From: Marchantia polymorpha subsp. ruderalis | Taxonomy: Eukaryota; Streptophyta; Marchantiopsida; Marchantiales; Marchantiaceae | Length of the DNA: 64,000 nucleotides | NCBI GenBank assembly: GCA_037833965.1 | Contig: AP031353.1 | Location: 17,362,501-17,426,500 of the forward strand | Direction: 5' to 3' | In this document: positions 1 to 64,000 of the stretch, piece by piece | Layout of the letters: the number at the start of each line of letters is the position of its first letter | Position numbering within the stretch: the stretch's first letter is position 1 | Program-made: the position numbers and the translations under genes | Notes under the pieces: model-generated | Told to the model about the DNA's origin: nothing | The model's database searches: none | What the model saw: the letters and a program-made list of their open reading frames with translations, nothing else

Positions 1-1415
1 TGGTAGATTTGGGCATATATTTTTTTAAGAGATACTTAGTAACAATCCTTATCACAACTCTTCTACACCTTATTCTGTTGTGGAAGTTGGAGGCGTGTCC
101 AACTTCCATACAAATTCATTTATGTTTATCCTAATATTCTTACGTCTTATACAAATTAACTCTAATGCACATGCATATCCACTTCATCTTTGAGCCAAGT
201 CTTTATATATCTTTTGTTGCTTGCATATCTTTTGTTGCTTGCTAAAAGGTTCATTCCTGAGATCAATCACTCCTATTAGAGTCTGCGTCTTCCCATTAAG
301 AAAAAAATAATGCTTGACTTATCTGCTATGTTATTTAATCTTGCAGGTCTTCCTACGCTTATTTCATGAAACTGACATTTCAAAACCCGCAAATGGCTAT
401 ATCGTCAATATTCTACACCTCCATGATTTTCATTCTGCTAAAAATTTGTGCATATTCTAGAACATGACAAATTTGTAGTCTCATGTCATTAGTCAACACC
501 CATAGCTTATTAAATTTTCAGAAAAATATATTATCTTACCAAAATAGGTTCTTTATTTGTTGTTAGCGGTTTATCCACTTCAGATGTTTGATGTTTTCAT
601 GGTTGTCGTCCATGCCAAATCAGATATTTGAATTTGATTATAATTGGAGCACTTTTCCTTGTTGTAATCTAATTTTCATGTTTTAATATAATACATCCTT
701 TGAATTCTTAGTGGTATACTTTTTCTATCGTGATCCAAATGTGATTCATTCATCCCTAACATCCTTTGTGTCTAGCATCTTTCTGAGTCTAGAAATTTTT
801 TTTTACTTTTCTATCTCAAAATTCTCTTTACTGCTCTAAGCAAACACAAATCTAGACGTATAGAATATATTATATATTCAATATCAAGTTTAAATCGACA
901 ATAAGATTTAGCTTAACAATTCTCACCAAATATCATGTCATAGTAAGAAAGGCTGTCATAAAAAGATTCAATTTTGTATATTTCCAACCACTATGTATAA
1001 AGCAAAGTTTTATTTTAATAAATATTTACAAAATTTTGGCAAAAAAGTAAGAAAAATCTGATACTGGAAAAAATTAAATAGCTAGAATTAAAAAGCAATA
1101 GCATAATTACACATATCAACATCTGATTGTAATGATTTTCAAGATTTCCCTTTGTCAATCGGTACTAAGAGATGAACGAACGAGATTACGAATTGTGCTC
1201 TTCTCGTCTCAATTTTGCTACTATAAACCTCATGAATCAGGAGTCATCAAGACTTCTTTCAACTTAGAGACATGTGTGAGTTAGTTCTTGGTGTGACTTT
1301 ACCCAAAAGGTATCCAAAAACTGTAGAGGAAGCATAAATCCTTGCGGTCGAGGGTGAGATCGAGCGCATCGTGGAGTAACTTCAGTGCCGGACTCTGAAG
1401 TTAGGAAGGGAGTCT
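1..1415. repeat. Unit A of tandem array, upstream part (AT-rich, no gene seen)
   Basis: This AT-rich stretch aligns by eye with 29140-30068 in unit B. Its 480-1130 part aligns with 43860-46016 in unit C. By position it is upstream DNA of a hydrolase-ARM gene that should lie left of the window. It holds the empty sites for two insertions found in unit C: the decayed pogo copy (around 680-700) and the pogo MITE (around 1110). I see no supportable coding region. The stretch ends at AGTCT, the target duplicated by the LTR retrotransposon. Confidence 0.8.
1411..1415. other. Left target-site duplication of the LTR retrotransposon
   Basis: AGTCT directly precedes the 5' LTR and is repeated at 17992-17996. 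Unit B keeps a single uninterrupted AGTCT at 30064-30068 in the same sequence context, which is the unoccupied site. Confidence 0.93.
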
Positions 1416-1869
1416 TGTGGTACCCCACTTTTGGCAATTTTGAGGAAATTAAAACATTTTTGGAAAACTGTACCCTGGCAGCATTGTAAATAGCCTTCGG
1501 TACATCAAAACAGAGTGAATCCGGAAGATCGCGGGGATTCTCGAGGGATCTTGTAGAATCTGGGAGTTGGGGTGCCGCAGTAAGCACAGGCACCACCCTC
1601 CCTGCGCGCTCTGCAGTTAGGATCTCTACGGCGCAAGGCGCAAAACCCGCCTTCGGAGGTTGCGTCCGCGGCTGTAGGGAAACCCCCGTAATTAGGTCAA
1701 CCCTCGGGCGCCTTGACCAAGTTAGGATCCCGTTGGAAAGAGCTCGACGCACTGATTCCAACGAGCCCAAGAACGCTTGGAACGGACGAGGACTTAGGGA
1801 GTTATCGCTACTGGAAGAAACGGAGGCGGTCGCCTACGGCGGAAGTAGTTCGCCACCGGCGCGAATTCC

Positions 1870-2400
1870 GCCTACGCGGAAGGGGGATTCAAGTTTTGTC
1901 CTATGCGCGGACGAAGGCGTTCGCCTGTGCACAGGCGAAGTAGGGTTAGGGAAGGCGCGAAGTCCGCCTACGCACAGGCGTTTGCCTGTGCACAGGCACT
2001 TCGGCGTCGGCGGAAAATCCGCCTTGGGCCCTAGAAATGCGCCTTGTGAGGTAGAAAGTGTACGGCGCCTTCCGCGCCAGCGCAGCGCCGCGTACGTCGG
2101 AAGAGCCGCCAGAGTAATCCAATCGGTACGGACCGTGCGGACGGCACGGGTGGATGCGCTCTTGGACGGACGGAGTTGCGGCGGCGGAAGCGCCGACGGA
2201 GAGACAAGGAACGGACAGACTGGACGGAGACGGCTGACCACGGTCAACGCCTTCCGCGCCAGCGCAGCGCCGCGGACGGAATTCGCCTGCGCACAGGCGA
2301 ACGCCTGTGCACAGGAGGATGGGGTTCCGCACCGGCGGAGAATCCGCCGAGGCTCCTGCCTGCGCACAGGCAGGAGTTGAATTTTTGTCCGACATGCGGA
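1870..2400. repeat. U3 palindrome cluster (CCTGTGCACAGG family)
   Basis: This non-coding part of U3 holds several copies of the perfect palindrome CCTGTGCACAGG. One is embedded in the 20-bp palindrome at 1920-1939 and others lie near 1988 and 2301. CCTGCGCACAGG variants occur near 2286 and 2359. GC-rich inverted pairs of the GGCGGA...TCCGCC type and a repeated GCGCCAGCGCAGCGCCGC block (about 2070 and 2252) are interspersed. The same cluster lies in the 3' LTR at about 13057-13587. The role is unknown; protein binding or RNA hairpins are possible. Confidence 0.75.
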
Positions 2401-2658
2401 CACACGCGTCAAGGCAGAGGGAGATTGGCCGAGGGACGGTACGAACAAGTGTACCGCGCAAGGCGGAAAACTCGCCTTCGGCGCTACGCCCCCATGTCCA
2501 CAGGGTGACACGCTCGCGGAGTTCAAATCCGCCAATTCGAGCGTGAGAGTTTAATCGACGACGGCGGAGCGTGAAGCCGCGCGTGAGAGCGAAGACCGTT
2601 CCAGCGTACAGCCGGCGCGGCCATCAAGTGAGACGTTCTTCACGACCAAGAGCCGACC

Positions 2659-5600
2659 ATGACCTTCGACCGGGCGGCGGAGAACGTCCCATTCTTGAAT
2701 TCGCGATTCCAATCTCTTGTGCGCGCTGCGCGCATCCATCTGCTGGCTGCGGAACATTCTCGACGTCGTCACACAGGAGATTTCTTGTTGATTGAGGGAG
2801 AAGTGAGTGCGCGTGATTTGGAATTGAGAGCGATTAGAGTTTGCCGAGAGAGAAAGAAGCGCGGGCAGTGCGGAAGTAGAATGAGCGGGCGAGCGAACCC
2901 CAGGAACGCGATGACGAGACCGAGCAGATTGCGGATGGTGCCACTTCGCCTGCCGCAGAACGGGCTGCGCGCTTTCGAGGAGCGCTTAATAGCAAGAAAG
3001 CTCGATTTCTTGCTATGGGGATGGAATTACATCTGTGCGAATATGGTGCGCGAGTGGCTAGAGCCACAGGGACCACCCTTGCGCGGATTGCGTCCGCATG
3101 TTGATCGGTGGACAGTCCAAGATTGGGCGCAGGCGTTGGGAAGATGTGCTGGCATGCCAGGGCATCTCCTTTTCGACAGCGAGAGCATCAAGGTGACCAA
3201 GCAAGAAGAGGCGCAATTTGTGGAGCTGTTCAAGACCGGGAGGTCTACCAAGAATGGGTACAGGACCCGTGATTACAAGGATCGATTTCGCCGGACTCTG
3301 TCCGCGGCGCTGATGCAATTACTGCAGCCGCACCGCGCCTGCTACATCACATTGTGGCAAGTCTCTTTTGTGGAGTGCGTCATCGAGGGAACTCCAATTC
3401 ACTGGGCGAGCATCCTGCACAGGGTGATGCGACAGCACGCGTTTGAGGAGAAGGGGGGAACTCTAAACCATCTTTCTCCTTTCCTCATCAATTTTTATCG
3501 ACAGCGGAATTGTTTGACAGCGGCGGAGCTTGAACATTTTCCGCCATTGTCCATCGACCATCCCGGGAAGTATGTGCGGGAGAACGAGGTCGATACTGAT
3601 GCAGAGGAGTCACCGACTTCTACCCCATCAAGACGGAGGGACGAAGGGAGACACACCCCTGCAGCGCGAGTGCCGCGGAAGCGGCGATGGAGGGAAGAGT
3701 CTGAAGAGGAGCAGCATCAAGAACCCTCTGCTCCCATTCGACCGCGGCCGCTGTGCGAGCCATACAGCCGGCCGAAGCAGAAGGCACGCAGACTGGTGTT
3801 ACCAGCTGACAGTGCGGACACGGCGACGATTGCGACGGAGATAGGAAGTGCGTCGCCAGAGAGGCGAGAGGAAGCGCGGACGACCGCAGGAGCAACGGGC
3901 CACGCTGCAACCTCGTCGGGAGAGAGGCCGCCTACGGGCCAAGGGCCTCCGGAGTTACCACGTGCGATGCGGACAGATGTTACCACGTGCGACGGACGAG
4001 CCTCCGCGGACCGGCGAACACAAGTGGACGTGGATCTACGCTTACGCGTGGGAAGGAGCAGTCCGCCTGTGCACAGGCGCTCACCTGTGCACAGGTCGCC
4101 TGTGCACAGGTCGCCTGTGCACAGGACACCTCCGCACGTGCCGCCTGTGCACAGGCAAGAATCACCCCCGTTCCAACGCAGGAAGGGGAAGGAGCCGGCG
4201 GAAGAACCGCCTACGAGACACCGGCCCTCGGGGCCAGACCCTCCGGCGCACCACGCGCCGCAATTTGCGCCTTCGGCGCCAGGGCCTTCGAGCCGAGGAG
4301 ATACGAGCAGAGAGCGTGCGGAGGCCGCACCATCGGCGGGAAGCCCGCCGATAGATGCGCCTTCGGCGGTAGGGCCTATAGGCCAAGGAACATCGGGCGT
4401 GCGGCCCCCGGCCATGTCGCCTTCGGCGATAGGTGTCCGCGGCGCTACGCCTGCGGCGGACAAGGCGCCGGCAAATGCGCCTGCGCACGGGCCGGGCACA
4501 GCCCCCACGGACCGATCAAGGGAGCAGCAGACGGAGGAGCGGAGTGACTGTCCGCGGGATGAAATCTCGATGCGCGATGCGCAATCAAACCCCGCGCAGC
4601 CACCCTCCGCTCGACCGCCTTCGGCGGCGGACGACGGAGACAGAGAGGACGCGGGAGGCAATCAACAAATAAGCGACGGGGATGCCGCTCGGGTACATTC
4701 GCCTTCCGCCTTAGACATTTTGGCGACGAGCAGCGAGGCTGCAGCCGTGCCTTCGCAGGCAGCACACGTCGAGGACGTGCAGCCCCACTCGGGGCAGTCG
4801 CCAACGCAATCAATGGCGACTGAAATTCTCCACTCGGATGATGACGACGGAGGCTCCACGGAAGAAATGTCAGGAGCAGAAGACACCGAGGAGGAGGAGG
4901 AGGAAATTGTTGGAGCGCCGGCGGCGGCGCTCTCTGAGCAGGTGATTCCGTTGCTGCGGTACTTGGATCGCAAGGTCGATAAATACGCCGACCCACTCCA
5001 GCCGGGATCTTACATCGAGTTAGTGCGCAGGCGGACTTGCACTAAAGTCCACACCAGCAAGCTATTAGCTAGAGTGGACCAGGAGTTGAGGGACTTGAAG
5101 GAGAAGCATGAGTGCTTGTGGGGTCAGTACAAGCTTAATCAGAAATTCTACAAGCACTCCGAGAAGATGAAGGATGAGAAACTGGGCGAGCTCACCAAGG
5201 AGCAGGTGAAGGTCAAGGAAGCACTCGATTCTGAGCAGGCCCAGAATCGGATTTTGTCAGAGGAGCTCGTGCGACAGACGCGGTTGTTGGAACAATGTCA
5301 GCTCGCACGGCAGGCGGATGAAGAATTAATCCGCAGGTTACAGTCAGAGTGTGGCGAATTGAGGGCGCAACGTGCTGAAGCCGAATCGCAATTAGTGATA
5401 ATTGAAGAGGATCGCAGGAAGGAGGCGGATCGCACGAAGGTGGAGACGGCGAGGCGAGTCGCCCACTGCCTCAAGGGCTACGCCCACTGGGAAGTGAAGG
5501 CGCAGGAGAAACTCACACTGCGTGAGTTTGAATTGCGCGCAGCCGGGTTGTTGTCAGGCGACAGTAGGAGTCGGCGGAAGGTAGCAAAGAAGCTCGAAGC

Positions 5601-5793
5601 CTTTCTGTCGAAGGCACAGGATACCATGTCCGCCCTCGAGGGGGAGGTGTCCGCGGCGTTGCAGCGTTTGGGACTGCGCAGTCGAGCGGAAGAGTGGCAG
5701 GGTAGAGAGTTAGTGCGCGGCAGTCGGCCGCGCAGGAGACGTAGTACAGGTTCTGCGGAGTGTAGTGTAGCGTGGTTCCGTGCAGGCGTGTAG
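2659..5793 (+). CDS. LTR-encoded (U3) accessory protein, 1044 aa, 5' LTR copy
   Basis: An uninterrupted 1044-codon frame lies inside the LTR, starting at the first ATG of the open frame. Residues 1-330 look globular, with conserved-looking Trp-rich helices. The stretch around residues 205-300 resembles the 'putative plant transposon protein' domain of accessory ORFs in angiosperm gypsy elements; this is from memory and not searched. Residues 330-715 are Pro/Arg/Ser-rich and disordered, and include PVHR repeats encoded by palindromes. An acidic run (about 720-755) precedes a long coiled coil (about 800-930). No signal peptide or membrane segment is apparent, so it is not env-like. This copy lies upstream of the LTR TATA box, so the genomic RNA would carry only the 3' LTR copy; this one would need its own promoter. 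Confidence 0.85.
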   Translation: MTFDRAAENVPFLNSRFQSLVRAARIHLLAAEHSRRRHTGDFLLIEGEVSARDLELRAIRVCRERKKRGQCGSRMSGRANPRNAMTRPSRLRMVPLRLPQNGLRAFEERLIARKLDFLLWGWNYICANMVREWLEPQGPPLRGLRPHVDRWTVQDWAQALGRCAGMPGHLLFDSESIKVTKQEEAQFVELFKTGRSTKNGYRTRDYKDRFRRTLSAALMQLLQPHRACYITLWQVSFVECVIEGTPIHWASILHRVMRQHAFEEKGGTLNHLSPFLINFYRQRNCLTAAELEHFPPLSIDHPGKYVRENEVDTDAEESPTSTPSRRRDEGRHTPAARVPRKRRWREESEEEQHQEPSAPIRPRPLCEPYSRPKQKARRLVLPADSADTATIATEIGSASPERREEARTTAGATGHAATSSGERPPTGQGPPELPRAMRTDVTTCDGRASADRRTQVDVDLRLRVGRSSPPVHRRSPVHRSPVHRSPVHRTPPHVPPVHRQESPPFQRRKGKEPAEEPPTRHRPSGPDPPAHHAPQFAPSAPGPSSRGDTSRERAEAAPSAGSPPIDAPSAVGPIGQGTSGVRPPAMSPSAIGVRGATPAADKAPANAPAHGPGTAPTDRSREQQTEERSDCPRDEISMRDAQSNPAQPPSARPPSAADDGDREDAGGNQQISDGDAARVHSPSALDILATSSEAAAVPSQAAHVEDVQPHSGQSPTQSMATEILHSDDDDGGSTEEMSGAEDTEEEEEEIVGAPAAALSEQVIPLLRYLDRKVDKYADPLQPGSYIELVRRRTCTKVHTSKLLARVDQELRDLKEKHECLWGQYKLNQKFYKHSEKMKDEKLGELTKEQVKVKEALDSEQAQNRILSEELVRQTRLLEQCQLARQADEELIRRLQSECGELRAQRAEAESQLVIIEEDRRKEADRTKVETARRVAHCLKGYAHWEVKAQEKLTLREFELRAAGLLSGDSRSRRKVAKKLEAFLSKAQDTMSALEGEVSAALQRLGLRSRAEEWQGRELVRGSRPRRRRSTGSAECSVAWFRAGV
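4064..4157 (+). repeat. In-frame palindromic tandem repeat (PVHR units)
   Basis: There are five CCTGTGCACAGG palindromes. Three or four are spaced by 15 bp, so each adds one SPVHR-like pentapeptide to the ORF. The 3' LTR (about 15268-15347) has four, one 15-bp unit fewer, and both reading frames stay open. The repeat can thus vary in number without breaking the protein. Confidence 0.9.
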
Positions 5794-5829
5794 CGTAGTG
5801 CAGTGTAGTGTTAGGTAGGACTTAGAAGG

Positions 5830-5838
5830 TATAAAATA
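5830..5838 (+). promoter_or_regulatory. LTR TATA box
   Basis: TATAAAATA sits 37 bp after the stop codon of the LTR ORF and about 970 bp before the LTR end. Transcription of the genomic RNA would start about 25-35 bp downstream (near 5860). This places the ORF in U3 and the following 0.95 kb in R plus U5. The identical motif is at 17020-17028 in the 3' LTR. Confidence 0.7.
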
Positions 5839-6584
5839 GTTCCAGGCGTTTTGCCTGGGGTTCTTTCCCATCAGAAGTGCAGATCAGGAACCCATTTCCT
5901 TTGCGTGTTTGTGTCCTTGAGTTCTGTCACCACGCACGAGGAGTTACAACTTAGCGTTCCGCATTTTGTAGCTGAAGGCCTTCGGCCGAATGTTCAGAGC
6001 TAGTACATTGGTTAGAGACTTGAGTAGTTCGGATCTGCACCTGCGGGTGACTGCCGATGCTCAGAGCCAGTGACTAGTTAGATACTTGAACAGTTTCGCC
6101 CCTACACCTTCGAGTGTTTCTTTCTGATTGTACTCCTTGGGATTTTTCCCCTGAATGCCAAAGTGAAGTTTTGCTACTTCGTGTAAGCCTTGGTTGTAAA
6201 TTCAGGTTACGCTGCAGCAGGTGCCTTGAGGGTAACCCCTGTAGTATTTCTGGGAATGACAAGTGCCTGAGAATTCAAACTCTTCAATAGACTGTTGTTG
6301 TGTTACTGGAATGTTTCTCAGTGAGTCCTTCAGTGCGGACCTGTGTTCTCTGCGCGTTTTGTGAGTTGAGAGTGCTGTTCACCGCGTATGAGTGACTTCG
6401 ATCCGAAGTAGGCAGTCCAAACCGGGTTTCCTACACTAGCAGCAAGCTAGTGGAAGTGTTGTAAAAGCCGGAGTTGGAAGTCACTGCCCGCAGCTTTGCC
6501 GAGTGTGCTCTTGAGAGACTTTCCCCCTGAAATCTTGAAGTAGAGGTCCTAACGGATCTCTAGGTTGTGTTTCTGTAGTTTCAG

Positions 6585-6608
6585 GTGTGTGTGTGTGTGT
6601 GTGTGTGT
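6585..6608. repeat. (GT)12 microsatellite in 5' LTR U5
   Basis: Twelve GT units here correspond to ten in the 3' LTR (17775-17794). This length change accounts for part of the difference between the two LTRs. Confidence 0.95.
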
Positions 6609-6827
6609 TACGCTGCACTGTGCGACCTCCGAGTGCGCTCCGAGTGGACACTTGCAGTATTTCTGGGAGTGACAGTCGCCTGAGAATTCAAACTCATCAA
6701 TAGTCTGTTAAACGTGACACTTTGTACCCTGTGTGTTCCTCTGTCCATGTGGGTTCGACCTTTCTACCACTATATTGCAGTTTTAGCCTTTAGTGGGTTA
6801 TTACATAAGAAGCCGACAACTTCTTTT

Positions 6828-6844
6828 TGGCGCCGCTGCCGGGG
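6828..6844 (+). other. Primer binding site, complementary to tRNA-Asp 3' end
   Basis: TGGCGCCGCTGCCGGGG, starting 22 bp after the 5' LTR, matches the complement of the plant tRNA-Asp 3' end (TGGCGCCGTTGCCGGGG, recalled) at 16 of 17 positions. A tRNA-Asp PBS is known in plant gypsy elements. The gap of over 20 bp between LTR and PBS is larger than in many elements. Confidence 0.8.
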
Positions 6845-6892
6845 ACAGTTGCGTCAACACCGGGGTTTTTTACGAGCAGCCATGCTCGGTGA

Positions 6893-9724
6893 ATGTCGAA
6901 TGGGGCTGGCGGGAGCAACCTAAGTGCTAGAGCTGTCCGCAAGTTCCGACGAGATTCAGAGAAGGCCGTGGAAGAGACACGGCGTCAAAACAAGAAAACA
7001 CCAAAAAGAGTATCTAAGCCTAGTTCGGCCGACACCCTTGGGGAACCTACCCCCGGCGACTCGGAACCAAACTTGGTGCTTACAGTTCTACTAGATATTC
7101 CTTGCACGGACCCGCCTCGTGAAGTAGAACCGACCGCCCGAAGACCGTCGACAGACACACCGATGGCGGACGGACAAGCCAATGTGCGGCTACCTCAGCC
7201 GATTACTAAACATTCCTACCCGAAGTACAAAGGGAGTGGGGATGACGACGATGCAGATTCATACATCAAGTTGTTCGAATCGGTGTCTATTGCCAATCGC
7301 GAGATCGCAGACGACGACCGACTAAGGATCTTTCCAAGCCTTCTGCGGAAGAAAGCGAGGAGTTGGTACAATCACGAGAGTATCGATCCGACTAGGTTGA
7401 CAACATGGGCCCAGCTGAAGGAGAAGTTCCTTCGCCGCTTTCGCGAGCTCGGCTACGACAGCCGGGTTTTAACAAAGTTACGTAATTTGCAGCGAGAGAA
7501 GAAGGAGAGTCTGCGTGACTACACTGAGAGATTTCTGGACCTCCTCGACAGAATACCGAAAACAAGACCAGGGTCCCCTTTCTCGGTACAACAAGCTGTG
7601 GATTGGTACGTGACCGGTTTAACTCGGGAGATGGAGACTTTTTGCCGACGCAGCAAGTGCGACACTATTGAGGATGTGATTGCATCGGCGGAAGCCTTCG
7701 AAACTTCCACTCTCAACCGAAGAGGGAGAGAGAGACGGGAGTCGAAAGAGCGAAAACCGAAGGGAGGGCGAAGACGACGTAGAGGTACAACTCCGTCATC
7801 GGAGGAATCGTCTTCGGACGAGAACCGTTCCTCATCCGAAGAAGAGGAAACCTCATCGTCGGAGGAGGAGAAGAAGAGGAAGGAGCATGGGTCAGCGAAG
7901 AAAAAGGGCACCCGACGAGTGACTGCGGACAGAGCGCCGGGAGATATAGCTTCGAAGATGGAGACCCTTGTGAAGGACTTCGCCGATCTCAAGGTTCAAG
8001 TGGTAGGCGGGCATGATCGCCGAAAATCACCCGGGAGAGTGCGAGCGAACTTATGGTGTACTACGTGCGGGGCGGTGGGACATGCAAACACCGAGTGTCT
8101 TACCACCCGTCCGTCATATCCAGTCAACGCAGTAGAGTGGGCCCAACCGTACTATGGAGAGCACCCTCAGTACTATGGAGAGGCTAGCGAAGAAACAGCC
8201 TACGCCGTCCAGTCGGTTCCTACCCCTCCTGCAGTTTCAGCAATGCAAGTCCCACGATATATTCCGGTGGATCGGGCCACTACAGTACCCGTGAGGCGGA
8301 GAGCACCTCCAGGGACGTTTGACCCACCGCCACCGCGAGCTTGTTATAATTGCGGGGAAGTTGGGCACTTCTCACTGCAGTGTCCCCATCCAAAGAGGCG
8401 AAACGATTATGCTCCGACATGTAGTAATTGCAAGAAGATCGGGCATACTGCGCCAGAGTGTGATCAGCCACCAGTCCCTCGGCCAGCGGTACGATTTGTG
8501 AACACTCCTGCCAAGGAGGACGTCCAAGTAAACCAGGTCGAAGTAGGTTCAGACGGGGATGGCGAAGACGAAGAATGGCCGGCTGAAGAGGTTATGTGCG
8601 CACGGGTCGAAACTCGTAGTTCCAAGAAATCGAAGGAGCAAGAGCGGGACACTCGCAAGCACGAACGGAGAACCGACGACCGGACGGGAAAAGGGAAGGA
8701 GAAGACATCCAGCAAGTCCGACTCGCGACCTGCTCGGAAGTCTTCGGCTACGCGGGAGGCACCAGCAGTGCGCCCCCAGACAGCAGTCGAGGACGAGCCA
8801 GTGCGTCTACTGAAACGTGACTATGCTCCGGATATCCGCAATGAGGTAGCCAACCTGTTGCAGGAAGCGATCCGCACTCAAAAGGACCCACCGCGGCCAG
8901 ACTTGACCTCCTCCCTTGGGGCGAAGTTAGCAGCCACCGTGGAACCTCGCAGAGCGTCGCCGACCCCGGCGCCCCAACGCGCCCACTATGACTTGGTCGA
9001 AGATCTCGGGAGTCGAAAAGTGAACATCACGTTCAAGCAGCTCTTGGAGGACAATAAGACGTATCGGAGAATGTTGATGCTTTCGCTACGGCATCCGCGG
9101 AAGCCGCGCGCATCCACATCCTCTCAAGTATATCAAGTGGAGAGCGAAGACCAAGGGCCACCCGAGATCGATGTGGAGATAGCAGGATGTTGTGTACGCA
9201 GAGTGCCAATCGACTCTGGATCAGGAGTCAACATAATGACGGAGGATACAGCGAGAGCCTTGGGGTTCAGTCAATACGAACCCTCGAAGCGTGTGTTGAG
9301 ATTAGCGGATCAGACGCGGAGAATGCCTGCAGGTATGCTGCGCAATGTCAAGACAATCATCGGGGGTGCGGACTTTCGGTTGACGTATATCATCCTTCAA
9401 CCGATGATGAAGCAGGGCTATGACGTTCTGCTCGGGCGACCATGGCTATATGGCGCACAAGTCAGATGTGATTGGCGAAGGCATCGCCTTAAGTTTCCTC
9501 ATCCTTCGGAACCGACCAAAACCATTACGGTGCCCTGGAATAGGGTCAGGCACGAAGGAGAGACCCCATCGACAAGTGCAGGTTACACATCGGGCGAGGA
9601 CAGTGAGTCGACCGCGCGATCGGATTCCAGTGGTACCGAATCCGATTACTTCGTGGGATTCGTTGCCTGCTGTTCGGTGGGAGAAGAAGAAGAGCCGGAA
9701 GCTATTCCGCCGGAAGACGAATAG
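6893..9724 (+). CDS. gag: Gag-protease polyprotein (943 aa), ends in a leaky-type TAG
   Basis: Residues about 105-235 form a retrotransposon Gag capsid-like domain, including a SWYNHE-type motif and an FLRRF helix. A basic, serine/glutamate-rich stretch follows. Three CCHC zinc knuckles start near residues 386, 482 and 508. A retropepsin-like aspartic protease has its DSG catalytic motif near residue 772 (VPIDSGSGVNIM). The ATG at 6893 was chosen because the nearby ATG at 6882 is out of frame. The frame ends at TAG 9722-9724 and is in phase with pol. The protein should form the virus-like particle, bind RNA and supply the protease. Confidence 0.93.
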   Translation: MSNGAGGSNLSARAVRKFRRDSEKAVEETRRQNKKTPKRVSKPSSADTLGEPTPGDSEPNLVLTVLLDIPCTDPPREVEPTARRPSTDTPMADGQANVRLPQPITKHSYPKYKGSGDDDDADSYIKLFESVSIANREIADDDRLRIFPSLLRKKARSWYNHESIDPTRLTTWAQLKEKFLRRFRELGYDSRVLTKLRNLQREKKESLRDYTERFLDLLDRIPKTRPGSPFSVQQAVDWYVTGLTREMETFCRRSKCDTIEDVIASAEAFETSTLNRRGRERRESKERKPKGGRRRRRGTTPSSEESSSDENRSSSEEEETSSSEEEKKRKEHGSAKKKGTRRVTADRAPGDIASKMETLVKDFADLKVQVVGGHDRRKSPGRVRANLWCTTCGAVGHANTECLTTRPSYPVNAVEWAQPYYGEHPQYYGEASEETAYAVQSVPTPPAVSAMQVPRYIPVDRATTVPVRRRAPPGTFDPPPPRACYNCGEVGHFSLQCPHPKRRNDYAPTCSNCKKIGHTAPECDQPPVPRPAVRFVNTPAKEDVQVNQVEVGSDGDGEDEEWPAEEVMCARVETRSSKKSKEQERDTRKHERRTDDRTGKGKEKTSSKSDSRPARKSSATREAPAVRPQTAVEDEPVRLLKRDYAPDIRNEVANLLQEAIRTQKDPPRPDLTSSLGAKLAATVEPRRASPTPAPQRAHYDLVEDLGSRKVNITFKQLLEDNKTYRRMLMLSLRHPRKPRASTSSQVYQVESEDQGPPEIDVEIAGCCVRRVPIDSGSGVNIMTEDTARALGFSQYEPSKRVLRLADQTRRMPAGMLRNVKTIIGGADFRLTYIILQPMMKQGYDVLLGRPWLYGAQVRCDWRRHRLKFPHPSEPTKTITVPWNRVRHEGETPSTSAGYTSGEDSESTARSDSSGTESDYFVGFVACCSVGEEEEPEAIPPEDE

Positions 9725-9730
9725 CAATTA
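9722..9730 (+). promoter_or_regulatory. Probable translational readthrough stop (TAG CAA TTA) between gag and pol
   Basis: Gag and pol share one frame with only this stop between them. The six bases after TAG are CAATTA, which fits the CAR-YYA rule for leaky UAG codons known from tobamoviruses. Pol has no in-frame ATG for about 62 codons after the stop, and by then the RT domain has begun. Both points favour readthrough over independent initiation. The alternative is a plain nonsense mutation of a single gag-pol frame, but the exact match to the leaky context argues against chance. Confidence 0.75.
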
Positions 9731-12565
9731 ACTGTGGGACTGGGAAGGAGTGAGACGAGTCACACCGAGGGCATTGTCGACCCTAGTGACTGTCACGAAG
9801 TACAACTCAGTCCCGGCAAGTGCTTGAAGGTATCAAGCGCAGTGAGAGGAGACGAGCTAAGGAAAGTACAGGCATTCCTTAGCCATTATGTCGACGTCTT
9901 CGCCTGGAAGATCGAAGACATGAAGGGGATACCTGCACGGTATGGGGAACACCGTATCGATTTACTGGACGACTCAGTACCCATACGACAGCGCCAGTAT
10001 CGCCTCAACCCAAAATACTCCTTGCTAGTTAAAGAGGAGATAGATAAGTACTTGAGCGCTGGAATTATTTACCCTGTGCTCAGCAGCGAGTGGGTGTCGC
10101 CGATTGTTATCGTACCCAAGAAGTTGACGGGTAAGATACAAGTGTGTCAGGATTTCCGGAAGTTGAATGCAGCAACACGCAAGGATCATCACCCGTTACC
10201 ATTCACGGATGCCATTCTAGACCATGTCGCAGGACATGAATGTTATAGCTTCCTGGATGGGTTCTCAGGTTACAATCAGGTGTCTATCCGTGAACAGGAC
10301 AAGGATAAAACTACGTTCACAACCGACTGGGGAACTTACGCATACCACAAGATGCCCTTCGGTCTGTGCAACGCGCCTGCCACCTTTCAACGGATGATGA
10401 CCAATATCTTTCAGGAACAACTGAGGAAGTTCCTGGAAATATTCATAGATGACTTCTGTGTCTTTGGGAAGCGGTCTGAACACTTAAGTCACTTGAAGCA
10501 GACCTTCGATAAATGTAGAGAGAGCAGTTTATCACTGCATCCCGAGAAGTGCTTTTTCTTCATGACTAGTGGGATCTTGTTGGGTCATCGGGTCTCGGCA
10601 GACGGCATTGCGGTGGACATCGAGAAGGTCAAGGTTATACTCGAGCTTGAGCCACCCACGAATCTAAGAGAGCTGCGAGCATTCCTGGGTCATGTGGGCT
10701 ACTACCGAAGATTCATACACCTGTATGCAGTACTGGCGGCGGACCTGACCAAGTTGTTGAAGAAGGACGAGCCCTATGCCTGGGGTGCGAACCAGCAGAC
10801 AGCATTTGAAGCTCTGAAAGCGAAACTCACGACTGCTCCCGTACTAAGGAGTCCAGACTGGAATCGACCATTCCATGTTTACGTTGACACCTCGGCATTC
10901 GCCATCGGTGTAGTACTGAGTCAAAAGGATGACAACAAAAAGGACTACCCGATCTACTTCGCGAGCCGACAGCTGTCTCTAGCAGAGCGGAAGTACACCA
11001 CGACGGAGAGAGAAGCGTTGGGGATGGTGTACTCCTGTAAAAAGTTCCGCCACTACCTAATCTGCTACGAGTTTGTGTTCCATGTGGACCACTACGCATT
11101 GCAACACCTAGTCAAGAAAGCCGACCTATCTGGTCGGATCGCCAGGTGGGTGTTATTACTACAAGAGTTCACCTACACAGTCCAGACCAGGAAAGGGGTA
11201 CACCACGAAAATGCGGATTACTTGTCCCGATTATGGACACAGCCGACAGAGGAGGAATTGGTGGACGATTTTCCAGATGAAGAGTTATTTCAGTTGTCTG
11301 CAGGACATGAGTCCCGCTATGCCGACCTGTATCGATATCTGCTAACCCTCCAGTGTCCCGAAGGCATGGATTTGGAACAGCGAACTGTCTTTATTCATAA
11401 GGCAGGCCCGTACCAACTCCAGCAGGGGGTTTTGTTCAAGAAGATGGCAGATGAGCGCTTATGCAGATGCCTGGAGGAATCAGAGGTACCAAGAATAGTG
11501 AGTGCGATGCATACAGAGGAGGCGGGTGGACACTATGCCACCAGGAACACGGTCACAAAGATCCTAAATGCGGGGTATTGGTGGCCGACCATGTTTAAGG
11601 ATGTTCACGATTACATCCGCAAGTGCGACAGTTGCCAGAGGACGGGGAGACCGACGCCTACAACACGCTGGCCCCTGACTCCCATCATGCCTCTAGCACC
11701 GTTCGAAAAGTGGGGTATTGACTTTGTAGGGCCGATACAACCAGTGACTAGAAGTACACGAAGGCGCTACATTCTGGTAGCAACGGACTATGCCACCAAA
11801 ATGGTAGAGGCCAGAGCCACCAGAAAGGATGATGCTGCCACAGTGGCAGCATTCTTGTTTGAATCGATCATCACACGCTACGGATGTCCCTTAGAGCTAG
11901 TCAGCGACCGGGGCACGCATTTTCTGAATCAGATCATCGAAGATCTGACACGGTATTTCCACATCAAGCACCGGAAGACTACTCCATACAATCCCAAGGC
12001 AAATGGACTGACGGAGAAGTCCAATGGTCTGCTGTGTAAAATACTACTCAAGGTCACGGTGAATCACGCTCACGACTGGGATACGAAGCTAGCAGCCGCT
12101 CTATGGGCGTACCGCACAGCTGAGAAGATCACGACCAAACAGACACCATACTTTCTGGTGTATGGGCAACACCCGATCCTCCCGATCGAATTTGAAGTAC
12201 CCACCCAACGAACGTTGGATTTGCAGAGGATGGGCGCAGAGGAGAGTCAGCTCTACAGGTTACAGGAGGTCACGCTGCTGGATGAGAGGAGAAGAGACGC
12301 CGAAGATCGCACCAGGAAAATCCAGCTCCGTCGAAAGGAGAGATACGATAAAAAGATCAAACCGGTACTCCTGCAGGCGGGTGATTTGGCATTACTCTAC
12401 GACAGCAGGCATGCCAGATTCCCAGGCAAACTGCACCTAAGGTGGATGGGACCTTACAGGGTTGTCGAAGTCTTCCCGAATGGATCCATCCAACTTGCGG
12501 ACCTGGCCGGCGATTTGTTAGGCACCCGAGTGAACGGGTGGCGGTTGAAGAAATACCACATGTGA
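9725..12565 (+). CDS. pol: Pol: reverse transcriptase, RNase H, integrase (expressed by readthrough)
   Basis: The frame is open from the codon after the gag TAG to TGA at 12563-12565. RT shows YHKMPFGLCNAPATFQ and an FIDDF catalytic box near residue 238. RNase H has its first acidic residue near 384 (HVYVDTS) and a TEREAL motif. Integrase has an H-H-C-C zinc domain from about residue 595 and DDE catalytic residues near 663 (WGIDFVG), 725 (SDRGTH) and 762 (GLTEKSNG). No chromodomain is present. The C-terminal RWMGPYRVVEVFPNG and VNGWRLK motifs are typical of the Tat/Athila branch. I see no stop or frameshift. Only 37 bp separate the pol stop from the 3' LTR, so there is no env-like gene in the internal region. 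Confidence 0.95.
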   Translation, partial: QLTVGLGRSETSHTEGIVDPSDCHEVQLSPGKCLKVSSAVRGDELRKVQAFLSHYVDVFAWKIEDMKGIPARYGEHRIDLLDDSVPIRQRQYRLNPKYSLLVKEEIDKYLSAGIIYPVLSSEWVSPIVIVPKKLTGKIQVCQDFRKLNAATRKDHHPLPFTDAILDHVAGHECYSFLDGFSGYNQVSIREQDKDKTTFTTDWGTYAYHKMPFGLCNAPATFQRMMTNIFQEQLRKFLEIFIDDFCVFGKRSEHLSHLKQTFDKCRESSLSLHPEKCFFFMTSGILLGHRVSADGIAVDIEKVKVILELEPPTNLRELRAFLGHVGYYRRFIHLYAVLAADLTKLLKKDEPYAWGANQQTAFEALKAKLTTAPVLRSPDWNRPFHVYVDTSAFAIGVVLSQKDDNKKDYPIYFASRQLSLAERKYTTTEREALGMVYSCKKFRHYLICYEFVFHVDHYALQHLVKKADLSGRIARWVLLLQEFTYTVQTRKGVHHENADYLSRLWTQPTEEELVDDFPDEELFQLSAGHESRYADLYRYLLTLQCPEGMDLEQRTVFIHKAGPYQLQQGVLFKKMADERLCRCLEESEVPRIVSAMHTEEAGGHYATRNTVTKILNAGYWWPTMFKDVHDYIRKCDSCQRTGRPTPTTRWPLTPIMPLAPFEKWGIDFVGPIQPVTRSTRRRYILVATDYATKMVEARATRKDDAATVAAFLFESIITRYGCPLELVSDRGTHFLNQIIEDLTRYFHIKHRKTTPYNPKANGLTEKSNGLLCKILLKVTVNHAHDWDTKLAAALWAYRTAEKITTKQTPYFLVYGQHPILPIEFEVPTQRTLDLQRMGAEESQLYRLQEVTLLDERRRDAEDRTRKIQLRRKERYDKKIKPVLLQAGDLALLYDSRHARFPGKLHLRWMGPYRVVEVFPNGSIQLADLAGDLLGTRVNGWRLKKYHM

Positions 12566-12589
12566 GTGTTCGCGTGGGCGCTCACAATT

Positions 12590-12600
12590 GAGGAGGGGGG
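12590..12600 (+). other. Polypurine tract
   Basis: GAGGAGGGGGG lies two bases before the 3' LTR and is the expected primer for plus-strand DNA synthesis. Confidence 0.88.
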
Positions 12601-13845
12601 CATGTGGTACCCCACTTTTGGCAATTTTGAGGAAATTAAAACATTTTTGGAAAACTGTACCCTGGCAGCATTGTAAATAGCCTTCGGTACATCAAAACAG
12701 AGTGAATCCGGAAGATCGCGGGGATTCTCGAGGGATCTTGTAGAATCTGGGAGTTGGGGTGCCGCAGTAAGCACAGGCACCACCCTCCCTGCGCGCTCTG
12801 CAGTTAGGATCTCTACGGCGCAAGGCGCAAAACCCGCCTTCGGAGGTTGCGTCCGCGGCTGTAGGGAAACCCCCGTAATTAGGTCAACCCTCGGGCGCCT
12901 TGACCAAGTTAGGATCCCGTTGGAAAGAGCTCGACGCACTGATTCCAACGAGCCCAAGAACGCTTGGAACGGACGAGGACTTAGGGAGTTATCGCTACTG
13001 GAAGAAACGGAGGCGGTCGCCTACGGCGGAAGGAGTTCGCCACCGGCGCGAATTCCGCCTACGCGGAAGGGGGATTCAAGTTTTGTCCTATGCGCGGACG
13101 AAGGCGTTCGCCTGTGCACAGGCGAAGTAGGGTTAGGGAAGGCGCGAAGTCCGCCTACGCACAGGCGTTTGCCTGTGCACAGGCACTTCGGCGTCGGCGG
13201 AAAATCCGCCTTGGGCCCTAGAAATGCGCCTTGTGAGGTAGAAAGTGTACGGCGCCTTCCGCGCCAGCGCAGCGCCGCGTACGTCGGAAGAGCCGCCAGA
13301 GTAATCCAATCGGTACGGACCGTGCGGACGGCACGGGTGGATGCGCTCTTGGACGGACGGAGTTGCGGCGGCGGAAGCGCCGACGGAGAGACAAGGAACG
13401 GACAGACTGGACGGAGACGGCTGACCACGGTCAACGCCTTCCGCGCCAGCGCAGCGCCGCGGACGGAATTCGCCTGCGCACAGGCGAACGCCTGTGCACA
13501 GGAGGATGGGGTTCCGTACCGGCGGAGAATCCGCCGAGGCTCCTGCCTGCGCACAGGCAGGAGTTGAATTTTTGTCCGACATGCGGACACACGCGTCAAG
13601 GCAGAGGGAGAATGGCCGAGGGACGGTACGAACAAGTGTACCGCGCAAGGCGGAAAACTCGCCTTCGGCGCTACGCCCCCATGTCCACAGGGTGACACGC
13701 TCGCGGAGTTCAAATCCGCCAATTCGAGCGTGAGAGTTTAATCGACGACGGCGGAGCGTGAAGCCGCGCGTGAGAGCGAAGACCGTTCCAGCGTACAGCC
13801 GGCGCGGCCATCAAGTGAGACGTTCTTCACGACCAAGAGCCGACC

Positions 13846-16800
13846 ATGACCTTCGACCGGGCGGCGGAGAACGTCCCATTCTTGAATTCGCGATTCCAAT
13901 CTCTTGTGCGCACTGCGCGCATCCATCTGCTGGCTGCGGAACATTCTCGACGTCGTCACACAGGAGATTTCTTGTTGATTGAGGGAGAAGTGAGTGCGCG
14001 TGATTTGGAATTGAGAGCGATTAGAGTTTGCCGAGAGAGAAAGAAGCGCGGGCAGTGTGGAAGTAGAATGAGCGGGCGAGCGAACCCCAGGAACGCGATG
14101 ACGAGACCGAGCAGATTGCGGATGGTGCCACTTCGCCTGCCGCAGAACGGGCTGCGCGCTTTCGAGGAGCGCTTAATAGCAAGAAAGCTCGATTTCTTGC
14201 TATGGGGATGGAATTACATCTGTGCGAATATGGTGCGCGAGTGGCTAGAGCCACAGGGACCACCCTCGCGCGGATTGCGTCCGCATGTTGATCGGTGGAC
14301 AGTCCAAGATTGGGCGCAGGCGTTGGGAAGATGTGCTGGCATGCCAGGGCATCTCCTTTTCGACAGCGAGAGCATCAAGGTGACCAAGCAAGAAGAGGCG
14401 CAATTTGTGGAGCTGTTCAAGACCGGGAGGTCTACCAAGAATGGGTACAGGACCCGTGATTACAAGGATCGATTTCGCCGGACTCTGTCCGCGGCGCTGA
14501 TGCAATTACTGCAGCCGCACCGCGCCTGCTACATCACATTGTGGCAAGTCTCTTTTGTGGAGTGCGTCATCGAGGGAACTCCAATTCACTGGGCGAGCAT
14601 CCTGCACAGGGTGATGCGACAGCACGCGTTTGAGGAGAAGGGGGGAACTCTAAACCATCTTTCTCCTTTCCTCATCAATTTTTATCGACAGCGGAATTGT
14701 TTGACAGCGGCGGAGCTTGAACATTTTCCGCCATTGTCCATCGACCATCCCGGGAAGTATGTGCGGGAGAACGAGGTCGATACTGATGCAGAGGAGTCAC
14801 CGACTTCTACCCCATCAAGACGGAGGGACGAAGGGAGACACACCCCTGCAGCGCGAGTGCCGCGGAAGCGGCGATGGAGGGAAGAGTCTGAAGAGGAGCA
14901 GCATCAAGAACCCTCTGCTCCCATTCGACCGCGGCCGCTGTGCGAGCCATACAGCCGGCCGAAGCAGAAGGCACGCAGACTGGTGTTACCAGCTGACAGT
15001 GCGGACACGGCGACGATTGCGACGGAGATAGGAAGTGCGTCGCCAGAGAGGCGAGAGGAAGCGCGGACGACCGCAGGAGCAACGGGCCACGCTGCAACCT
15101 CGTCGGGAGAGAGGCCGCCTACGGGCCAAGGGCCTCCGGAGTTACCACGTGCGATGCGGACAGATGTTCCGTTTGCGCACAGGCGAACCTCCGCGGACGG
15201 ACGAGCCTCCGCGGACCGGCGAACACAAGTGGACGTGGATCTACGCTTACGCGTGGGAAGGAGCAGTCCGCCTGTGCACAGGCGCTCACCTGTGCACAGG
15301 TCGCCTGTGCACAGGACACCTCCGCACGTGCCGCCTGTGCACAGGCAAGAATCACCCCCGTTCCAACGCAGGAAGGGGAAGGAGCCGGCGGAAGAACCGC
15401 CTACGAGACACCGGCCCTCGGGGCCAGACCCTCCGGCGCACCACGCGCCGCAATTTGCGCCTTCGGCGCCAGGGCCTTCGAGCCGAGGAGATACGAGCAG
15501 AGAGCGTGCGGAGGCCGCACCATCGGCGGGAAGCCCGCCGATAGATGCGCCTTCGGCGGTAGGGCCTATAGGCCAAGGAACATCGGGCGTGCGGCCCCCG
15601 GCCATGTTGCCTTCGGCGATAGGTGTCCGCGGCGCTACGCCTGCGGCGGACAAGGCGCCGGCAAATGCGCCTGCGCACGGGCCGGGCACAGCCCCCACGG
15701 ACCGATCAAGGGAGCAGCAGACGGAGGAGCGGAGTGACTGTCCGCGGGATGAAATCTCGATGCGCGATGCGCAATCAAACCCCGCGCAGCCACCCTCCGC
15801 TCGACCGCCTTCGGCGGCGGACGACGGAAACAGAGAGGACGCGGGAGGCAATCAACAAATAAGCGACGGGGATGCCGCTCGGGTACATTCGCCTTCCGCC
15901 TTAGACATTTTGGCGACGAGCAGCGAGGCTGCAGCCGTGCCTTCGCAGGCAGCACACGTCGAGGACGTGCAGCCCCACTCGGGGCAGTCGCCAACGCAAT
16001 CAATGGCGACTGAAATTCTCCACTCGGATGATGACGACGGAGGCTCCACGGAAGAAATGTCAGGAGCAGAAGACACCGAGGAGGAGGAGGAGGAAATTGT
16101 TGGAGCGCCGGCGGCGGCGCTCTCTGAGCAGGTGATTCCGTTGCTGCGGTACTTGGATCGCAAGGTCGATAAATACGCCGACCCACTCCAGCCGGGATCT
16201 TACATCGAGTTAGTGCGCAGGCGGACTTGCACTAAAGTCCACACCAGCAAGCTATTAGCTAGAGTGGACCAGGAGTTGAGGGACTTGAAGGAGAAGCATG
16301 AGTGCTTGTGGGGTCAGTACAAGCTTAATCAGAAATTCTACAAGCACTCCGAGAAGATGAAGGATGAGAAACTGGGCGAGCTCACCAAGGAGCAGGTGAA
16401 GGTCAAGGAAGCACTCGATTCTGAGCAGGCCCAGAATCGGATTTTGTCAGAGGAGCTCGTGCGACAGACGCGGTTGTTGGAACAATGTCAGCTCGCACGG
16501 CAGGCGGATGAAGAATTAATCCGCAGGTTACAGTCAGAGTGTGGCGAATTGAGGGCGCAACGTGCTGAAGCCGAATCGCAATTAGTGATAATTGAAGAGG
16601 ATCGCAGGAAGGAGGCGGATCGCACGAAGGTGGAGACGGCGAGGCGAGTCGCCCACTGCCTCAAGGGCTACGCCCACTGGGAAGTGAAGGCGCAGGAGAA
16701 ACTCACACTGCGTGAGTTTGAATTGCGCGCAGCCGGGTTGTTGTCAGGCGACAGTAGGAGTCGGCGGAAGGTAGCAAAGAAGCTCGAAGCCTTTCTGTCG

Positions 16801-16983
16801 AAGGCACAGGATACCATGTCCGCCCTCGAGGGGGAGGTGTCCGCGGCGTTGCAGCGTTTGGGACTGCGCAGTCGAGCGGAAGAGTGGCAGAGTAGAGAGT
16901 TAGTGCGCGGCAGTCGGCCGCGCAGGAGACGTAGTACAGGTTCCGCGGAGTGTAGTGTAGCGTGGTTCCGTGCAGGCGTGTAG
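13846..16983 (+). CDS. LTR-encoded (U3) accessory protein, 1045 aa, 3' LTR copy
   Basis: This is the second intact copy of the LTR ORF, one codon longer than the 5' copy. Amino-acid differences I can see are few: Ala/Thr, Leu/Ser, Ser/Leu, Asp/Asn and Gly/Ser single changes. In addition one SPVHR unit is lost and a short FAHRRTS-type block is gained. Domains are as in the 5' copy. This copy lies on the genomic RNA between pol and the R region, the position of MMTV sag or lentiviral nef relative to U3. Translation would probably need a spliced or internally initiated RNA. The function is unknown; a nucleic-acid-binding or assembly role is only a guess from the basic and coiled-coil regions. 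Confidence 0.87.
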   Translation: MTFDRAAENVPFLNSRFQSLVRTARIHLLAAEHSRRRHTGDFLLIEGEVSARDLELRAIRVCRERKKRGQCGSRMSGRANPRNAMTRPSRLRMVPLRLPQNGLRAFEERLIARKLDFLLWGWNYICANMVREWLEPQGPPSRGLRPHVDRWTVQDWAQALGRCAGMPGHLLFDSESIKVTKQEEAQFVELFKTGRSTKNGYRTRDYKDRFRRTLSAALMQLLQPHRACYITLWQVSFVECVIEGTPIHWASILHRVMRQHAFEEKGGTLNHLSPFLINFYRQRNCLTAAELEHFPPLSIDHPGKYVRENEVDTDAEESPTSTPSRRRDEGRHTPAARVPRKRRWREESEEEQHQEPSAPIRPRPLCEPYSRPKQKARRLVLPADSADTATIATEIGSASPERREEARTTAGATGHAATSSGERPPTGQGPPELPRAMRTDVPFAHRRTSADGRASADRRTQVDVDLRLRVGRSSPPVHRRSPVHRSPVHRTPPHVPPVHRQESPPFQRRKGKEPAEEPPTRHRPSGPDPPAHHAPQFAPSAPGPSSRGDTSRERAEAAPSAGSPPIDAPSAVGPIGQGTSGVRPPAMLPSAIGVRGATPAADKAPANAPAHGPGTAPTDRSREQQTEERSDCPRDEISMRDAQSNPAQPPSARPPSAADDGNREDAGGNQQISDGDAARVHSPSALDILATSSEAAAVPSQAAHVEDVQPHSGQSPTQSMATEILHSDDDDGGSTEEMSGAEDTEEEEEEIVGAPAAALSEQVIPLLRYLDRKVDKYADPLQPGSYIELVRRRTCTKVHTSKLLARVDQELRDLKEKHECLWGQYKLNQKFYKHSEKMKDEKLGELTKEQVKVKEALDSEQAQNRILSEELVRQTRLLEQCQLARQADEELIRRLQSECGELRAQRAEAESQLVIIEEDRRKEADRTKVETARRVAHCLKGYAHWEVKAQEKLTLREFELRAAGLLSGDSRSRRKVAKKLEAFLSKAQDTMSALEGEVSAALQRLGLRSRAEEWQSRELVRGSRPRRRRSTGSAECSVAWFRAGV

Positions 16984-17019
16984 CGTAGTGCAGTGTAGTG
17001 TTAGGTAGGACTTAGAAGG

Positions 17020-17028
17020 TATAAAATA
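17020..17028 (+). promoter_or_regulatory. TATA box of the 3' LTR
   Basis: This is the same TATAAAATA as in the 5' LTR. From here it could drive transcription into the flanking DNA (18.0 kb onward). Confidence 0.6.
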
Positions 17029-17991
17029 GTTCCAGGCGTTTTGCCTGGGGTTCTTTCCCATCAGAAGTGCAGATCAGGAACCCATTTCCTTTGCGTGTTT
17101 GTGTCCTTGAGTTCTGTCACCACGCACGAGGAGTTACAACTTAGCGTTCCGCATTTTGTAGCTGAAGGCCTTCGGCCGAATGTTCAGAGCTAGTACATTG
17201 GTTAGAGACTTGAGTAGTTCGGATCTGCACCTGCGGGTGACTGCCGATGCTCAGAGCCAGTGACTAGTTAGATACTTGAACAGTTTCGCCCCTACACCTT
17301 CGAGTGTTTCTTTCTGATTGTACTCCTTGGGATTTTTCCCCTGAATGCCAAAGTGAAGTTTTGCTACTTCGTGTAAGCCTTGGTTGTAAATTCAGGTTAC
17401 GCTGCAGCAGGTGCCTTGAGGGTAACCCCTGTAGTATTTCTGGGAATGACAAGTGCCTGAGAATTCAAACTCTTCAATAGACTGTTGTTGTGTTACTGGA
17501 ATGTTTCTCAGTGAGTCCTTCAGTGCGGACCTGTGTTCTCTGCGCGTTTTGTGAGTTGAGAGTGCTGTTCACCGCGTATGAGTGACTTCGATCCGAAGTA
17601 GGCAGTCCAAACCGGGTTTCCTACACTAGCAGCAAGCTAGTGGAAGTGTTGTAAAAGCCGGAGTTGGAAGTCACTGCCCGCAGCTTTGCCGAGTGTGCTC
17701 TTGAGAGACTTTCCCCCTGAAATCTTGAAGTAGAGGTCCTAACGGATCTCTAGGTTGTGTTTCTGTAGTTTCAGGTGTGTGTGTGTGTGTGTGTTACGCT
17801 GCACTGTGCGACCTCCGAGTGCGCTCCGAGTGGACACTTGCAGTATTTCTGGGAGTGACAGTCGCCTGAGAATTCAAACTCATCAATAGTCTGTTAAACG
17901 TGACACTTTGTACCCTGTGTGTTCCTCTGTCCCTGTGGGTTCGACCTTTCTACCACTATATTGCAGTTTTAGCCTTTAGTGGGTTATTACA

Positions 17992-17996
17992 AGTCT
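17992..17996. other. Right target-site duplication of the LTR retrotransposon
   Basis: AGTCT directly follows the CA end of the 3' LTR and matches 1411-1415. Confidence 0.93.
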
Positions 17997-18110
17997 GACG
18001 GTGTGCATTACACACGACGGTGACGGTAAGCCGTGAGCCAGGAAGCATTAGATCCGGGTTAATGTATTCCATCAATTTGATGATCTTATGTTAAATTACG
18101 AAAACGGCTA
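17997..18110. repeat. Unit A flank between retrotransposon and pogo element
   Basis: From about 18017 this aligns with unit B from about 30898. The unit B stretch 30069-30897 has no counterpart here, so unit A carries a deletion or unit B an extra block. It ends in the TA target of the pogo insertion. Confidence 0.7.
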
Positions 18111-21100
18111 CAGTAGAACCTGTTTATATTAATACTGTCTAACTTAATAACTTGTGATAACTAATACATGCAGTCCAATCCCAAATCGGGCCCATGTACT
18201 TATTCATAACCTCCGGAAGTTAATAATTAATATTCCACAGTTCCAAAACTGTTTTAAATTAATAACCTCTGCGTGGGTGGCGACGGACGGAAACCGCAGT
18301 TGAGGTGGATGGATATGAAGGACATGTGTCACGTAACTGACGTGACACATATCCCGACTCACATTCTTTCTCGTGGCAGCCATGTGTCACCCAAATTCTG
18401 ACCTGACTGTCCTGATTCGTCGCGGCAGCCTTGTCAAGAATGAGACAACATCAAACCGCATTTGTTCACAAGCTCATCGCATCACAAGCTCAACTCGCAT
18501 GGAGAAGCACAACCTAGAAAGACCTCTGTTGAAGAACTCCACAGGCACACTTCAGATTACATGGTGATAATACTGTAGCGGGTGAGATGTTATGTTCTTT
18601 CGTGAACTGTGAGTGAACTTCTGTCATAGTAAACCTTCATTTGTTCACGTATGAGCTTTTTCTCGCCTTCCCTCTCTCCCCTTCAAGAAATAAGAACTTC
18701 AAGAACGCTTTGTGTTCTCGACACGCATTCGAATCTGACAAAGCACTTCACCTCCTCCTCTCTTTTCTTTCTTCTCCTCGTGAAGGTCTTGATTATTTGT
18801 GACGGAAAAAATATGGCAACTGTTTCAGACTCTTGCGGGAGCCCGAGGTGTGTCTGGTCTATTTTGTAATTTTTAGCTTGCCGTTTTTCATCCCTCGTGT
18901 TTCTGTTCACATAATCTAGCTCGTCTCAATTTCGTTCTATGGAGTACAAGGGCAAATCTGACAGCAATGTCAGTTCTTGATCTGGTGTTGTGCGTTTGCG
19001 TTTTCGTTCCTGAGCGACTTCACGTTCTCTAGATCTAACAGGCTTTTGTTGCAAAATTTTTTTGCAAAGACTAATTGGTCTAGTTTTTGTCACTGATCAT
19101 GTCTAAGATCTTTTTAAAATTATGACCTTGGACACTATTGTCGAGGTTGCTTAGGAGCGCGTGAACTGACATTGCTGCCAGATTTTGATCTGGTGTTGTG
19201 CTTTTGCGTTTTGGGTTTGGATTTCATAACGCATTCCCTGGACTCGCAGGTCTTAGAGCTTGCAAAGGAGGAGGGCCTGAAGGAGCCATGCTCGGCATGT
19301 GCATCGATACTGCAGTCATGTTATCTCTCACGAACAGGAACATGAACATAAGCTACAAGTTATTCATGGAGAAGTTGCTCAGTTTAGTATAACATGAGGC
19401 TCACAAAAAACAGACCGAGACAACTAGCACAACGAGATGAGAAAACAAACTAATCGTCGAATTGTACAGTATCTGATGAACAATGGATTCTTTAGAAAAT
19501 GTACAACCTGTGATACTTACAGAAGTAATTTTTCTTACGTCAAATAAAAAAATGGAAACATTTTGAGCAATTCATCTTTCAAAAGTTGGTTATAGATTTG
19601 GCAGAAATCTTTTGACACTTTGAGCACCTAAACCTTAGAAAACTATCCCAAGATAGGTTTCTGAATGAGCTTGCTAGATCTCATAGTGCTAATCTTGTAC
19701 TTGACTGTCTGAATGGCATCAATCATCTCATGATCGACAATGTCTTGCTGCATCAAGAACTGCTTCAACAAACTTGCACATTGCAGTGCTTCAGATGTCT
19801 TCACAAAAATATATTCTTGACTGTTGTCGGCCTACACTTCATCTTTTGGCACAAGATCGATGGAGAGGTCTTGCACAATTTCTTCCTCAGTCGGAACATA
19901 AGCAACTTCGTGTTCAGCACGATAGTCGATGAGATTGCAAATATCCATTGGATTCCGGTACCGAAGCTCTTGAACCTGCTCTTCGAGATCCTTGATCACA
20001 TCAAGATCAATAAGCGACTGTTCCAAAACCGATGTCACGTCAGCCTCGATGGTGCAAATTCGGCAATGACGAAAGCAGTTGCGGATTGTTTCTGGTTTCA
20101 CATCCATGCTCCAAGCGGCAACAGCAATGCGCATAGCCTCAAGGACGTCGATCTTCTTGGAATTGGCTACCTTGTCTTGAAGGCGTTGAATGAGAAGACG
20201 ATTAAAACGGCGCCGATAGTAAGACTTCAGGTTTCGGATAATTCTTGCATCGCAAGGCTGAATCTTTGAGGTCATGTTTGGTGGCAAATAGAATACGGTT
20301 GAGTTGCGGAGTGTAACAACAGATGGGAGTTGCATTAACCGGATATGTGCGCTGCAGTTGTCCATAATCAAAAGAACATTACGTCTTGCCATTCGCGCAT
20401 CAAACTCTTTCAGCCACTCGAGAAAGATGACTTGTGTCATCCAGGCCTTTGAGTTGCTTCGGTACTTGCATCCAAAGCTGTCTCTGTTGATATTTTTGAA
20501 ACAGCGAGGATTTTCGTATTAGCCAATGACAAGAAGTGGAAGCTTGTCGGAGCCGTTAGCATTGCAACACACAGCCAGCTTGAGACGCTCCTTGTTTTGT
20601 TTGCGTCTTTCAAGCTGCTTTGTGGCCAAGGAATTGTCTGCCTGTTGAGATGTCATATGTTAGTGAAAGTAAGTCAATGATTTGGCATTGAGCATATAGT
20701 AATGTACACGATACTTTTACCTGCATTCTGTAAAATAATCCAGTTTCGTCCATGTTGTAGATGTCACGTCGCTCATACTGATCCAGAGTTAAACGAATCT
20801 GTGGCAAGCTCTCTTCGATCAGAGCCATGTTGACGGATCCAGACTCCCCAAAGCGACGGTAGACTTGATGGTGTGGCGATTCTTGAATGACTCTAGCCAC
20901 CCATTTGAGAACTCAAAGGCTACGTATCCAGGGTAGAGTTCGGCAAGAAAATACGCAACCTTCTCTTTGATGAGATCACCTGACATATTGACTTGGTATT
21001 GATATGTGAGGAACCACTTGTACAGAGCTGTCTCCATCAGTGGATATTTCAAAGTTTGATGTCGCTTTGCCGTTCGATTCACCTCCTCCTTCTTGGCAAG

Positions 21101-21714
21101 GATTTCAACTGACCGTTTGAGAGTTAGAGAAATTGTTCCTTGACTGACAAAAACTTTATGCGTGTCTTGAAGCCATTTGATCAAGTCTGCTTGTCTCAAT
21201 GATGGATGCTTATGCTTGTGCTCACAAATAGCTATCCGAACTTCATTGGTCATGTTCATCTTGGTGGACCTTTTTGAAGCCATTGGGTTGTGCATCTGAT
21301 TGTGTCTGCTATACAGGGTGAACGCAACTGTTACAAATGAAGCAACTCAAGCAGAAGTGACGGCCGTCTTGATTTTTTTTCCTCTAGAGTGCAGCTTGCA
21401 GGTTTTGACTAAAGCGCTATAAAGCTACAGAGTTCAATAGAATTCAATCTCAAAACATGACTCGTTGATACATCGAGACCTATACCCTTACATTGAAATC
21501 AGTTTTCAAGACAGGCCCAAGACAATGTCCGGGCCGATTCGCTGCATGCGCTTCTAGGCTTTAGCTTTTTATACAGAAACAATGACTCTAGTAAATGTGC
21601 AAATAACTGTCCCACCACAAATGACAGGAAGAGAGAATCTCTCTTTATTAATAAATTGTCTAAACTAATACAAAACGGCCGGTCCGACAGTATTAAGTTA
21701 GACAGGTTCTACTG
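18111..21714 (-). mobile_element. pogo-like (Tc1/mariner) DNA transposon, 3604 bp
   Basis: Inverted ends begin CAGTAGAACCTG and remain similar for about 29 bp, and the element is flanked by TA (18109-18110 and 21715-21716). Unit B preserves the empty site near 30992 with a single TA. The minus-strand transposase occupies 19832-21295. About 1.2 kb between 18300 and 19500 lies downstream of the transposase and does not look like transposase. It has local inverted repeats (for example the 11-bp arms at 18324-18334 and 18340-18350) and short sequences shared between about 18957 and 19170. Confidence 0.93.
19832..21295 (-). pseudogene. pogo transposase (CENP-B type), broken by a frameshift and a stop
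   Basis: The 5' part (21295-20819) encodes a psq/CENP-B helix-turn-helix domain and ends in a frameshift. The frame resumes in 20900-20724 with RFGESGSVNM and the first DDE Asp in NMDETGLFY. A likely short intron follows (GT at about 20722, AG at about 20640). The rest contains a PLLVIG motif directly followed by TAA near 20520, where related transposases have a Lys. The remaining DDE residues are in LLIMDNCSAH and KIQPCD (36 residues between the two Asp), and the frame ends at 19832. Two disabling changes mean the element is now probably non-autonomous. The acidic C-terminal tail resembles other pogo proteins. Confidence 0.88.
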
Positions 21715-21716
21715 TA

Positions 21717-22470
21717 GTTATCCCTCACCGTACTATACCCCTGAATCTAATCCTTTGTTACTTGGGCCCGCGCCATCAAATTTCTCAAACACTGTGGTGT
21801 CCACCGTCGCCATGCAGTCGAATTCAAAAGCGCTCGAGCCGGGTTGGCTCGCGAATGCCTGGAACAACCATGCCTGATCGGAAGTGAATCACAACGCGAC
21901 TTCGGACGCGAGGAGTGTCGGATGAACGGACTCGAAGCCCGCCATCGAGCCGAATTCCGCCACCTCGTGGGCGCCGAGGAATCCCACGCGCAGAGCCATC
22001 GTTCTTCAATCTGGTCAGCGAATGTCACGAAGGCCGCGAAGCAAGAAAGATCGGAACGAGATTTTGAGCACGAAGAAGTGCTAATTTCACCCCGAGGAAA
22101 TTCGCTCGGGTCAATATACTTATGGAATTGAGAAGCTGTGCCACAAAACTTCCAGTGTACGATCGCACGCTGTGGATGCCGGAGCGGAATATTACAGCAC
22201 TTGTAGGCGAGATTACGAAACGAAAAGATGGATAGAGAGACAATTGCTTCATCCCAAACTGGTTCAATTGAAAATGCTGGAGATGACAAGGCGAGTTTAT
22301 AGCATCCGGAAAGTGCGAAAAGCGGTTCTGCCGCCATCGAATCTCCACATCTGGTTGCAGCCTGCGGAGACGAGAGGTACTTGGCTGAGGACCCCGATAC
22401 CTTCGCCGAGTTGAAGGCTTGGCTATTTCTCCATGTTCGGATTTTTCGTTTATTGTCACAATCGGGCCCA
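21717..22470. repeat. Unit A segment shared with unit B 30994-31660
   Basis: The first 400 bp are GC-richer than the surroundings and align with 30994-31663, with substitutions and a 50-60 bp difference. Several overlapping frames are open on both strands in both copies: minus 22025-22471 (148 codons) and, in B, minus 31337-31690 and plus 31018-31443. None looks like a known protein and no frame is clearly preferred. It may be an old exon or promoter region of the duplicated locus. Confidence 0.55.
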
Positions 22471-22776
22471 TCGTGTATATGTTTAACGCTATTCGCTCCT
22501 TAAATTATATGATCTTATATTGATTGTTTGATGTAATGATTCAAGGTTAAAAATAAAAATTAGTAAAAGAATAACTTTCATAATATTATATGAGAGTTAT
22601 TCTTTTCCATCACATAATTAACTCTAAAATAATTAAGTTTTTTCCAATAATTATTGTAAGTACATGTAATTTGAATTTTCACTCAATTAAATTAGTAAAA
22701 AAAAATTTATTAAAAAAATATACATATCAATAATAATTTTCTAATATATTGGATGTTTAAAAAATATATATATGTG
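22471..22776. other. AT-rich tail of unit A, no gene seen
   Basis: This low-complexity AT-rich DNA aligns loosely with the unit B tail at 37540-37800. Confidence 0.6.
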
Positions 22777-23489
22777 AATACAGAGTTAAACTTCCAAATA
22801 GTGTATCTCTTATGAGTGACATATTCTCATTAGTGACGTAAAATCCCAAAACCATTAGTTTCTAATGCATAAATCTGCTCAATAAAAATGGTTCGTCACT
22901 ATTCCCAAGAGTGACATGATTCTATACAATAGTGACAATTTCAAATGTAATTTCAGAGTAAAAATTCCTATCATTATCACAATACATAGTTATGACACTA
23001 AAAAAGGGGGCATGAATATATTTGAAGTTATATCTTAACAATTCACACTTTCTGGAATTAAGTAAGGGTTTAGGTTTTAACACTAAACCCATAATTTGCT
23101 ACATATGTTATCATTAATTGTGTGTGTATTAATCTAAATTTAAATGTAATTATAATGTCCATGTGAAAATGAAGGCCATTTTAAATCCAAACAACAAATT
23201 TATAGAATATCTTAGGGTTGATGCAATGTACGATAAGAAATCTATGAAAATTTTATTTTTATAATTGACACCTCCCAATAGTGACATCTAACCCCAACAC
23301 TATTTTATGTTACTATTAGAAGGTTAAATTAAAATTATAAACCTCCAAACAATGACATTTAATGTTAACACCAATCTATGTTACTATTAGTAGGTTATAC
23401 GCACTTTACTGTTGAGTGACACCTCGCAATAGTGACGTAAAATCCAAATACCAATATATGTCACTATTGGGAGGTTTAACTTTGTAGTA
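22777..23489. mobile_element. Putative CACTA-like non-autonomous element with subterminal repeats
   Basis: The right end, read inward on the minus strand, is ACTACAAAGTTAAACCTCCC. The left end has a matching AGTTAAACTTCCAAATAGTG in plus orientation. The interior repeats the motif CAATAGTGACRT in both orientations, for example near 22815, 22832, 23278, 23430 and 23458. A CACTACAA-type end with many short subterminal repeats is typical of CACTA elements. No transposase is present. The exact ends and the 3-bp target duplication are not resolved. Confidence 0.5.
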
Positions 23490-23733
23490 AAAATAATTAC
23501 AATCATTTGATTGATTATGATTCAATTAAACATTATTTTATAATTTATTACATTAAGAACGATGGCAATAGAAAAAATAATTTACCATATTAATGTGATA
23601 TTAACAACTTTAGCACAATATTCAAATTGTAAATCTATATTAATCAAATAATAAATGTAATTAAATATAATCAATTATTATAAACGTTATCCTATATTAT
23701 TTTCCAATATTGTTTGTATTAGAATCTCAAAAA
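23490..23733. other. AT-rich spacer between unit A and unit B gene
   Basis: There is no ORF. It is the 3' flank of the minus-strand hydrolase-ARM gene, so it may hold its polyadenylation region. Confidence 0.5.
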
Positions 23734-26642
23734 TCATAGACATCCAATAATAGACAGCGGATACAGACAGCAGCAGTTATCCTCACGATCTATATCCTCA
23801 CGATCTACATGAAGTGGTTTACTATGAAAGTCTCCCGAACTGGTTGGAAGCCTAAGTTGACAATACATTAAGAGATGCGTCGTCCTTTTGTCGACAGTAG
23901 TCACATCCAAACATGATTTTAACCCTGCCTTGAGCGTATCCAGATTTTCTTCGTTCCCTCTTATTTCTTCCCTCACCTTCTCGTTGCGAAGTAAATCTGC
24001 GCATACAGAAGATGCATAATACCTGACGTCCCTATTATCCCGCCCTTGGAATAGGCATATCAAGTCTTTTATGGAATCTAGAACAGTTATTCTTCTCATC
24101 ACTAGGTCGGATTGTGATTTGGCTATGTCGTGTAATGACTTGACAATGGAGAGCTGCAGCTGTACAGGGTTATCTTCGGTCACTTCGAGCACTCTCACCA
24201 TGTTTTCCAGAACTCCTGGACATTTGGCAATTAGCAACTCATTGGCCCCACCTGCTGTTATCCCTTCGAAGATGGTGGCTACTTTGACGCGATGTACCAT
24301 CTCCCCTTCATTCTGTTCTCCGCTCTCTGCATTTCTGTTCCCCAGCAGTAATATGGCCAAGGTCTTGAGAGGTTGTTCCTGCTTTGCTAAGTCGTGGTAG
24401 TACTCAGGAACATTCGCCAAGGCATGGGCGGCGGAATATTGAAGGTTCGGAACTTGCTTCTCCTCCAGCATACGCACAAGTACTTTGCATGCTCTCTCGC
24501 GATCGAGAAAGCTTTTCTCCTTTTCTCTACGCAAGTCGGTCGCGAAAGCCAGCGTCGTGGCTGCTTTGACTCTCACGTCTGCATCCTCCAGGCTGCTAAT
24601 CAGGATGATCAACTGGTCGAGAGCTCCTTCACTTCGACATATAGCCTCCGCCGATGGGACGTCGCGTGCGAGAACGTGCAAAGCGTACAGCGCGGCCTTG
24701 AGAACCTCTCCCACTTTCATGTGCAGCAGCTTCAGCAGCCTCTGCAACGCCTCTGGATATAGGCCGATCTGGGCCCTCAATTTCTTCTCGCGTGCCAGAT
24801 AATATATAATATATGCCGTGGTGGCACGGATCCGGCCATCGGCATCCCATCCCTTATCCCGCCCTTCTTCGCTCAAGAGGCGGACGAGGTCCTGGAGGAA
24901 TCCTGGTGAATCAAAAAGTTGAGTTTTGAATTCTACAGGGCCGTTCTTCAATCGTTCCTTCAGATCTACGAGCGAGGCCGGGTCTAAACTGGGCAACTTA
25001 TTCAAGGAGGCTTCTCTCAAGAGTTTCAATCTGGCGACTGCGTCCTGAACGTGATCGGCGATTAGAAGCTGAATCTTCTCATTTTGGCAAGCCTGAATCT
25101 GGCTCAGGAGATCAATGTAACTGTTGCTGGTTTTGCTAGTCGGTTTGCACACTGAGAAGTGGTCAGCGTCCGCTGTCATGCAACTGTCACAATCGCCGCC
25201 TCTCCAAGATGCTTCCGGCACCAGCACGTCGTATATTCCCACTAGATCCTGCATCAAGGAGAATCGTGTGCGTCAATGAGAGGCCCACCATCATATTCTC
25301 AATTCGAAAGTAATCAGAACACGAACAGAAAGACATTCATCGAGCGACCAGTTCAAAGTTAGAACACTGTCTGAGACCAACACTGGCAACGAACGAGGTG
25401 ATACATGATTCATGTATCACCTCCGTTCACCTCATGATTCATGTATCAATGGTTCATGTAACATGAACCATTGGCGATGAATCCTCCTTCCTAGCGTCGA
25501 CCAACTTTGCAGATCCACATACATTTACTCACGTGATCGGGGCCGAACAAGAAGATCAGAATGTTTAATCTATTGCGATTATGGCCCTATGCTCTTTTGC
25601 GCTGGATTTAGTAGAGACTCGAGGTAAACGGAGAATATGGTCCTCATAGTTACCAGCATTGAAGACAGCAATGCTTGCACGATCCAACTTTACTCTTAAT
25701 CTTTCGGAGCCCTGATTAGCATACGAGCCTCTACAAAACATAACTTATGTTTCATAGGGAGGGGAGCACCAAAAACGCACAGAGACATAGCGAGGGAAAG
25801 AAGAAAGGGATTTCTAAGTCAACTCCTGGCAGTAGAGAAACTTTTGCATTTGACGTGCATACAATTTAAAATGGCCATACATGTCATCCGAAAGCAATCT
25901 AGATACCGGGAAAAGAACATACCCACTTAGTCATAGAACTTTCTCCAATGGTTGCCTTCCGCCATTCCCTGTGCAAGCTAGATAACTGCCTGAACTCCTG
26001 CTGTATCCGTGAGAGGTACGCGTTCATAATTCTGGGATTTTCCCATATTGAACTCCGGAGGCTAGTAAGGCTTAGGGGGCCATCCGAATCTCCTTTCACG
26101 CGAAGTGTCATGCCAGAATGAGGCGTTGAGTAGTAGTAAATCAGGATGATGTTGGCCAGGAACTGCTTTACCCTTCCTTTGTAGTGTACGCCACTTCCGG
26201 ACCCCATAAATTGGTGAGCTTTTAGCAGAAGTTCCTTAATAACGATTCCTCCAAGAGAATGACCCACCAAGACCACGGGTTTTGACCACATCTCGTACTC
26301 CTTTGCATGCAGGAATATGCTGGCGAACAAGTTTTCTCCTATTGTGTAGTAATCTTGTCTCCCGTTTGTCGATGTAACCTTCAGGCTAAGATCGTAAGTG
26401 GCAGAAAATATCCGGGCACCTGCCACGTCTTCCGCCAGCCAAGATGTTGGCCACAGAACTTCGGCACCGCTATCATCTTGAGAGGTCGAAACCCAATCGC
26501 GCAGATACATTTTAGTTATTTCCTCTCCATCATTACAGGGCCCGTGGAAAAAGATGATGGACATAGCGAAGTCAGCTCTCTCATTTAGGGCGTATAGGTT
26601 GTCATCGAGCCGCTTCGCGAATGGAGGTTGGCTCCGTGACAT
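23734..26642 (-). CDS. Alpha/beta hydrolase (SERAC1/lipase-like) fused to ARM repeats, unit B
   Basis: Two coding exons are seen: complement(25923..26642) and complement(23734..25248). They join in phase 0 across a GT-AG intron (TGG|GTATGT ... CAG|GATCTA) and give 744 aa. Exon 1 has an FFHG oxyanion-type motif (about 31-34), the nucleophile elbow GHSLGG (Ser129) and a YYSTPH motif. The catalytic His is at about 270 in DHFSVCKP, just after the splice site, which shows the two exons are one gene. Residues about 330-700 are ARM/HEAT-like helices. The start chosen is the ATG at 26642 (MSRSQPPF). Upstream in-frame sequence and conserved candidate exons at 27185-27304 and 28491-28571 suggest the true N-terminus may lie further upstream. 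Substrate and location are unknown. Related proteins are lipase-like and may act in membrane lipid or defence processes, but that is inference. Confidence 0.85.
25396..25473. repeat. Two adjacent 27-nt near-perfect palindromes in the unit B intron
   Basis: 25396-25422 and 25447-25473 each have 13-bp perfect arms around one base. Between them lies a partial copy of the first arm. The matching intron of unit C (around 39715-39755) lacks both. They may be an insertion or a local palindrome expansion. Confidence 0.8.
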
Positions 26643-27184
26643 TTCTGCGAATATGGTTCTGAAAGAAAAAAATTAAGACAGCGATCATGAGTCGATCGGA
26701 GAAACACAAAACCTTCTTTTTCTCCAAAATAACGATCAGGAGCAAGCGGAAAGTCAGCTGGTGTCAGCAAGTTCAACCTCACGCAGCTCTGTTTGCAATA
26801 AACCTCAAATCTACACTCTGCAATAGATATATGACAACAATACTGCTGCATACATCGCCAACTACGTCGAGAATCCGACCCAAAGTTAGCAGAGGAGCGA
26901 TATGCTACATCAAGAGTACAGACAGGATCCTTGCAACTCATCCAGCAGCGACAACTTACTCCGATTTGACTTGATTTAGACTGACAAGCTACGAAAGATA
27001 TCATTCCAACGAACCACGCCGGGAGTCTACTGTGAAGAGGATTTCACTCGGAGCCTCTGTACCTTTTCTAGAATCCTTTGTCGGCGAAAAACACTGCAAA
27101 TTATAGTCGTGATGTTTTTTGAATAAAGTAGCTCGTTCTAGGATCTAGTTTTGTTTTTCTGTTGGAGACATTAATATCTCTCAC

Positions 27185-27304
27185 GAGCTGCAGACGTTCG
27201 ATGGACGCGATCGCATCAGAGCTTTGATTGGTGAAGGTAACCAGAAGTGGACCTCGTTCGTCTTTGCGAGCAGAATCGTTCAGCTGCACTCGGAGAGTGA
27301 CCTT
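27185..27304 (-). other. Candidate upstream coding exon, unit B (40 codons)
   Basis: An AG precedes 27304 and GTGAG follows 27185. The 120 bp between read in one open phase-0 frame starting KVTLRVQLND and ending IERLQL. The unit C counterpart (41437-41556) is identical over this whole stretch, while the flanks differ, as expected for an exon under constraint. It does not join the 26642 exon in frame directly, so another exon would be needed, or this belongs to a separate transcript. Confidence 0.45.
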
Positions 27305-28490
27305 CTGGAGATCGCATTAACAAAGACATGTTAGTTCCTTCTGTCTACTGAAATGCAAGACACTAAACATCTTTCACATCTGAGCGCCGAAAGAAATTCT
27401 CGATTCATGAGTACAAACTGACAGACGATATCACAGTTAATACGATTAAAGCCGATTCTTGCTCTTGGACTGAATTTCTGATCATAGAATGTAACTTCTC
27501 ATCTGCATGGTCCAAATGCGGACATATGTTTTCCCCTCTCGTCCTTGACTGAGAATTCGAAAAGGAAGTGAATGATCAACACAAAGAAGATACGATAAAT
27601 CAAGTTCAGCAGTTAACTACAATCCTCCAGGCATGGAAATAAAGATGTCAACGACGGAAGAAACTTTGCGAGAAATCCATAATCTTCGCTCTTTACCTAC
27701 GAATAAGACTACTATCTGGTTCGATTAGACATAACAACCGACCACCATGGTCAATTTGAGACACCAAAGCTATAATGCTCAATCCATTTTATATTAGTAG
27801 GTCCGAATCTGCTCTTTAGAAACAATGAGAACTGCACCCAACTGTCCTAACATGAGCTTTGAATACAGCTGTAAAATTCCAGATGGAAATAAAACTGTAA
27901 CAAAAGAAGTAGCACTTTTCTCAGATTCTATCAATGCAGAAGATCGTATGTCTCTCGTGTCCAGCAGAGTTTTACATTCATTTTACTGTAGGTACACTCT
28001 TACGATATTTACAGGTTTCTTTTAAATGATTAAGAGTACTTGAAATCGTCCATTTTAGTTGAATATCACATTCCCATTGAATCATCGTTGGTAGTGTGCA
28101 CCTAGGATATATGCATTATACCACGGTGGTCATGAGCTGCCCGTCAGCGTTCCATTTCTTTTGTGTTCTGATACTAGTTGATACGTTTTTGGCACGGGTT
28201 ATATTGTTCGGAGTCCATCCTTTCCAGAGTTATATGAAATTTGCTGGACTTGTACTAGGAGTGACATCCTAACTTGCTGATCAATATTTTTCCGATTTTT
28301 TCTCTTTGAACACTTTCATAGTAGTATGGCATTTGAGTAAGGATTTTAAGGATTCACGGGAGCTACCTCAACTAGCATGAGTCCCACCATTATAATATAG
28401 ACATGACGTAATTTGGGTGAAGAATCTGTAGGAGCTCCTACACATACAGAGAGGCATCGAGCGGATATCGCCCACTGTCAAATGTGCAAC

Positions 28491-28571
28491 GAGTCGTCGG
28501 AATCTATTCACTACGCTAAGGGTTGAGAGCTCTACAGCGAGGTTCTCTTCTGATTTCACCTTTTCAACCAT
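28491..28571 (-). other. Candidate first exon, unit B (27 codons)
   Basis: An ATG at 28571 opens 27 codons (MVEKVKSEEN...RRL) ending phase 0 before a GT. The phase matches the candidate exon at 27185-27304. The unit C copy (42746-42826) is identical while its flanks differ. No family is recognised. The donor (CTC|GTTG) is weak. Confidence 0.35.
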
Positions 28572-28599
28572 TTCAAGGGGCACACATCAAGGAGCCGCA

Positions 28600-30068
28600 A
28601 TATGCGAGAATACCTTCTATAGACTGACCAACTAGACTAGACGGGTAATGTGATCTAGCTCACGTTTCTTATGTGAATGAAAACAACTGAGTACCCAAGT
28701 ATGTGTTGTAAGTATTGAAGAATCTGCAGACAAGTAAAATATCTTGTTTCATACGCCGTTTAGGATGTCTTGAGAATACATGTTGTGACATGCACAGCTC
28801 ATCCCTGGTGTAAACATGGACAAGGAAACGAATAAGTGATACATGTACAAGTTCAACACAAGATACTCATTGTCTTAAGCGTTCAAGTTCGATGCGTTTA
28901 AATAAATGCGCGATATGACTCACTTGACCAAAAGTAATAATTACTGATGGGAACCATGGATAGAAACATACTGCAGATAATGCGAATCCATATTTTATCA
29001 ACTGAGAAGTTACAAGAACCAAAAACTTAGCTACAAAACCAAATTCATGGTGCACCTCATTGGGACTTGAACAGCAATGTAGTAAGCCTTAAAGTACATC
29101 ATCTGACTCTGAGAGATTTTGTTATTTACATTGTTAGATTTGGCCATATATTTTTTTAAGAGATACTTAGCAACAATCCATATCACAACTCTTCTACACC
29201 TTATGCTGTTGTGGAAGTTGGAGGCGTGTCCAACTTCCATACAAAGTCATTTACGTTTATCTGTAATATTGTTACGTCTTATACAGTTCTCTCTCATGCA
29301 CATGCATATCCACTTCATTTTTGAGCCAAGTCTTTACATATCTTTTGTTGCTTGCATATCGAAGTCAACTAAAATGTTCATTCCTGAGATCAATCACTCC
29401 TATTAGAATCTGCTTCTTTCCATCAAGAAAAACATAATGCTTGACTTATCTGCTATGTTTTTTAAACTCGCAGGTCTGCCTACGCTTATTTCATGAAACT
29501 GACATTTCATAACCCGCAAATGGCTATGTCGTCAATATTCTAAACGTCTATAATTTTCATTTTGCTAAAACTTTGTGCATATTCTAGAACATTACATTCT
29601 TAGTTTATGATACAATGAAGATAACGAATAGACACATGAACAAACAAAATTGATTGAAATGATTGTTGTGGTTTTTACTTAAACAAAACACTCTCAAAAG
29701 ATGTACCGTGTGTAAGGTGATGAGCTTGATTATTATCCAAGATTATTATCGATGCCGAGTCCCTTTCTCCTTCGGTCAATGGTCAATGGGTACTAAGAGA
29801 TGAACGAGCGGGGGGTCGCATTGTGCTCTTGTCGTCTCGATTTTGCTACTATGAAACTCATGAATCAGGAGTCATCAGGACTTCATCCAGCTTAGAGACA
29901 TGTCTGAGTTAAGTCTTGGTGTGACTTTACAGTGAGACCCAAAAGGTATCCAGAAACTGTACATGAAGCAGAAATCCTCGCGGTCGAGGGTGAGCTCGAG
30001 GTCCAAGCTCGCTTGAGCGCATCGTGGATTAACTTCAGTCCCGGACTCTGAAGTCAGGAAGGGAGTCT
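28600..30068. repeat. Upstream non-coding part of unit B, matches unit A and unit C
   Basis: From about 29140 this aligns with position 1 onward of unit A, and 28600-29590 aligns with unit C 42890-43840. Relative to A and C, the part equivalent to A 490-1130 is missing. A short copia LTR fragment is present there instead. No gene is seen. Confidence 0.7.
29607..29740 (-). mobile_element. Ty1/copia LTR fragment
   Basis: This stretch aligns by eye with 48278-48420, the LTR of the decayed copia element. It begins TGATACAATGAAGATAACG. It lies exactly where unit B loses similarity to units A and C, so it may mark a deletion around an old insertion. Confidence 0.6.
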
Positions 30069-30897
30069 TCGGTCTTTAAGTTGTGTGACGAGCGACTGCA
30101 TTTGAAAGTGAAGGACGTTTTGACCGAGCTCCATGTCCACTGCGTGCAGCCGGATCATCGTGTGGGGAATGGAATTCCACTTCTGCCTTTCCCCTTTGCC
30201 ACCAGCAACGGAGACTCGTGCACGCATTGCGCTAAACCATTGGACGAAACGTAGTCCGGAGTGGGCAAATCGCGAGTCAAAAATGGGTTGGTTGGGATGC
30301 TGGCCAGTCTCGAAGAAATTCTGAACGCTCAGAAATCCTCCACAAAGAAAGCCAAGCTCATTGCGGACATGATTGTGAGCTATGACGGAGTGAACGTTCT
30401 TGTAGGTTTCAAAATCCGAACATGATCGTGACGCTTTCAAGAACACTCTTTCAAGAGGATTGCTTTGGGAACTAAATTAAACTAAATAAAGTCGTGAACA
30501 CTTCTAGACACAACAAAAAGGAGCTTCCTCTCTCACCAGGGTAAAAAAATCACTCGAATATGTCCAGAGAAACGAATCAAAATGAATTCTACTTTCGGAC
30601 TCATTTAAAGAAAAATTCCCGTTACACGCTGCTGTCGCACTAGATTTTCTCCACAATTCCCAGCAAACATAACATCAAAGCTAGCTCCGAAATCTGTCCA
30701 AAGTGTTTGTCCAAAGCATGCTGCGGAATATGACAGTTGCACTCCACGCACTTGGCTCCTGCGTGGGTTTGAAGAGAGAGACGAGGGAAAGCCAAGAGGT
30801 GTTGGCTACTCCGTCTGTAGACCAAATCCTCTCCCAACTTCTTTAGCGACTGATTTAGCGGTCCTTCCGCTCCAACGGTGTCCATAATAATTATACT
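30069..30897. other. Block present only in unit B
   Basis: Unit A lacks this block and unit C does not extend to it. It has more balanced base composition than its surroundings. Open frames include minus 30446-30054 (130 codons), a short plus frame near 30303-30428 starting MLASLEEILN, and minus 30885-30640. No family is recognised. It may be a captured or relict host gene fragment. Confidence 0.4.
30640..30885 (-). CDS. Hypothetical small protein (81 aa), unrecognised
   Basis: The frame starts at ATG 30885 (MDTVGAEG) and contains CVECNCHIPQHALDKHFG, a Cys/His cluster that could bind zinc, before stopping at 30640. Composition is protein-like, but there is no second copy in the window to test conservation. 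It may be an exon rather than a whole gene, or a chance frame. Confidence 0.22.
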   Translation of the reverse strand: MDTVGAEGPLNQSLKKLGEDLVYRRSSQHLLAFPRLSLQTHAGAKCVECNCHIPQHALDKHFGQISELALMLCLLGIVEKI

Positions 30898-31663
30898 CGA
30901 CGGTGACTGTAAGCCGTCAGACCGCAAGCATTCGGTTCGGGTTAGTGTAGTTCATCAATTGGATGATCTTCTATTAAATTATGAGAAAGTCTAGTTATCA
31001 CTCACCCTACTATACCCTTGAAGCTAACCCCGGGCCATCAAATTTCTCGAACACTGTCTCATCTCCGAGACGTCGGGGATGATGGTGAAACTGGACACCA
31101 CGGTGGCAGTGGCATCCGTCGCCATGCCTTCGAATTCGAAAGCGCTCGAGCTGGGTTGGCTCGCCAATGCCTGGAACAACCATGGCTGATCGGAAGTGAA
31201 TCACGACGCGACTTTGGAATCGAGGAGTGTCGGATGACCGGACTCGAAGTCCGCCATCAAGCTGAATTCTGCCACCTCGTGGTCGCCGAGGAATCCCACG
31301 CGCAGGGCCCTCGTTCTTCAATCTGGTCAGCGAATGTCATGAAGGCCGCGAAGAAAGAAAGATCGGAACGAGATTTCGAGCACGAAGAAGTGCCAATTTC
31401 ACCGCGAGGAATTTCGCTTGGATCAATCTACTTATGGAATTGAGAAGCTGTGCCACAAAACTTCCAGTGTACGATCGCACGCTGTGGATGCCGGAGCGGA
31501 ATATTACAGCACTAGTGTGCGAGATTACGAAATGAAAAGATAGATAGAGAGAGAATTGCTTATGCGCAAACTGGCTCAATTGGAGAAGTTGGAGACAAGG
31601 CGAGCTTATAGCATCCGGATTGCGAAAAGCGGTTGTGCCGCCATCGAATCTCCACATCTGGTT
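30898..31663. repeat. Unit B segment shared with unit A (18017-18110 and 21717-22360)
   Basis: The alignment continues across the pogo insertion point of unit A, so this is the uninterrupted version. It ends at ATCTGGTT (31656-31663), the target site of the MULE-like insertion. Confidence 0.75.
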
Positions 31664-31690
31664 CGGGTTTAGCTGCACAAACTTATACAT

Positions 31691-31708
31691 AGGCCCTATA
31701 TAGGGCCT
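31691..31708. repeat. 18-bp perfect palindrome near the left MULE end
   Basis: AGGCCCTATATAGGGCCT is a perfect palindrome 28 bp inside the element. Confidence 0.9.
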
Positions 31709-32841
31709 TCATAGACCCAAGCACGTGTCATCCTGCAGTGAGTCGTGACGGAAGTTATTCTTTTCGCTGCGACTCTCCTCTTTTGGACCAAAGATGGAAG
31801 AATGTTCGGGCAGCTGCCTGATTGGCACTTAGTTTTCCGGTGGAGCATCAAAGTGACTGAATTAGATCGCTCCGCTTTCCGGCGGACCGATCTAGCGATG
31901 GACTATAATAACATCTGGGCATCCATCCGCACTCAACTATGAGGGAACCCCTATTCTCACAACCTGATCGACGTCATACCGACGACCATAGTTACTCACA
32001 ACAGAACTGTTCAACCTATGTTTGAAACTGTGAAGACCACCTAGAAAATGTTTCCCAACAGCTTAATCAAAGTATGAATTTATCCAGCATCCATGTATAA
32101 CTCTCGCTCTTCGCGCAAAAGCTCAGTTTGATCCAAATTGTAATAAATGATTTATAAATATTTATTTTATATTGGACCATCACTTGAGTCCATGCTAACT
32201 GTATGCTAAAGCGTTTATAAGTTTTTGAACAGGTATCAGCTTTGGGGAGGCCTTGTGCCACATACAAAGTAGATTCTAAGGTCAAGGGTAGCTCATGGAG
32301 TTTTCAATTGTGTCGTTACAAGTCGAGGTCAGGATGTGAGATAGACTAGAAACCAGTCGATAGTCTACTTGACGACAAGAATTGTGGCGTGACAAATACA
32401 AGTTCTTGTTGTCTCATTGTAAAATAATATCAACATCAGATTATAACAGCCTCCACTGTGTTGCTTATAGTCAAAGTTTGCAGACGTTATACAGCAATGA
32501 ATTAGTTGTGTTTATCCTCATTTCTTCAGGGAGCTCGTTCAACGAAGCAATTGTACTCATGTTCATTATGATGATGATGATAAGTGCAGAACTAAGATCC
32601 TGCTCAAGAAAACTTTTTCCTGCTAATATCAATTATCGTTTGCTGAGGTTGTTCATTCACCACGAGGAAATGTGACTGCATCGCCTATATTCCATTGACC
32701 TTAATTCCAAAACAGTAAGTTAGATGTACTTGTGGAAGACCATTAAGCAAAAAAACGACTTCCAAAATGTAATAACTTTATATATAATGCACATGTTACA
32801 AACTTACACTTACCCATACAAGGTTTCCATTCTGTTTGGAA

Positions 32842-33948
32842 TTACTTCACAAATTGTGGCTCAGAGAGCTGAATTTTTTTGTAAAATAACAGAAGCTTCA
32901 TCGCAGCAGATCTTTTCACATCAAATTCTTCTCCATCAGCAATCAATGTGCTTCCAAAGCACAGGTCTTCTAAAGTAGCATTCATAATAGCTCTCTTTTC
33001 ATGACCACTCACAACCTCAATTAATTTCTTTGTCCATGCTTTTCGAACATGATATATGCAAAGAAATACAGGGATAGGTGGAAAAACAATGTCTAGGGCA
33101 AGTCTCTCATTGTCAGCACAATCCGTCATGAAGCACGAGGGCATCCATCCAGGGATATAATGTTGGGCCATCTTCTTCACTGCAGATAATAATTCCACAA
33201 GATCTTCTGTTTCTTCTCTTTCGAGGAATCCAAAAACAGTAGGATGTTAGTGTTCATATTCGTCAAACACCATCAGGGTGTACAGTGGATACTGCATTGC
33301 AAAAAATGAAATAAATGTATTAGTTTGCTGCTAGCAGTCGTCTACAAAGTATTCATCTCCATTGATACTAAGCTAAACCTGATACAAATGAATGATTCGC
33401 TATTTTTATGTCTTGATAAGCTAGACGTGATCAAGGTATATAAAGCAACATATACAACACACATTGAGAAGTTCAATAATGTCTTACAAGACTGGTTAAA
33501 GCTCCAACCCGTCATTTTTTCAAGTATCTTGCAGATATTGCAAATTGTAAGGTAGAATATACATAATCATGGAAGCCTGATGATAAAAACATCAAAATGG
33601 ACAAGCAGAATATTACCTTATACTTCAGCGTGCCATGTGTTCCATCTATACCAACACAACCTCCATTTCCATGTTTTAGCAAGCAATCTAGGAGCAAGGG
33701 TTTTGTAACAACAAGTCTCAATGGTTTAAATGTATCACTTTTTGGTGCCTGTCAACTTGAGATGAATTCGCTTTTATCCATAATTTTGTGCTAATTCTAT
33801 CATTAGCATGCCTTCTCCAAGTTTCTTTGCCCAGTTCCAATTTGATATTATACACATCAACAGATGTGATATAATGATCTCTAATAGAGTTCCCTTGCAC
33901 ATAGCCTAAGCTCTGATGATTTTCAAACAGTGCTTTTGCAGCACGCAT
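32842..33948 (-). pseudogene. MULE-type transposase, broken
   Basis: Read on the minus strand, the order is an N-terminal piece (33948-33718, GKETWRRH motif) and then, after a splice or frameshift, a piece with VGIDGTHGTLKYK holding the first catalytic Asp. A likely intron (GTAATATT ... CAG, about 33617 to 33288) follows. The next piece has FMTDCADNERLALDIVFP and FLCIYHVRKAW, which match the MULE catalytic core. An in-frame TAA near 33246 interrupts YPLYTLMVFDEYEH. No SWIM zinc finger was found. It cannot encode a full transposase as it stands. Confidence 0.72.
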
Positions 33949-35689
33949 GAGAATTTGTAAAGTAGTTAAACCTCCACACTTTCCAAAACACTTTTAGGAA
34001 ACCGACAATTGGGAAGAAAATATAACTAAATCAGATTTTGCTCTCATTCTAATTTCCTTCAAAATTATGCTCATTTCTGCAGTTTCCCTGTTGTTAGAGC
34101 AGTGTTTAAAGGATCAATGTGGAGATTATGGAAACTGTTTGTGCTTAACTTCCAGAAAAAATTAATTGGCTGGATGTAAGCGTCAAGATAGTAACAAGGT
34201 GAATTCATCCACATACACATCTCGAGGTGATTTGTTGTCACCACTTAGAGAGCCTAATCACAAGTTCACTTTTGGAAAAAATGAATCTTTGCAGTGACAG
34301 GTTTGTCTCGCCAGCGGTTTCACGGACTTTGTATGATATTAAAGTAAAGGAAACTTGAGGAAAAATTTTCAGATTAGAAAGATGAGAGATGCAACCCTTT
34401 TTCGAGTAATATATGTCTTTTTAGAATCCTGTGTTCAGAGTTAAGTTCCATCTGCATAGAATCTGCAACTAGATGTAAAACATGTCTTGTTGATGCAAGA
34501 GGTCTCAAGTAATGCATGTCACAGGAAGATGTCGAATTTTGTGCCTGCGGCAGAGTGTTATTTTCACTTTCTTCAGAGTTTCGTTCCATGTGCAAGGGTT
34601 CACTGGTGACGCCTTTGATATGCTAGGCAAGAACTTTTAGGCAAGAACTTGGGTATGATGCATATGCAGATATGAGACTCCTCGCTTGCAATTGCTTCGG
34701 AAAAATTTGCTGTCCAGATAATTACCGACTTTACTTGTGTCTGTTCCCTTGAGTTCTTCTTGTCATTTTCTCTTTTTTCACACATACGCTTCGCCTCAAG
34801 GACACAAACAGCGTGATGTGACTGGGGCTTCAAGTACTGAATGTAACAGTGAGCTGAACAAAATGTCTCAAAATTTTTATGAGTTTACATGATTGGAGAT
34901 AGCCCTGAAGACGCTCACCTCATTCTTGACATCTTCTTACACTTCCCGTAGACGTCAAAATGTGTAACTCGAACACCACACTGCTGTTTATAAACTCGTT
35001 GGTTTAGCGGAGATAGAATATAGAACAGGAAGAGTTAGCGCACTAGAGGATGCAAACCAAGCCAGCTGAGTCTTGTCCCTTCTTAACGAGGCACCCATAC
35101 TTTTCTAAAGTAGTATAAGCCATGCATATCCGACATATATATATGCATATCTGCATATGTAACTCGGATATAACTCCTACAAAACTGAGCTGAAGTCTTC
35201 GAAATTATGATCTCACAGCCCAAGAATTTGCAATCGTACACACCAACACAAGGTGACAAAGGGAAACGAGGCCCTAATACTCATAGTAATAGAGAACACC
35301 TTGTGTCGGGCGAATCAGCCATGTTTTTTATTAGTTTGTCATAAAATATAAAATCCTGGGAAGACATTGCATGTGCGTCTGGATAGATTTATAGCTGTGG
35401 AGAAAAGAAACAGAAAGAAAAAAAAATTAACGATGTAAAGCTGCAGATTCTGTATTATCTGCAATTACAACAAAAGTCAATAATAGCGAGAGTTAAGAGT
35501 TGTGTGTGAGGGAGAGAAAGTCTCTCGCTGCTGTTCCAGTGTACGAAGAAGAGGCCCGATGAAGAGTAACTTTTGCACTTCTATCTATGAGGTGCATAAG
35601 TGGATAGAGGTCGACACGTCCGTTGTTTCCACCGGATTAAAGCCTCCACCACCGGCATTAAAATTAACAAAATACTCTAACAAAACACT

Positions 35690-36301
35690 CTAGAGAAGAC
35701 ATCTGCTGCTGGGGCATCTGCATGTAATGCAGTTGTTGCTGTTGTAGATGCTGCTGCAACATATGATAAACATCGTTGTCTTGCAGCGCTGACGTTGTCT
35801 TTGTAAAGGCGACCTAAGTAGGCAGTGCATGTGCGTAATACTCTGAAGGACCTGTAATACTCCGAAGAATGCAGACCAAGCCGTTCTGTTCTCCTCCAGT
35901 CTCTCGGCCTCTCGCTGAAAATATCGTAATGTCCCATATATTCCATTGACAAGATCTCGTTCCCGAGTGTTAGACTCGAAGCAGACACTCTTCATCACAT
36001 TCTCGACGGAGCTCCGATTCTCTCGTATAAGCCTCGATATGTTCGCTACTCGGAAGAGCCTGTGCGCGTTGGCAAAGCACATGGGCTGGTCCGGAGGGAA
36101 CTACGGCGCCAACAAGCAGTCCACAGGGCATTTCCGACGCTGGAACTTGCAGGCAACGTTCGGAGTGGAGCCTATGCTCGATGAAACCACAATGCCAGGA
36201 AGCAATCGCATGTACCCCTTGCGGAAAATCAAATAACTTCCAGACAATACATCATGACTTTTATATTTTCTCTTACATGATGACGATGTCTGATTAGACA
36301 T
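35690..36301 (-). pseudogene. LOB-domain (LBD/AS2) transcription factor pseudogene
   Basis: The minus strand reads ACKFQRRKCPVDCLLAP, then a TAG at 36101-36103, then FPPDQPMCFANAHRLFRV and a continuing LOB domain with RERDLVNGIYGTLRYFQ. This matches the CX2CX6CX3C zinc motif and GAS block of LBD proteins. Two lesions are visible. The TAG replaces the conserved Tyr between AP and FPPDQP. The first zinc Cys position is Asn (36158-36160). The N-terminal 40 residues do not look like an LBD start. It lies inside the MULE-like insertion, so capture by the transposon is likely. The rest of the C-terminus (to 35690) is unrecognised. Confidence 0.82.
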
Positions 36302-37037
36302 CGCTGTCAGTCATGATGTAAATCTTCAATGTGAATACGCTATACCTACTACGCTACTCCCATCGACAGCTTATCGTAGACGTAGCACATCAAAAACGCG
36401 GGTGAAATCGTCACTTTTGGCTCGCCTACAATAAGCAACAACCGCAAGAAAAATAAGCAGCGGTTGGTGCTGCACACCGACGCCCTTGTCCTGATTCTTT
36501 CAAGAACCAAACAACATGGTGAAAGAGTTTCTGAAACCTTCCCAAGCTCAAATATGGACCCCAAGCAGCATTCCACGTAACGTACATCCTCGTCCCTTCC
36601 GCCCACCAATGATTGATATGCCCTCCTTGTTGCACTCAATGCTAGATGGGACGGGTTTAGCTGCACAAACTTATACCCATTTGACCAATTCAAGATTAAT
36701 GAATTCGAAGGGCCATCCCACGATGGATCGTGCACAATCCATCCTCACTCCATGCTGTCACTCCTGCAAAAAGCACTTGAAATGACAAGAAAATGACAAG
36801 CACGAGCTCTGGCACCCAAAAGCGACGTCAAAACATTGACGAGCTAGAGGATATCGATGTGACCCTATTTTCAAAACCCTAAACTTTGCCGCCTAAAATT
36901 TTGTCACAATATGTTATCATTGTTTGAATTAGAAATATTACAATTTGAATTTATTAGGGATTCTAACTGAGCTATCCCTCCTGCGGTTTAGATTTAGTTT
37001 AACTAAAACAGCGGCTTTTACAGTGACGGCCTCTAGA

Positions 37038-37096
37038 AGCCTCTACATGGTTGTCGGAATTTAATCCTGTTGACAGCCTCTACATGGTTGTCGGAA
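37038..37096. repeat. 22-bp direct repeat
   Basis: AGCCTCTACATGGTTGTCGG plus AA occurs at 37038-37059 and 37075-37096, separated by 15 bp, next to the accD fragment. It may be a small duplication at a junction. Confidence 0.85.
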
Positions 37097-37181
37097 AGTC
37101 GGGTCCGCAGACCCTCAAGTCCCCAAAACTGAGATAAAACTCGGAGCTGCCCGAACGGAGCATGAATCAAGAAAGAAAGAG

Positions 37182-37370
37182 TAGAACAATTAAATCAAGT
37201 AAACCATGACCAAATAATAATTCTGCAACTTGAAAACCATCTGGTATTTTTTGTCGAAAAGTTTGTTCAATAACTCTTTTTCCTGCAAATGCAATATAAG
37301 CTTTTGGCTCAGCAATAATAATATCCCCTAACATACCAAAACTTGCAGTAACTCTTCCTGTTGTTGGATA
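37182..37370 (-). pseudogene. accD: Nuclear copy of plastid accD (acetyl-CoA carboxylase beta subunit), fragment
   Basis: The minus strand reads [20 protein letters not shown], then [18 protein letters not shown], then [15 protein letters not shown] and LLDLIV, with no stop over 63 codons. This is the carboxyltransferase core near the C-terminus of plastid-encoded AccD. There is no start, and both ends run into unrelated sequence. The fragment lies 61 bp inside the right end of the MULE-like insertion. Its intact frame suggests fairly recent transfer or chance survival. Confidence 0.88.
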
Positions 37371-37431
37371 GGAAAGAAACTGGAATCCTTGACACCTGGC
37401 AGTACGGCAGTTTGTGCAACTAAGCGAGTCG

Positions 37432-38080
37432 ATCTGGTTCCAGCCTGCGGAGACGAGAGGTACTTGGCTTGGTACCCAACCCCGATAGGTTCGCCGAGTT
37501 GAACGCTCGGCGATTTCTCCATGTTCGGATTCTACATACTCTGTACAACTATTTGCTCCATAAATTATATGATATTACTGTATATTTATTGTTTGATGTA
37601 ATGATATAATATTCAAAAAAATCATTTATGATATAATATATTATAGAAGTTATCTTTTTTCAATTATATAATTAAATTTATTTTTTAAACTATTTTTTTC
37701 AGTCTATGTTATGAGTACATGGAATTTCTATTTTTTATAAATTAAATTAGCTAAAATAGATTCACTAAAAAAATATACATATTAATAATAGTTCTATTAC
37801 CTATTGGAATTTATAAATTATAATTTTCATACTAGCAACATGTTAAAAAAATAAATATAATGTTTAATTTGATTGTGTTTTTTAAAATATGTGTACATAA
37901 GTTTTACAACCAAAAAATACTACAATCAATTAATTATTTATGACCTAACTAGATGATAATAAATAATTTTATTATATTAAAAAATGATCTCACTAAAAAA
38001 AATTTCATCATATTCATATTGTAAACTAGATATTGTTTGGATTAGAATCTCAAAAATCACTTTACATTGTTGAGTAAAAA
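37432..38080. repeat. Tail of unit B (AT-rich, no gene)
   Basis: 37432-37560 resumes the unit similarity to 22350-22500 of unit A after the MULE insertion. The remainder is AT-rich and forms the 3' flank of the unit C gene. Confidence 0.7.
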
Positions 38081-40893
38081 TTATAGACATCCAAAAATAT
38101 CCAGCGTATACAGACAGCAGTAGCAATTATCCTCACGATCTACATGATCACGACGAAGTGGTTTCCTATGAATGTCTCCCGAACTGGTTGGAAGCTTATG
38201 TTTACAATACATTAAAAAATGCGTCGTCCTTTCTTCGAGAGTAGTCACATCCAAACATGATTTTAACCCTGCCTTGAGCGTATCCAAATTTTCTTTGTTC
38301 CCTCCTATTTCTTCCCTCACCTTCTCGTTGCGAAGTAAATCTGCGCATACAGAAGATGCATAATACCTGACTTCGCTATTATCCCGCCCTTGGATTAGGC
38401 CTATCAAGTCTTTTATGGAATCTATAACAGTTACTCTTCTCATCAATAGGTTGGATTGTGATTTGGCTATGTGGTCTAATGACTTGACAATGGAGAGCTG
38501 CAGCTGTACAGGGTTATCTTCGGTCACTTCGAACACTCTCACCATATTTTCCAGAACTCCTGGACATTTGGCAATTAGCAACGCATTGGCCCCACCTGCT
38601 GTAACCCCTTCGAATATGGTGGCTACTTTGACGCGATGTACCATCTCCCCCTCATTCTGCTCTCCGCTCTCTCCGCTCTCTGCACTTCTGTTCCCCAGCA
38701 GTAATATGGCCAAGGTCTTGAGAGGTTGTTCCTGCTTTGCTAAGTGCTGGTAGTACTCAGGAACATTCGCCAAGGCATGGGCGGCGGAATATTGAAGGTT
38801 CGGAACTTGCTTCTCCTCCAGCATACGCACAAGTACTTTGCATGCTTTCTCGCGATCGAGAAAGCTCTTCTCCTTTTCTCTACGCAAGTCGGTCGCGAAA
38901 GCCAGCGTCGTGGCTGCTTTGACTCTCACGTCTACATCCTCCTGGCTGTCCATCAGGAAGACCAACCGGTCGAGAGCTCCTTCCCTTCGACATATCTTCG
39001 CCGCCGTTGGGCCGTCGCGTGCGAGAACGTGCAAGGCGTACAGCGTGGCCTTGAGAACCTCTCCCACTTTCATGTGCAGCAAATTCAGCAGCCTTTCCAA
39101 CGCCCCTGGATATTGGCCGATCTCGCCCGTCAATTTCTTCTCGCGTGCCAGATAATATATAATATATGCCGTGGTGGCACGGATCCGGCCATCGGCATCC
39201 CATGCCTTATGCCGCCCTTCTTCGCTCAAGAGGCGGACGAGGTCCTGGAGGAATCCTGGTGAATCAAAAAGTTGAGTTTTGAATTCTACAGGGCCGTTCT
39301 TCAATCGTTCCTTCAGATCTACGAGCGAGGCCGGGTCTAAACTGGGCAACTTATTCAAGGAGGCTTCTCTGAAGAATATCAATCTGGAGACTGCGTCCTT
39401 AACGTGCTTGGCGATTCGAAGCTGCATTTGGCAAGCCTCAATCTGGCTCAGGAGATCAATGTAACTGTTGCTGGTTTTGCTAGTCGGTTTGCACACTGAG
39501 AAGTGGTCGGCGTCCGCTGTCATGCAACTGTTACAATCGCCGCCTCTCCAAGATGCTTCCGGCACCAGCACGTCGTGTATTCCCACTAGGTCCTGCACCA
39601 AGGAGAATCGTGTGCGTCAATGAGAGGCCCACCATCATTTTCTCAATTCGAAAGTAATCAGAATACGAACAGAATGACATTCATCGAGCGACCAGTTCAA
39701 AGTTAAAACACAGGCAACGAACGAAGAGAATACATGAGCCAAGAGAGATGAATCCTCCTTCCCAGCGTCGACCAACTTTGCAGATCCACGTACATTTACT
39801 CACTTGATCAGGGCCGACCAAGAAGGTCTGAATGTTTAATCTACTGCGATCATGGCCCTCTGCTCTTTTGCGCGGGATTTAAATAGCAGAGACTCGAGGT
39901 AAACGGAGAATATGGTCCTCATAGTTCTCAGCATTGAAGACAGCAATGCTTGCACGATCCAACTTTATTTTTAACCTTTCGGACCCCTGATTAGCACACG
40001 AGCCTCTATAAAACAAAACTTATGTTTCATAGGGACGGGAGCACTAGAAACGCACCGAGACATAGCGAAGGAAAGAAGAAAGCGATGTTCTGAGTCAACT
40101 CCTGGCAGTAGAGAAACTTTGCATCTGACGTGCATGTAATTTAAAATGGCCATCCATGTCATCCAAAAACAATCTCGATTCCGGAAAAAAAACATACCCA
40201 CTTAGTCACATAACTTTCTCCAATTGTAGCCTTCCGCCATTTCCTGTACGAGCTATTCAACTGCTTGAACTTGTGCTGTAGCCGTGAGAAGTGCGGGTTC
40301 ATTATTCTGGCATTTTTCCATGTTGCGCCATCGAAATCTTCTCCCACGCGAAGTGTCATTCCAAAATGAGGCGTTGAGTAGTAGTAAATCAGAATGATGT
40401 TGTCCAGGAAATCCTTGACCTTTCGTGTGTCGTATACGCCACTGCCGGCCTCTGCAATGTCGTGAGCTTCCAGCAGAAGTTCCTTGATAACGATTCCTCC
40501 AAGAGAATGACCCACCAAGACCACGGGTTTTGACCACATCTCGTACTCCTTTGCATGCAAGAATATGCTGGCTAGCAAGTTTTCTCTTATTAGGAAGTAA
40601 TCTTGTCTCCCGTTTCTCGATGTAAGCTTCAGGCTAAGATCGTAAGAAGCAGAATATATCCGGGCACCTGCCACGTCTTCCGCCAGCCAAGCCTCTGGCC
40701 ACACAACTTCGGCACCGCTAGCATTTTGACATTTTGACGAAACCCAATCGCGCAAATACATCTTACCAATGTCCCCTCCATCATCACAGGGCCCGTGGAA
40801 AAAGATGATGGACATGTCAAAGTCAGCTCTCTCATTTAGGGCGTATAGGTTGTCATCGAGCCGCTTCGCGAATGGAGGTTGGCTCCGTGACAT
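38081..40893 (-). CDS. Alpha/beta hydrolase (SERAC1/lipase-like) fused to ARM repeats, unit C
   Basis: The exons are complement(40198..40893) and complement(38081..39592), joined in phase 0 by the same GT-AG intron as the unit B copy, and give about 735 aa. The GHSLGG elbow, YYSTPH and DHFSVCKP motifs are kept. An eight-codon net loss lies after the MTLRV motif. In the ARM part, NEKI near the domain junction is lost and GESGE is gained. Both copies are open throughout, so both may be functional. Differences cluster between the ARM helices and in the hydrolase loop. In unit C the in-frame sequence is open 47 codons upstream of the chosen ATG, but it includes a likely splice acceptor (TTTCAG at about 40912), so the ATG at 40893 is preferred. 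Confidence 0.85.
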
Positions 40894-41436
40894 TTCTGCG
40901 AATATGGTTCTGAAACAAAAAAAATCAAGACAGCGATCATGAGTCGATCGGAGAAACACAAAACCTTCTTTTTCTCCAAAATAACGATCAGGAGCAAGCG
41001 GAAAGTCAGCTGGTGTCAGCAAGTTCAACCTCAAGCAGCTGTGTTTGCAATAAACCTCAAATCTACACTCTGCAATAGATATATGACAATAATACTGCTA
41101 CATACATCGCCAACTACGTCGAGAATCCGACCAAAAGTTAGCAGAGGAGCCATATGCTCCATCAAGAGTACAGACAGGATCCTTGCAACTCATCCAGCAG
41201 CGACAACTTCCTCCGATTAGGCTTGGTTTAAATTGACAAGCTGCAAAAGATTTCATTCCAACGAGACACGCCAGGAGTCTACTGTGAAGACGATTGCACT
41301 CGGAGCCTCTGTACCTTTTCTGCAATCCTTTGTGGGCGAAAAACACTGCATATTATAGTCGTGATGTTTTGTGAATGAAGTAGCTTGTTCTAGGATCTAG
41401 TTTTGTTTTTCTGTCGGAGACATTAACATCTCTCAC

Positions 41437-41556
41437 GAGCTGCAGACGTTCGATGGACGCGATCGCATCAGAGCTTTGATTGGTGAAGGTAACCAGAAGT
41501 GGACCTCGTTCGTCTTTGCGAGCAGAATCGTTCAGCTGCACTCGGAGAGTGACCTT
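41437..41556 (-). other. Candidate upstream coding exon, unit C
   Basis: Identical over all 120 bp to the unit B candidate at 27185-27304, with flanking AG and GTGAG. Confidence 0.45.
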
Positions 41557-42745
41557 CTGGAGTTCGCATTCACAAAGACATGTTAGTTGCTTCTATCTAC
41601 TGAAATGTAAGACACTAAACCTCTTTCACATCTGAACGACGAAAGAAATTCTCGATTCATGAGTCCAAACTGACAGAGGATATCACAGTTAATACGTTTA
41701 TAGCCGATTCTTGCTCTTGGACAGAATTTCTGATCATAGAATGTAACTTCTCATCTGCATGGTCCAAATGCGGACATATGTTTTCTCCTCTAGACCTTGA
41801 CTGAGAATTCGAATAGGAAGTGAATGATAAATACAAAGAAGAAACGATAAATCAAGTTCATCAGTTATCTGCAATCCTCCAGGCATGGAAATAAAGATGT
41901 CAACGACGGAAGAAACTTTGCGAGGAATCCATATACTTCTCTCTTTACTTACGAATAAGACTACTATCTGGTTCGATTAGACAGAAAAACCGACCACCAT
42001 GGTCAATTTGAGACATCAAAGCTATAATGCTCAATCCATTTTATATTAGTAGGCCCGAATCTGCACTTTAGAAACAATGACAACTGCTCACAACTGTCCT
42101 AACATGAGCTTTGGATACAGCTGTAAAATTCCAGGTGGAAGTAAAACTGTAAAAAAAGAAGTAGCACTCTTCTCAGATTCTATCAATGCAGGAGACCGTA
42201 TGTCTCTCGTGTCCAACAGAGGTTTACATTCACTTTACTGTAGGTACAGTCTTACGATATTTACAGGCTTCTTTGACATGATCAAGAGAACTTGAAATTG
42301 CCCATTTTAGTTGAATGTCACATTTCCAATGAACCATCGTTGGTAGTGTGCACCTAGGATATATGCATTATACCATGGCGGTCATGAGCTGCCCGTCAGC
42401 GTTCCATTTCTTTTGTGCTTTGATACTAGTTTATGCGTTTTTGGCACAGGTTACATTGTTCGGAGTCCATCCTTTCCAGAGTTATATGAAATTTGCTGGA
42501 CTTGTACTAGGAGTGACGTCCTAACTTGCTGATCAATACTTTTCCGATTTTCTCTCATTGAACACTTTCATAGTACTGTAGTATGGCATTTGAGTAAGGA
42601 TTTCAGATTCACGGGAGCTACCTCAACTACCATGAGTCCCACCATTATAATATAGACATGACGCAATTTGGGTGAAGAATCTGTAGGAGCTCCTACACAT
42701 GCAGAGAGGCAACGAGCGGAAATCGCCCACGGTCAAATGTACAAC

Positions 42746-42826
42746 GAGTCGTCGGAATCTATTCACTACGCTAAGGGTTGAGAGCTCTACAGCGAGGTTC
42801 TCTTCTGATTTCACCTTTTCAACCAT
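42746..42826 (-). other. Candidate first exon, unit C
   Basis: Identical to unit B 28491-28571: ATG plus 26 codons, then GT. Confidence 0.35.
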
Positions 42827-44067
42827 TTCAAGGGGCATATAACAAGGAGCCGCAATAAGCGAGAATACCTTCAATAGACTGACCAACTAGACGGGTAATG
42901 TGATCGAGCTCACGTTTCTTATGTGAATGAAAACAACTGAGTACCAAAGTATGTTTTGAAGTATTGAAGAATCTGCTGCTAAGTATCTTGTCTCATACGC
43001 CGTTTAGAATGTCTTGAGAATACATGTTGCGACAGTCGAGTCGGTTGCGACATGCACAGCTCAACCCTGGTGTAAACATGGACAAGGAAACGAATACAGT
43101 CAGTGATACATGTACAAGTTCAACACAAAATACGCATTGTCGTTAGCGCTGAAGTTTAATGCGATTAAATAAATGCGCGATATGACTCACTTGACCCAAA
43201 GTAAGGGAACCATGGATAGAAACATTGCAGATATTGCCAATCCATAGTTTGTTAACTAAGAGATTACAAGAACCAAAAACTTAGCTACAAAACCAAATTC
43301 ATGGTGCATCTCATTGGGACTTGAACAGCAATGTAGTAATCCTTAAAGTACTCCATCTGACTCTGCAACATTTTGTTATTTACTTTGTTAGATTTGGCCA
43401 TATATTTTTTTTAAAGATACTTAGTAACAATCCATATCACAACTCTTCTGCACATTATGCTGTTGTGGAAGTTGGAGGCGTGTCCAACTTCCATACAAAG
43501 TCATTTACGCTTATCTGTAATATTGTTAAGTCTTATACATTTTACCTCTCATGCCCATGTATAGCCACTCCATTTTGAGCGAAGTCTTTATATATCTTTC
43601 GTTGCTTGCATATCGAAGTCAACTAAAGTGTTCATCGCTGAGATCAATCACTCTTATTAGAATCTGCTTCTTCCCATCAAGAAAAAATATCGCTTGCCTT
43701 ATCTGCTATGACTTTTAATCTTGCAGGTCTTCCTGCACTTATTTCATGAAATTGACATTTCAAAACCCGCTAATGGCTATGTCATCAATATTCTACAGCT
43801 CCATGGGTTTCAATTTTGCTAAAAATTTGTGCATATTCTAGAACATGAAAAATTTGTAGTCTCATGTCATTGGTCAACACCCATAGCTTATTACATTTTC
43901 AAAAAATTATACTATCTTACCAAAATAGGTTTTTTCTTTGTTGTTTGCGGTTTATCCACTTCAGATGTTTGATGTTCTCATGGTTGTAGTCCATGCCAAA
44001 TCAGTTATCTGGATTTGATTATAATTGGAGCAATTTTCCCTGTTGTAATCTAAATTTCAATATAATA

Positions 44068-44953
44068 TAGTAGAAACTGTTTAAATTAATATTGCCTCAA
44101 TTAATAATCTGTGACAATTAATATCTGCCGTCCAGTTCCAAGTTGGGCCTCGTACATTTATTAAAAAAGCTCCAAAATTTTATTATTTAAAATACTCAGG
44201 TGGTGTCGAATATTTCTTTATATCAATTAAGAAATAAAGAAATCACTATGGTAGGCATATATTTGATGCAAACATTCTACATTTGGGCACCTAAACCTTG
44301 GAGAATTACTTTGAGATTGGCTTCTGAACGAGCTTGCTAGACCTTTTAATGATGATCTTGTTCTTCACTGTCTGGATGGCAACAAGCATCTCATGGTCGA
44401 CGATTGCATCTAGAATTGTTGCAGCAAACTTGCACACTGCACTGCTTTAGTTGTCTTCATGATAATGGAGTCTTGACAGTCGTCGGCCTCCACTTCATCT
44501 TCTGACACAGGATTGGTGATTGATGCACAATTTTCTCCTTAGTGGAAACATAAGCAATTTTGCGCTCAACAGTATAGTCGATGAGATTGCTAATATCCAT
44601 TGGATTTTGGTATCAAAGCTCTTGAATCTTTGTATTGGTGGATCTCTTTGAAGTCATTGTGTTGTGGTGTTGGTCGATGAGTTTGCTAATATCCATTGAA
44701 TTTCGGTATCAAAGCTCTTGAACCTTCGTATTGGTGGATCGCTTTGAAGTCATTGTGTTGTGGTGTTGGTTGTGGCTGCAGTTGTGGTTGTGGGTTGCTG
44801 CTATTCCAGGTGAACGCCACGGCTCGCAAATGCTACAAATGACGCAAACCAAGAATTTTTATTATTTATTGATACACTTTGTATTAATATCCTGTCTATT
44901 TAAAACATAATCTTTGATCCTGGCAGTATTACCTTAAACATGTTTAACTCTAG
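44068..44953 (-). mobile_element. Decayed, internally deleted pogo copy
   Basis: It starts TAGTAGAAACTGTTTAAATTAATATTGCC, close to the pogo terminus at 18111, and follows TA. The interior matches the 3' end of the pogo transposase (19620-19960) and its 5' start near 21250. Unit A shows the uninterrupted sequence near 680-700. The right end is eroded, so its boundary is approximate. Confidence 0.75.
44580..44771. repeat. 96-bp tandem duplication inside the decayed pogo copy
   Basis: 44580-44675 and 44676-44771 are near-identical head-to-tail copies. Each joins transposase 3' sequence to 5' sequence, so the deletion junction itself was duplicated. Confidence 0.8.
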
Positions 44954-45379
44954 ATACTTTGGATTCTTATTAGAGCATTTTTTTCCTGTCAAGATCCAAA
45001 TGTTATTCCTTTTATCCCTAACATACTTTGTATCTAGTATCTTTCTAAGTAAAGTTTAATTTTTTTTTACTTCCTAACTCAAAATCTTCTTGATAGCTCT
45101 AAGCATAAGCAAATCTAGACATATTGAATATTATAAATTCAATATCAAGTTTAAATTAACAAGAAAATTTTAGCTTAACTATTTTAACATAATATCATAT
45201 CATAGTAAGAAAGTATGTCATTAAAAGATTCAATTTTTATTCTTCCAACCATTATGTATAAAGCAAATTTTAAATTTAAGTTAATATTTGCAAAATTTGG
45301 TAAAGAAAGAAAGACAAATCTGATACTGGAACAAAATTCAAATAGTTAGAACTAAAAAACAATAGCAGAATTACACATA
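44954..45379. repeat. Unit C, AT-rich part matching unit A 700-1110
   Basis: The alignment with unit A continues to the MITE insertion point. No gene is seen. Confidence 0.7.
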
Positions 45380-45993
45380 CAGTAGAACCTCTATAAATTT
45401 ATACTCCATAAATTTATAACCTCCGAAAATTTATCGAATTGTGCGGTCCCGGCATGAGACCAGGTCAAAAATTTATAATCTTATAACTTATCAAGTTTTG
45501 GCTACCCCGAATTTTTTATAAACTTATATTCAGGTTGATGTGCTTTCCGAGCTACATTTGTACGACTATGATCGACTGAAGAAACTTGTATTGGTTGTCT
45601 GCCTAAGCTTTTGTTCACATTTGTTTGTTGGTTGCTTAAGTATCTGATGTGGGTTAGGGATTTTCCTGGGTTAAGTTGTTTACATTTTGAGAAGTTTTCT
45701 TCTACACAATCCAACTGTATACAGTACACCAGGATACAGTGCCCTACACACCCCATTACAATACCACAGCCAATACACACGGAACCTGGGTATCAAACAA
45801 CTTCTATGTCTTTTCGAGGTCTTGCATTCCTTGCCGTAACCTTCCTAACCTTCCATACCTTTCTGCAACCTTCCGGATGGTTCTGAGACCAATCAAGCAA
45901 AATTAAATGAATTAATTAAATGAAACTTATCACCTCTATAAACTTATCAAAAAGTGACGGTCCCAGCTTGATAAGATTATAGAGGTTCTACTG
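45380..45993. mobile_element. pogo-type MITE, 614 bp
   Basis: Ends CAGTAGAACCTCTATAA are inverted and flanked by TA (45378-45379 and 45994-45995). Unit A has the empty site ACACATATCAACA near 1110. Subterminal motifs GCGGTCCC and GACGGTCCC recur near each end. The terminus differs from that of the 3.6-kb pogo element, so it belongs to another pogo subfamily. An open frame at 45502-45780 on the minus strand is not transposase-like. Confidence 0.92.
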
Positions 45994-46022
45994 TATCAAC
46001 AACTGATTGTAGTGATTTTCAA

Positions 46023-48277
46023 GTTTGTTTTGAAAGGAATACAAACGATTAGCATTATAAGCAACAAACATTTGATGTTGAATATTTATGATTTATTCTA
46101 AACAATCATGATTGAGAAAAAATTGTGAATTGATTGTTCATAAAATTATATTGTCAATAATTATGTATTAAATTTAACAGTAAATAAATTCAAGATATTA
46201 AATCTTTTTGTTTATGAAATTAAAATTTAAATAAATTTTTAAGCTAAATATCAGGTGATATATTGATTGGATATTTAATAAAAAAATGTATCACCTATGT
46301 ATGTCTATGTGAATAAATCTACAAAAAAAATCAAAAAAAATTGAGATTAAAAAATAATAAAAAACTTAAAATGTTCATTCAATCTTAACTACATTTGAAT
46401 TTGAAGAATCAAATCTTTGCAAATATGTAAATTAAACTTTCAATTGTTTTGATACATCTAGCAATTTCATATGCATCTTGTGTACTATGACAAAACACTT
46501 GCAACTTTTGTTCTTATATAGCTTTTGTTGCATCTTATTTAATATAATTTACTATTTCTAAATTTGAACCCTTTGATTTTTTTTATTTTTTACAATTTCA
46601 ATTTTTATAAACTACAAATAATTATATGAACATTTTCATAAAGTTTATTTTATTACTAGGATTCTTGAATTTTAAATTCATAATATCACTATATGAGAAT
46701 TATGAGTTGTGCACAAAAGTATTAATTGTTTGATTGTATTGATTGGCACAACACAATCAAAAAAAATTAGTTTTGCTTTTAACTTATTTTTCCAAAAAAA
46801 AAATTCACAATTTATCTTACATTCTAACATTCATGCTTTGGCAAAGATTTTCTGACTTTTAACTCTAAGTTAATAATCCAAGTAATGAGAATTTTTTTCA
46901 AATATAATGACACATTATTATAATGATAACTTTGATGTATTATATAAATCAGATGAAATTAATTATCATGTTTACAAATGTTTCATCTAGAAAATTTGCT
47001 TTTACGAATATTTTTGAATTTTTTAATAATATATATGTTTTTGATTTATTCTGTAAAATGTAGATTAAATGTTGTAATAGTCTCTGAGCTAACCTTGATC
47101 CATTAGTAGGAGCTAAACTCTATTTTGTCTTAAGTCCAAGATGACACTCTTCAACAACTCAAATAAAATTTCATTGTGATTATGCAATATTGCATTCAAG
47201 TTGATTCATCTTGATCTTCAACATTATTTGAATGAGTTGTAGTTTTTAAATATGGTTTTTTCAATCTACATTAATACAAAACATTAAAAATTCAAAAGAT
47301 CAAAAAATTAAAGCTAGACCTTAAATCAGATTGCAATTCCTTTTCATATGTTTAAAAATAAATCCAAAATTTTAACATCTAATCTTTTAACAAAACCAAT
47401 CATTAAAAAATGATCACTGTCTAAAAATTTCAATCACAAATTTTTAAACTTTGCTTCAATCAATACCAATTTTTTGTTAATAACATGTTTTGTATAATAA
47501 AACTTGTATGAAATAAAATTGAAACAAAAATCTTAGCTTTTATATGGAACATATAAAACTTAATTTAATCTTGCATATCTTATTATTTAAATTTAATTTA
47601 ATTTATAATTCTGAATTTAAAATATATTCAATGAAATTTAATTTTCAATTAAAAGATATATTTGATTGTAAAAATTATAACCATGCAATAATTACTTTTT
47701 CAAAAATTATAGACGTATTTTGAATTTTTCAGTTTTTCAATTTTAAATCTTATACATTAAAAAAAGCTAAAAATACTATCATCAATAAACTATTCATCCA
47801 TAATTGAACATATTTTTTCATTTAAAATTTTCATACTGAGATGAAATATAATTAAAATCTTAATAATAAATTCAAGGTGTGCATACATTTCTTTAAAAAG
47901 TTGATTTTCCAAAATAAATAATGAAATCAATTTTATATTCATTTTTTGATGGCAGATTGGCTCGTATGTCAAGTTGAATGTTCAAATTAACTTGCATAAC
48001 TAACATATCAAGAATATATAGATTGATTTATGTATGATATGCCTAGGTTTTATATTTTATTTTATATGATCAAACATTTAAATTTTAATACATCTTATAG
48101 TGTCAATTTTATAATGTTGATAAATTGCAATATGAATTCAATCATTTCATAATGAAAAAATTGTCAGATCATGTAGCATTGATGATCACATCTTATTTTA
48201 AGTGAGCAAACTCCATCTTGTCATCTTATTTATGAAATTTCATTCATTCAGATTTAGATGAATAAATCTTAGTTGTA
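46023..48277. other. AT-rich region, no gene seen
   Basis: Similarity to unit A stops at about 46022, and what follows is low-complexity AT-rich DNA with many stops in all frames. It may be old transposon remains. Confidence 0.5.
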
Positions 48278-48499
48278 TGATACAATGAAGATAACGAATC
48301 TATACATGAACAAACACAATTGATAGAAATCGTTGTTGTGGTTATCCAAACAAATAACTCTCAAAAGATATACAGTGTGTAGCATGAGCTAGATTATGAC
48401 GTCTTAAATAGACTACATTGTATATACAAACAAATACTAATAACAATACATAGCTATAACGATAGTTGATACTATTATTGAAAATAGTTTATTTTAACA
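48278..48499 (-). repeat. 3' LTR of the copia element (about 222 bp)
   Basis: On the minus strand it starts TGTTAAAATAAAC after the polypurine tract and ends GTATCA. A related fragment is at 29607-29740. Confidence 0.6.
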
Positions 48500-48632
48500 A
48501 TCTCTCCTGTCACACATGTCTCTCCTGTCAAACACATGTCAAAAGTATAATAATCTCCTTAACCTATATAAATACTCTGCAAAAACTCCTAGAAAAAAAT
48601 CAAACAAAGTCGTCTTTTTAAAATGAAGCTAA

Positions 48633-49763
48633 TTAGAAATAAGAAATAGTGAGATCATAATAGAATAAATTGATAGAGATAAAATATATAGAGGTAACTA
48701 CATATTCAAGTTTCTTTGTACACTGAGCTACGCACTTCTGCAAAATAAATTTCAAACTAATACATCCATCATCAAATGTGAACACAAACTCAATTGGAGA
48801 TCTTTTTTTATATGTAATCACCAACAACATAGCATAGCAAATAATTGGCCATAAACTATTATCCTTAGCACTTTTCAAGTACATTTAAGTTCATTTCATC
48901 TTTTTTCAATGAAGTTCTATTAGATCTGACATGTAATTACTCATTGTGTAATTACCTCATTATAATTTAAAAAATATCCTGCCTTGTGAACAACATCAAA
49001 TACATTAGATGTCCCCAGCTTTGTCATAGAAAATTGATGACATCTTTTACTTCTCAATGATATCAATTGGACATTGAGCTACAAAAAGTTTGAATTGTAA
49101 TGCCTAAGAAGTCCATACTACTAAGAGTCTGTCATGTTAAACCTCTAAAATTACTCACCATAGGCTATTTTGCACCAGATTCCTATGAATATACATTTCT
49201 AATATTTTCTTGGACTTATCCAAATACTCCATCTTAAATGAAAACTTCAATTGGTTCTTGCATAGAATAATGTTGGATTGATTCTTTGCCGAGATGAGCA
49301 TATCATTTACCTAAAGTATTATCAAAATAAGATTAAAAAATTTCATTATTCAACTTCTTCATATATACATAAAGATCATATTCACTCCATGAAAAATCTT
49401 ATGCTTTCATAAACTCATCACATCTTGCAATCTATTGCTTGTGAGCTTGTTTCAATCAATATAATGATTTCTATAAATTACTCTCTCTTAACCTTTCTAC
49501 TCAAAGTAAACTGATTATCCTATGTAGATTTTTCCCTATAAAGATACATAAAAATATGTAATAATTATGTTCATGTGATTTAAATTAAATATTACAACAA
49601 GTGCATATACCACACAAATTGTAACATATTTTGCTATATAAGAAAACATTTTGTTATAATTCACACATTCCTCTTGAGTAAAACCTTTAACCATCAACTT
49701 GACTTTGAAGTTTTTACTTTTGTCATGTGTTGTATTGTTTTTTAGCTTGTCATTCATTTGCAA
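48633..49763 (-). pseudogene. copia RT and RNase H remains
   Basis: Fragments in order are FKVKLMVKGFTQEE (about 49700), a KSLY-LKQ-like motif with stops (about 49470-49400), VNDMLISAKN in place of YVDDML (about 49320) and CISLKFILQKCVAQCTKKLEYV (about 48770). The catalytic YVDD box has become VND, so the element is dead. Confidence 0.75.
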
Positions 49764-50490
49764 TCAATCAAAGCTTGATTCTAGTTAAGCTCCACTAACT
49801 TCCAAGTATTGTTATCATATGCAACTGCATTTCAAGCTCCATAGCAGCATAATCTTATTAATAAAAACTTATAAAAAGACGGTGATTTTTTTTCAAGATC
49901 AATGCAATGCTATCATTATCCTCTGTATCAATATAATAGTCTTCAAGAATAGATTAATCAATATATAATCTATATCTTGCATGAGCTTTACTAATTCAAT
50001 TCAATGATTTCTTAATAAACAATTTTGGTTGATCCACATTGTCTATTGCAAAAATTTGAGTCTTACCAACAACAAACTACTTATCTAATTTTTGCTCTTC
50101 AGGAATATGTTTCATATGTATCACAGTTTTTTCTTATGTCACATCATTAATTATATAATGATCAATATCTTCTTCAAAATAATCGTGACTAGAGACTTTT
50201 TGTTGTTAATACAAAAAACGTGAAAACTCTATATCTCTTTCAATGATTTAAACTCATTGAAAGAAGCATTTCTACCAACAGTAATTTTATAGACTATTGA
50301 ATCATATAGATTTTAACATTTCACAACACTAGTATGTCCAAGATAACAACAATTCCTTGATGCATGATTCAAGTTTGTCCTATTTTCTTTATCTTTGAAA
50401 ATGTACAACCAAAGATTTTTAAACAATTATAATCAGTCATTCATTTGTGACTCAATTTGAATATTTAAAAAATACGATTGCAGTAAAAAC

Positions 50491-50529
<39 letters not shown>

Positions 50530-50530
50530 T
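50491..50530. repeat. AT microsatellite
   Basis: An alternating AT tract with one C interruption. Confidence 0.95.
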
Positions 50531-51805
50531 CAAATACATTGCAATAATAACAGCTTCAGCATTTAAATTTGTATAGTAAATTAGATTGACTAAACATACT
50601 ACACACATTCTTGAACACTGTTCAAATAAGACTTTCAAAAACAACATTTTGTTACAGAACATAAATCATGGTGAGATGTTGATACTTCTCTCCTCTTTAC
50701 ATTTAATCCAAAATTACTAAAAAAATATAGTTTCCGCCACAATTCATATGTAAATATCTCATTTTGTGTCTTGTTTAAGTCTCAATTTGAGCTTTTCAAT
50801 TTTTGAAAATTCTTAACATTTCAGACTTGTGTGCAAGGATATAAATTCACACAAACCTTGAATGATCTGCAATGAATGATACATAGTAAAACATTTTAGA
50901 GGATGAGTCTTTGAAATAGTATTTCCACATATCACTTTGTACATATTCAAATAATTCCTTGGAATGATGAGTTTTAACATCAAATGTTTGTTTATGATGC
51001 TTGCTCATGATACAATATTTGCAAAATTCTAAGTCAACTTTATAAATGCTAGGTTACAATTTACTCTTGCATTAAAGGAAGAGATATCTATTACGCATGT
51101 GTCCTAACCTAGATTGCCACATATGAAATCTCTAAGATCAAGATTTTTAAAATTTATCTAATCATAGATGAAAGTGTCATCTAGGAGATATAGATTGTTG
51201 TACTTATGAATTTTAAACAAAATTTTATCACGTAGTCACATCTCAAATACTTCTTTCCTAAAGCTTCATTAAAACTATTTTTAATCTTACATTCTAAGAG
51301 AGATCAAAGTTTTTTTCTTATCACATTCAAAACTAATTCAAATCAATATACGTTGAATTTCATCAAATATTTGAATTTTGACAAATCTAATATCTTTAAT
51401 TATACAAAGTTGATCATTCCTTATACAAATTGAACTTTTTGATTTTGTAAAAATATAGATTAACTTTCTAATGTAATAAATGTGATAAAAAAAGCACTAC
51501 CTAGAATCTATACATCAGCAACAATCTTTGAAGAATTACATAGGGCATATTTTTTCATCATAATCCATTGTTTAGCAAAACATAATCCTTGAGGACAAAA
51601 TTTAGAGCCATATTGAATAACAAAGTATGAACACATTTGATATTCAACCAACAAATTTTTTTATGCGATCACTCTTGCCATATTTTCAACACATCAATGT
51701 ATTTCTTTTTAGGGATTTATGACTAGATCATCTTTATCATTCGATGAATATGATTGTACTCAAGTCACATATAGTGTCATTTTGTAATAAAAGTATGTAT
51801 GAGAT

Positions 51806-51872
51806 GATTATAATTGTTTTGTTAACTAATGATTTTTATTGCAAATCATTAGTTAACAAAGCAATTATAATC
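51806..51872. repeat. 30-bp inverted repeat (hairpin)
   Basis: Arms 51806-51835 and 51843-51872 pair at 29 of 30 positions around a 7-base loop. It lies in the gag-integrase part of the decayed copia element, so it may be a nested small MITE. Confidence 0.9.
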
Positions 51873-52018
51873 TTGTTGTAAATGATTGTTTGATTTTCAA
51901 AAAGAAGCAAGAGATGTGACAAAGACTGATAGATCGTAAACAATGAATTCCAAAGATGAAACATTTTTCTTTCATCAACAATGTGATTTTGGTTTTTTAG
52001 AATCTTTTATCTTGAAGC

Positions 52019-52222
52019 TCATAAATTGTAGGTCTGCTTGAAGCTTATAAGCTTCAAGGATGCACACAACCGTTTCTCAAGAATCTCTAACAGTACTATA
52101 CATTCGTCATATTCATCCACTTGCTTTAAATGCGAAGGTTGCAAATGAAGTATGACAATACTCACAGTCTGTTCTTGATTACTTCTCTCATTGTTGTAGG
52201 CAGATAGTTTAGACCTCAACAT
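52019..52222 (-). pseudogene. copia gag fragment
   Basis: The frame LRSKLSAYN ... VDEYDECIVLLEILEKR has the spacing of copia Gag (UBN2-like) helices. It is short and degraded. Confidence 0.4.
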
Positions 52223-52300
52223 TTTTTTCGATACTCATGGGCCCCAGATTTTTCTTCACTAGTCTTTCCTAAAGCAAATAATCATCACTTCCGTCATATT

Positions 52301-55300
52301 AAACTATGTTTTATACTTCTTTTCCAGATTTTGCGCCCGTCATCTTTTTACATCAAACAATCAAATTTGTGTCTTGTATTGTTTGAATGAAAGATTTACT
52401 TTTTCACTCATCTACAGATCTCCATGGATATACAAAGTTGAGGTTTGAGAAGTGCAATTTTGATGATGCTTTGCAAAGGTGCGAAGTATAATGAAAATCA
52501 ATCAAAAAAGTTATACAACTTCGAGTTGAAACCTCTCGATATTACTTCATCAATCTTGATTTAAAATGTATGTTGCATTTTGGTTGGTAGCAACATAATC
52601 AAAGCTATTACATAAGAGCATGATTTGACCTTGTTTTGATTTTGTATTGAATTTTAACAGCAATTGCAATTGATCAAATTGTGTCTTCTCCTTTCGAAGA
52701 TAGCAAGAATAAATAGTCAATCTTCAAGCCAACATGCCAACCATTCACATCTGTAACAGTCAACATGAATACTGTTTCCTCCTTTCAAAGAAAGCAAGAA
52801 TTGATAATCTATCTTGAAGATTCTCAAACCGAAACGCAAAGGTGAAAAATGAGTTGGATCTTTTGTCTAGTTTGTGAAGGAGTTTTTCAGAGGAACTACT
52901 CAAAATAGTGTTTTGAAAAGTACATTAACACATTGGCTTGTTTCTTTCAGAACTGCAATCTGAATTGAATCGTAGAATGAAATCCTCGCATTTGAGTGGT
53001 TTGCCGCAAGACATTTTGTTTTGCCTCAAGGCAAACGTGTATTGCAGTGATAGTTTTTTTTGCCTTACTAATTTTCTTTTCATGATAGAACAAGGTATGA
53101 AGGTTTGTGGGAACGGAAGCTAATGAAGTATGACCAAAATTTGAACGACCTTACATCAAAATCAGTTTTGGAGATCAAAGCTTACGTCGGTTACTCTGCA
53201 CTCAGAATCATTTCAAACGGCCGATGCCAAGGTCATTAGTCTAAAATTGTTGGTTGAGATCACCAGCATTTCTTGACAAGTCATTGCACACGGCGATCTT
53301 AATGTTCAAACCCTTGCATATACGCTTGTTTTTGCCACAATTCACTTTGATGAAATGCACATTGCTATAAGGATATTATACTTATTTAAACCAATCAAAC
53401 CCAACATATATTCAAAGTATTATTTGTTTTGAAATGTAATTATTGATAAAAAAAACAAAGTGGTGAACATCAATCATTTTGAAAAGATATGTTATTAATT
53501 TTACCAAGTGCATTTAATAATTGTACTTAAACATAAATACTTAAATTTTGTTATCACTAAGATAATCATAGTCAACTTTTGATTAATTCTATAACAAATA
53601 CACACATAATTATAATTTTGAATATAACAATTAAAAAATAATTGATTGAATTCAAAAATTCCTCGTTTCTTTTTTTCTATATTTCAACTTTCACATGAAA
53701 AAGATAAACTTCATTCAATGCTTTTTATCTCATTTGATACTTGCTCGATCAAATAAATGATCAGAATTTAATCACATCGTTGTCAGCCTTTTTTTTGCTA
53801 TGCAATGATATATTGTCACAAATTTTGATAAAAAGTTTCAACGTGAAATGCTATTGTAGCAAAGTACAAAGTGATTAGATCATTAATTGTAGGGCATTAT
53901 ACACAAAAAAATATAAACAAATAGCCGATAATGAAATATATGTGTTTCAATATTCCAAACTACATGCACAAAAACATCTAAGTGTTAGTTAAAAAATCCT
54001 AATTTCTATCCTAGAGAGCTATGACTACCTCTGACATATAATAACAAACTACTCTAGTCTAACCAATATAAGTTAACAAGAGCTAATCAAGAACTGAAGT
54101 AATTTCCAAAACTTGATGAATAGTCTAGTAAATAAATATATAGTTTAATTATTTCCTATATTAAATTTTATAGCAACATATCTTAAAGTTATAATAACGC
54201 TACATTGAGTTCCAGTTTTCTCCATAAATCATTGACATATAACAGAATATATCATAATGCAATTCAATAATATGCAATACAAGACATTTACTCGTTATAA
54301 TAATTGCAAGTTTGATAAATTTTTTAACATTTTGTGCATATTATAAGTCTTTGAAAAATATTTATTGAAAATTTCATATATACTTATATAGGATTTGAAT
54401 AATTTTGAATTATCTTTTCAATAGTGATGAGAAATAAATGAATATTGCTATCAATGTTGCAAAAATAAATAATAACATGAGGTAAAAATTCTAAAATTTG
54501 ATGGAAAAAACTTTGTAATATTTATCATGCTAACACATAGGATATGTCAATTTTTATGCATTACAAAATCCTTCAGTAATTAACTTGAGGCATAATGCTT
54601 GATGTGAATGCTATACATTTGAATTAATTATAATTAATGAAATTAGAAAAATCGATTACAATTCAAATGTTATCAATTGGAGAAGGTAAGCCATTAAAAG
54701 TTGAACCTCTTGCTAGTGAAGATGTATGAAGGTATAATTGAATATAACCCTTGTTTTGAAAGAGCTGATAGAAAGATGAAAAACACAATACATCTTCTAT
54801 AAAAACCTCTTGAATATGCATCTATATCTTAAAGAAATAGGAACACTTTGAAATCACTCAAACATTGTTGAAAAGAAATGAAAATCAGATTAGATTATCC
54901 AAGGAGTAGATCTTGGATATGCGCCTAATTTATCAATATATTTTAAAAAAATGTTTTAAGAGAAAACTTACAAGTATAAAGAAAAATGAATCAAGTCCAA
55001 GACTGAGGTGCAGAATGCAAAATTGTATCAAACACACTCTCAATATGGAGTAAACTTGAGTAGTCATATTGATTATTTCTCAAGGTCTAAGCCTTTTGTT
55101 TAGCAGGAAAGCTCAAATATATGACTCTAGAGAAAGTTTTGAGGTCAAACTGGAAGGTCTTCAAACATGTCATCCTCTTAAACGGATATACTCCACCAGT
55201 TCACCATAATGTGGGAGTAGAAATTCAACAAGAAATGTGATGGACTTTTGCCCAAATGTTCCATATTGGGCCATTTGCTACTGCAAAGTCTTGATGCATG

Positions 55301-58258
55301 TGATGGTCCGACAACCTTTTCCAAACTAAGAAATTTCTTTGGTTCTTCCCTCCGATTTCACTACTTAAAAGAAGACGGATGAATTTCATAACCATCAAAC
55401 ACTTTTACATGGTGTACAATTCCTTACCCAGAGCATGCAAGTGTCAACTAAATTCAACGACATTCAAGGTGCTTGAAAAAACTGGCACATGTACATCGTG
55501 TTCATCATGGCCAAACGTGCTCAACGGATGAAACTTCCCGCGGAATTTGCCGGGATCTTTGTCTACATTTACCAACGACCTCTAATTCTGGACATGATTT
55601 GAATCGCAATTCGAGAATTGTATAACTCTCCCACTTATTATTATAACACTGAAAATTTTAGCATTGAAAAATACTTTAAAATGTTATTATTAACATAACA
55701 GCAGAAAAAATTAATACATTCAAATCTCCCACATAAATTAAGATTTGTGCGTGAGTTGACTAGATTTATAATCTACCAAAGGAAATTACGGAGATAGCAA
55801 TGGGTCAATGTCTAGTCCATCTCCGCTGTCAAACTACTTTGTATATATGTTGAACGCCTTCAACTTCAACTTCTTTGCTGCTGTAGCTGCGGCATACAGC
55901 ATTTTTAGGTGAAGACACGCAGGTCAACATGATTGCATGTATCATCGCGTCAAATACTCAATAAGGATAATGCAAGTACTATGAAGGTCAATTATGCTAC
56001 TACATCACTGTTGAAATTCATTAAACTAGAATATGTGGAAATCTAAAACTATCTGACCAATAATCAATATTGTGTGTTTTGTAAACTTCATACGATGTGT
56101 TAGGTGTTATGATATGTTTGACTCTATGTGCAGGTGATGGTTAAGATTCAGATTGTAATCTTCTTAAATCATCTTCATTTTAAATTGGAAAATTGCACCT
56201 TATTTTTGCTTTAAGAAAACTATGTGTTTCATAATTATGTTTTTTCTGACTTTTTGGAAATAAACCTCAAGTATTGTTTGCATTTTGCTAAAGTGAGTTA
56301 CTCCATAGAGTTTAGAAGAGTTGCTCTCGTGCTCTTTCTAATCACAACCCAGTTCACTCTTTCTCCATACCACCTTTGAGTACATCAATCAAGTCGAGAA
56401 GTATAAATCAATTTGCTGGACATATCTACCTGCACTTACCCGAATGTCCAAGTCAGATGACTCCCTTGATTCCAAGTATGACTGCAGTATGATTGATACT
56501 GCAGTCACACAATTGATTTTTGATCACGTTTCCCTGCGCAGATTGAAGTATATTATATTATAACTGTGTCTCGCTTGATGTCCGTGCCTTAGATACGATA
56601 TCACCTACTTTACTCCGGATGGATATGATTTCATGTTCGCTTAGCAGAAGAATTTCCTACACCTTAGTAGTGTACACTGACTTTAACCCTTTCCGTAGAT
56701 GCCATGCTATTTAACATCTTCAGATCGATAGTAGACAAGAAATTAGCAATTTGGGCGTATCAATATACGTAGAAGGTGCTGGTTTTAAGTACATATGTCA
56801 ATCCCCTACTTGTGGGTGATAGATGGTAGCTATATTTCCCTTGCACCTCCATTTCCATTTGATTACCTCTTTCAGTTCTAATTTTTTATCATACACAGAA
56901 TTCGTGCAGTGATCGTGCGATCCTGCAGCCCTACAGACGTCATAATACTGTCACCATCATTTTTGTTTAGACTTGGACTCAAGAAAATTACCAAAGATTC
57001 TAAATTTACTTTGATGTGACAAAAACGAACCAGCCTAACGAGATTATGAACACTTGAAACCGGCTGGAGAATGCAAGAATGACTCATGGCAACGCACCAC
57101 TTAGCAGCTGGCACAACACTCCCTAAATGTGACGGAATAGAGCTGGTTCGTATGAAAAGTTAAGCTTAATAAAATTTTACGCCAACCGTGTATACGAAAT
57201 GGTTCTTGCTGTACTGCTGCCTGTGACACCGCAATCTCAAACTGATACTACAACTCTGAGATTCAATACAGCCGACATTCATTCGCGAGCACAATATTTT
57301 CTGTGTACCAGAGTCAACCATTTGTATTCATTTAAAACAAAGGATCACACAAAATATTCAAATCGATAGTGGAACAAAAACACAAACCCGTAGTCACAGT
57401 AGCCAAATTGCTCTCGATAATCAACAGATTTCTCATTCTCTCAAAGGAGAAGATGCAGGCATCAGTATAACCCGCTCTTTGCAAAACGGGATAGAGAAAC
57501 CATGAAGATGCCAGCCCCTTAACACTTCAAGGTCGTACATACGTTGATTACACTTGACAGGTACCATTAAGTAGAATAATACCAGACAAAAAAGGATGAG
57601 AAAAAGGACTGGAAAGTAGATGCAAGAAGTTTTAATTACTAGCTTAAAAAGTGATAACTCCTGCAATCTCTGGTCCTCAATAGGCAGCTCTTATAAAAGT
57701 GACCTGAAAGTCTTTATAAGAAAGAACGTAAGTAACTGTAGCTGCTCTGATCAAGCGTGCAGCTTACTAACTTCATCAGATTCATCAATAGCCTGAAAGA
57801 GGAAAGAGTATCATGATGCAGATACCATTGCAGAGATTACGGGTATCCTGTCTCAGTAGAACATGTTTTGTTGGAGTCCAGAACAGAAAGACTTCCTATA
57901 CAAGTGACGAACACTGGACTTCACTAAAACGATCCAAATACTTGTAGGTCCTGCACCCAGATATCTAGCCGAACATTGCCGAGTATGTGGAAAAGGGTTT
58001 TCACTGCTACGGCAATATGTACACAAACTCTACGGCATTAACAGCACTGTCTGCAAATTTAAAGACCGAATGAGACCCGGCACTAAATGAATCAAAATTT
58101 GAAGATAGGACGGTGACTGGGGAAATAATCTCGGAAGTCGTGTCACCTTGGCATTACCATCCACTTTTCATAAGGCCTGTGCAATCCACCCGGCTACGAA
58201 GGAGAGAGAAGTCCTCCCAAGACGAGAGCCAAAGAAAACCTCCTAAAACACAGTTCGC
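52301..58258. other. AT-rich intergenic region, no supported gene
   Basis: No frame longer than about 80 codons occurs and none is protein-like. Two diverged direct repeats occur near 52683 and 52777. A GC-richer patch near 55500-55600 holds a 32-codon frame (MAKRAQRM) of unknown meaning. The last 600 bp probably include the 3' UTR of the NO66-like gene. Confidence 0.5.
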
Positions 58259-60642
58259 TCACTTCATGACAACCAACAGTCCAGATTTGTAGAGTTGAGT
58301 CACCAGGTCCAAGGCAGCCTGCTTCGAATCAATAGAAAGGTTGGACACACAAACAGGAGTAGGGTAAGCAGTAATGAGTTCCTCCAAGGCTGGAGCAAAG
58401 TCCAGTGGGAACTCCAAGGATGAACCTGGGACAGAGCCTGCCTCACAACTGTCACTCAACTCGTTGTGCAAAGCTCTTGAATTATTCAGCATGTGGTATA
58501 AAACTGCTGAATCCTCCTCTACGACAAACCTTGCCACATCAGGGGCAACCAATCGTACTTTCGACATCATGTTCAATTTAATCAATGAACCACCTTCCTT
58601 TGTCGCCTCCGAGTCAGGCACATGAGGAAGTGGTAATCTGGCTTGTAAAAATTTTACCGCCATCTGGTCGACAGCTGAGTCCCAAGGTCCACTCTTCACC
58701 AGACGGTCCATGCACAAGATAACACGTTCTAAAAACGCAGCTCTTCGGGGATCATCTTTGTCAGAATGAGCAACCCCCATGTAAGTTGCAAAGTCTCTCG
58801 GGAGACTTTCTCTCAGTAGCAAATGGTCTTCCCAGGCCAGCTCTAAAGCTCGAGGAAGAGCTAGTTCCAGGTAGTCAGACCATGTATTTCGCTGCCCCAC
58901 AGACACTGTGATGTGAAGAGAATGAGTATCCGATGTTGCTTCCGCTTGATGGATTGTTCCTCTTGGCATATATCTGAAAAGATGTGCAAAAATGAGCGTC
59001 GGCTTCAAGTATTACCAATTTCCCTAGACGCCACTATGACTTGCCTAATCACCCACAATAGAAACTTTGGATGATTCTATTGGTCCTCACTATGTTCATT
59101 AATTTCGCTCCTAGTTCTGTCGGTCGACCCAACGAGGTAGGAACAAAGTACAACTAGAAAGAAACACACTCCTATCAGAGATGCCCGCTTTACGCAACGT
59201 AGTCATCAGACCTCGAACACAATTTCCGCAAATTGTGAAAAAAAACTTCGACCAAGCACAATGTGCATAGGTTGTAGCATAGGACAAACCAACGCCAAGA
59301 AGTAGTGACTTCCCAAATGACAAACACATTTTCCTGTCGGTTATTCAAAGTCTTTGATGTCAGCAGCCCGTCTACATGTCTTTCAAGACCCCACTAAACA
59401 CCAACATGCGCTGATGGACACCAAAACAATACCTCGTTCGCCAAACCACATGTGGCATAGTTGCCACATGTGGTTTGGCGAACGAGGAGCCCCATCCAAA
59501 GTGGTCCACTGTTTAATTTTCTTTATAGTGTTCAAGGTAGAAGGAAGACTCATATGCCTGAATACGTTTACATTATTGAGCTCTAAATCAAACCGACGTG
59601 CATGAAAGAGTGGAGGGTGCATGTGGAACACATGTAGAAGATGCACTTACAATAAATCTCCCGGTTCGAGGATCTCATCCAAGATCGGATCTCCTATGTC
59701 GTCCTGGGAGAAGTCAGGACTTGAAAACCTAGGAAGTACGTCGTCAAGTGATCGAGGTCTGTAACATCTCCATCTCTTTTTTCCTTCTGTCTGGAGAACA
59801 AATGCTTCGATATCATCGTAGTGAGGACTGAAGCCCTGTGACTTGGCTGGTGTGAGATAGGCATTGCAGCCTGCAACACAATGCCAGTACCTCTCAAATG
59901 CGGAGAGCAATAGAAACAAGGAGTTACTCCATCGCTGAGGGTGGAGTATCCGCACAGACCAGCCTTTGGCAAATTTTTTCCAGACCTGATTAGCTTTCGC
60001 AGCACCTTCTGTGGAGAAATTCGCCCTTGCTCCATCCTTGTACTTCGTAACGTCCACATTCATACCATATTTTAGGGTTTCTCGCTCAAAGAGTGTTTCA
60101 ATGTCCTCCTTCTCAAACCAGCCCTCGTACAGACTCCGATTCCGAGGGCGTCTTATGAGGAAAGGTCTCTTCTCCCAAAACTGTTCATGGAACCTCCCAA
60201 CGCTCAAGGGATGGATAAGCCACTGAAAGAACTGCTCTGATGCACTAGGATCAGGATCCCTGACAATACCCAGCCCGTCTTCGACGCCATCTGGTGATCG
60301 CAGGTCTTCTATGACCTCGGCCACAAAATTGTTCAGAAAACTTAAGCGCTCCGCATCTACATCCTCCTCTTCTACTTGGCTGTCGTCGGGGTCATCGGCA
60401 TCTGCACTTGCCTCCTGAGCCTCCTCGTCCTCTTCCTCACCGCAGTTGGTTTCGTCACATCCTTCCATCCTTAAGTCATCATCCCTATCGTCCGCTTGCT
60501 CCATTTCGCGCTCATGCTTCCTTTCCCCGGAGCTCGAACTGGTCGGTCCCTTGGCTCCTAGATCCCTCTCTGGCTCTGCTTCTCTGGAGACGGATGGCGA
60601 GCAGGACGAAGGGGAAAATCTAGTTCGCTTTCCTGCCTGCAT
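58259..60642 (-). CDS. NO66: NO66-type JmjC ribosomal oxygenase / histone demethylase
   Basis: Two coding exons are seen: complement(59651..60642) and complement(58259..58973), with a 677-bp GT-AG intron (TTATT|GTAAGT ... TTTCAG|ATATATG). They give 568 aa. Residues 1-95 are acidic and low-complexity. The cupin JmjC core has LIHPLSVGRFHEQFWEKRPF, the iron ligands His274 and Asp276 (SPHYDDIEAF), a Lys-containing QTEGKKRW, and the third ligand His339 in EPGDLLYMPRGTIHQA, which spans the splice site. The winged-helix C-terminal domain follows. Family members are nucleolar 2-oxoglutarate/Fe(II) oxygenases that hydroxylate a histidine of ribosomal protein uL2 and may demethylate H3K4/K36 methyl-lysine. 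Plant function is less certain. No lesions are seen. Confidence 0.93.
59432..59487. repeat. Perfect 26-bp inverted repeat in the NO66 intron
   Basis: Arms 59432-59457 and 59462-59487 are perfect reverse complements around TAGT. The RNA of either strand would form a long uninterrupted hairpin. Confidence 0.96.
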
Positions 60643-61640
60643 GCTGGACTCTCTTCAGCTACGAGAATCGTCCGTTCTTCCCTCGTGCTCCGGCTTCGTC
60701 TTGAAAGCGACGCTCCACTTTCTGTCAGACTCGGGCCGAAGCAGAAAATCTTCTCGATGCATACCCTGCCTGCTGCAAAACCTTCATGCAGGACACGGCG
60801 TCAACACTGCCGATGGGAAGGAGAGATAAACACTTGGACTACGGCGGCGAGGTGAGTCCAGTCGAGGCGGGGAAAGGAGAGGAGACGGGGGCCGCAAGGA
60901 GAGGCAAGGCCAAAGGGTGTAGTGCTCAACTATTTCTCGAGCATGCCCTGCAGGGACGCTCGATAGCTCGCTCGCTCGCTCACTCACTCACTCACTCACG
61001 GTATGTCGTCCAGGGCGAGAGAGCACAATCCAGCGACAAGGTTTCGAGGAGGCAGGCTGGCAGCACCACCGCTGCTGCTGCAGGAGAGCGCAGTTCGAAA
61101 TTTTTTCCCAGTCCAGCAGGCTGAAGACTTGTGCCGTAAAGAGGTGATGCGGGGACGGACAAACTTGTTGAAGTCACCCATGGCCCAGCTCGATCTGACT
61201 CATCACACACTCTCCCACCAAATGTCAAGATCTGCAGCATCCCGCTGCCCAACACTCCGCAGTGGGGGAAGAGGGAAGGCTGTGAGAGATAGCTCCATGA
61301 TACAGCTAAGTCACCACAAATCATCCGATGATTCTCACATTTCAGACCCTTGATTCTTATGAGCTGTCCTTGGAGCTCTCCCATCCCATCTGTCGGATCC
61401 ATCCGATCGCCGATCGATCTCTCCTCCTCCTTCCCTTATATGAACAAAACTATACTCCTCCCTCCTCTCACCGCTGCTCTTCCTGTCCCCTCCCCTGCTC
61501 TCCTCTTTACCCTCCCTGGCCCCTTCCCTCCCTCCTTCGCTCCCCTTCCTCCTTGTTGCCTTGCTCCTGCCGCCTCCCCTGTTTTTTACCCGCCTCTCGC
61601 TCTCTCGCTCGCATCTTGGGCAGGCCCTGGAATCTCGTCC
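60643..61640. promoter_or_regulatory. GC/CpG-rich upstream region of the NO66-like gene
   Basis: The region upstream of the ATG at 60642 is GC-richer than the genome background. It contains a GCTC/CACT microsatellite (60966-61000) and a pyrimidine-rich tract (about 61410-61620). It is probably the promoter and 5' UTR. Several overlapping frames here on both strands look like composition artefacts. A divergent plus-strand gene cannot be excluded. Confidence 0.5.
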
Positions 61641-63788
61641 GCCCGAATGAACGGCAAAAGTTTCTGTTCCGGTCCATCCGGCCTGCGGGACCGTGGATTG
61701 GCGGCCTCCGGGAATTTGGAATTTGGAGCTGGAATTTGGCCCTGCATGGCCCAGAGACAAGATGCCACTAATAGACCGGTCGAGCGGAGAGCATGGGCAC
61801 CCCCGACCTTCGGTTCAGCTGGCGACAGTCTAAAGATATCGGGCACTTTGGTCCGTCGCTAAGGTCCGGCGTTGGGAAGTCGGGAGATGGTGATATGGTC
61901 CGTGAACCACCTTATTCGTCTCTTTAGATTCCGTTTCATCAGCTTCTTCTTCGGCGCCGACGGCCCGAGTGATAGATCGACGACACGCGTTCGCGTTGCT
62001 CGCATCTGCAATTAGGTGAAGTCCACTTCACCAGAGTAGCCTGATAATAATGCGATTGAACAACTCGTGCTGGACAGTCGACGACGCTGGTTATCTAAAG
62101 CTCATTCCATTCTTCACTTCACTTCACTTCGCTTCGATGTATTGGGAAGTGTATGTAGCATCAATAAGAGGATCCAGTAGCCGATGGCAACTTGGCAGGT
62201 TTCGATACATTGTTGATGTACTTACGCGTGTCGCATTATCAACTACGCACAGTCTTTGCTTGTAGTACGTCCGCTTCCACTGGTAACCAATATTTCGTAT
62301 TTCTGACCCATTACACGGATCGACTATTGAGTTCGAAGGTGCACTGAGTATAATTTGTGCATTTTTCGGGCACTTCGGCCTTCGAAGTATTGCAAAAACT
62401 ACACCGTTATCGTGCTTCCGGTTGCATTGGACTTCCTAGACCAGATAAATTTACAGACCCTCCTTCCTTTTCAGATAGCAAATGCTTTCAATAAAAGCAC
62501 AACCACGCGGAATAGACAGGTTACAGACATGAATTGCCAATCGTTCCCGGTTGATCATCAGATAAAAGGTCAAGGAAAATCTTCGCAGAAGTCGGAAAAG
62601 CAATGTGCATTAAAACGTATCAGCCTTCGCGTTGTCCTACTTCAGCTTCGGCTTCACATGAGATAAAAACAGCTTCTTGGTAAACTGCGATGACTATATA
62701 AAGCAGACTCCGCCGATTCTGTGGAGGCCCTTTCCCGGTTAGGGAAGACAATATTTGCACAACAATACGTTCAGGGAGAAACAAACATACCTCAAGGTTG
62801 ACTTCTTCATTCCGGAACATATTTGGCAATAAATTAGCAGAAACAGCGCATATATACAGCACGTAAAGGCTGATTCTAGAGGCGTACCATGCTTTACGTA
62901 TTGAAGAGCAAATTTCAACGAGTTGCTTCCCTCATGCAGGAATATCTAGCTATCCTTCCTTTCCTGTTCAACATATTGATTCGACTTTCCCTCCGAAGAG
63001 TTTTGCAGTGCAATTCAGCACTGAAGAGTATTATCCTTCAGGTGAGTTCAAAACCTTGTGCTGAAACGTAACTTTCAAAGGCTTAAATTTGAGAAATCGT
63101 GCCGCGTATCTTGAACTAGTCCGGGCTTTCACATTACTATATAGGAATGAAGATGTAAAAGTTTTTTGAAACGGGGCACAACTTTTGACCCGAACACATA
63201 ACCACCTCTTTCAAACGAACAAACTACTCAGAATCTCACAACAACTCCCTGATTAGTCCCAGCAAGAACAAACAGTCAAAAGGGCTTTTTTAACTCTAAA
63301 TAACCATCAAGTGAACACTGGACCTGTGCAGACATGGTTCTCTGGCACTTCTCCCCCGAGTCTGACAGCTGTATCAAAATGGGAGTTGCTAAGCGTAACA
63401 AAAGTCGTTTATGCTCGGCTTGCCGAGCATGAACGACTTTTATGGTTGATTTAAGTCATCTCATGAGTTTACCGTCAGACGATATTTGTCAGTGAATCAA
63501 GAAAATTCATGTACCTCTCAACCAAGATCATTCATACCATCAATTGGATAAATTGCATTAAAAGATTCAACTCAATTCCAACCAATCCTAAGAGTTTAAT
63601 TTGTTTCGCCGTAAAGTTCTCACTTTGCACCTGTATGCTGTAATTTACACACCACCACAAATACGACTGTGTATTGTAAACCTGGCTATTCCTTGCTTAA
63701 AGAGGAGATAAATGATCATACACACACAAAAAGCTGTTTCGAATGACTTACCTCAGAATCCAGATGTCAGAAAAACCTCTCCACCTAC
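61641..63788. other. Intergenic region, no supported gene
   Basis: Short frames only. It lies between the promoter of the NO66-like gene and the 3' end of the gene at the right edge. Confidence 0.5.
63400..63441. repeat. 20-bp inverted repeat
   Basis: Arms 63400-63419 and 63422-63441 pair at 19 of 20 positions around TT. Confidence 0.92.
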
Positions 63789-63952
63789 TTAGGAATCATA
63801 GAGATTACGGTAGCTCCTTGCACCGTTCGAGCATTCAAGTGTGCCTGCGACTAAGCTAATGGCAGTCCAGAACTTATTATGTCCAGGGTCAGAAACGGAA
63901 TTAGCTAGAACCTTCACAAGCTGCATCCTTTGATGCATGTTGGCTTGAAAAT
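63789..63952 (-). CDS. Terminal exon of an unidentified gene (partial)
   Basis: An acceptor (GATACAG) precedes 63952. The frame reads DFQANMHQRMQLVKVLANSV and on to RSYRNLYDS, stopping at 63789. Composition and the splice signal are protein-like. The rest of the gene would lie right of the window. I do not recognise the family. Confidence 0.4.
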
Positions 63953-64000
63953 CTGTATCAATACATACAACACACGTAAAATATGCCGACAAAATTGGAA

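What the first reader, a model, noticed from the sequence alone, without database searches (positions are those of the whole stretch)
2659..5793. A 1044-codon ORF lies wholly inside the LTR (U3) and is duplicated intact in both LTRs
Seen: LTR ends are fixed by TG/CA and a 5-bp target duplication, and the ORF (2659-5793; 13846-16983) sits between the LTR start and the TATA box. Known: accessory ORFs of Tat/Ogre and Athila elements lie in the internal region, and U3-encoded proteins are best known from MMTV sag and nef-like genes. Inference: this element has moved or evolved its accessory gene into U3, so the gene is the third cistron of the genomic RNA. It is copied into both LTRs each cycle, and a solo LTR would still carry it. 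I know of no plant element described with this layout.
Basis: partly seen in the sequence, partly recalled or inferred. Interest (0 to 1): 0.9.

Follow-up and report, generated by a model that had tools for sequence, protein, structure and literature searches.

The report
Liverwort retrotransposon gene inside its LTR
A very abundant liverwort jumping gene keeps a large protein gene, shaped by natural selection, inside its repeated ends, so a full copy carries the gene twice and leftover single ends can still carry it whole.

Summary
The window has a complete Ty3/gypsy element: LTRs 1416-6805 and 12603-17991, target duplication AGTCT, gag-protease and RT-RNaseH-integrase between. Each 5.39-kb LTR holds an open frame of 1044/1045 codons ending 37 nt before a TATA box, so it lies in U3. 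Pol stops 38 bp before the 3' LTR: the polypurine tract sits before the extra gene, not after it. The gene is real. Of 20 LTRs sampled without regard to the frame, 19 carry it, 10 uninterrupted; pooled dN/dS is 0.24 in frame against 1.46 and 1.34 out of frame. A diverged subfamily (41-54% identical protein) has the same layout, the TATA box 45 nt after the stop in 4 of 4 copies examined. Solo LTRs with 5-bp target duplications occur in both subfamilies, two of the main one with an open frame. LTR starts number 2,921 in this 241-Mb genome. The 46 relatives found elsewhere are 45 Marchantia polymorpha predictions and one unnamed protein, none with a Pfam domain on record. The protein has conserved N- and C-terminal regions, the latter with a long predicted helix. 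I infer a nuclear helper or regulator; function and expression are untested. MMTV sag is the closest precedent for the layout.

The parts
1416..6805 (+). 5' LTR (5,390 bp), TG...CA, preceded by target duplication AGTCT
12603..17991 (+). 3' LTR (5,389 bp), followed by AGTCT
2659..5793 (+). U3 ORF, 5' LTR copy, 1044 codons
   Evidence: selection; copies in the genome
13846..16983 (+). U3 ORF, 3' LTR copy, 1045 codons
2911..3648 (+). Conserved N-terminal region of the ORF product (residues 85-330); no Pfam match above a curated cut-off
5059..5553 (+). Predicted single helix of about 165 residues, coiled-coil-like, in the conserved C-terminal region (113 of the 303 modelled residues at pLDDT 90 or more)
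5830..5835 (+). TATA box of the 5' LTR; R is inferred to start shortly downstream
   Evidence: same place relative to the ORF in L031-L034
17020..17025 (+). TATA box of the 3' LTR
6828..6845 (+). PBS-like TGGCGCCGCTGCCGGGGA, 22 nt after the LTR end (its resemblance to the Athila/Tat PBS is recalled)
6893..9724 (+). gag-protease: Retrotrans_gag, zinc knuckles, aspartyl protease (protease models match below their curated cut-offs)
9734..12565 (+). RT, RNase H, integrase; no additional RNase H domain matched
12589..12602 (+). Polypurine tract TGAGGAGGGGGGCA, directly before the 3' LTR and just after the pol stop at 12565

Best explanation
This is a young, abundant Ty3/gypsy retrotransposon of a Marchantia-like liverwort whose accessory gene lies wholly in U3. 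Shown: pol is followed within 38 bp by the polypurine tract and the LTR, so the gene that other plant elements place between pol and the 3' LTR falls after the tract. Everything after the tract is U3, so reverse transcription copies the gene into both LTRs. Shown: the gene is under purifying selection, keeps its position just before the TATA box in a diverged subfamily, and is carried by solo LTRs. Inferred: an ancestor began to use a polypurine tract upstream of a 3' accessory gene, and that shift turned the gene into U3. Inferred: the protein is made from the 3' LTR copy, by splicing of the genomic RNA or from a second promoter in the first 1.2 kb of U3 as in MMTV. Inferred with low confidence (about 0.35): it is a nuclear, self-associating regulator or helper of its own element, for example one that counters silencing. 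This rests on its basic motifs, acidic stretches, poorly conserved middle and long predicted helix.
For: Anatomy. Selection: pooled dN/dS 0.241 in frame, 1.455 and 1.337 in the other two forward frames, over the 19 of 20 sampled LTRs that hold ORF DNA; 5 in-frame stops against 61.7 expected from 1,534 substitutions, which are not independent between copies; 8 main-versus-diverged pairs 0.23-0.28, 6 pairs inside the diverged subfamily 0.39-0.52; variants shared by 4 or more of 32 copies are 26 N: 66 S against singletons 134 N: 127 S, Fisher p 1.5e-4. Layout conserved: TATAAA 45 nt after the stop in 4 of 4 diverged copies, and the stretch from the ORF end through R-U5 aligns in all four at 74-85%, to the LTR end in L033 and L034. 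Solo LTRs: 3 of 30 top-scoring loci have a 5-bp target duplication; 3 of 8 diverged loci likewise. Counts at up to 2 mismatches: 2,921 LTR starts, 2,526 ORF starts, 1,140 tract-LTR junctions, 1,367 LTR-leader junctions; reversed-pattern controls 0. C-terminal helix.
Against: No transcript or protein evidence exists. U3 is inferred from the TATA box, not from a mapped start site. Of 20 sampled LTRs, 1 lacks the ORF and 9 have it broken or truncated. Six within-element LTR pairs give pN/pS 0.43 (21.3 N, 15.7 S), below the neutral value of 1, although those copies were picked by protein score and filtered for open frames. In the diverged subfamily one antisense register also gives 0.44-0.69, and the pair L031-L032 shows no third-position excess, 45:40:46. 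The four diverged loci were picked because their frames were open. No family or fold supports the proposed function (the model of the N-terminal region had mean pLDDT 44). A profile comparison with the element's own gag found nothing.
Confidence: 0.72

Rival explanations
1. The gene is a stand-alone LTR gene with its own promoter near the LTR start and its polyadenylation site in R, so each LTR, solo or not, is a complete expression cassette. The genomic RNA merely carries the 3' copy along.
For: MMTV expresses its U3 gene from a second U3 promoter (PMC9412291, passages read). The 1,243 bp before the ORF hold 6 ATG against 15.5 expected from base composition. Solo LTRs keep open frames: L004 and L021 and L034, whose duplication matches 4 of 5.
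Against: No TATAAA or TATATA lies in 1416-2658. The diverged subfamily shows no clear ATG shortage there: 20, 20 and 17 against 21.7-22.9 in three copies.
Confidence: 0.35
2. The gene is copied only because it sits in the LTR, and the frame reflects recent descent rather than present function.
For: The family is young: the window's LTRs differ by 14 substitutions, and the 44 scored copies are 98-100% identical in protein. Half of the sampled copies are broken or lack it.
Against: In-frame dN/dS 0.24 against 1.3-1.5 off frame in the sample, 5 stops against 61.7 expected, and protein conservation across subfamilies and to M. polymorpha.
Confidence: 0.05
3. The protein is a structural or packaging partner of Gag, such as a coiled-coil scaffold of the particle, not a nuclear regulator.
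For: A long predicted helix and no detected catalytic domain.
Against: No similarity to the element's gag was found. Basic motifs such as PRKRRW, conserved in relatives, suit a nuclear protein, but that reading is recalled knowledge.
Confidence: 0.25
4. Transcription of the genomic RNA starts upstream of the ORF, so the ORF is in R or a leader and not in U3.
For: The ATG shortage before the ORF in the window.
Against: The TATA box lies 37 or 45 nt after the ORF in the two subfamilies with a conserved block around it. R-U5 is also short of ATG: 7 against 15.7-15.9 in the window, L033 and L034, though L032's partial R-U5 has 7 against 9.3.
Confidence: 0.1

Closest known systems
MMTV sag/naf (a betaretrovirus of mice)
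   Same: A protein gene in the U3 part of the LTR, hence in both LTRs; a second U3 promoter drives it (PMC9412291, passages read).
   Different: Different host kingdom and no sequence relation tested. The frame here is 1,044 codons (sag is roughly 320, recalled); the function here is unknown.
Additional ORFs of plant Ty3/gypsy elements (Athila, Bagy2, Grande, Retand, RIRE2)
   Same: A lineage-specific accessory gene outside gag-pol, often between pol and the 3' LTR (PMC7264820, part 1 of 3 read and a term search of the whole; PMC11963269, passages).
   Different: Those are described in the internal region, Retand's in antisense. Here only 38 bp separate pol from the LTR, and the gene is in U3.
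Retrosat2 / RIRE3 / RIRE8 ORF0
   Same: Long LTRs (about 3 kb or more) and an extra ORF.
   Different: ORF0 lies upstream of the gag-pol ORF (PMC3485330, passages); the passages seen do not place it inside the LTR.
[not shown]
   Same: Liverwort elements of the Tat group lacking the additional RNase H (PMC10508981, section 5 and passages); the window's pol also shows none.
   Different: No RT tree with named references was made here, and what I read says nothing of an ORF in the LTR.
VANC anti-silencing proteins of VANDAL transposons
   Same: Model for the proposed function only: an element-encoded protein acting on its own family (PMC10398659, start of abstract in a listing).
   Different: VANDALs are DNA transposons (recalled); no sequence relation tested.

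Membership tests
Ty3/gypsy LTR retrotransposon | Two LTRs (TG...CA) with a short target duplication | tested here: met
Ty3/gypsy LTR retrotransposon | gag, protease, RT, RNase H, integrase in that order | tested here: met
   the protease models match below their curated cut-offs (best 22.2 against 24.3 bits)
Ty3/gypsy LTR retrotransposon | tRNA primer site next to the 5' LTR | tested here: inconclusive
   PBS-like motif 22 nt after the LTR; tRNA match recalled, not tested
Tat lineage with additional RNase H | Additional RNase H domain | tested here: not met
   only RT_RNaseH-type models match, at the native position
[not shown]
   absence met; RT clade not tested for want of named references
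Athila or other element with an internal 3' accessory gene | Accessory ORF between pol and the 3' LTR | tested here: not met
   38 bp between pol stop and LTR
MMTV-type U3 gene | Protein gene inside U3, duplicated in both LTRs | tested here: met
   (U3 by TATA position, not by a mapped start)
MMTV-type U3 gene | Expression from a second U3 promoter | not testable with these tools
   no RNA data
Plant transposon protein PF20167 | Matches the Pfam model | tested here: inconclusive
   Not among the families listed for the ORF, P0001-P0004 or the 21 members of A2; the genome search with the model rang in none of the controls

The most novel reading that the evidence does not exclude
The LTR itself has become a dispersed gene: promoter, 1.2-kb leader, protein gene and terminator in one 5.4-kb unit. 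Complete elements carry it twice, and solo LTRs go on making a helper or anti-silencing protein in trans, so the usual route of element loss (LTR-LTR recombination) removes gag-pol but spares the helper.
Probability: 0.25. Interest if true: 0.92.

Novelty: new variant of a known kind. Interest (0 to 1): 0.8.

Why it matters
Accessory ORFs of plant elements are described in the internal region (PMC7264820). A gene of over 1,000 codons under selection inside U3 shows that a plant LTR can be protein-coding. It doubles the gene per element and lets it survive solo-LTR formation. Annotation that treats LTRs and solo LTRs as non-coding could miss it, or call it a host gene, as the M. polymorpha predictions may have been. 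With 2,921 LTR starts in one 241-Mb genome, whether solo LTRs act in trans becomes testable in a model plant group.

Tried and rejected
Viral contig scans with the ORF and with pol found no relatives. Pfam, PDB sequence search and comparison with gag gave no family for the ORF. Pfam was run here on 23 of the 46 relatives; the precomputed Pfam column is empty for all 46. Weak hits each came from one member: Extensin_1 E 0.00019 in P0001 and CENP-K E 0.0018 in P0002, both under their cut-offs, and SCNM1_acidic E 0.0013 in one A2 member, cut-off not shown; I set them aside as low-complexity or coiled-coil matches. The AlphaFold2 model of the N-terminal region was too poor to use (mean pLDDT 44). 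The C-terminal model is mostly one helix, so I ran no fold search. The PF20167 genome search is uninformative because its controls did not ring. I hoped to use M. polymorpha locus tags to place pol beside ORF relatives; the 120 pol hits listed of 2,952 include no AXG93 tag, and four ORF pairs with shared contig tags are 49-76% identical over matched stretches, so they are not LTR pairs of one element. No self-priming match of 8-14 bases was found between 6806-6860 and 5800-6805. In one search, 18 of 50 loci were dropped by a strict start-and-end filter, and 4 of 10 planned LTR pairs with them.

Full report
What is there. Bases 1416-17991 of the window are one complete LTR retrotransposon with target duplication AGTCT. 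The LTRs are 5,390 and 5,389 bp and differ by 14 substitutions and a few indels. The internal region is 5,797 bp and almost all coding: gag-protease 6893-9724 and RT-RNaseH-integrase 9734-12565. Gag starts 88 bp after the 5' LTR, and pol stops 38 bp before the 3' LTR. A purine-rich tract ends exactly at the 3' LTR.

The ORF. Each LTR holds a frame of 1044 or 1045 codons. TATAAA follows 37 nt after the stop in both LTRs. In 300 base shuffles of U3 the longest ATG frame averaged 119 codons and never exceeded 299. With a start site near the TATA box, the ORF and the 1.2 kb before it are U3, and R-U5 is about 0.95 kb. The U3 reading is an inference from the TATA box, supported by a shortage of ATG in R-U5 (7 against 15.9 expected).

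Host. The window lies on contig 4 of a 241-Mb genome in 9 contigs. ORF relatives elsewhere are 45 predicted proteins of Marchantia polymorpha and one unnamed protein, 46 in all. The genome is not that assembly: one of those proteins, P0003, finds at best about 65% identity here. Among the 120 listed pol hits are an unnamed 533-residue fragment at 99% over 57% of the query, Riccia sorocarpa proteins at up to 77%, and an M. polymorpha protein at 48% as the best from that species. I call the host a Marchantia-like liverwort, species not established.

Abundance. Patterns of 30 bases at up to 2 mismatches count 2,921 LTR starts, 2,526 ORF starts, 1,367 LTR-end/leader junctions and 1,140 tract/LTR-start junctions; the reversed controls gave 0. 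The excess of LTR starts over both junction types (414) suggests a few hundred solo or broken LTRs, but this is rough because older junctions are missed and some LTRs have both junctions.

Is the frame selected? I took every fifth of the 100 LTR starts listed, without regard to the ORF. These are exact matches from the first three contigs, so they lean young. Of 20, 19 hold ORF DNA and 10 keep an uninterrupted frame of at least 1,038 codons to the same C-terminus; 9 are broken or truncated and 1 lacks it. Nine pass a strict start-and-end filter. Over the 19, pooled dN/dS against the window copy is 0.241 in frame and 1.455 and 1.337 in the other two forward frames. Differences fall 304:326:904 on codon positions 1:2:3; 15 of 19 have no in-frame stop, and 5 stops were seen against 61.7 expected. 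These comparisons share ancestry and are not independent. Between the main and a diverged subfamily dN/dS is 0.23-0.28 with near-saturated dS; inside the diverged subfamily it is 0.39-0.52, and in all 6 pairs lower in the N and C regions than in the middle. Off-frame forward values there are 0.63-0.98; one antisense register gives 0.44-0.69 and the other two 0.69-1.09; the pair L031-L032 shows no third-position excess. Variants shared by at least 4 of 32 copies are 26 N: 66 S, singletons 134 N: 127 S. Against this, six within-element LTR pairs give pN/pS 0.43 on 37 differences, not the neutral 1; those copies were picked by protein score and filtered for open frames.

Is the layout conserved? 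Four diverged loci were fetched, picked because their frames were open. Their ORFs have 841-855 codons from the conserved methionine, 41-54% identical to the window's over matched stretches, with TATAAA starting 45 nt after the stop codon in all four inside a block that resembles the window's. The stretch from the ORF end through R-U5 aligns at 74-85%, reaching the LTR end GGGTTATTACA in L033 and L034. The 40 best DNA matches of this subfamily, of 2,018 candidates, include no pair about 10 kb apart. Of 8 of these examined at their edges, 3 are solo LTRs with perfect 5-bp duplications; the other 5 lacked an end in the stretch fetched or showed no duplication.

Solo LTRs in the main subfamily. 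Of the 30 best-scoring ORF loci, 3 (L004, L007, L021) are solo LTRs with 5-bp duplications. The ORF is open in L004 and L021 and has one TGA in L007. L034, of the diverged subfamily, is a single LTR with a 4-of-5 duplication and an open ORF.

The protein. No Pfam family reached its cut-off and no PDB sequence matched. The N-terminal region (residues 85-330) is conserved in relatives. The middle is poorly conserved and rich in simple repeats; a basic stretch (PRKRRW, with KQKAR some 35 residues on) is conserved, and there are acidic runs at 727 and 744. The C-terminal region is predicted to hold one helix of about 165 residues, 113 of the 303 modelled residues at pLDDT 90 or more. This fits a nuclear, self-associating protein, which I hold with low confidence.

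How it most likely arose and works. In described plant elements an extra gene often lies between pol and the 3' LTR (PMC7264820). If priming of the second strand moved to a purine tract just after pol, everything downstream, gene included, would become U3. The window's anatomy is what that would leave; the step is inferred. Expression could come from the 3' copy in the genomic RNA by splicing, or from a second U3 promoter as in MMTV (PMC9412291). Nothing here decides between them; no TATAAA or TATATA lies upstream of the ORF in the LTR.

Literature. In the open-access library, one search found one paper holding 'retrotransposon' plus any of five phrases for an ORF in an LTR, and it is on MMTV. 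The listings (11 of 11 and 20 of 50 papers shown, most not opened) showed no plant element with an ORF inside its LTR; two searches returned nothing. Neumann et al. [quoted passage not shown] Subscription papers are not covered.

Noticed in passing
G000:C2:31345293-31390058; L009, L010, L019: Tandem arrays of the element: five LTR starts at exactly 11,184-bp spacing, and LTRs with a polypurine tract before and a leader after them.
   Followed up: no
window 6806-6827; L033 (oriented) after 8052; L062: The PBS-like site lies 22 nt after the LTR end. Two insertions of the diverged subfamily keep the LTR plus about this spacer and stop just before the PBS, as if the cDNA end had not been trimmed.
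   Followed up: partly
window 1924-4155 and 13111-15345 (U3 of both LTRs): The palindrome CCTGTGCACAGG occurs 8 times in the 5' LTR U3 (3 before the ORF, 5 in it) and 7 in the 3' LTR U3, and nowhere else in the window; none in the U3 or ORF of three diverged copies checked for a related 10-mer. It could be a family-specific binding site.
   Followed up: partly
G000:C1 (5.59 Mb), e.g. 2336148/2742517 and 2474617/2880986: LTR-leader junctions recur at an identical offset of 406,369 bp on a small contig, suggesting large duplicated segments, perhaps a sex chromosome.
   Followed up: no
L031 (oriented) around 3270-3340: Two diverged LTRs lie head to head, the forward one apparently lacking its first part.
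   Followed up: no
window 19832-20440, minus strand: A 202-codon ORF that resembles a pogo/Tigger-like DDE transposase (recalled; not searched).
   Followed up: no
window 9734-12565: Pol is up to 77% identical to Riccia sorocarpa proteins but 48% to the best listed M. polymorpha pol, although named ORF relatives were found only in M. polymorpha. This may reflect masked annotation or different histories of pol and the U3 gene.
   Followed up: no
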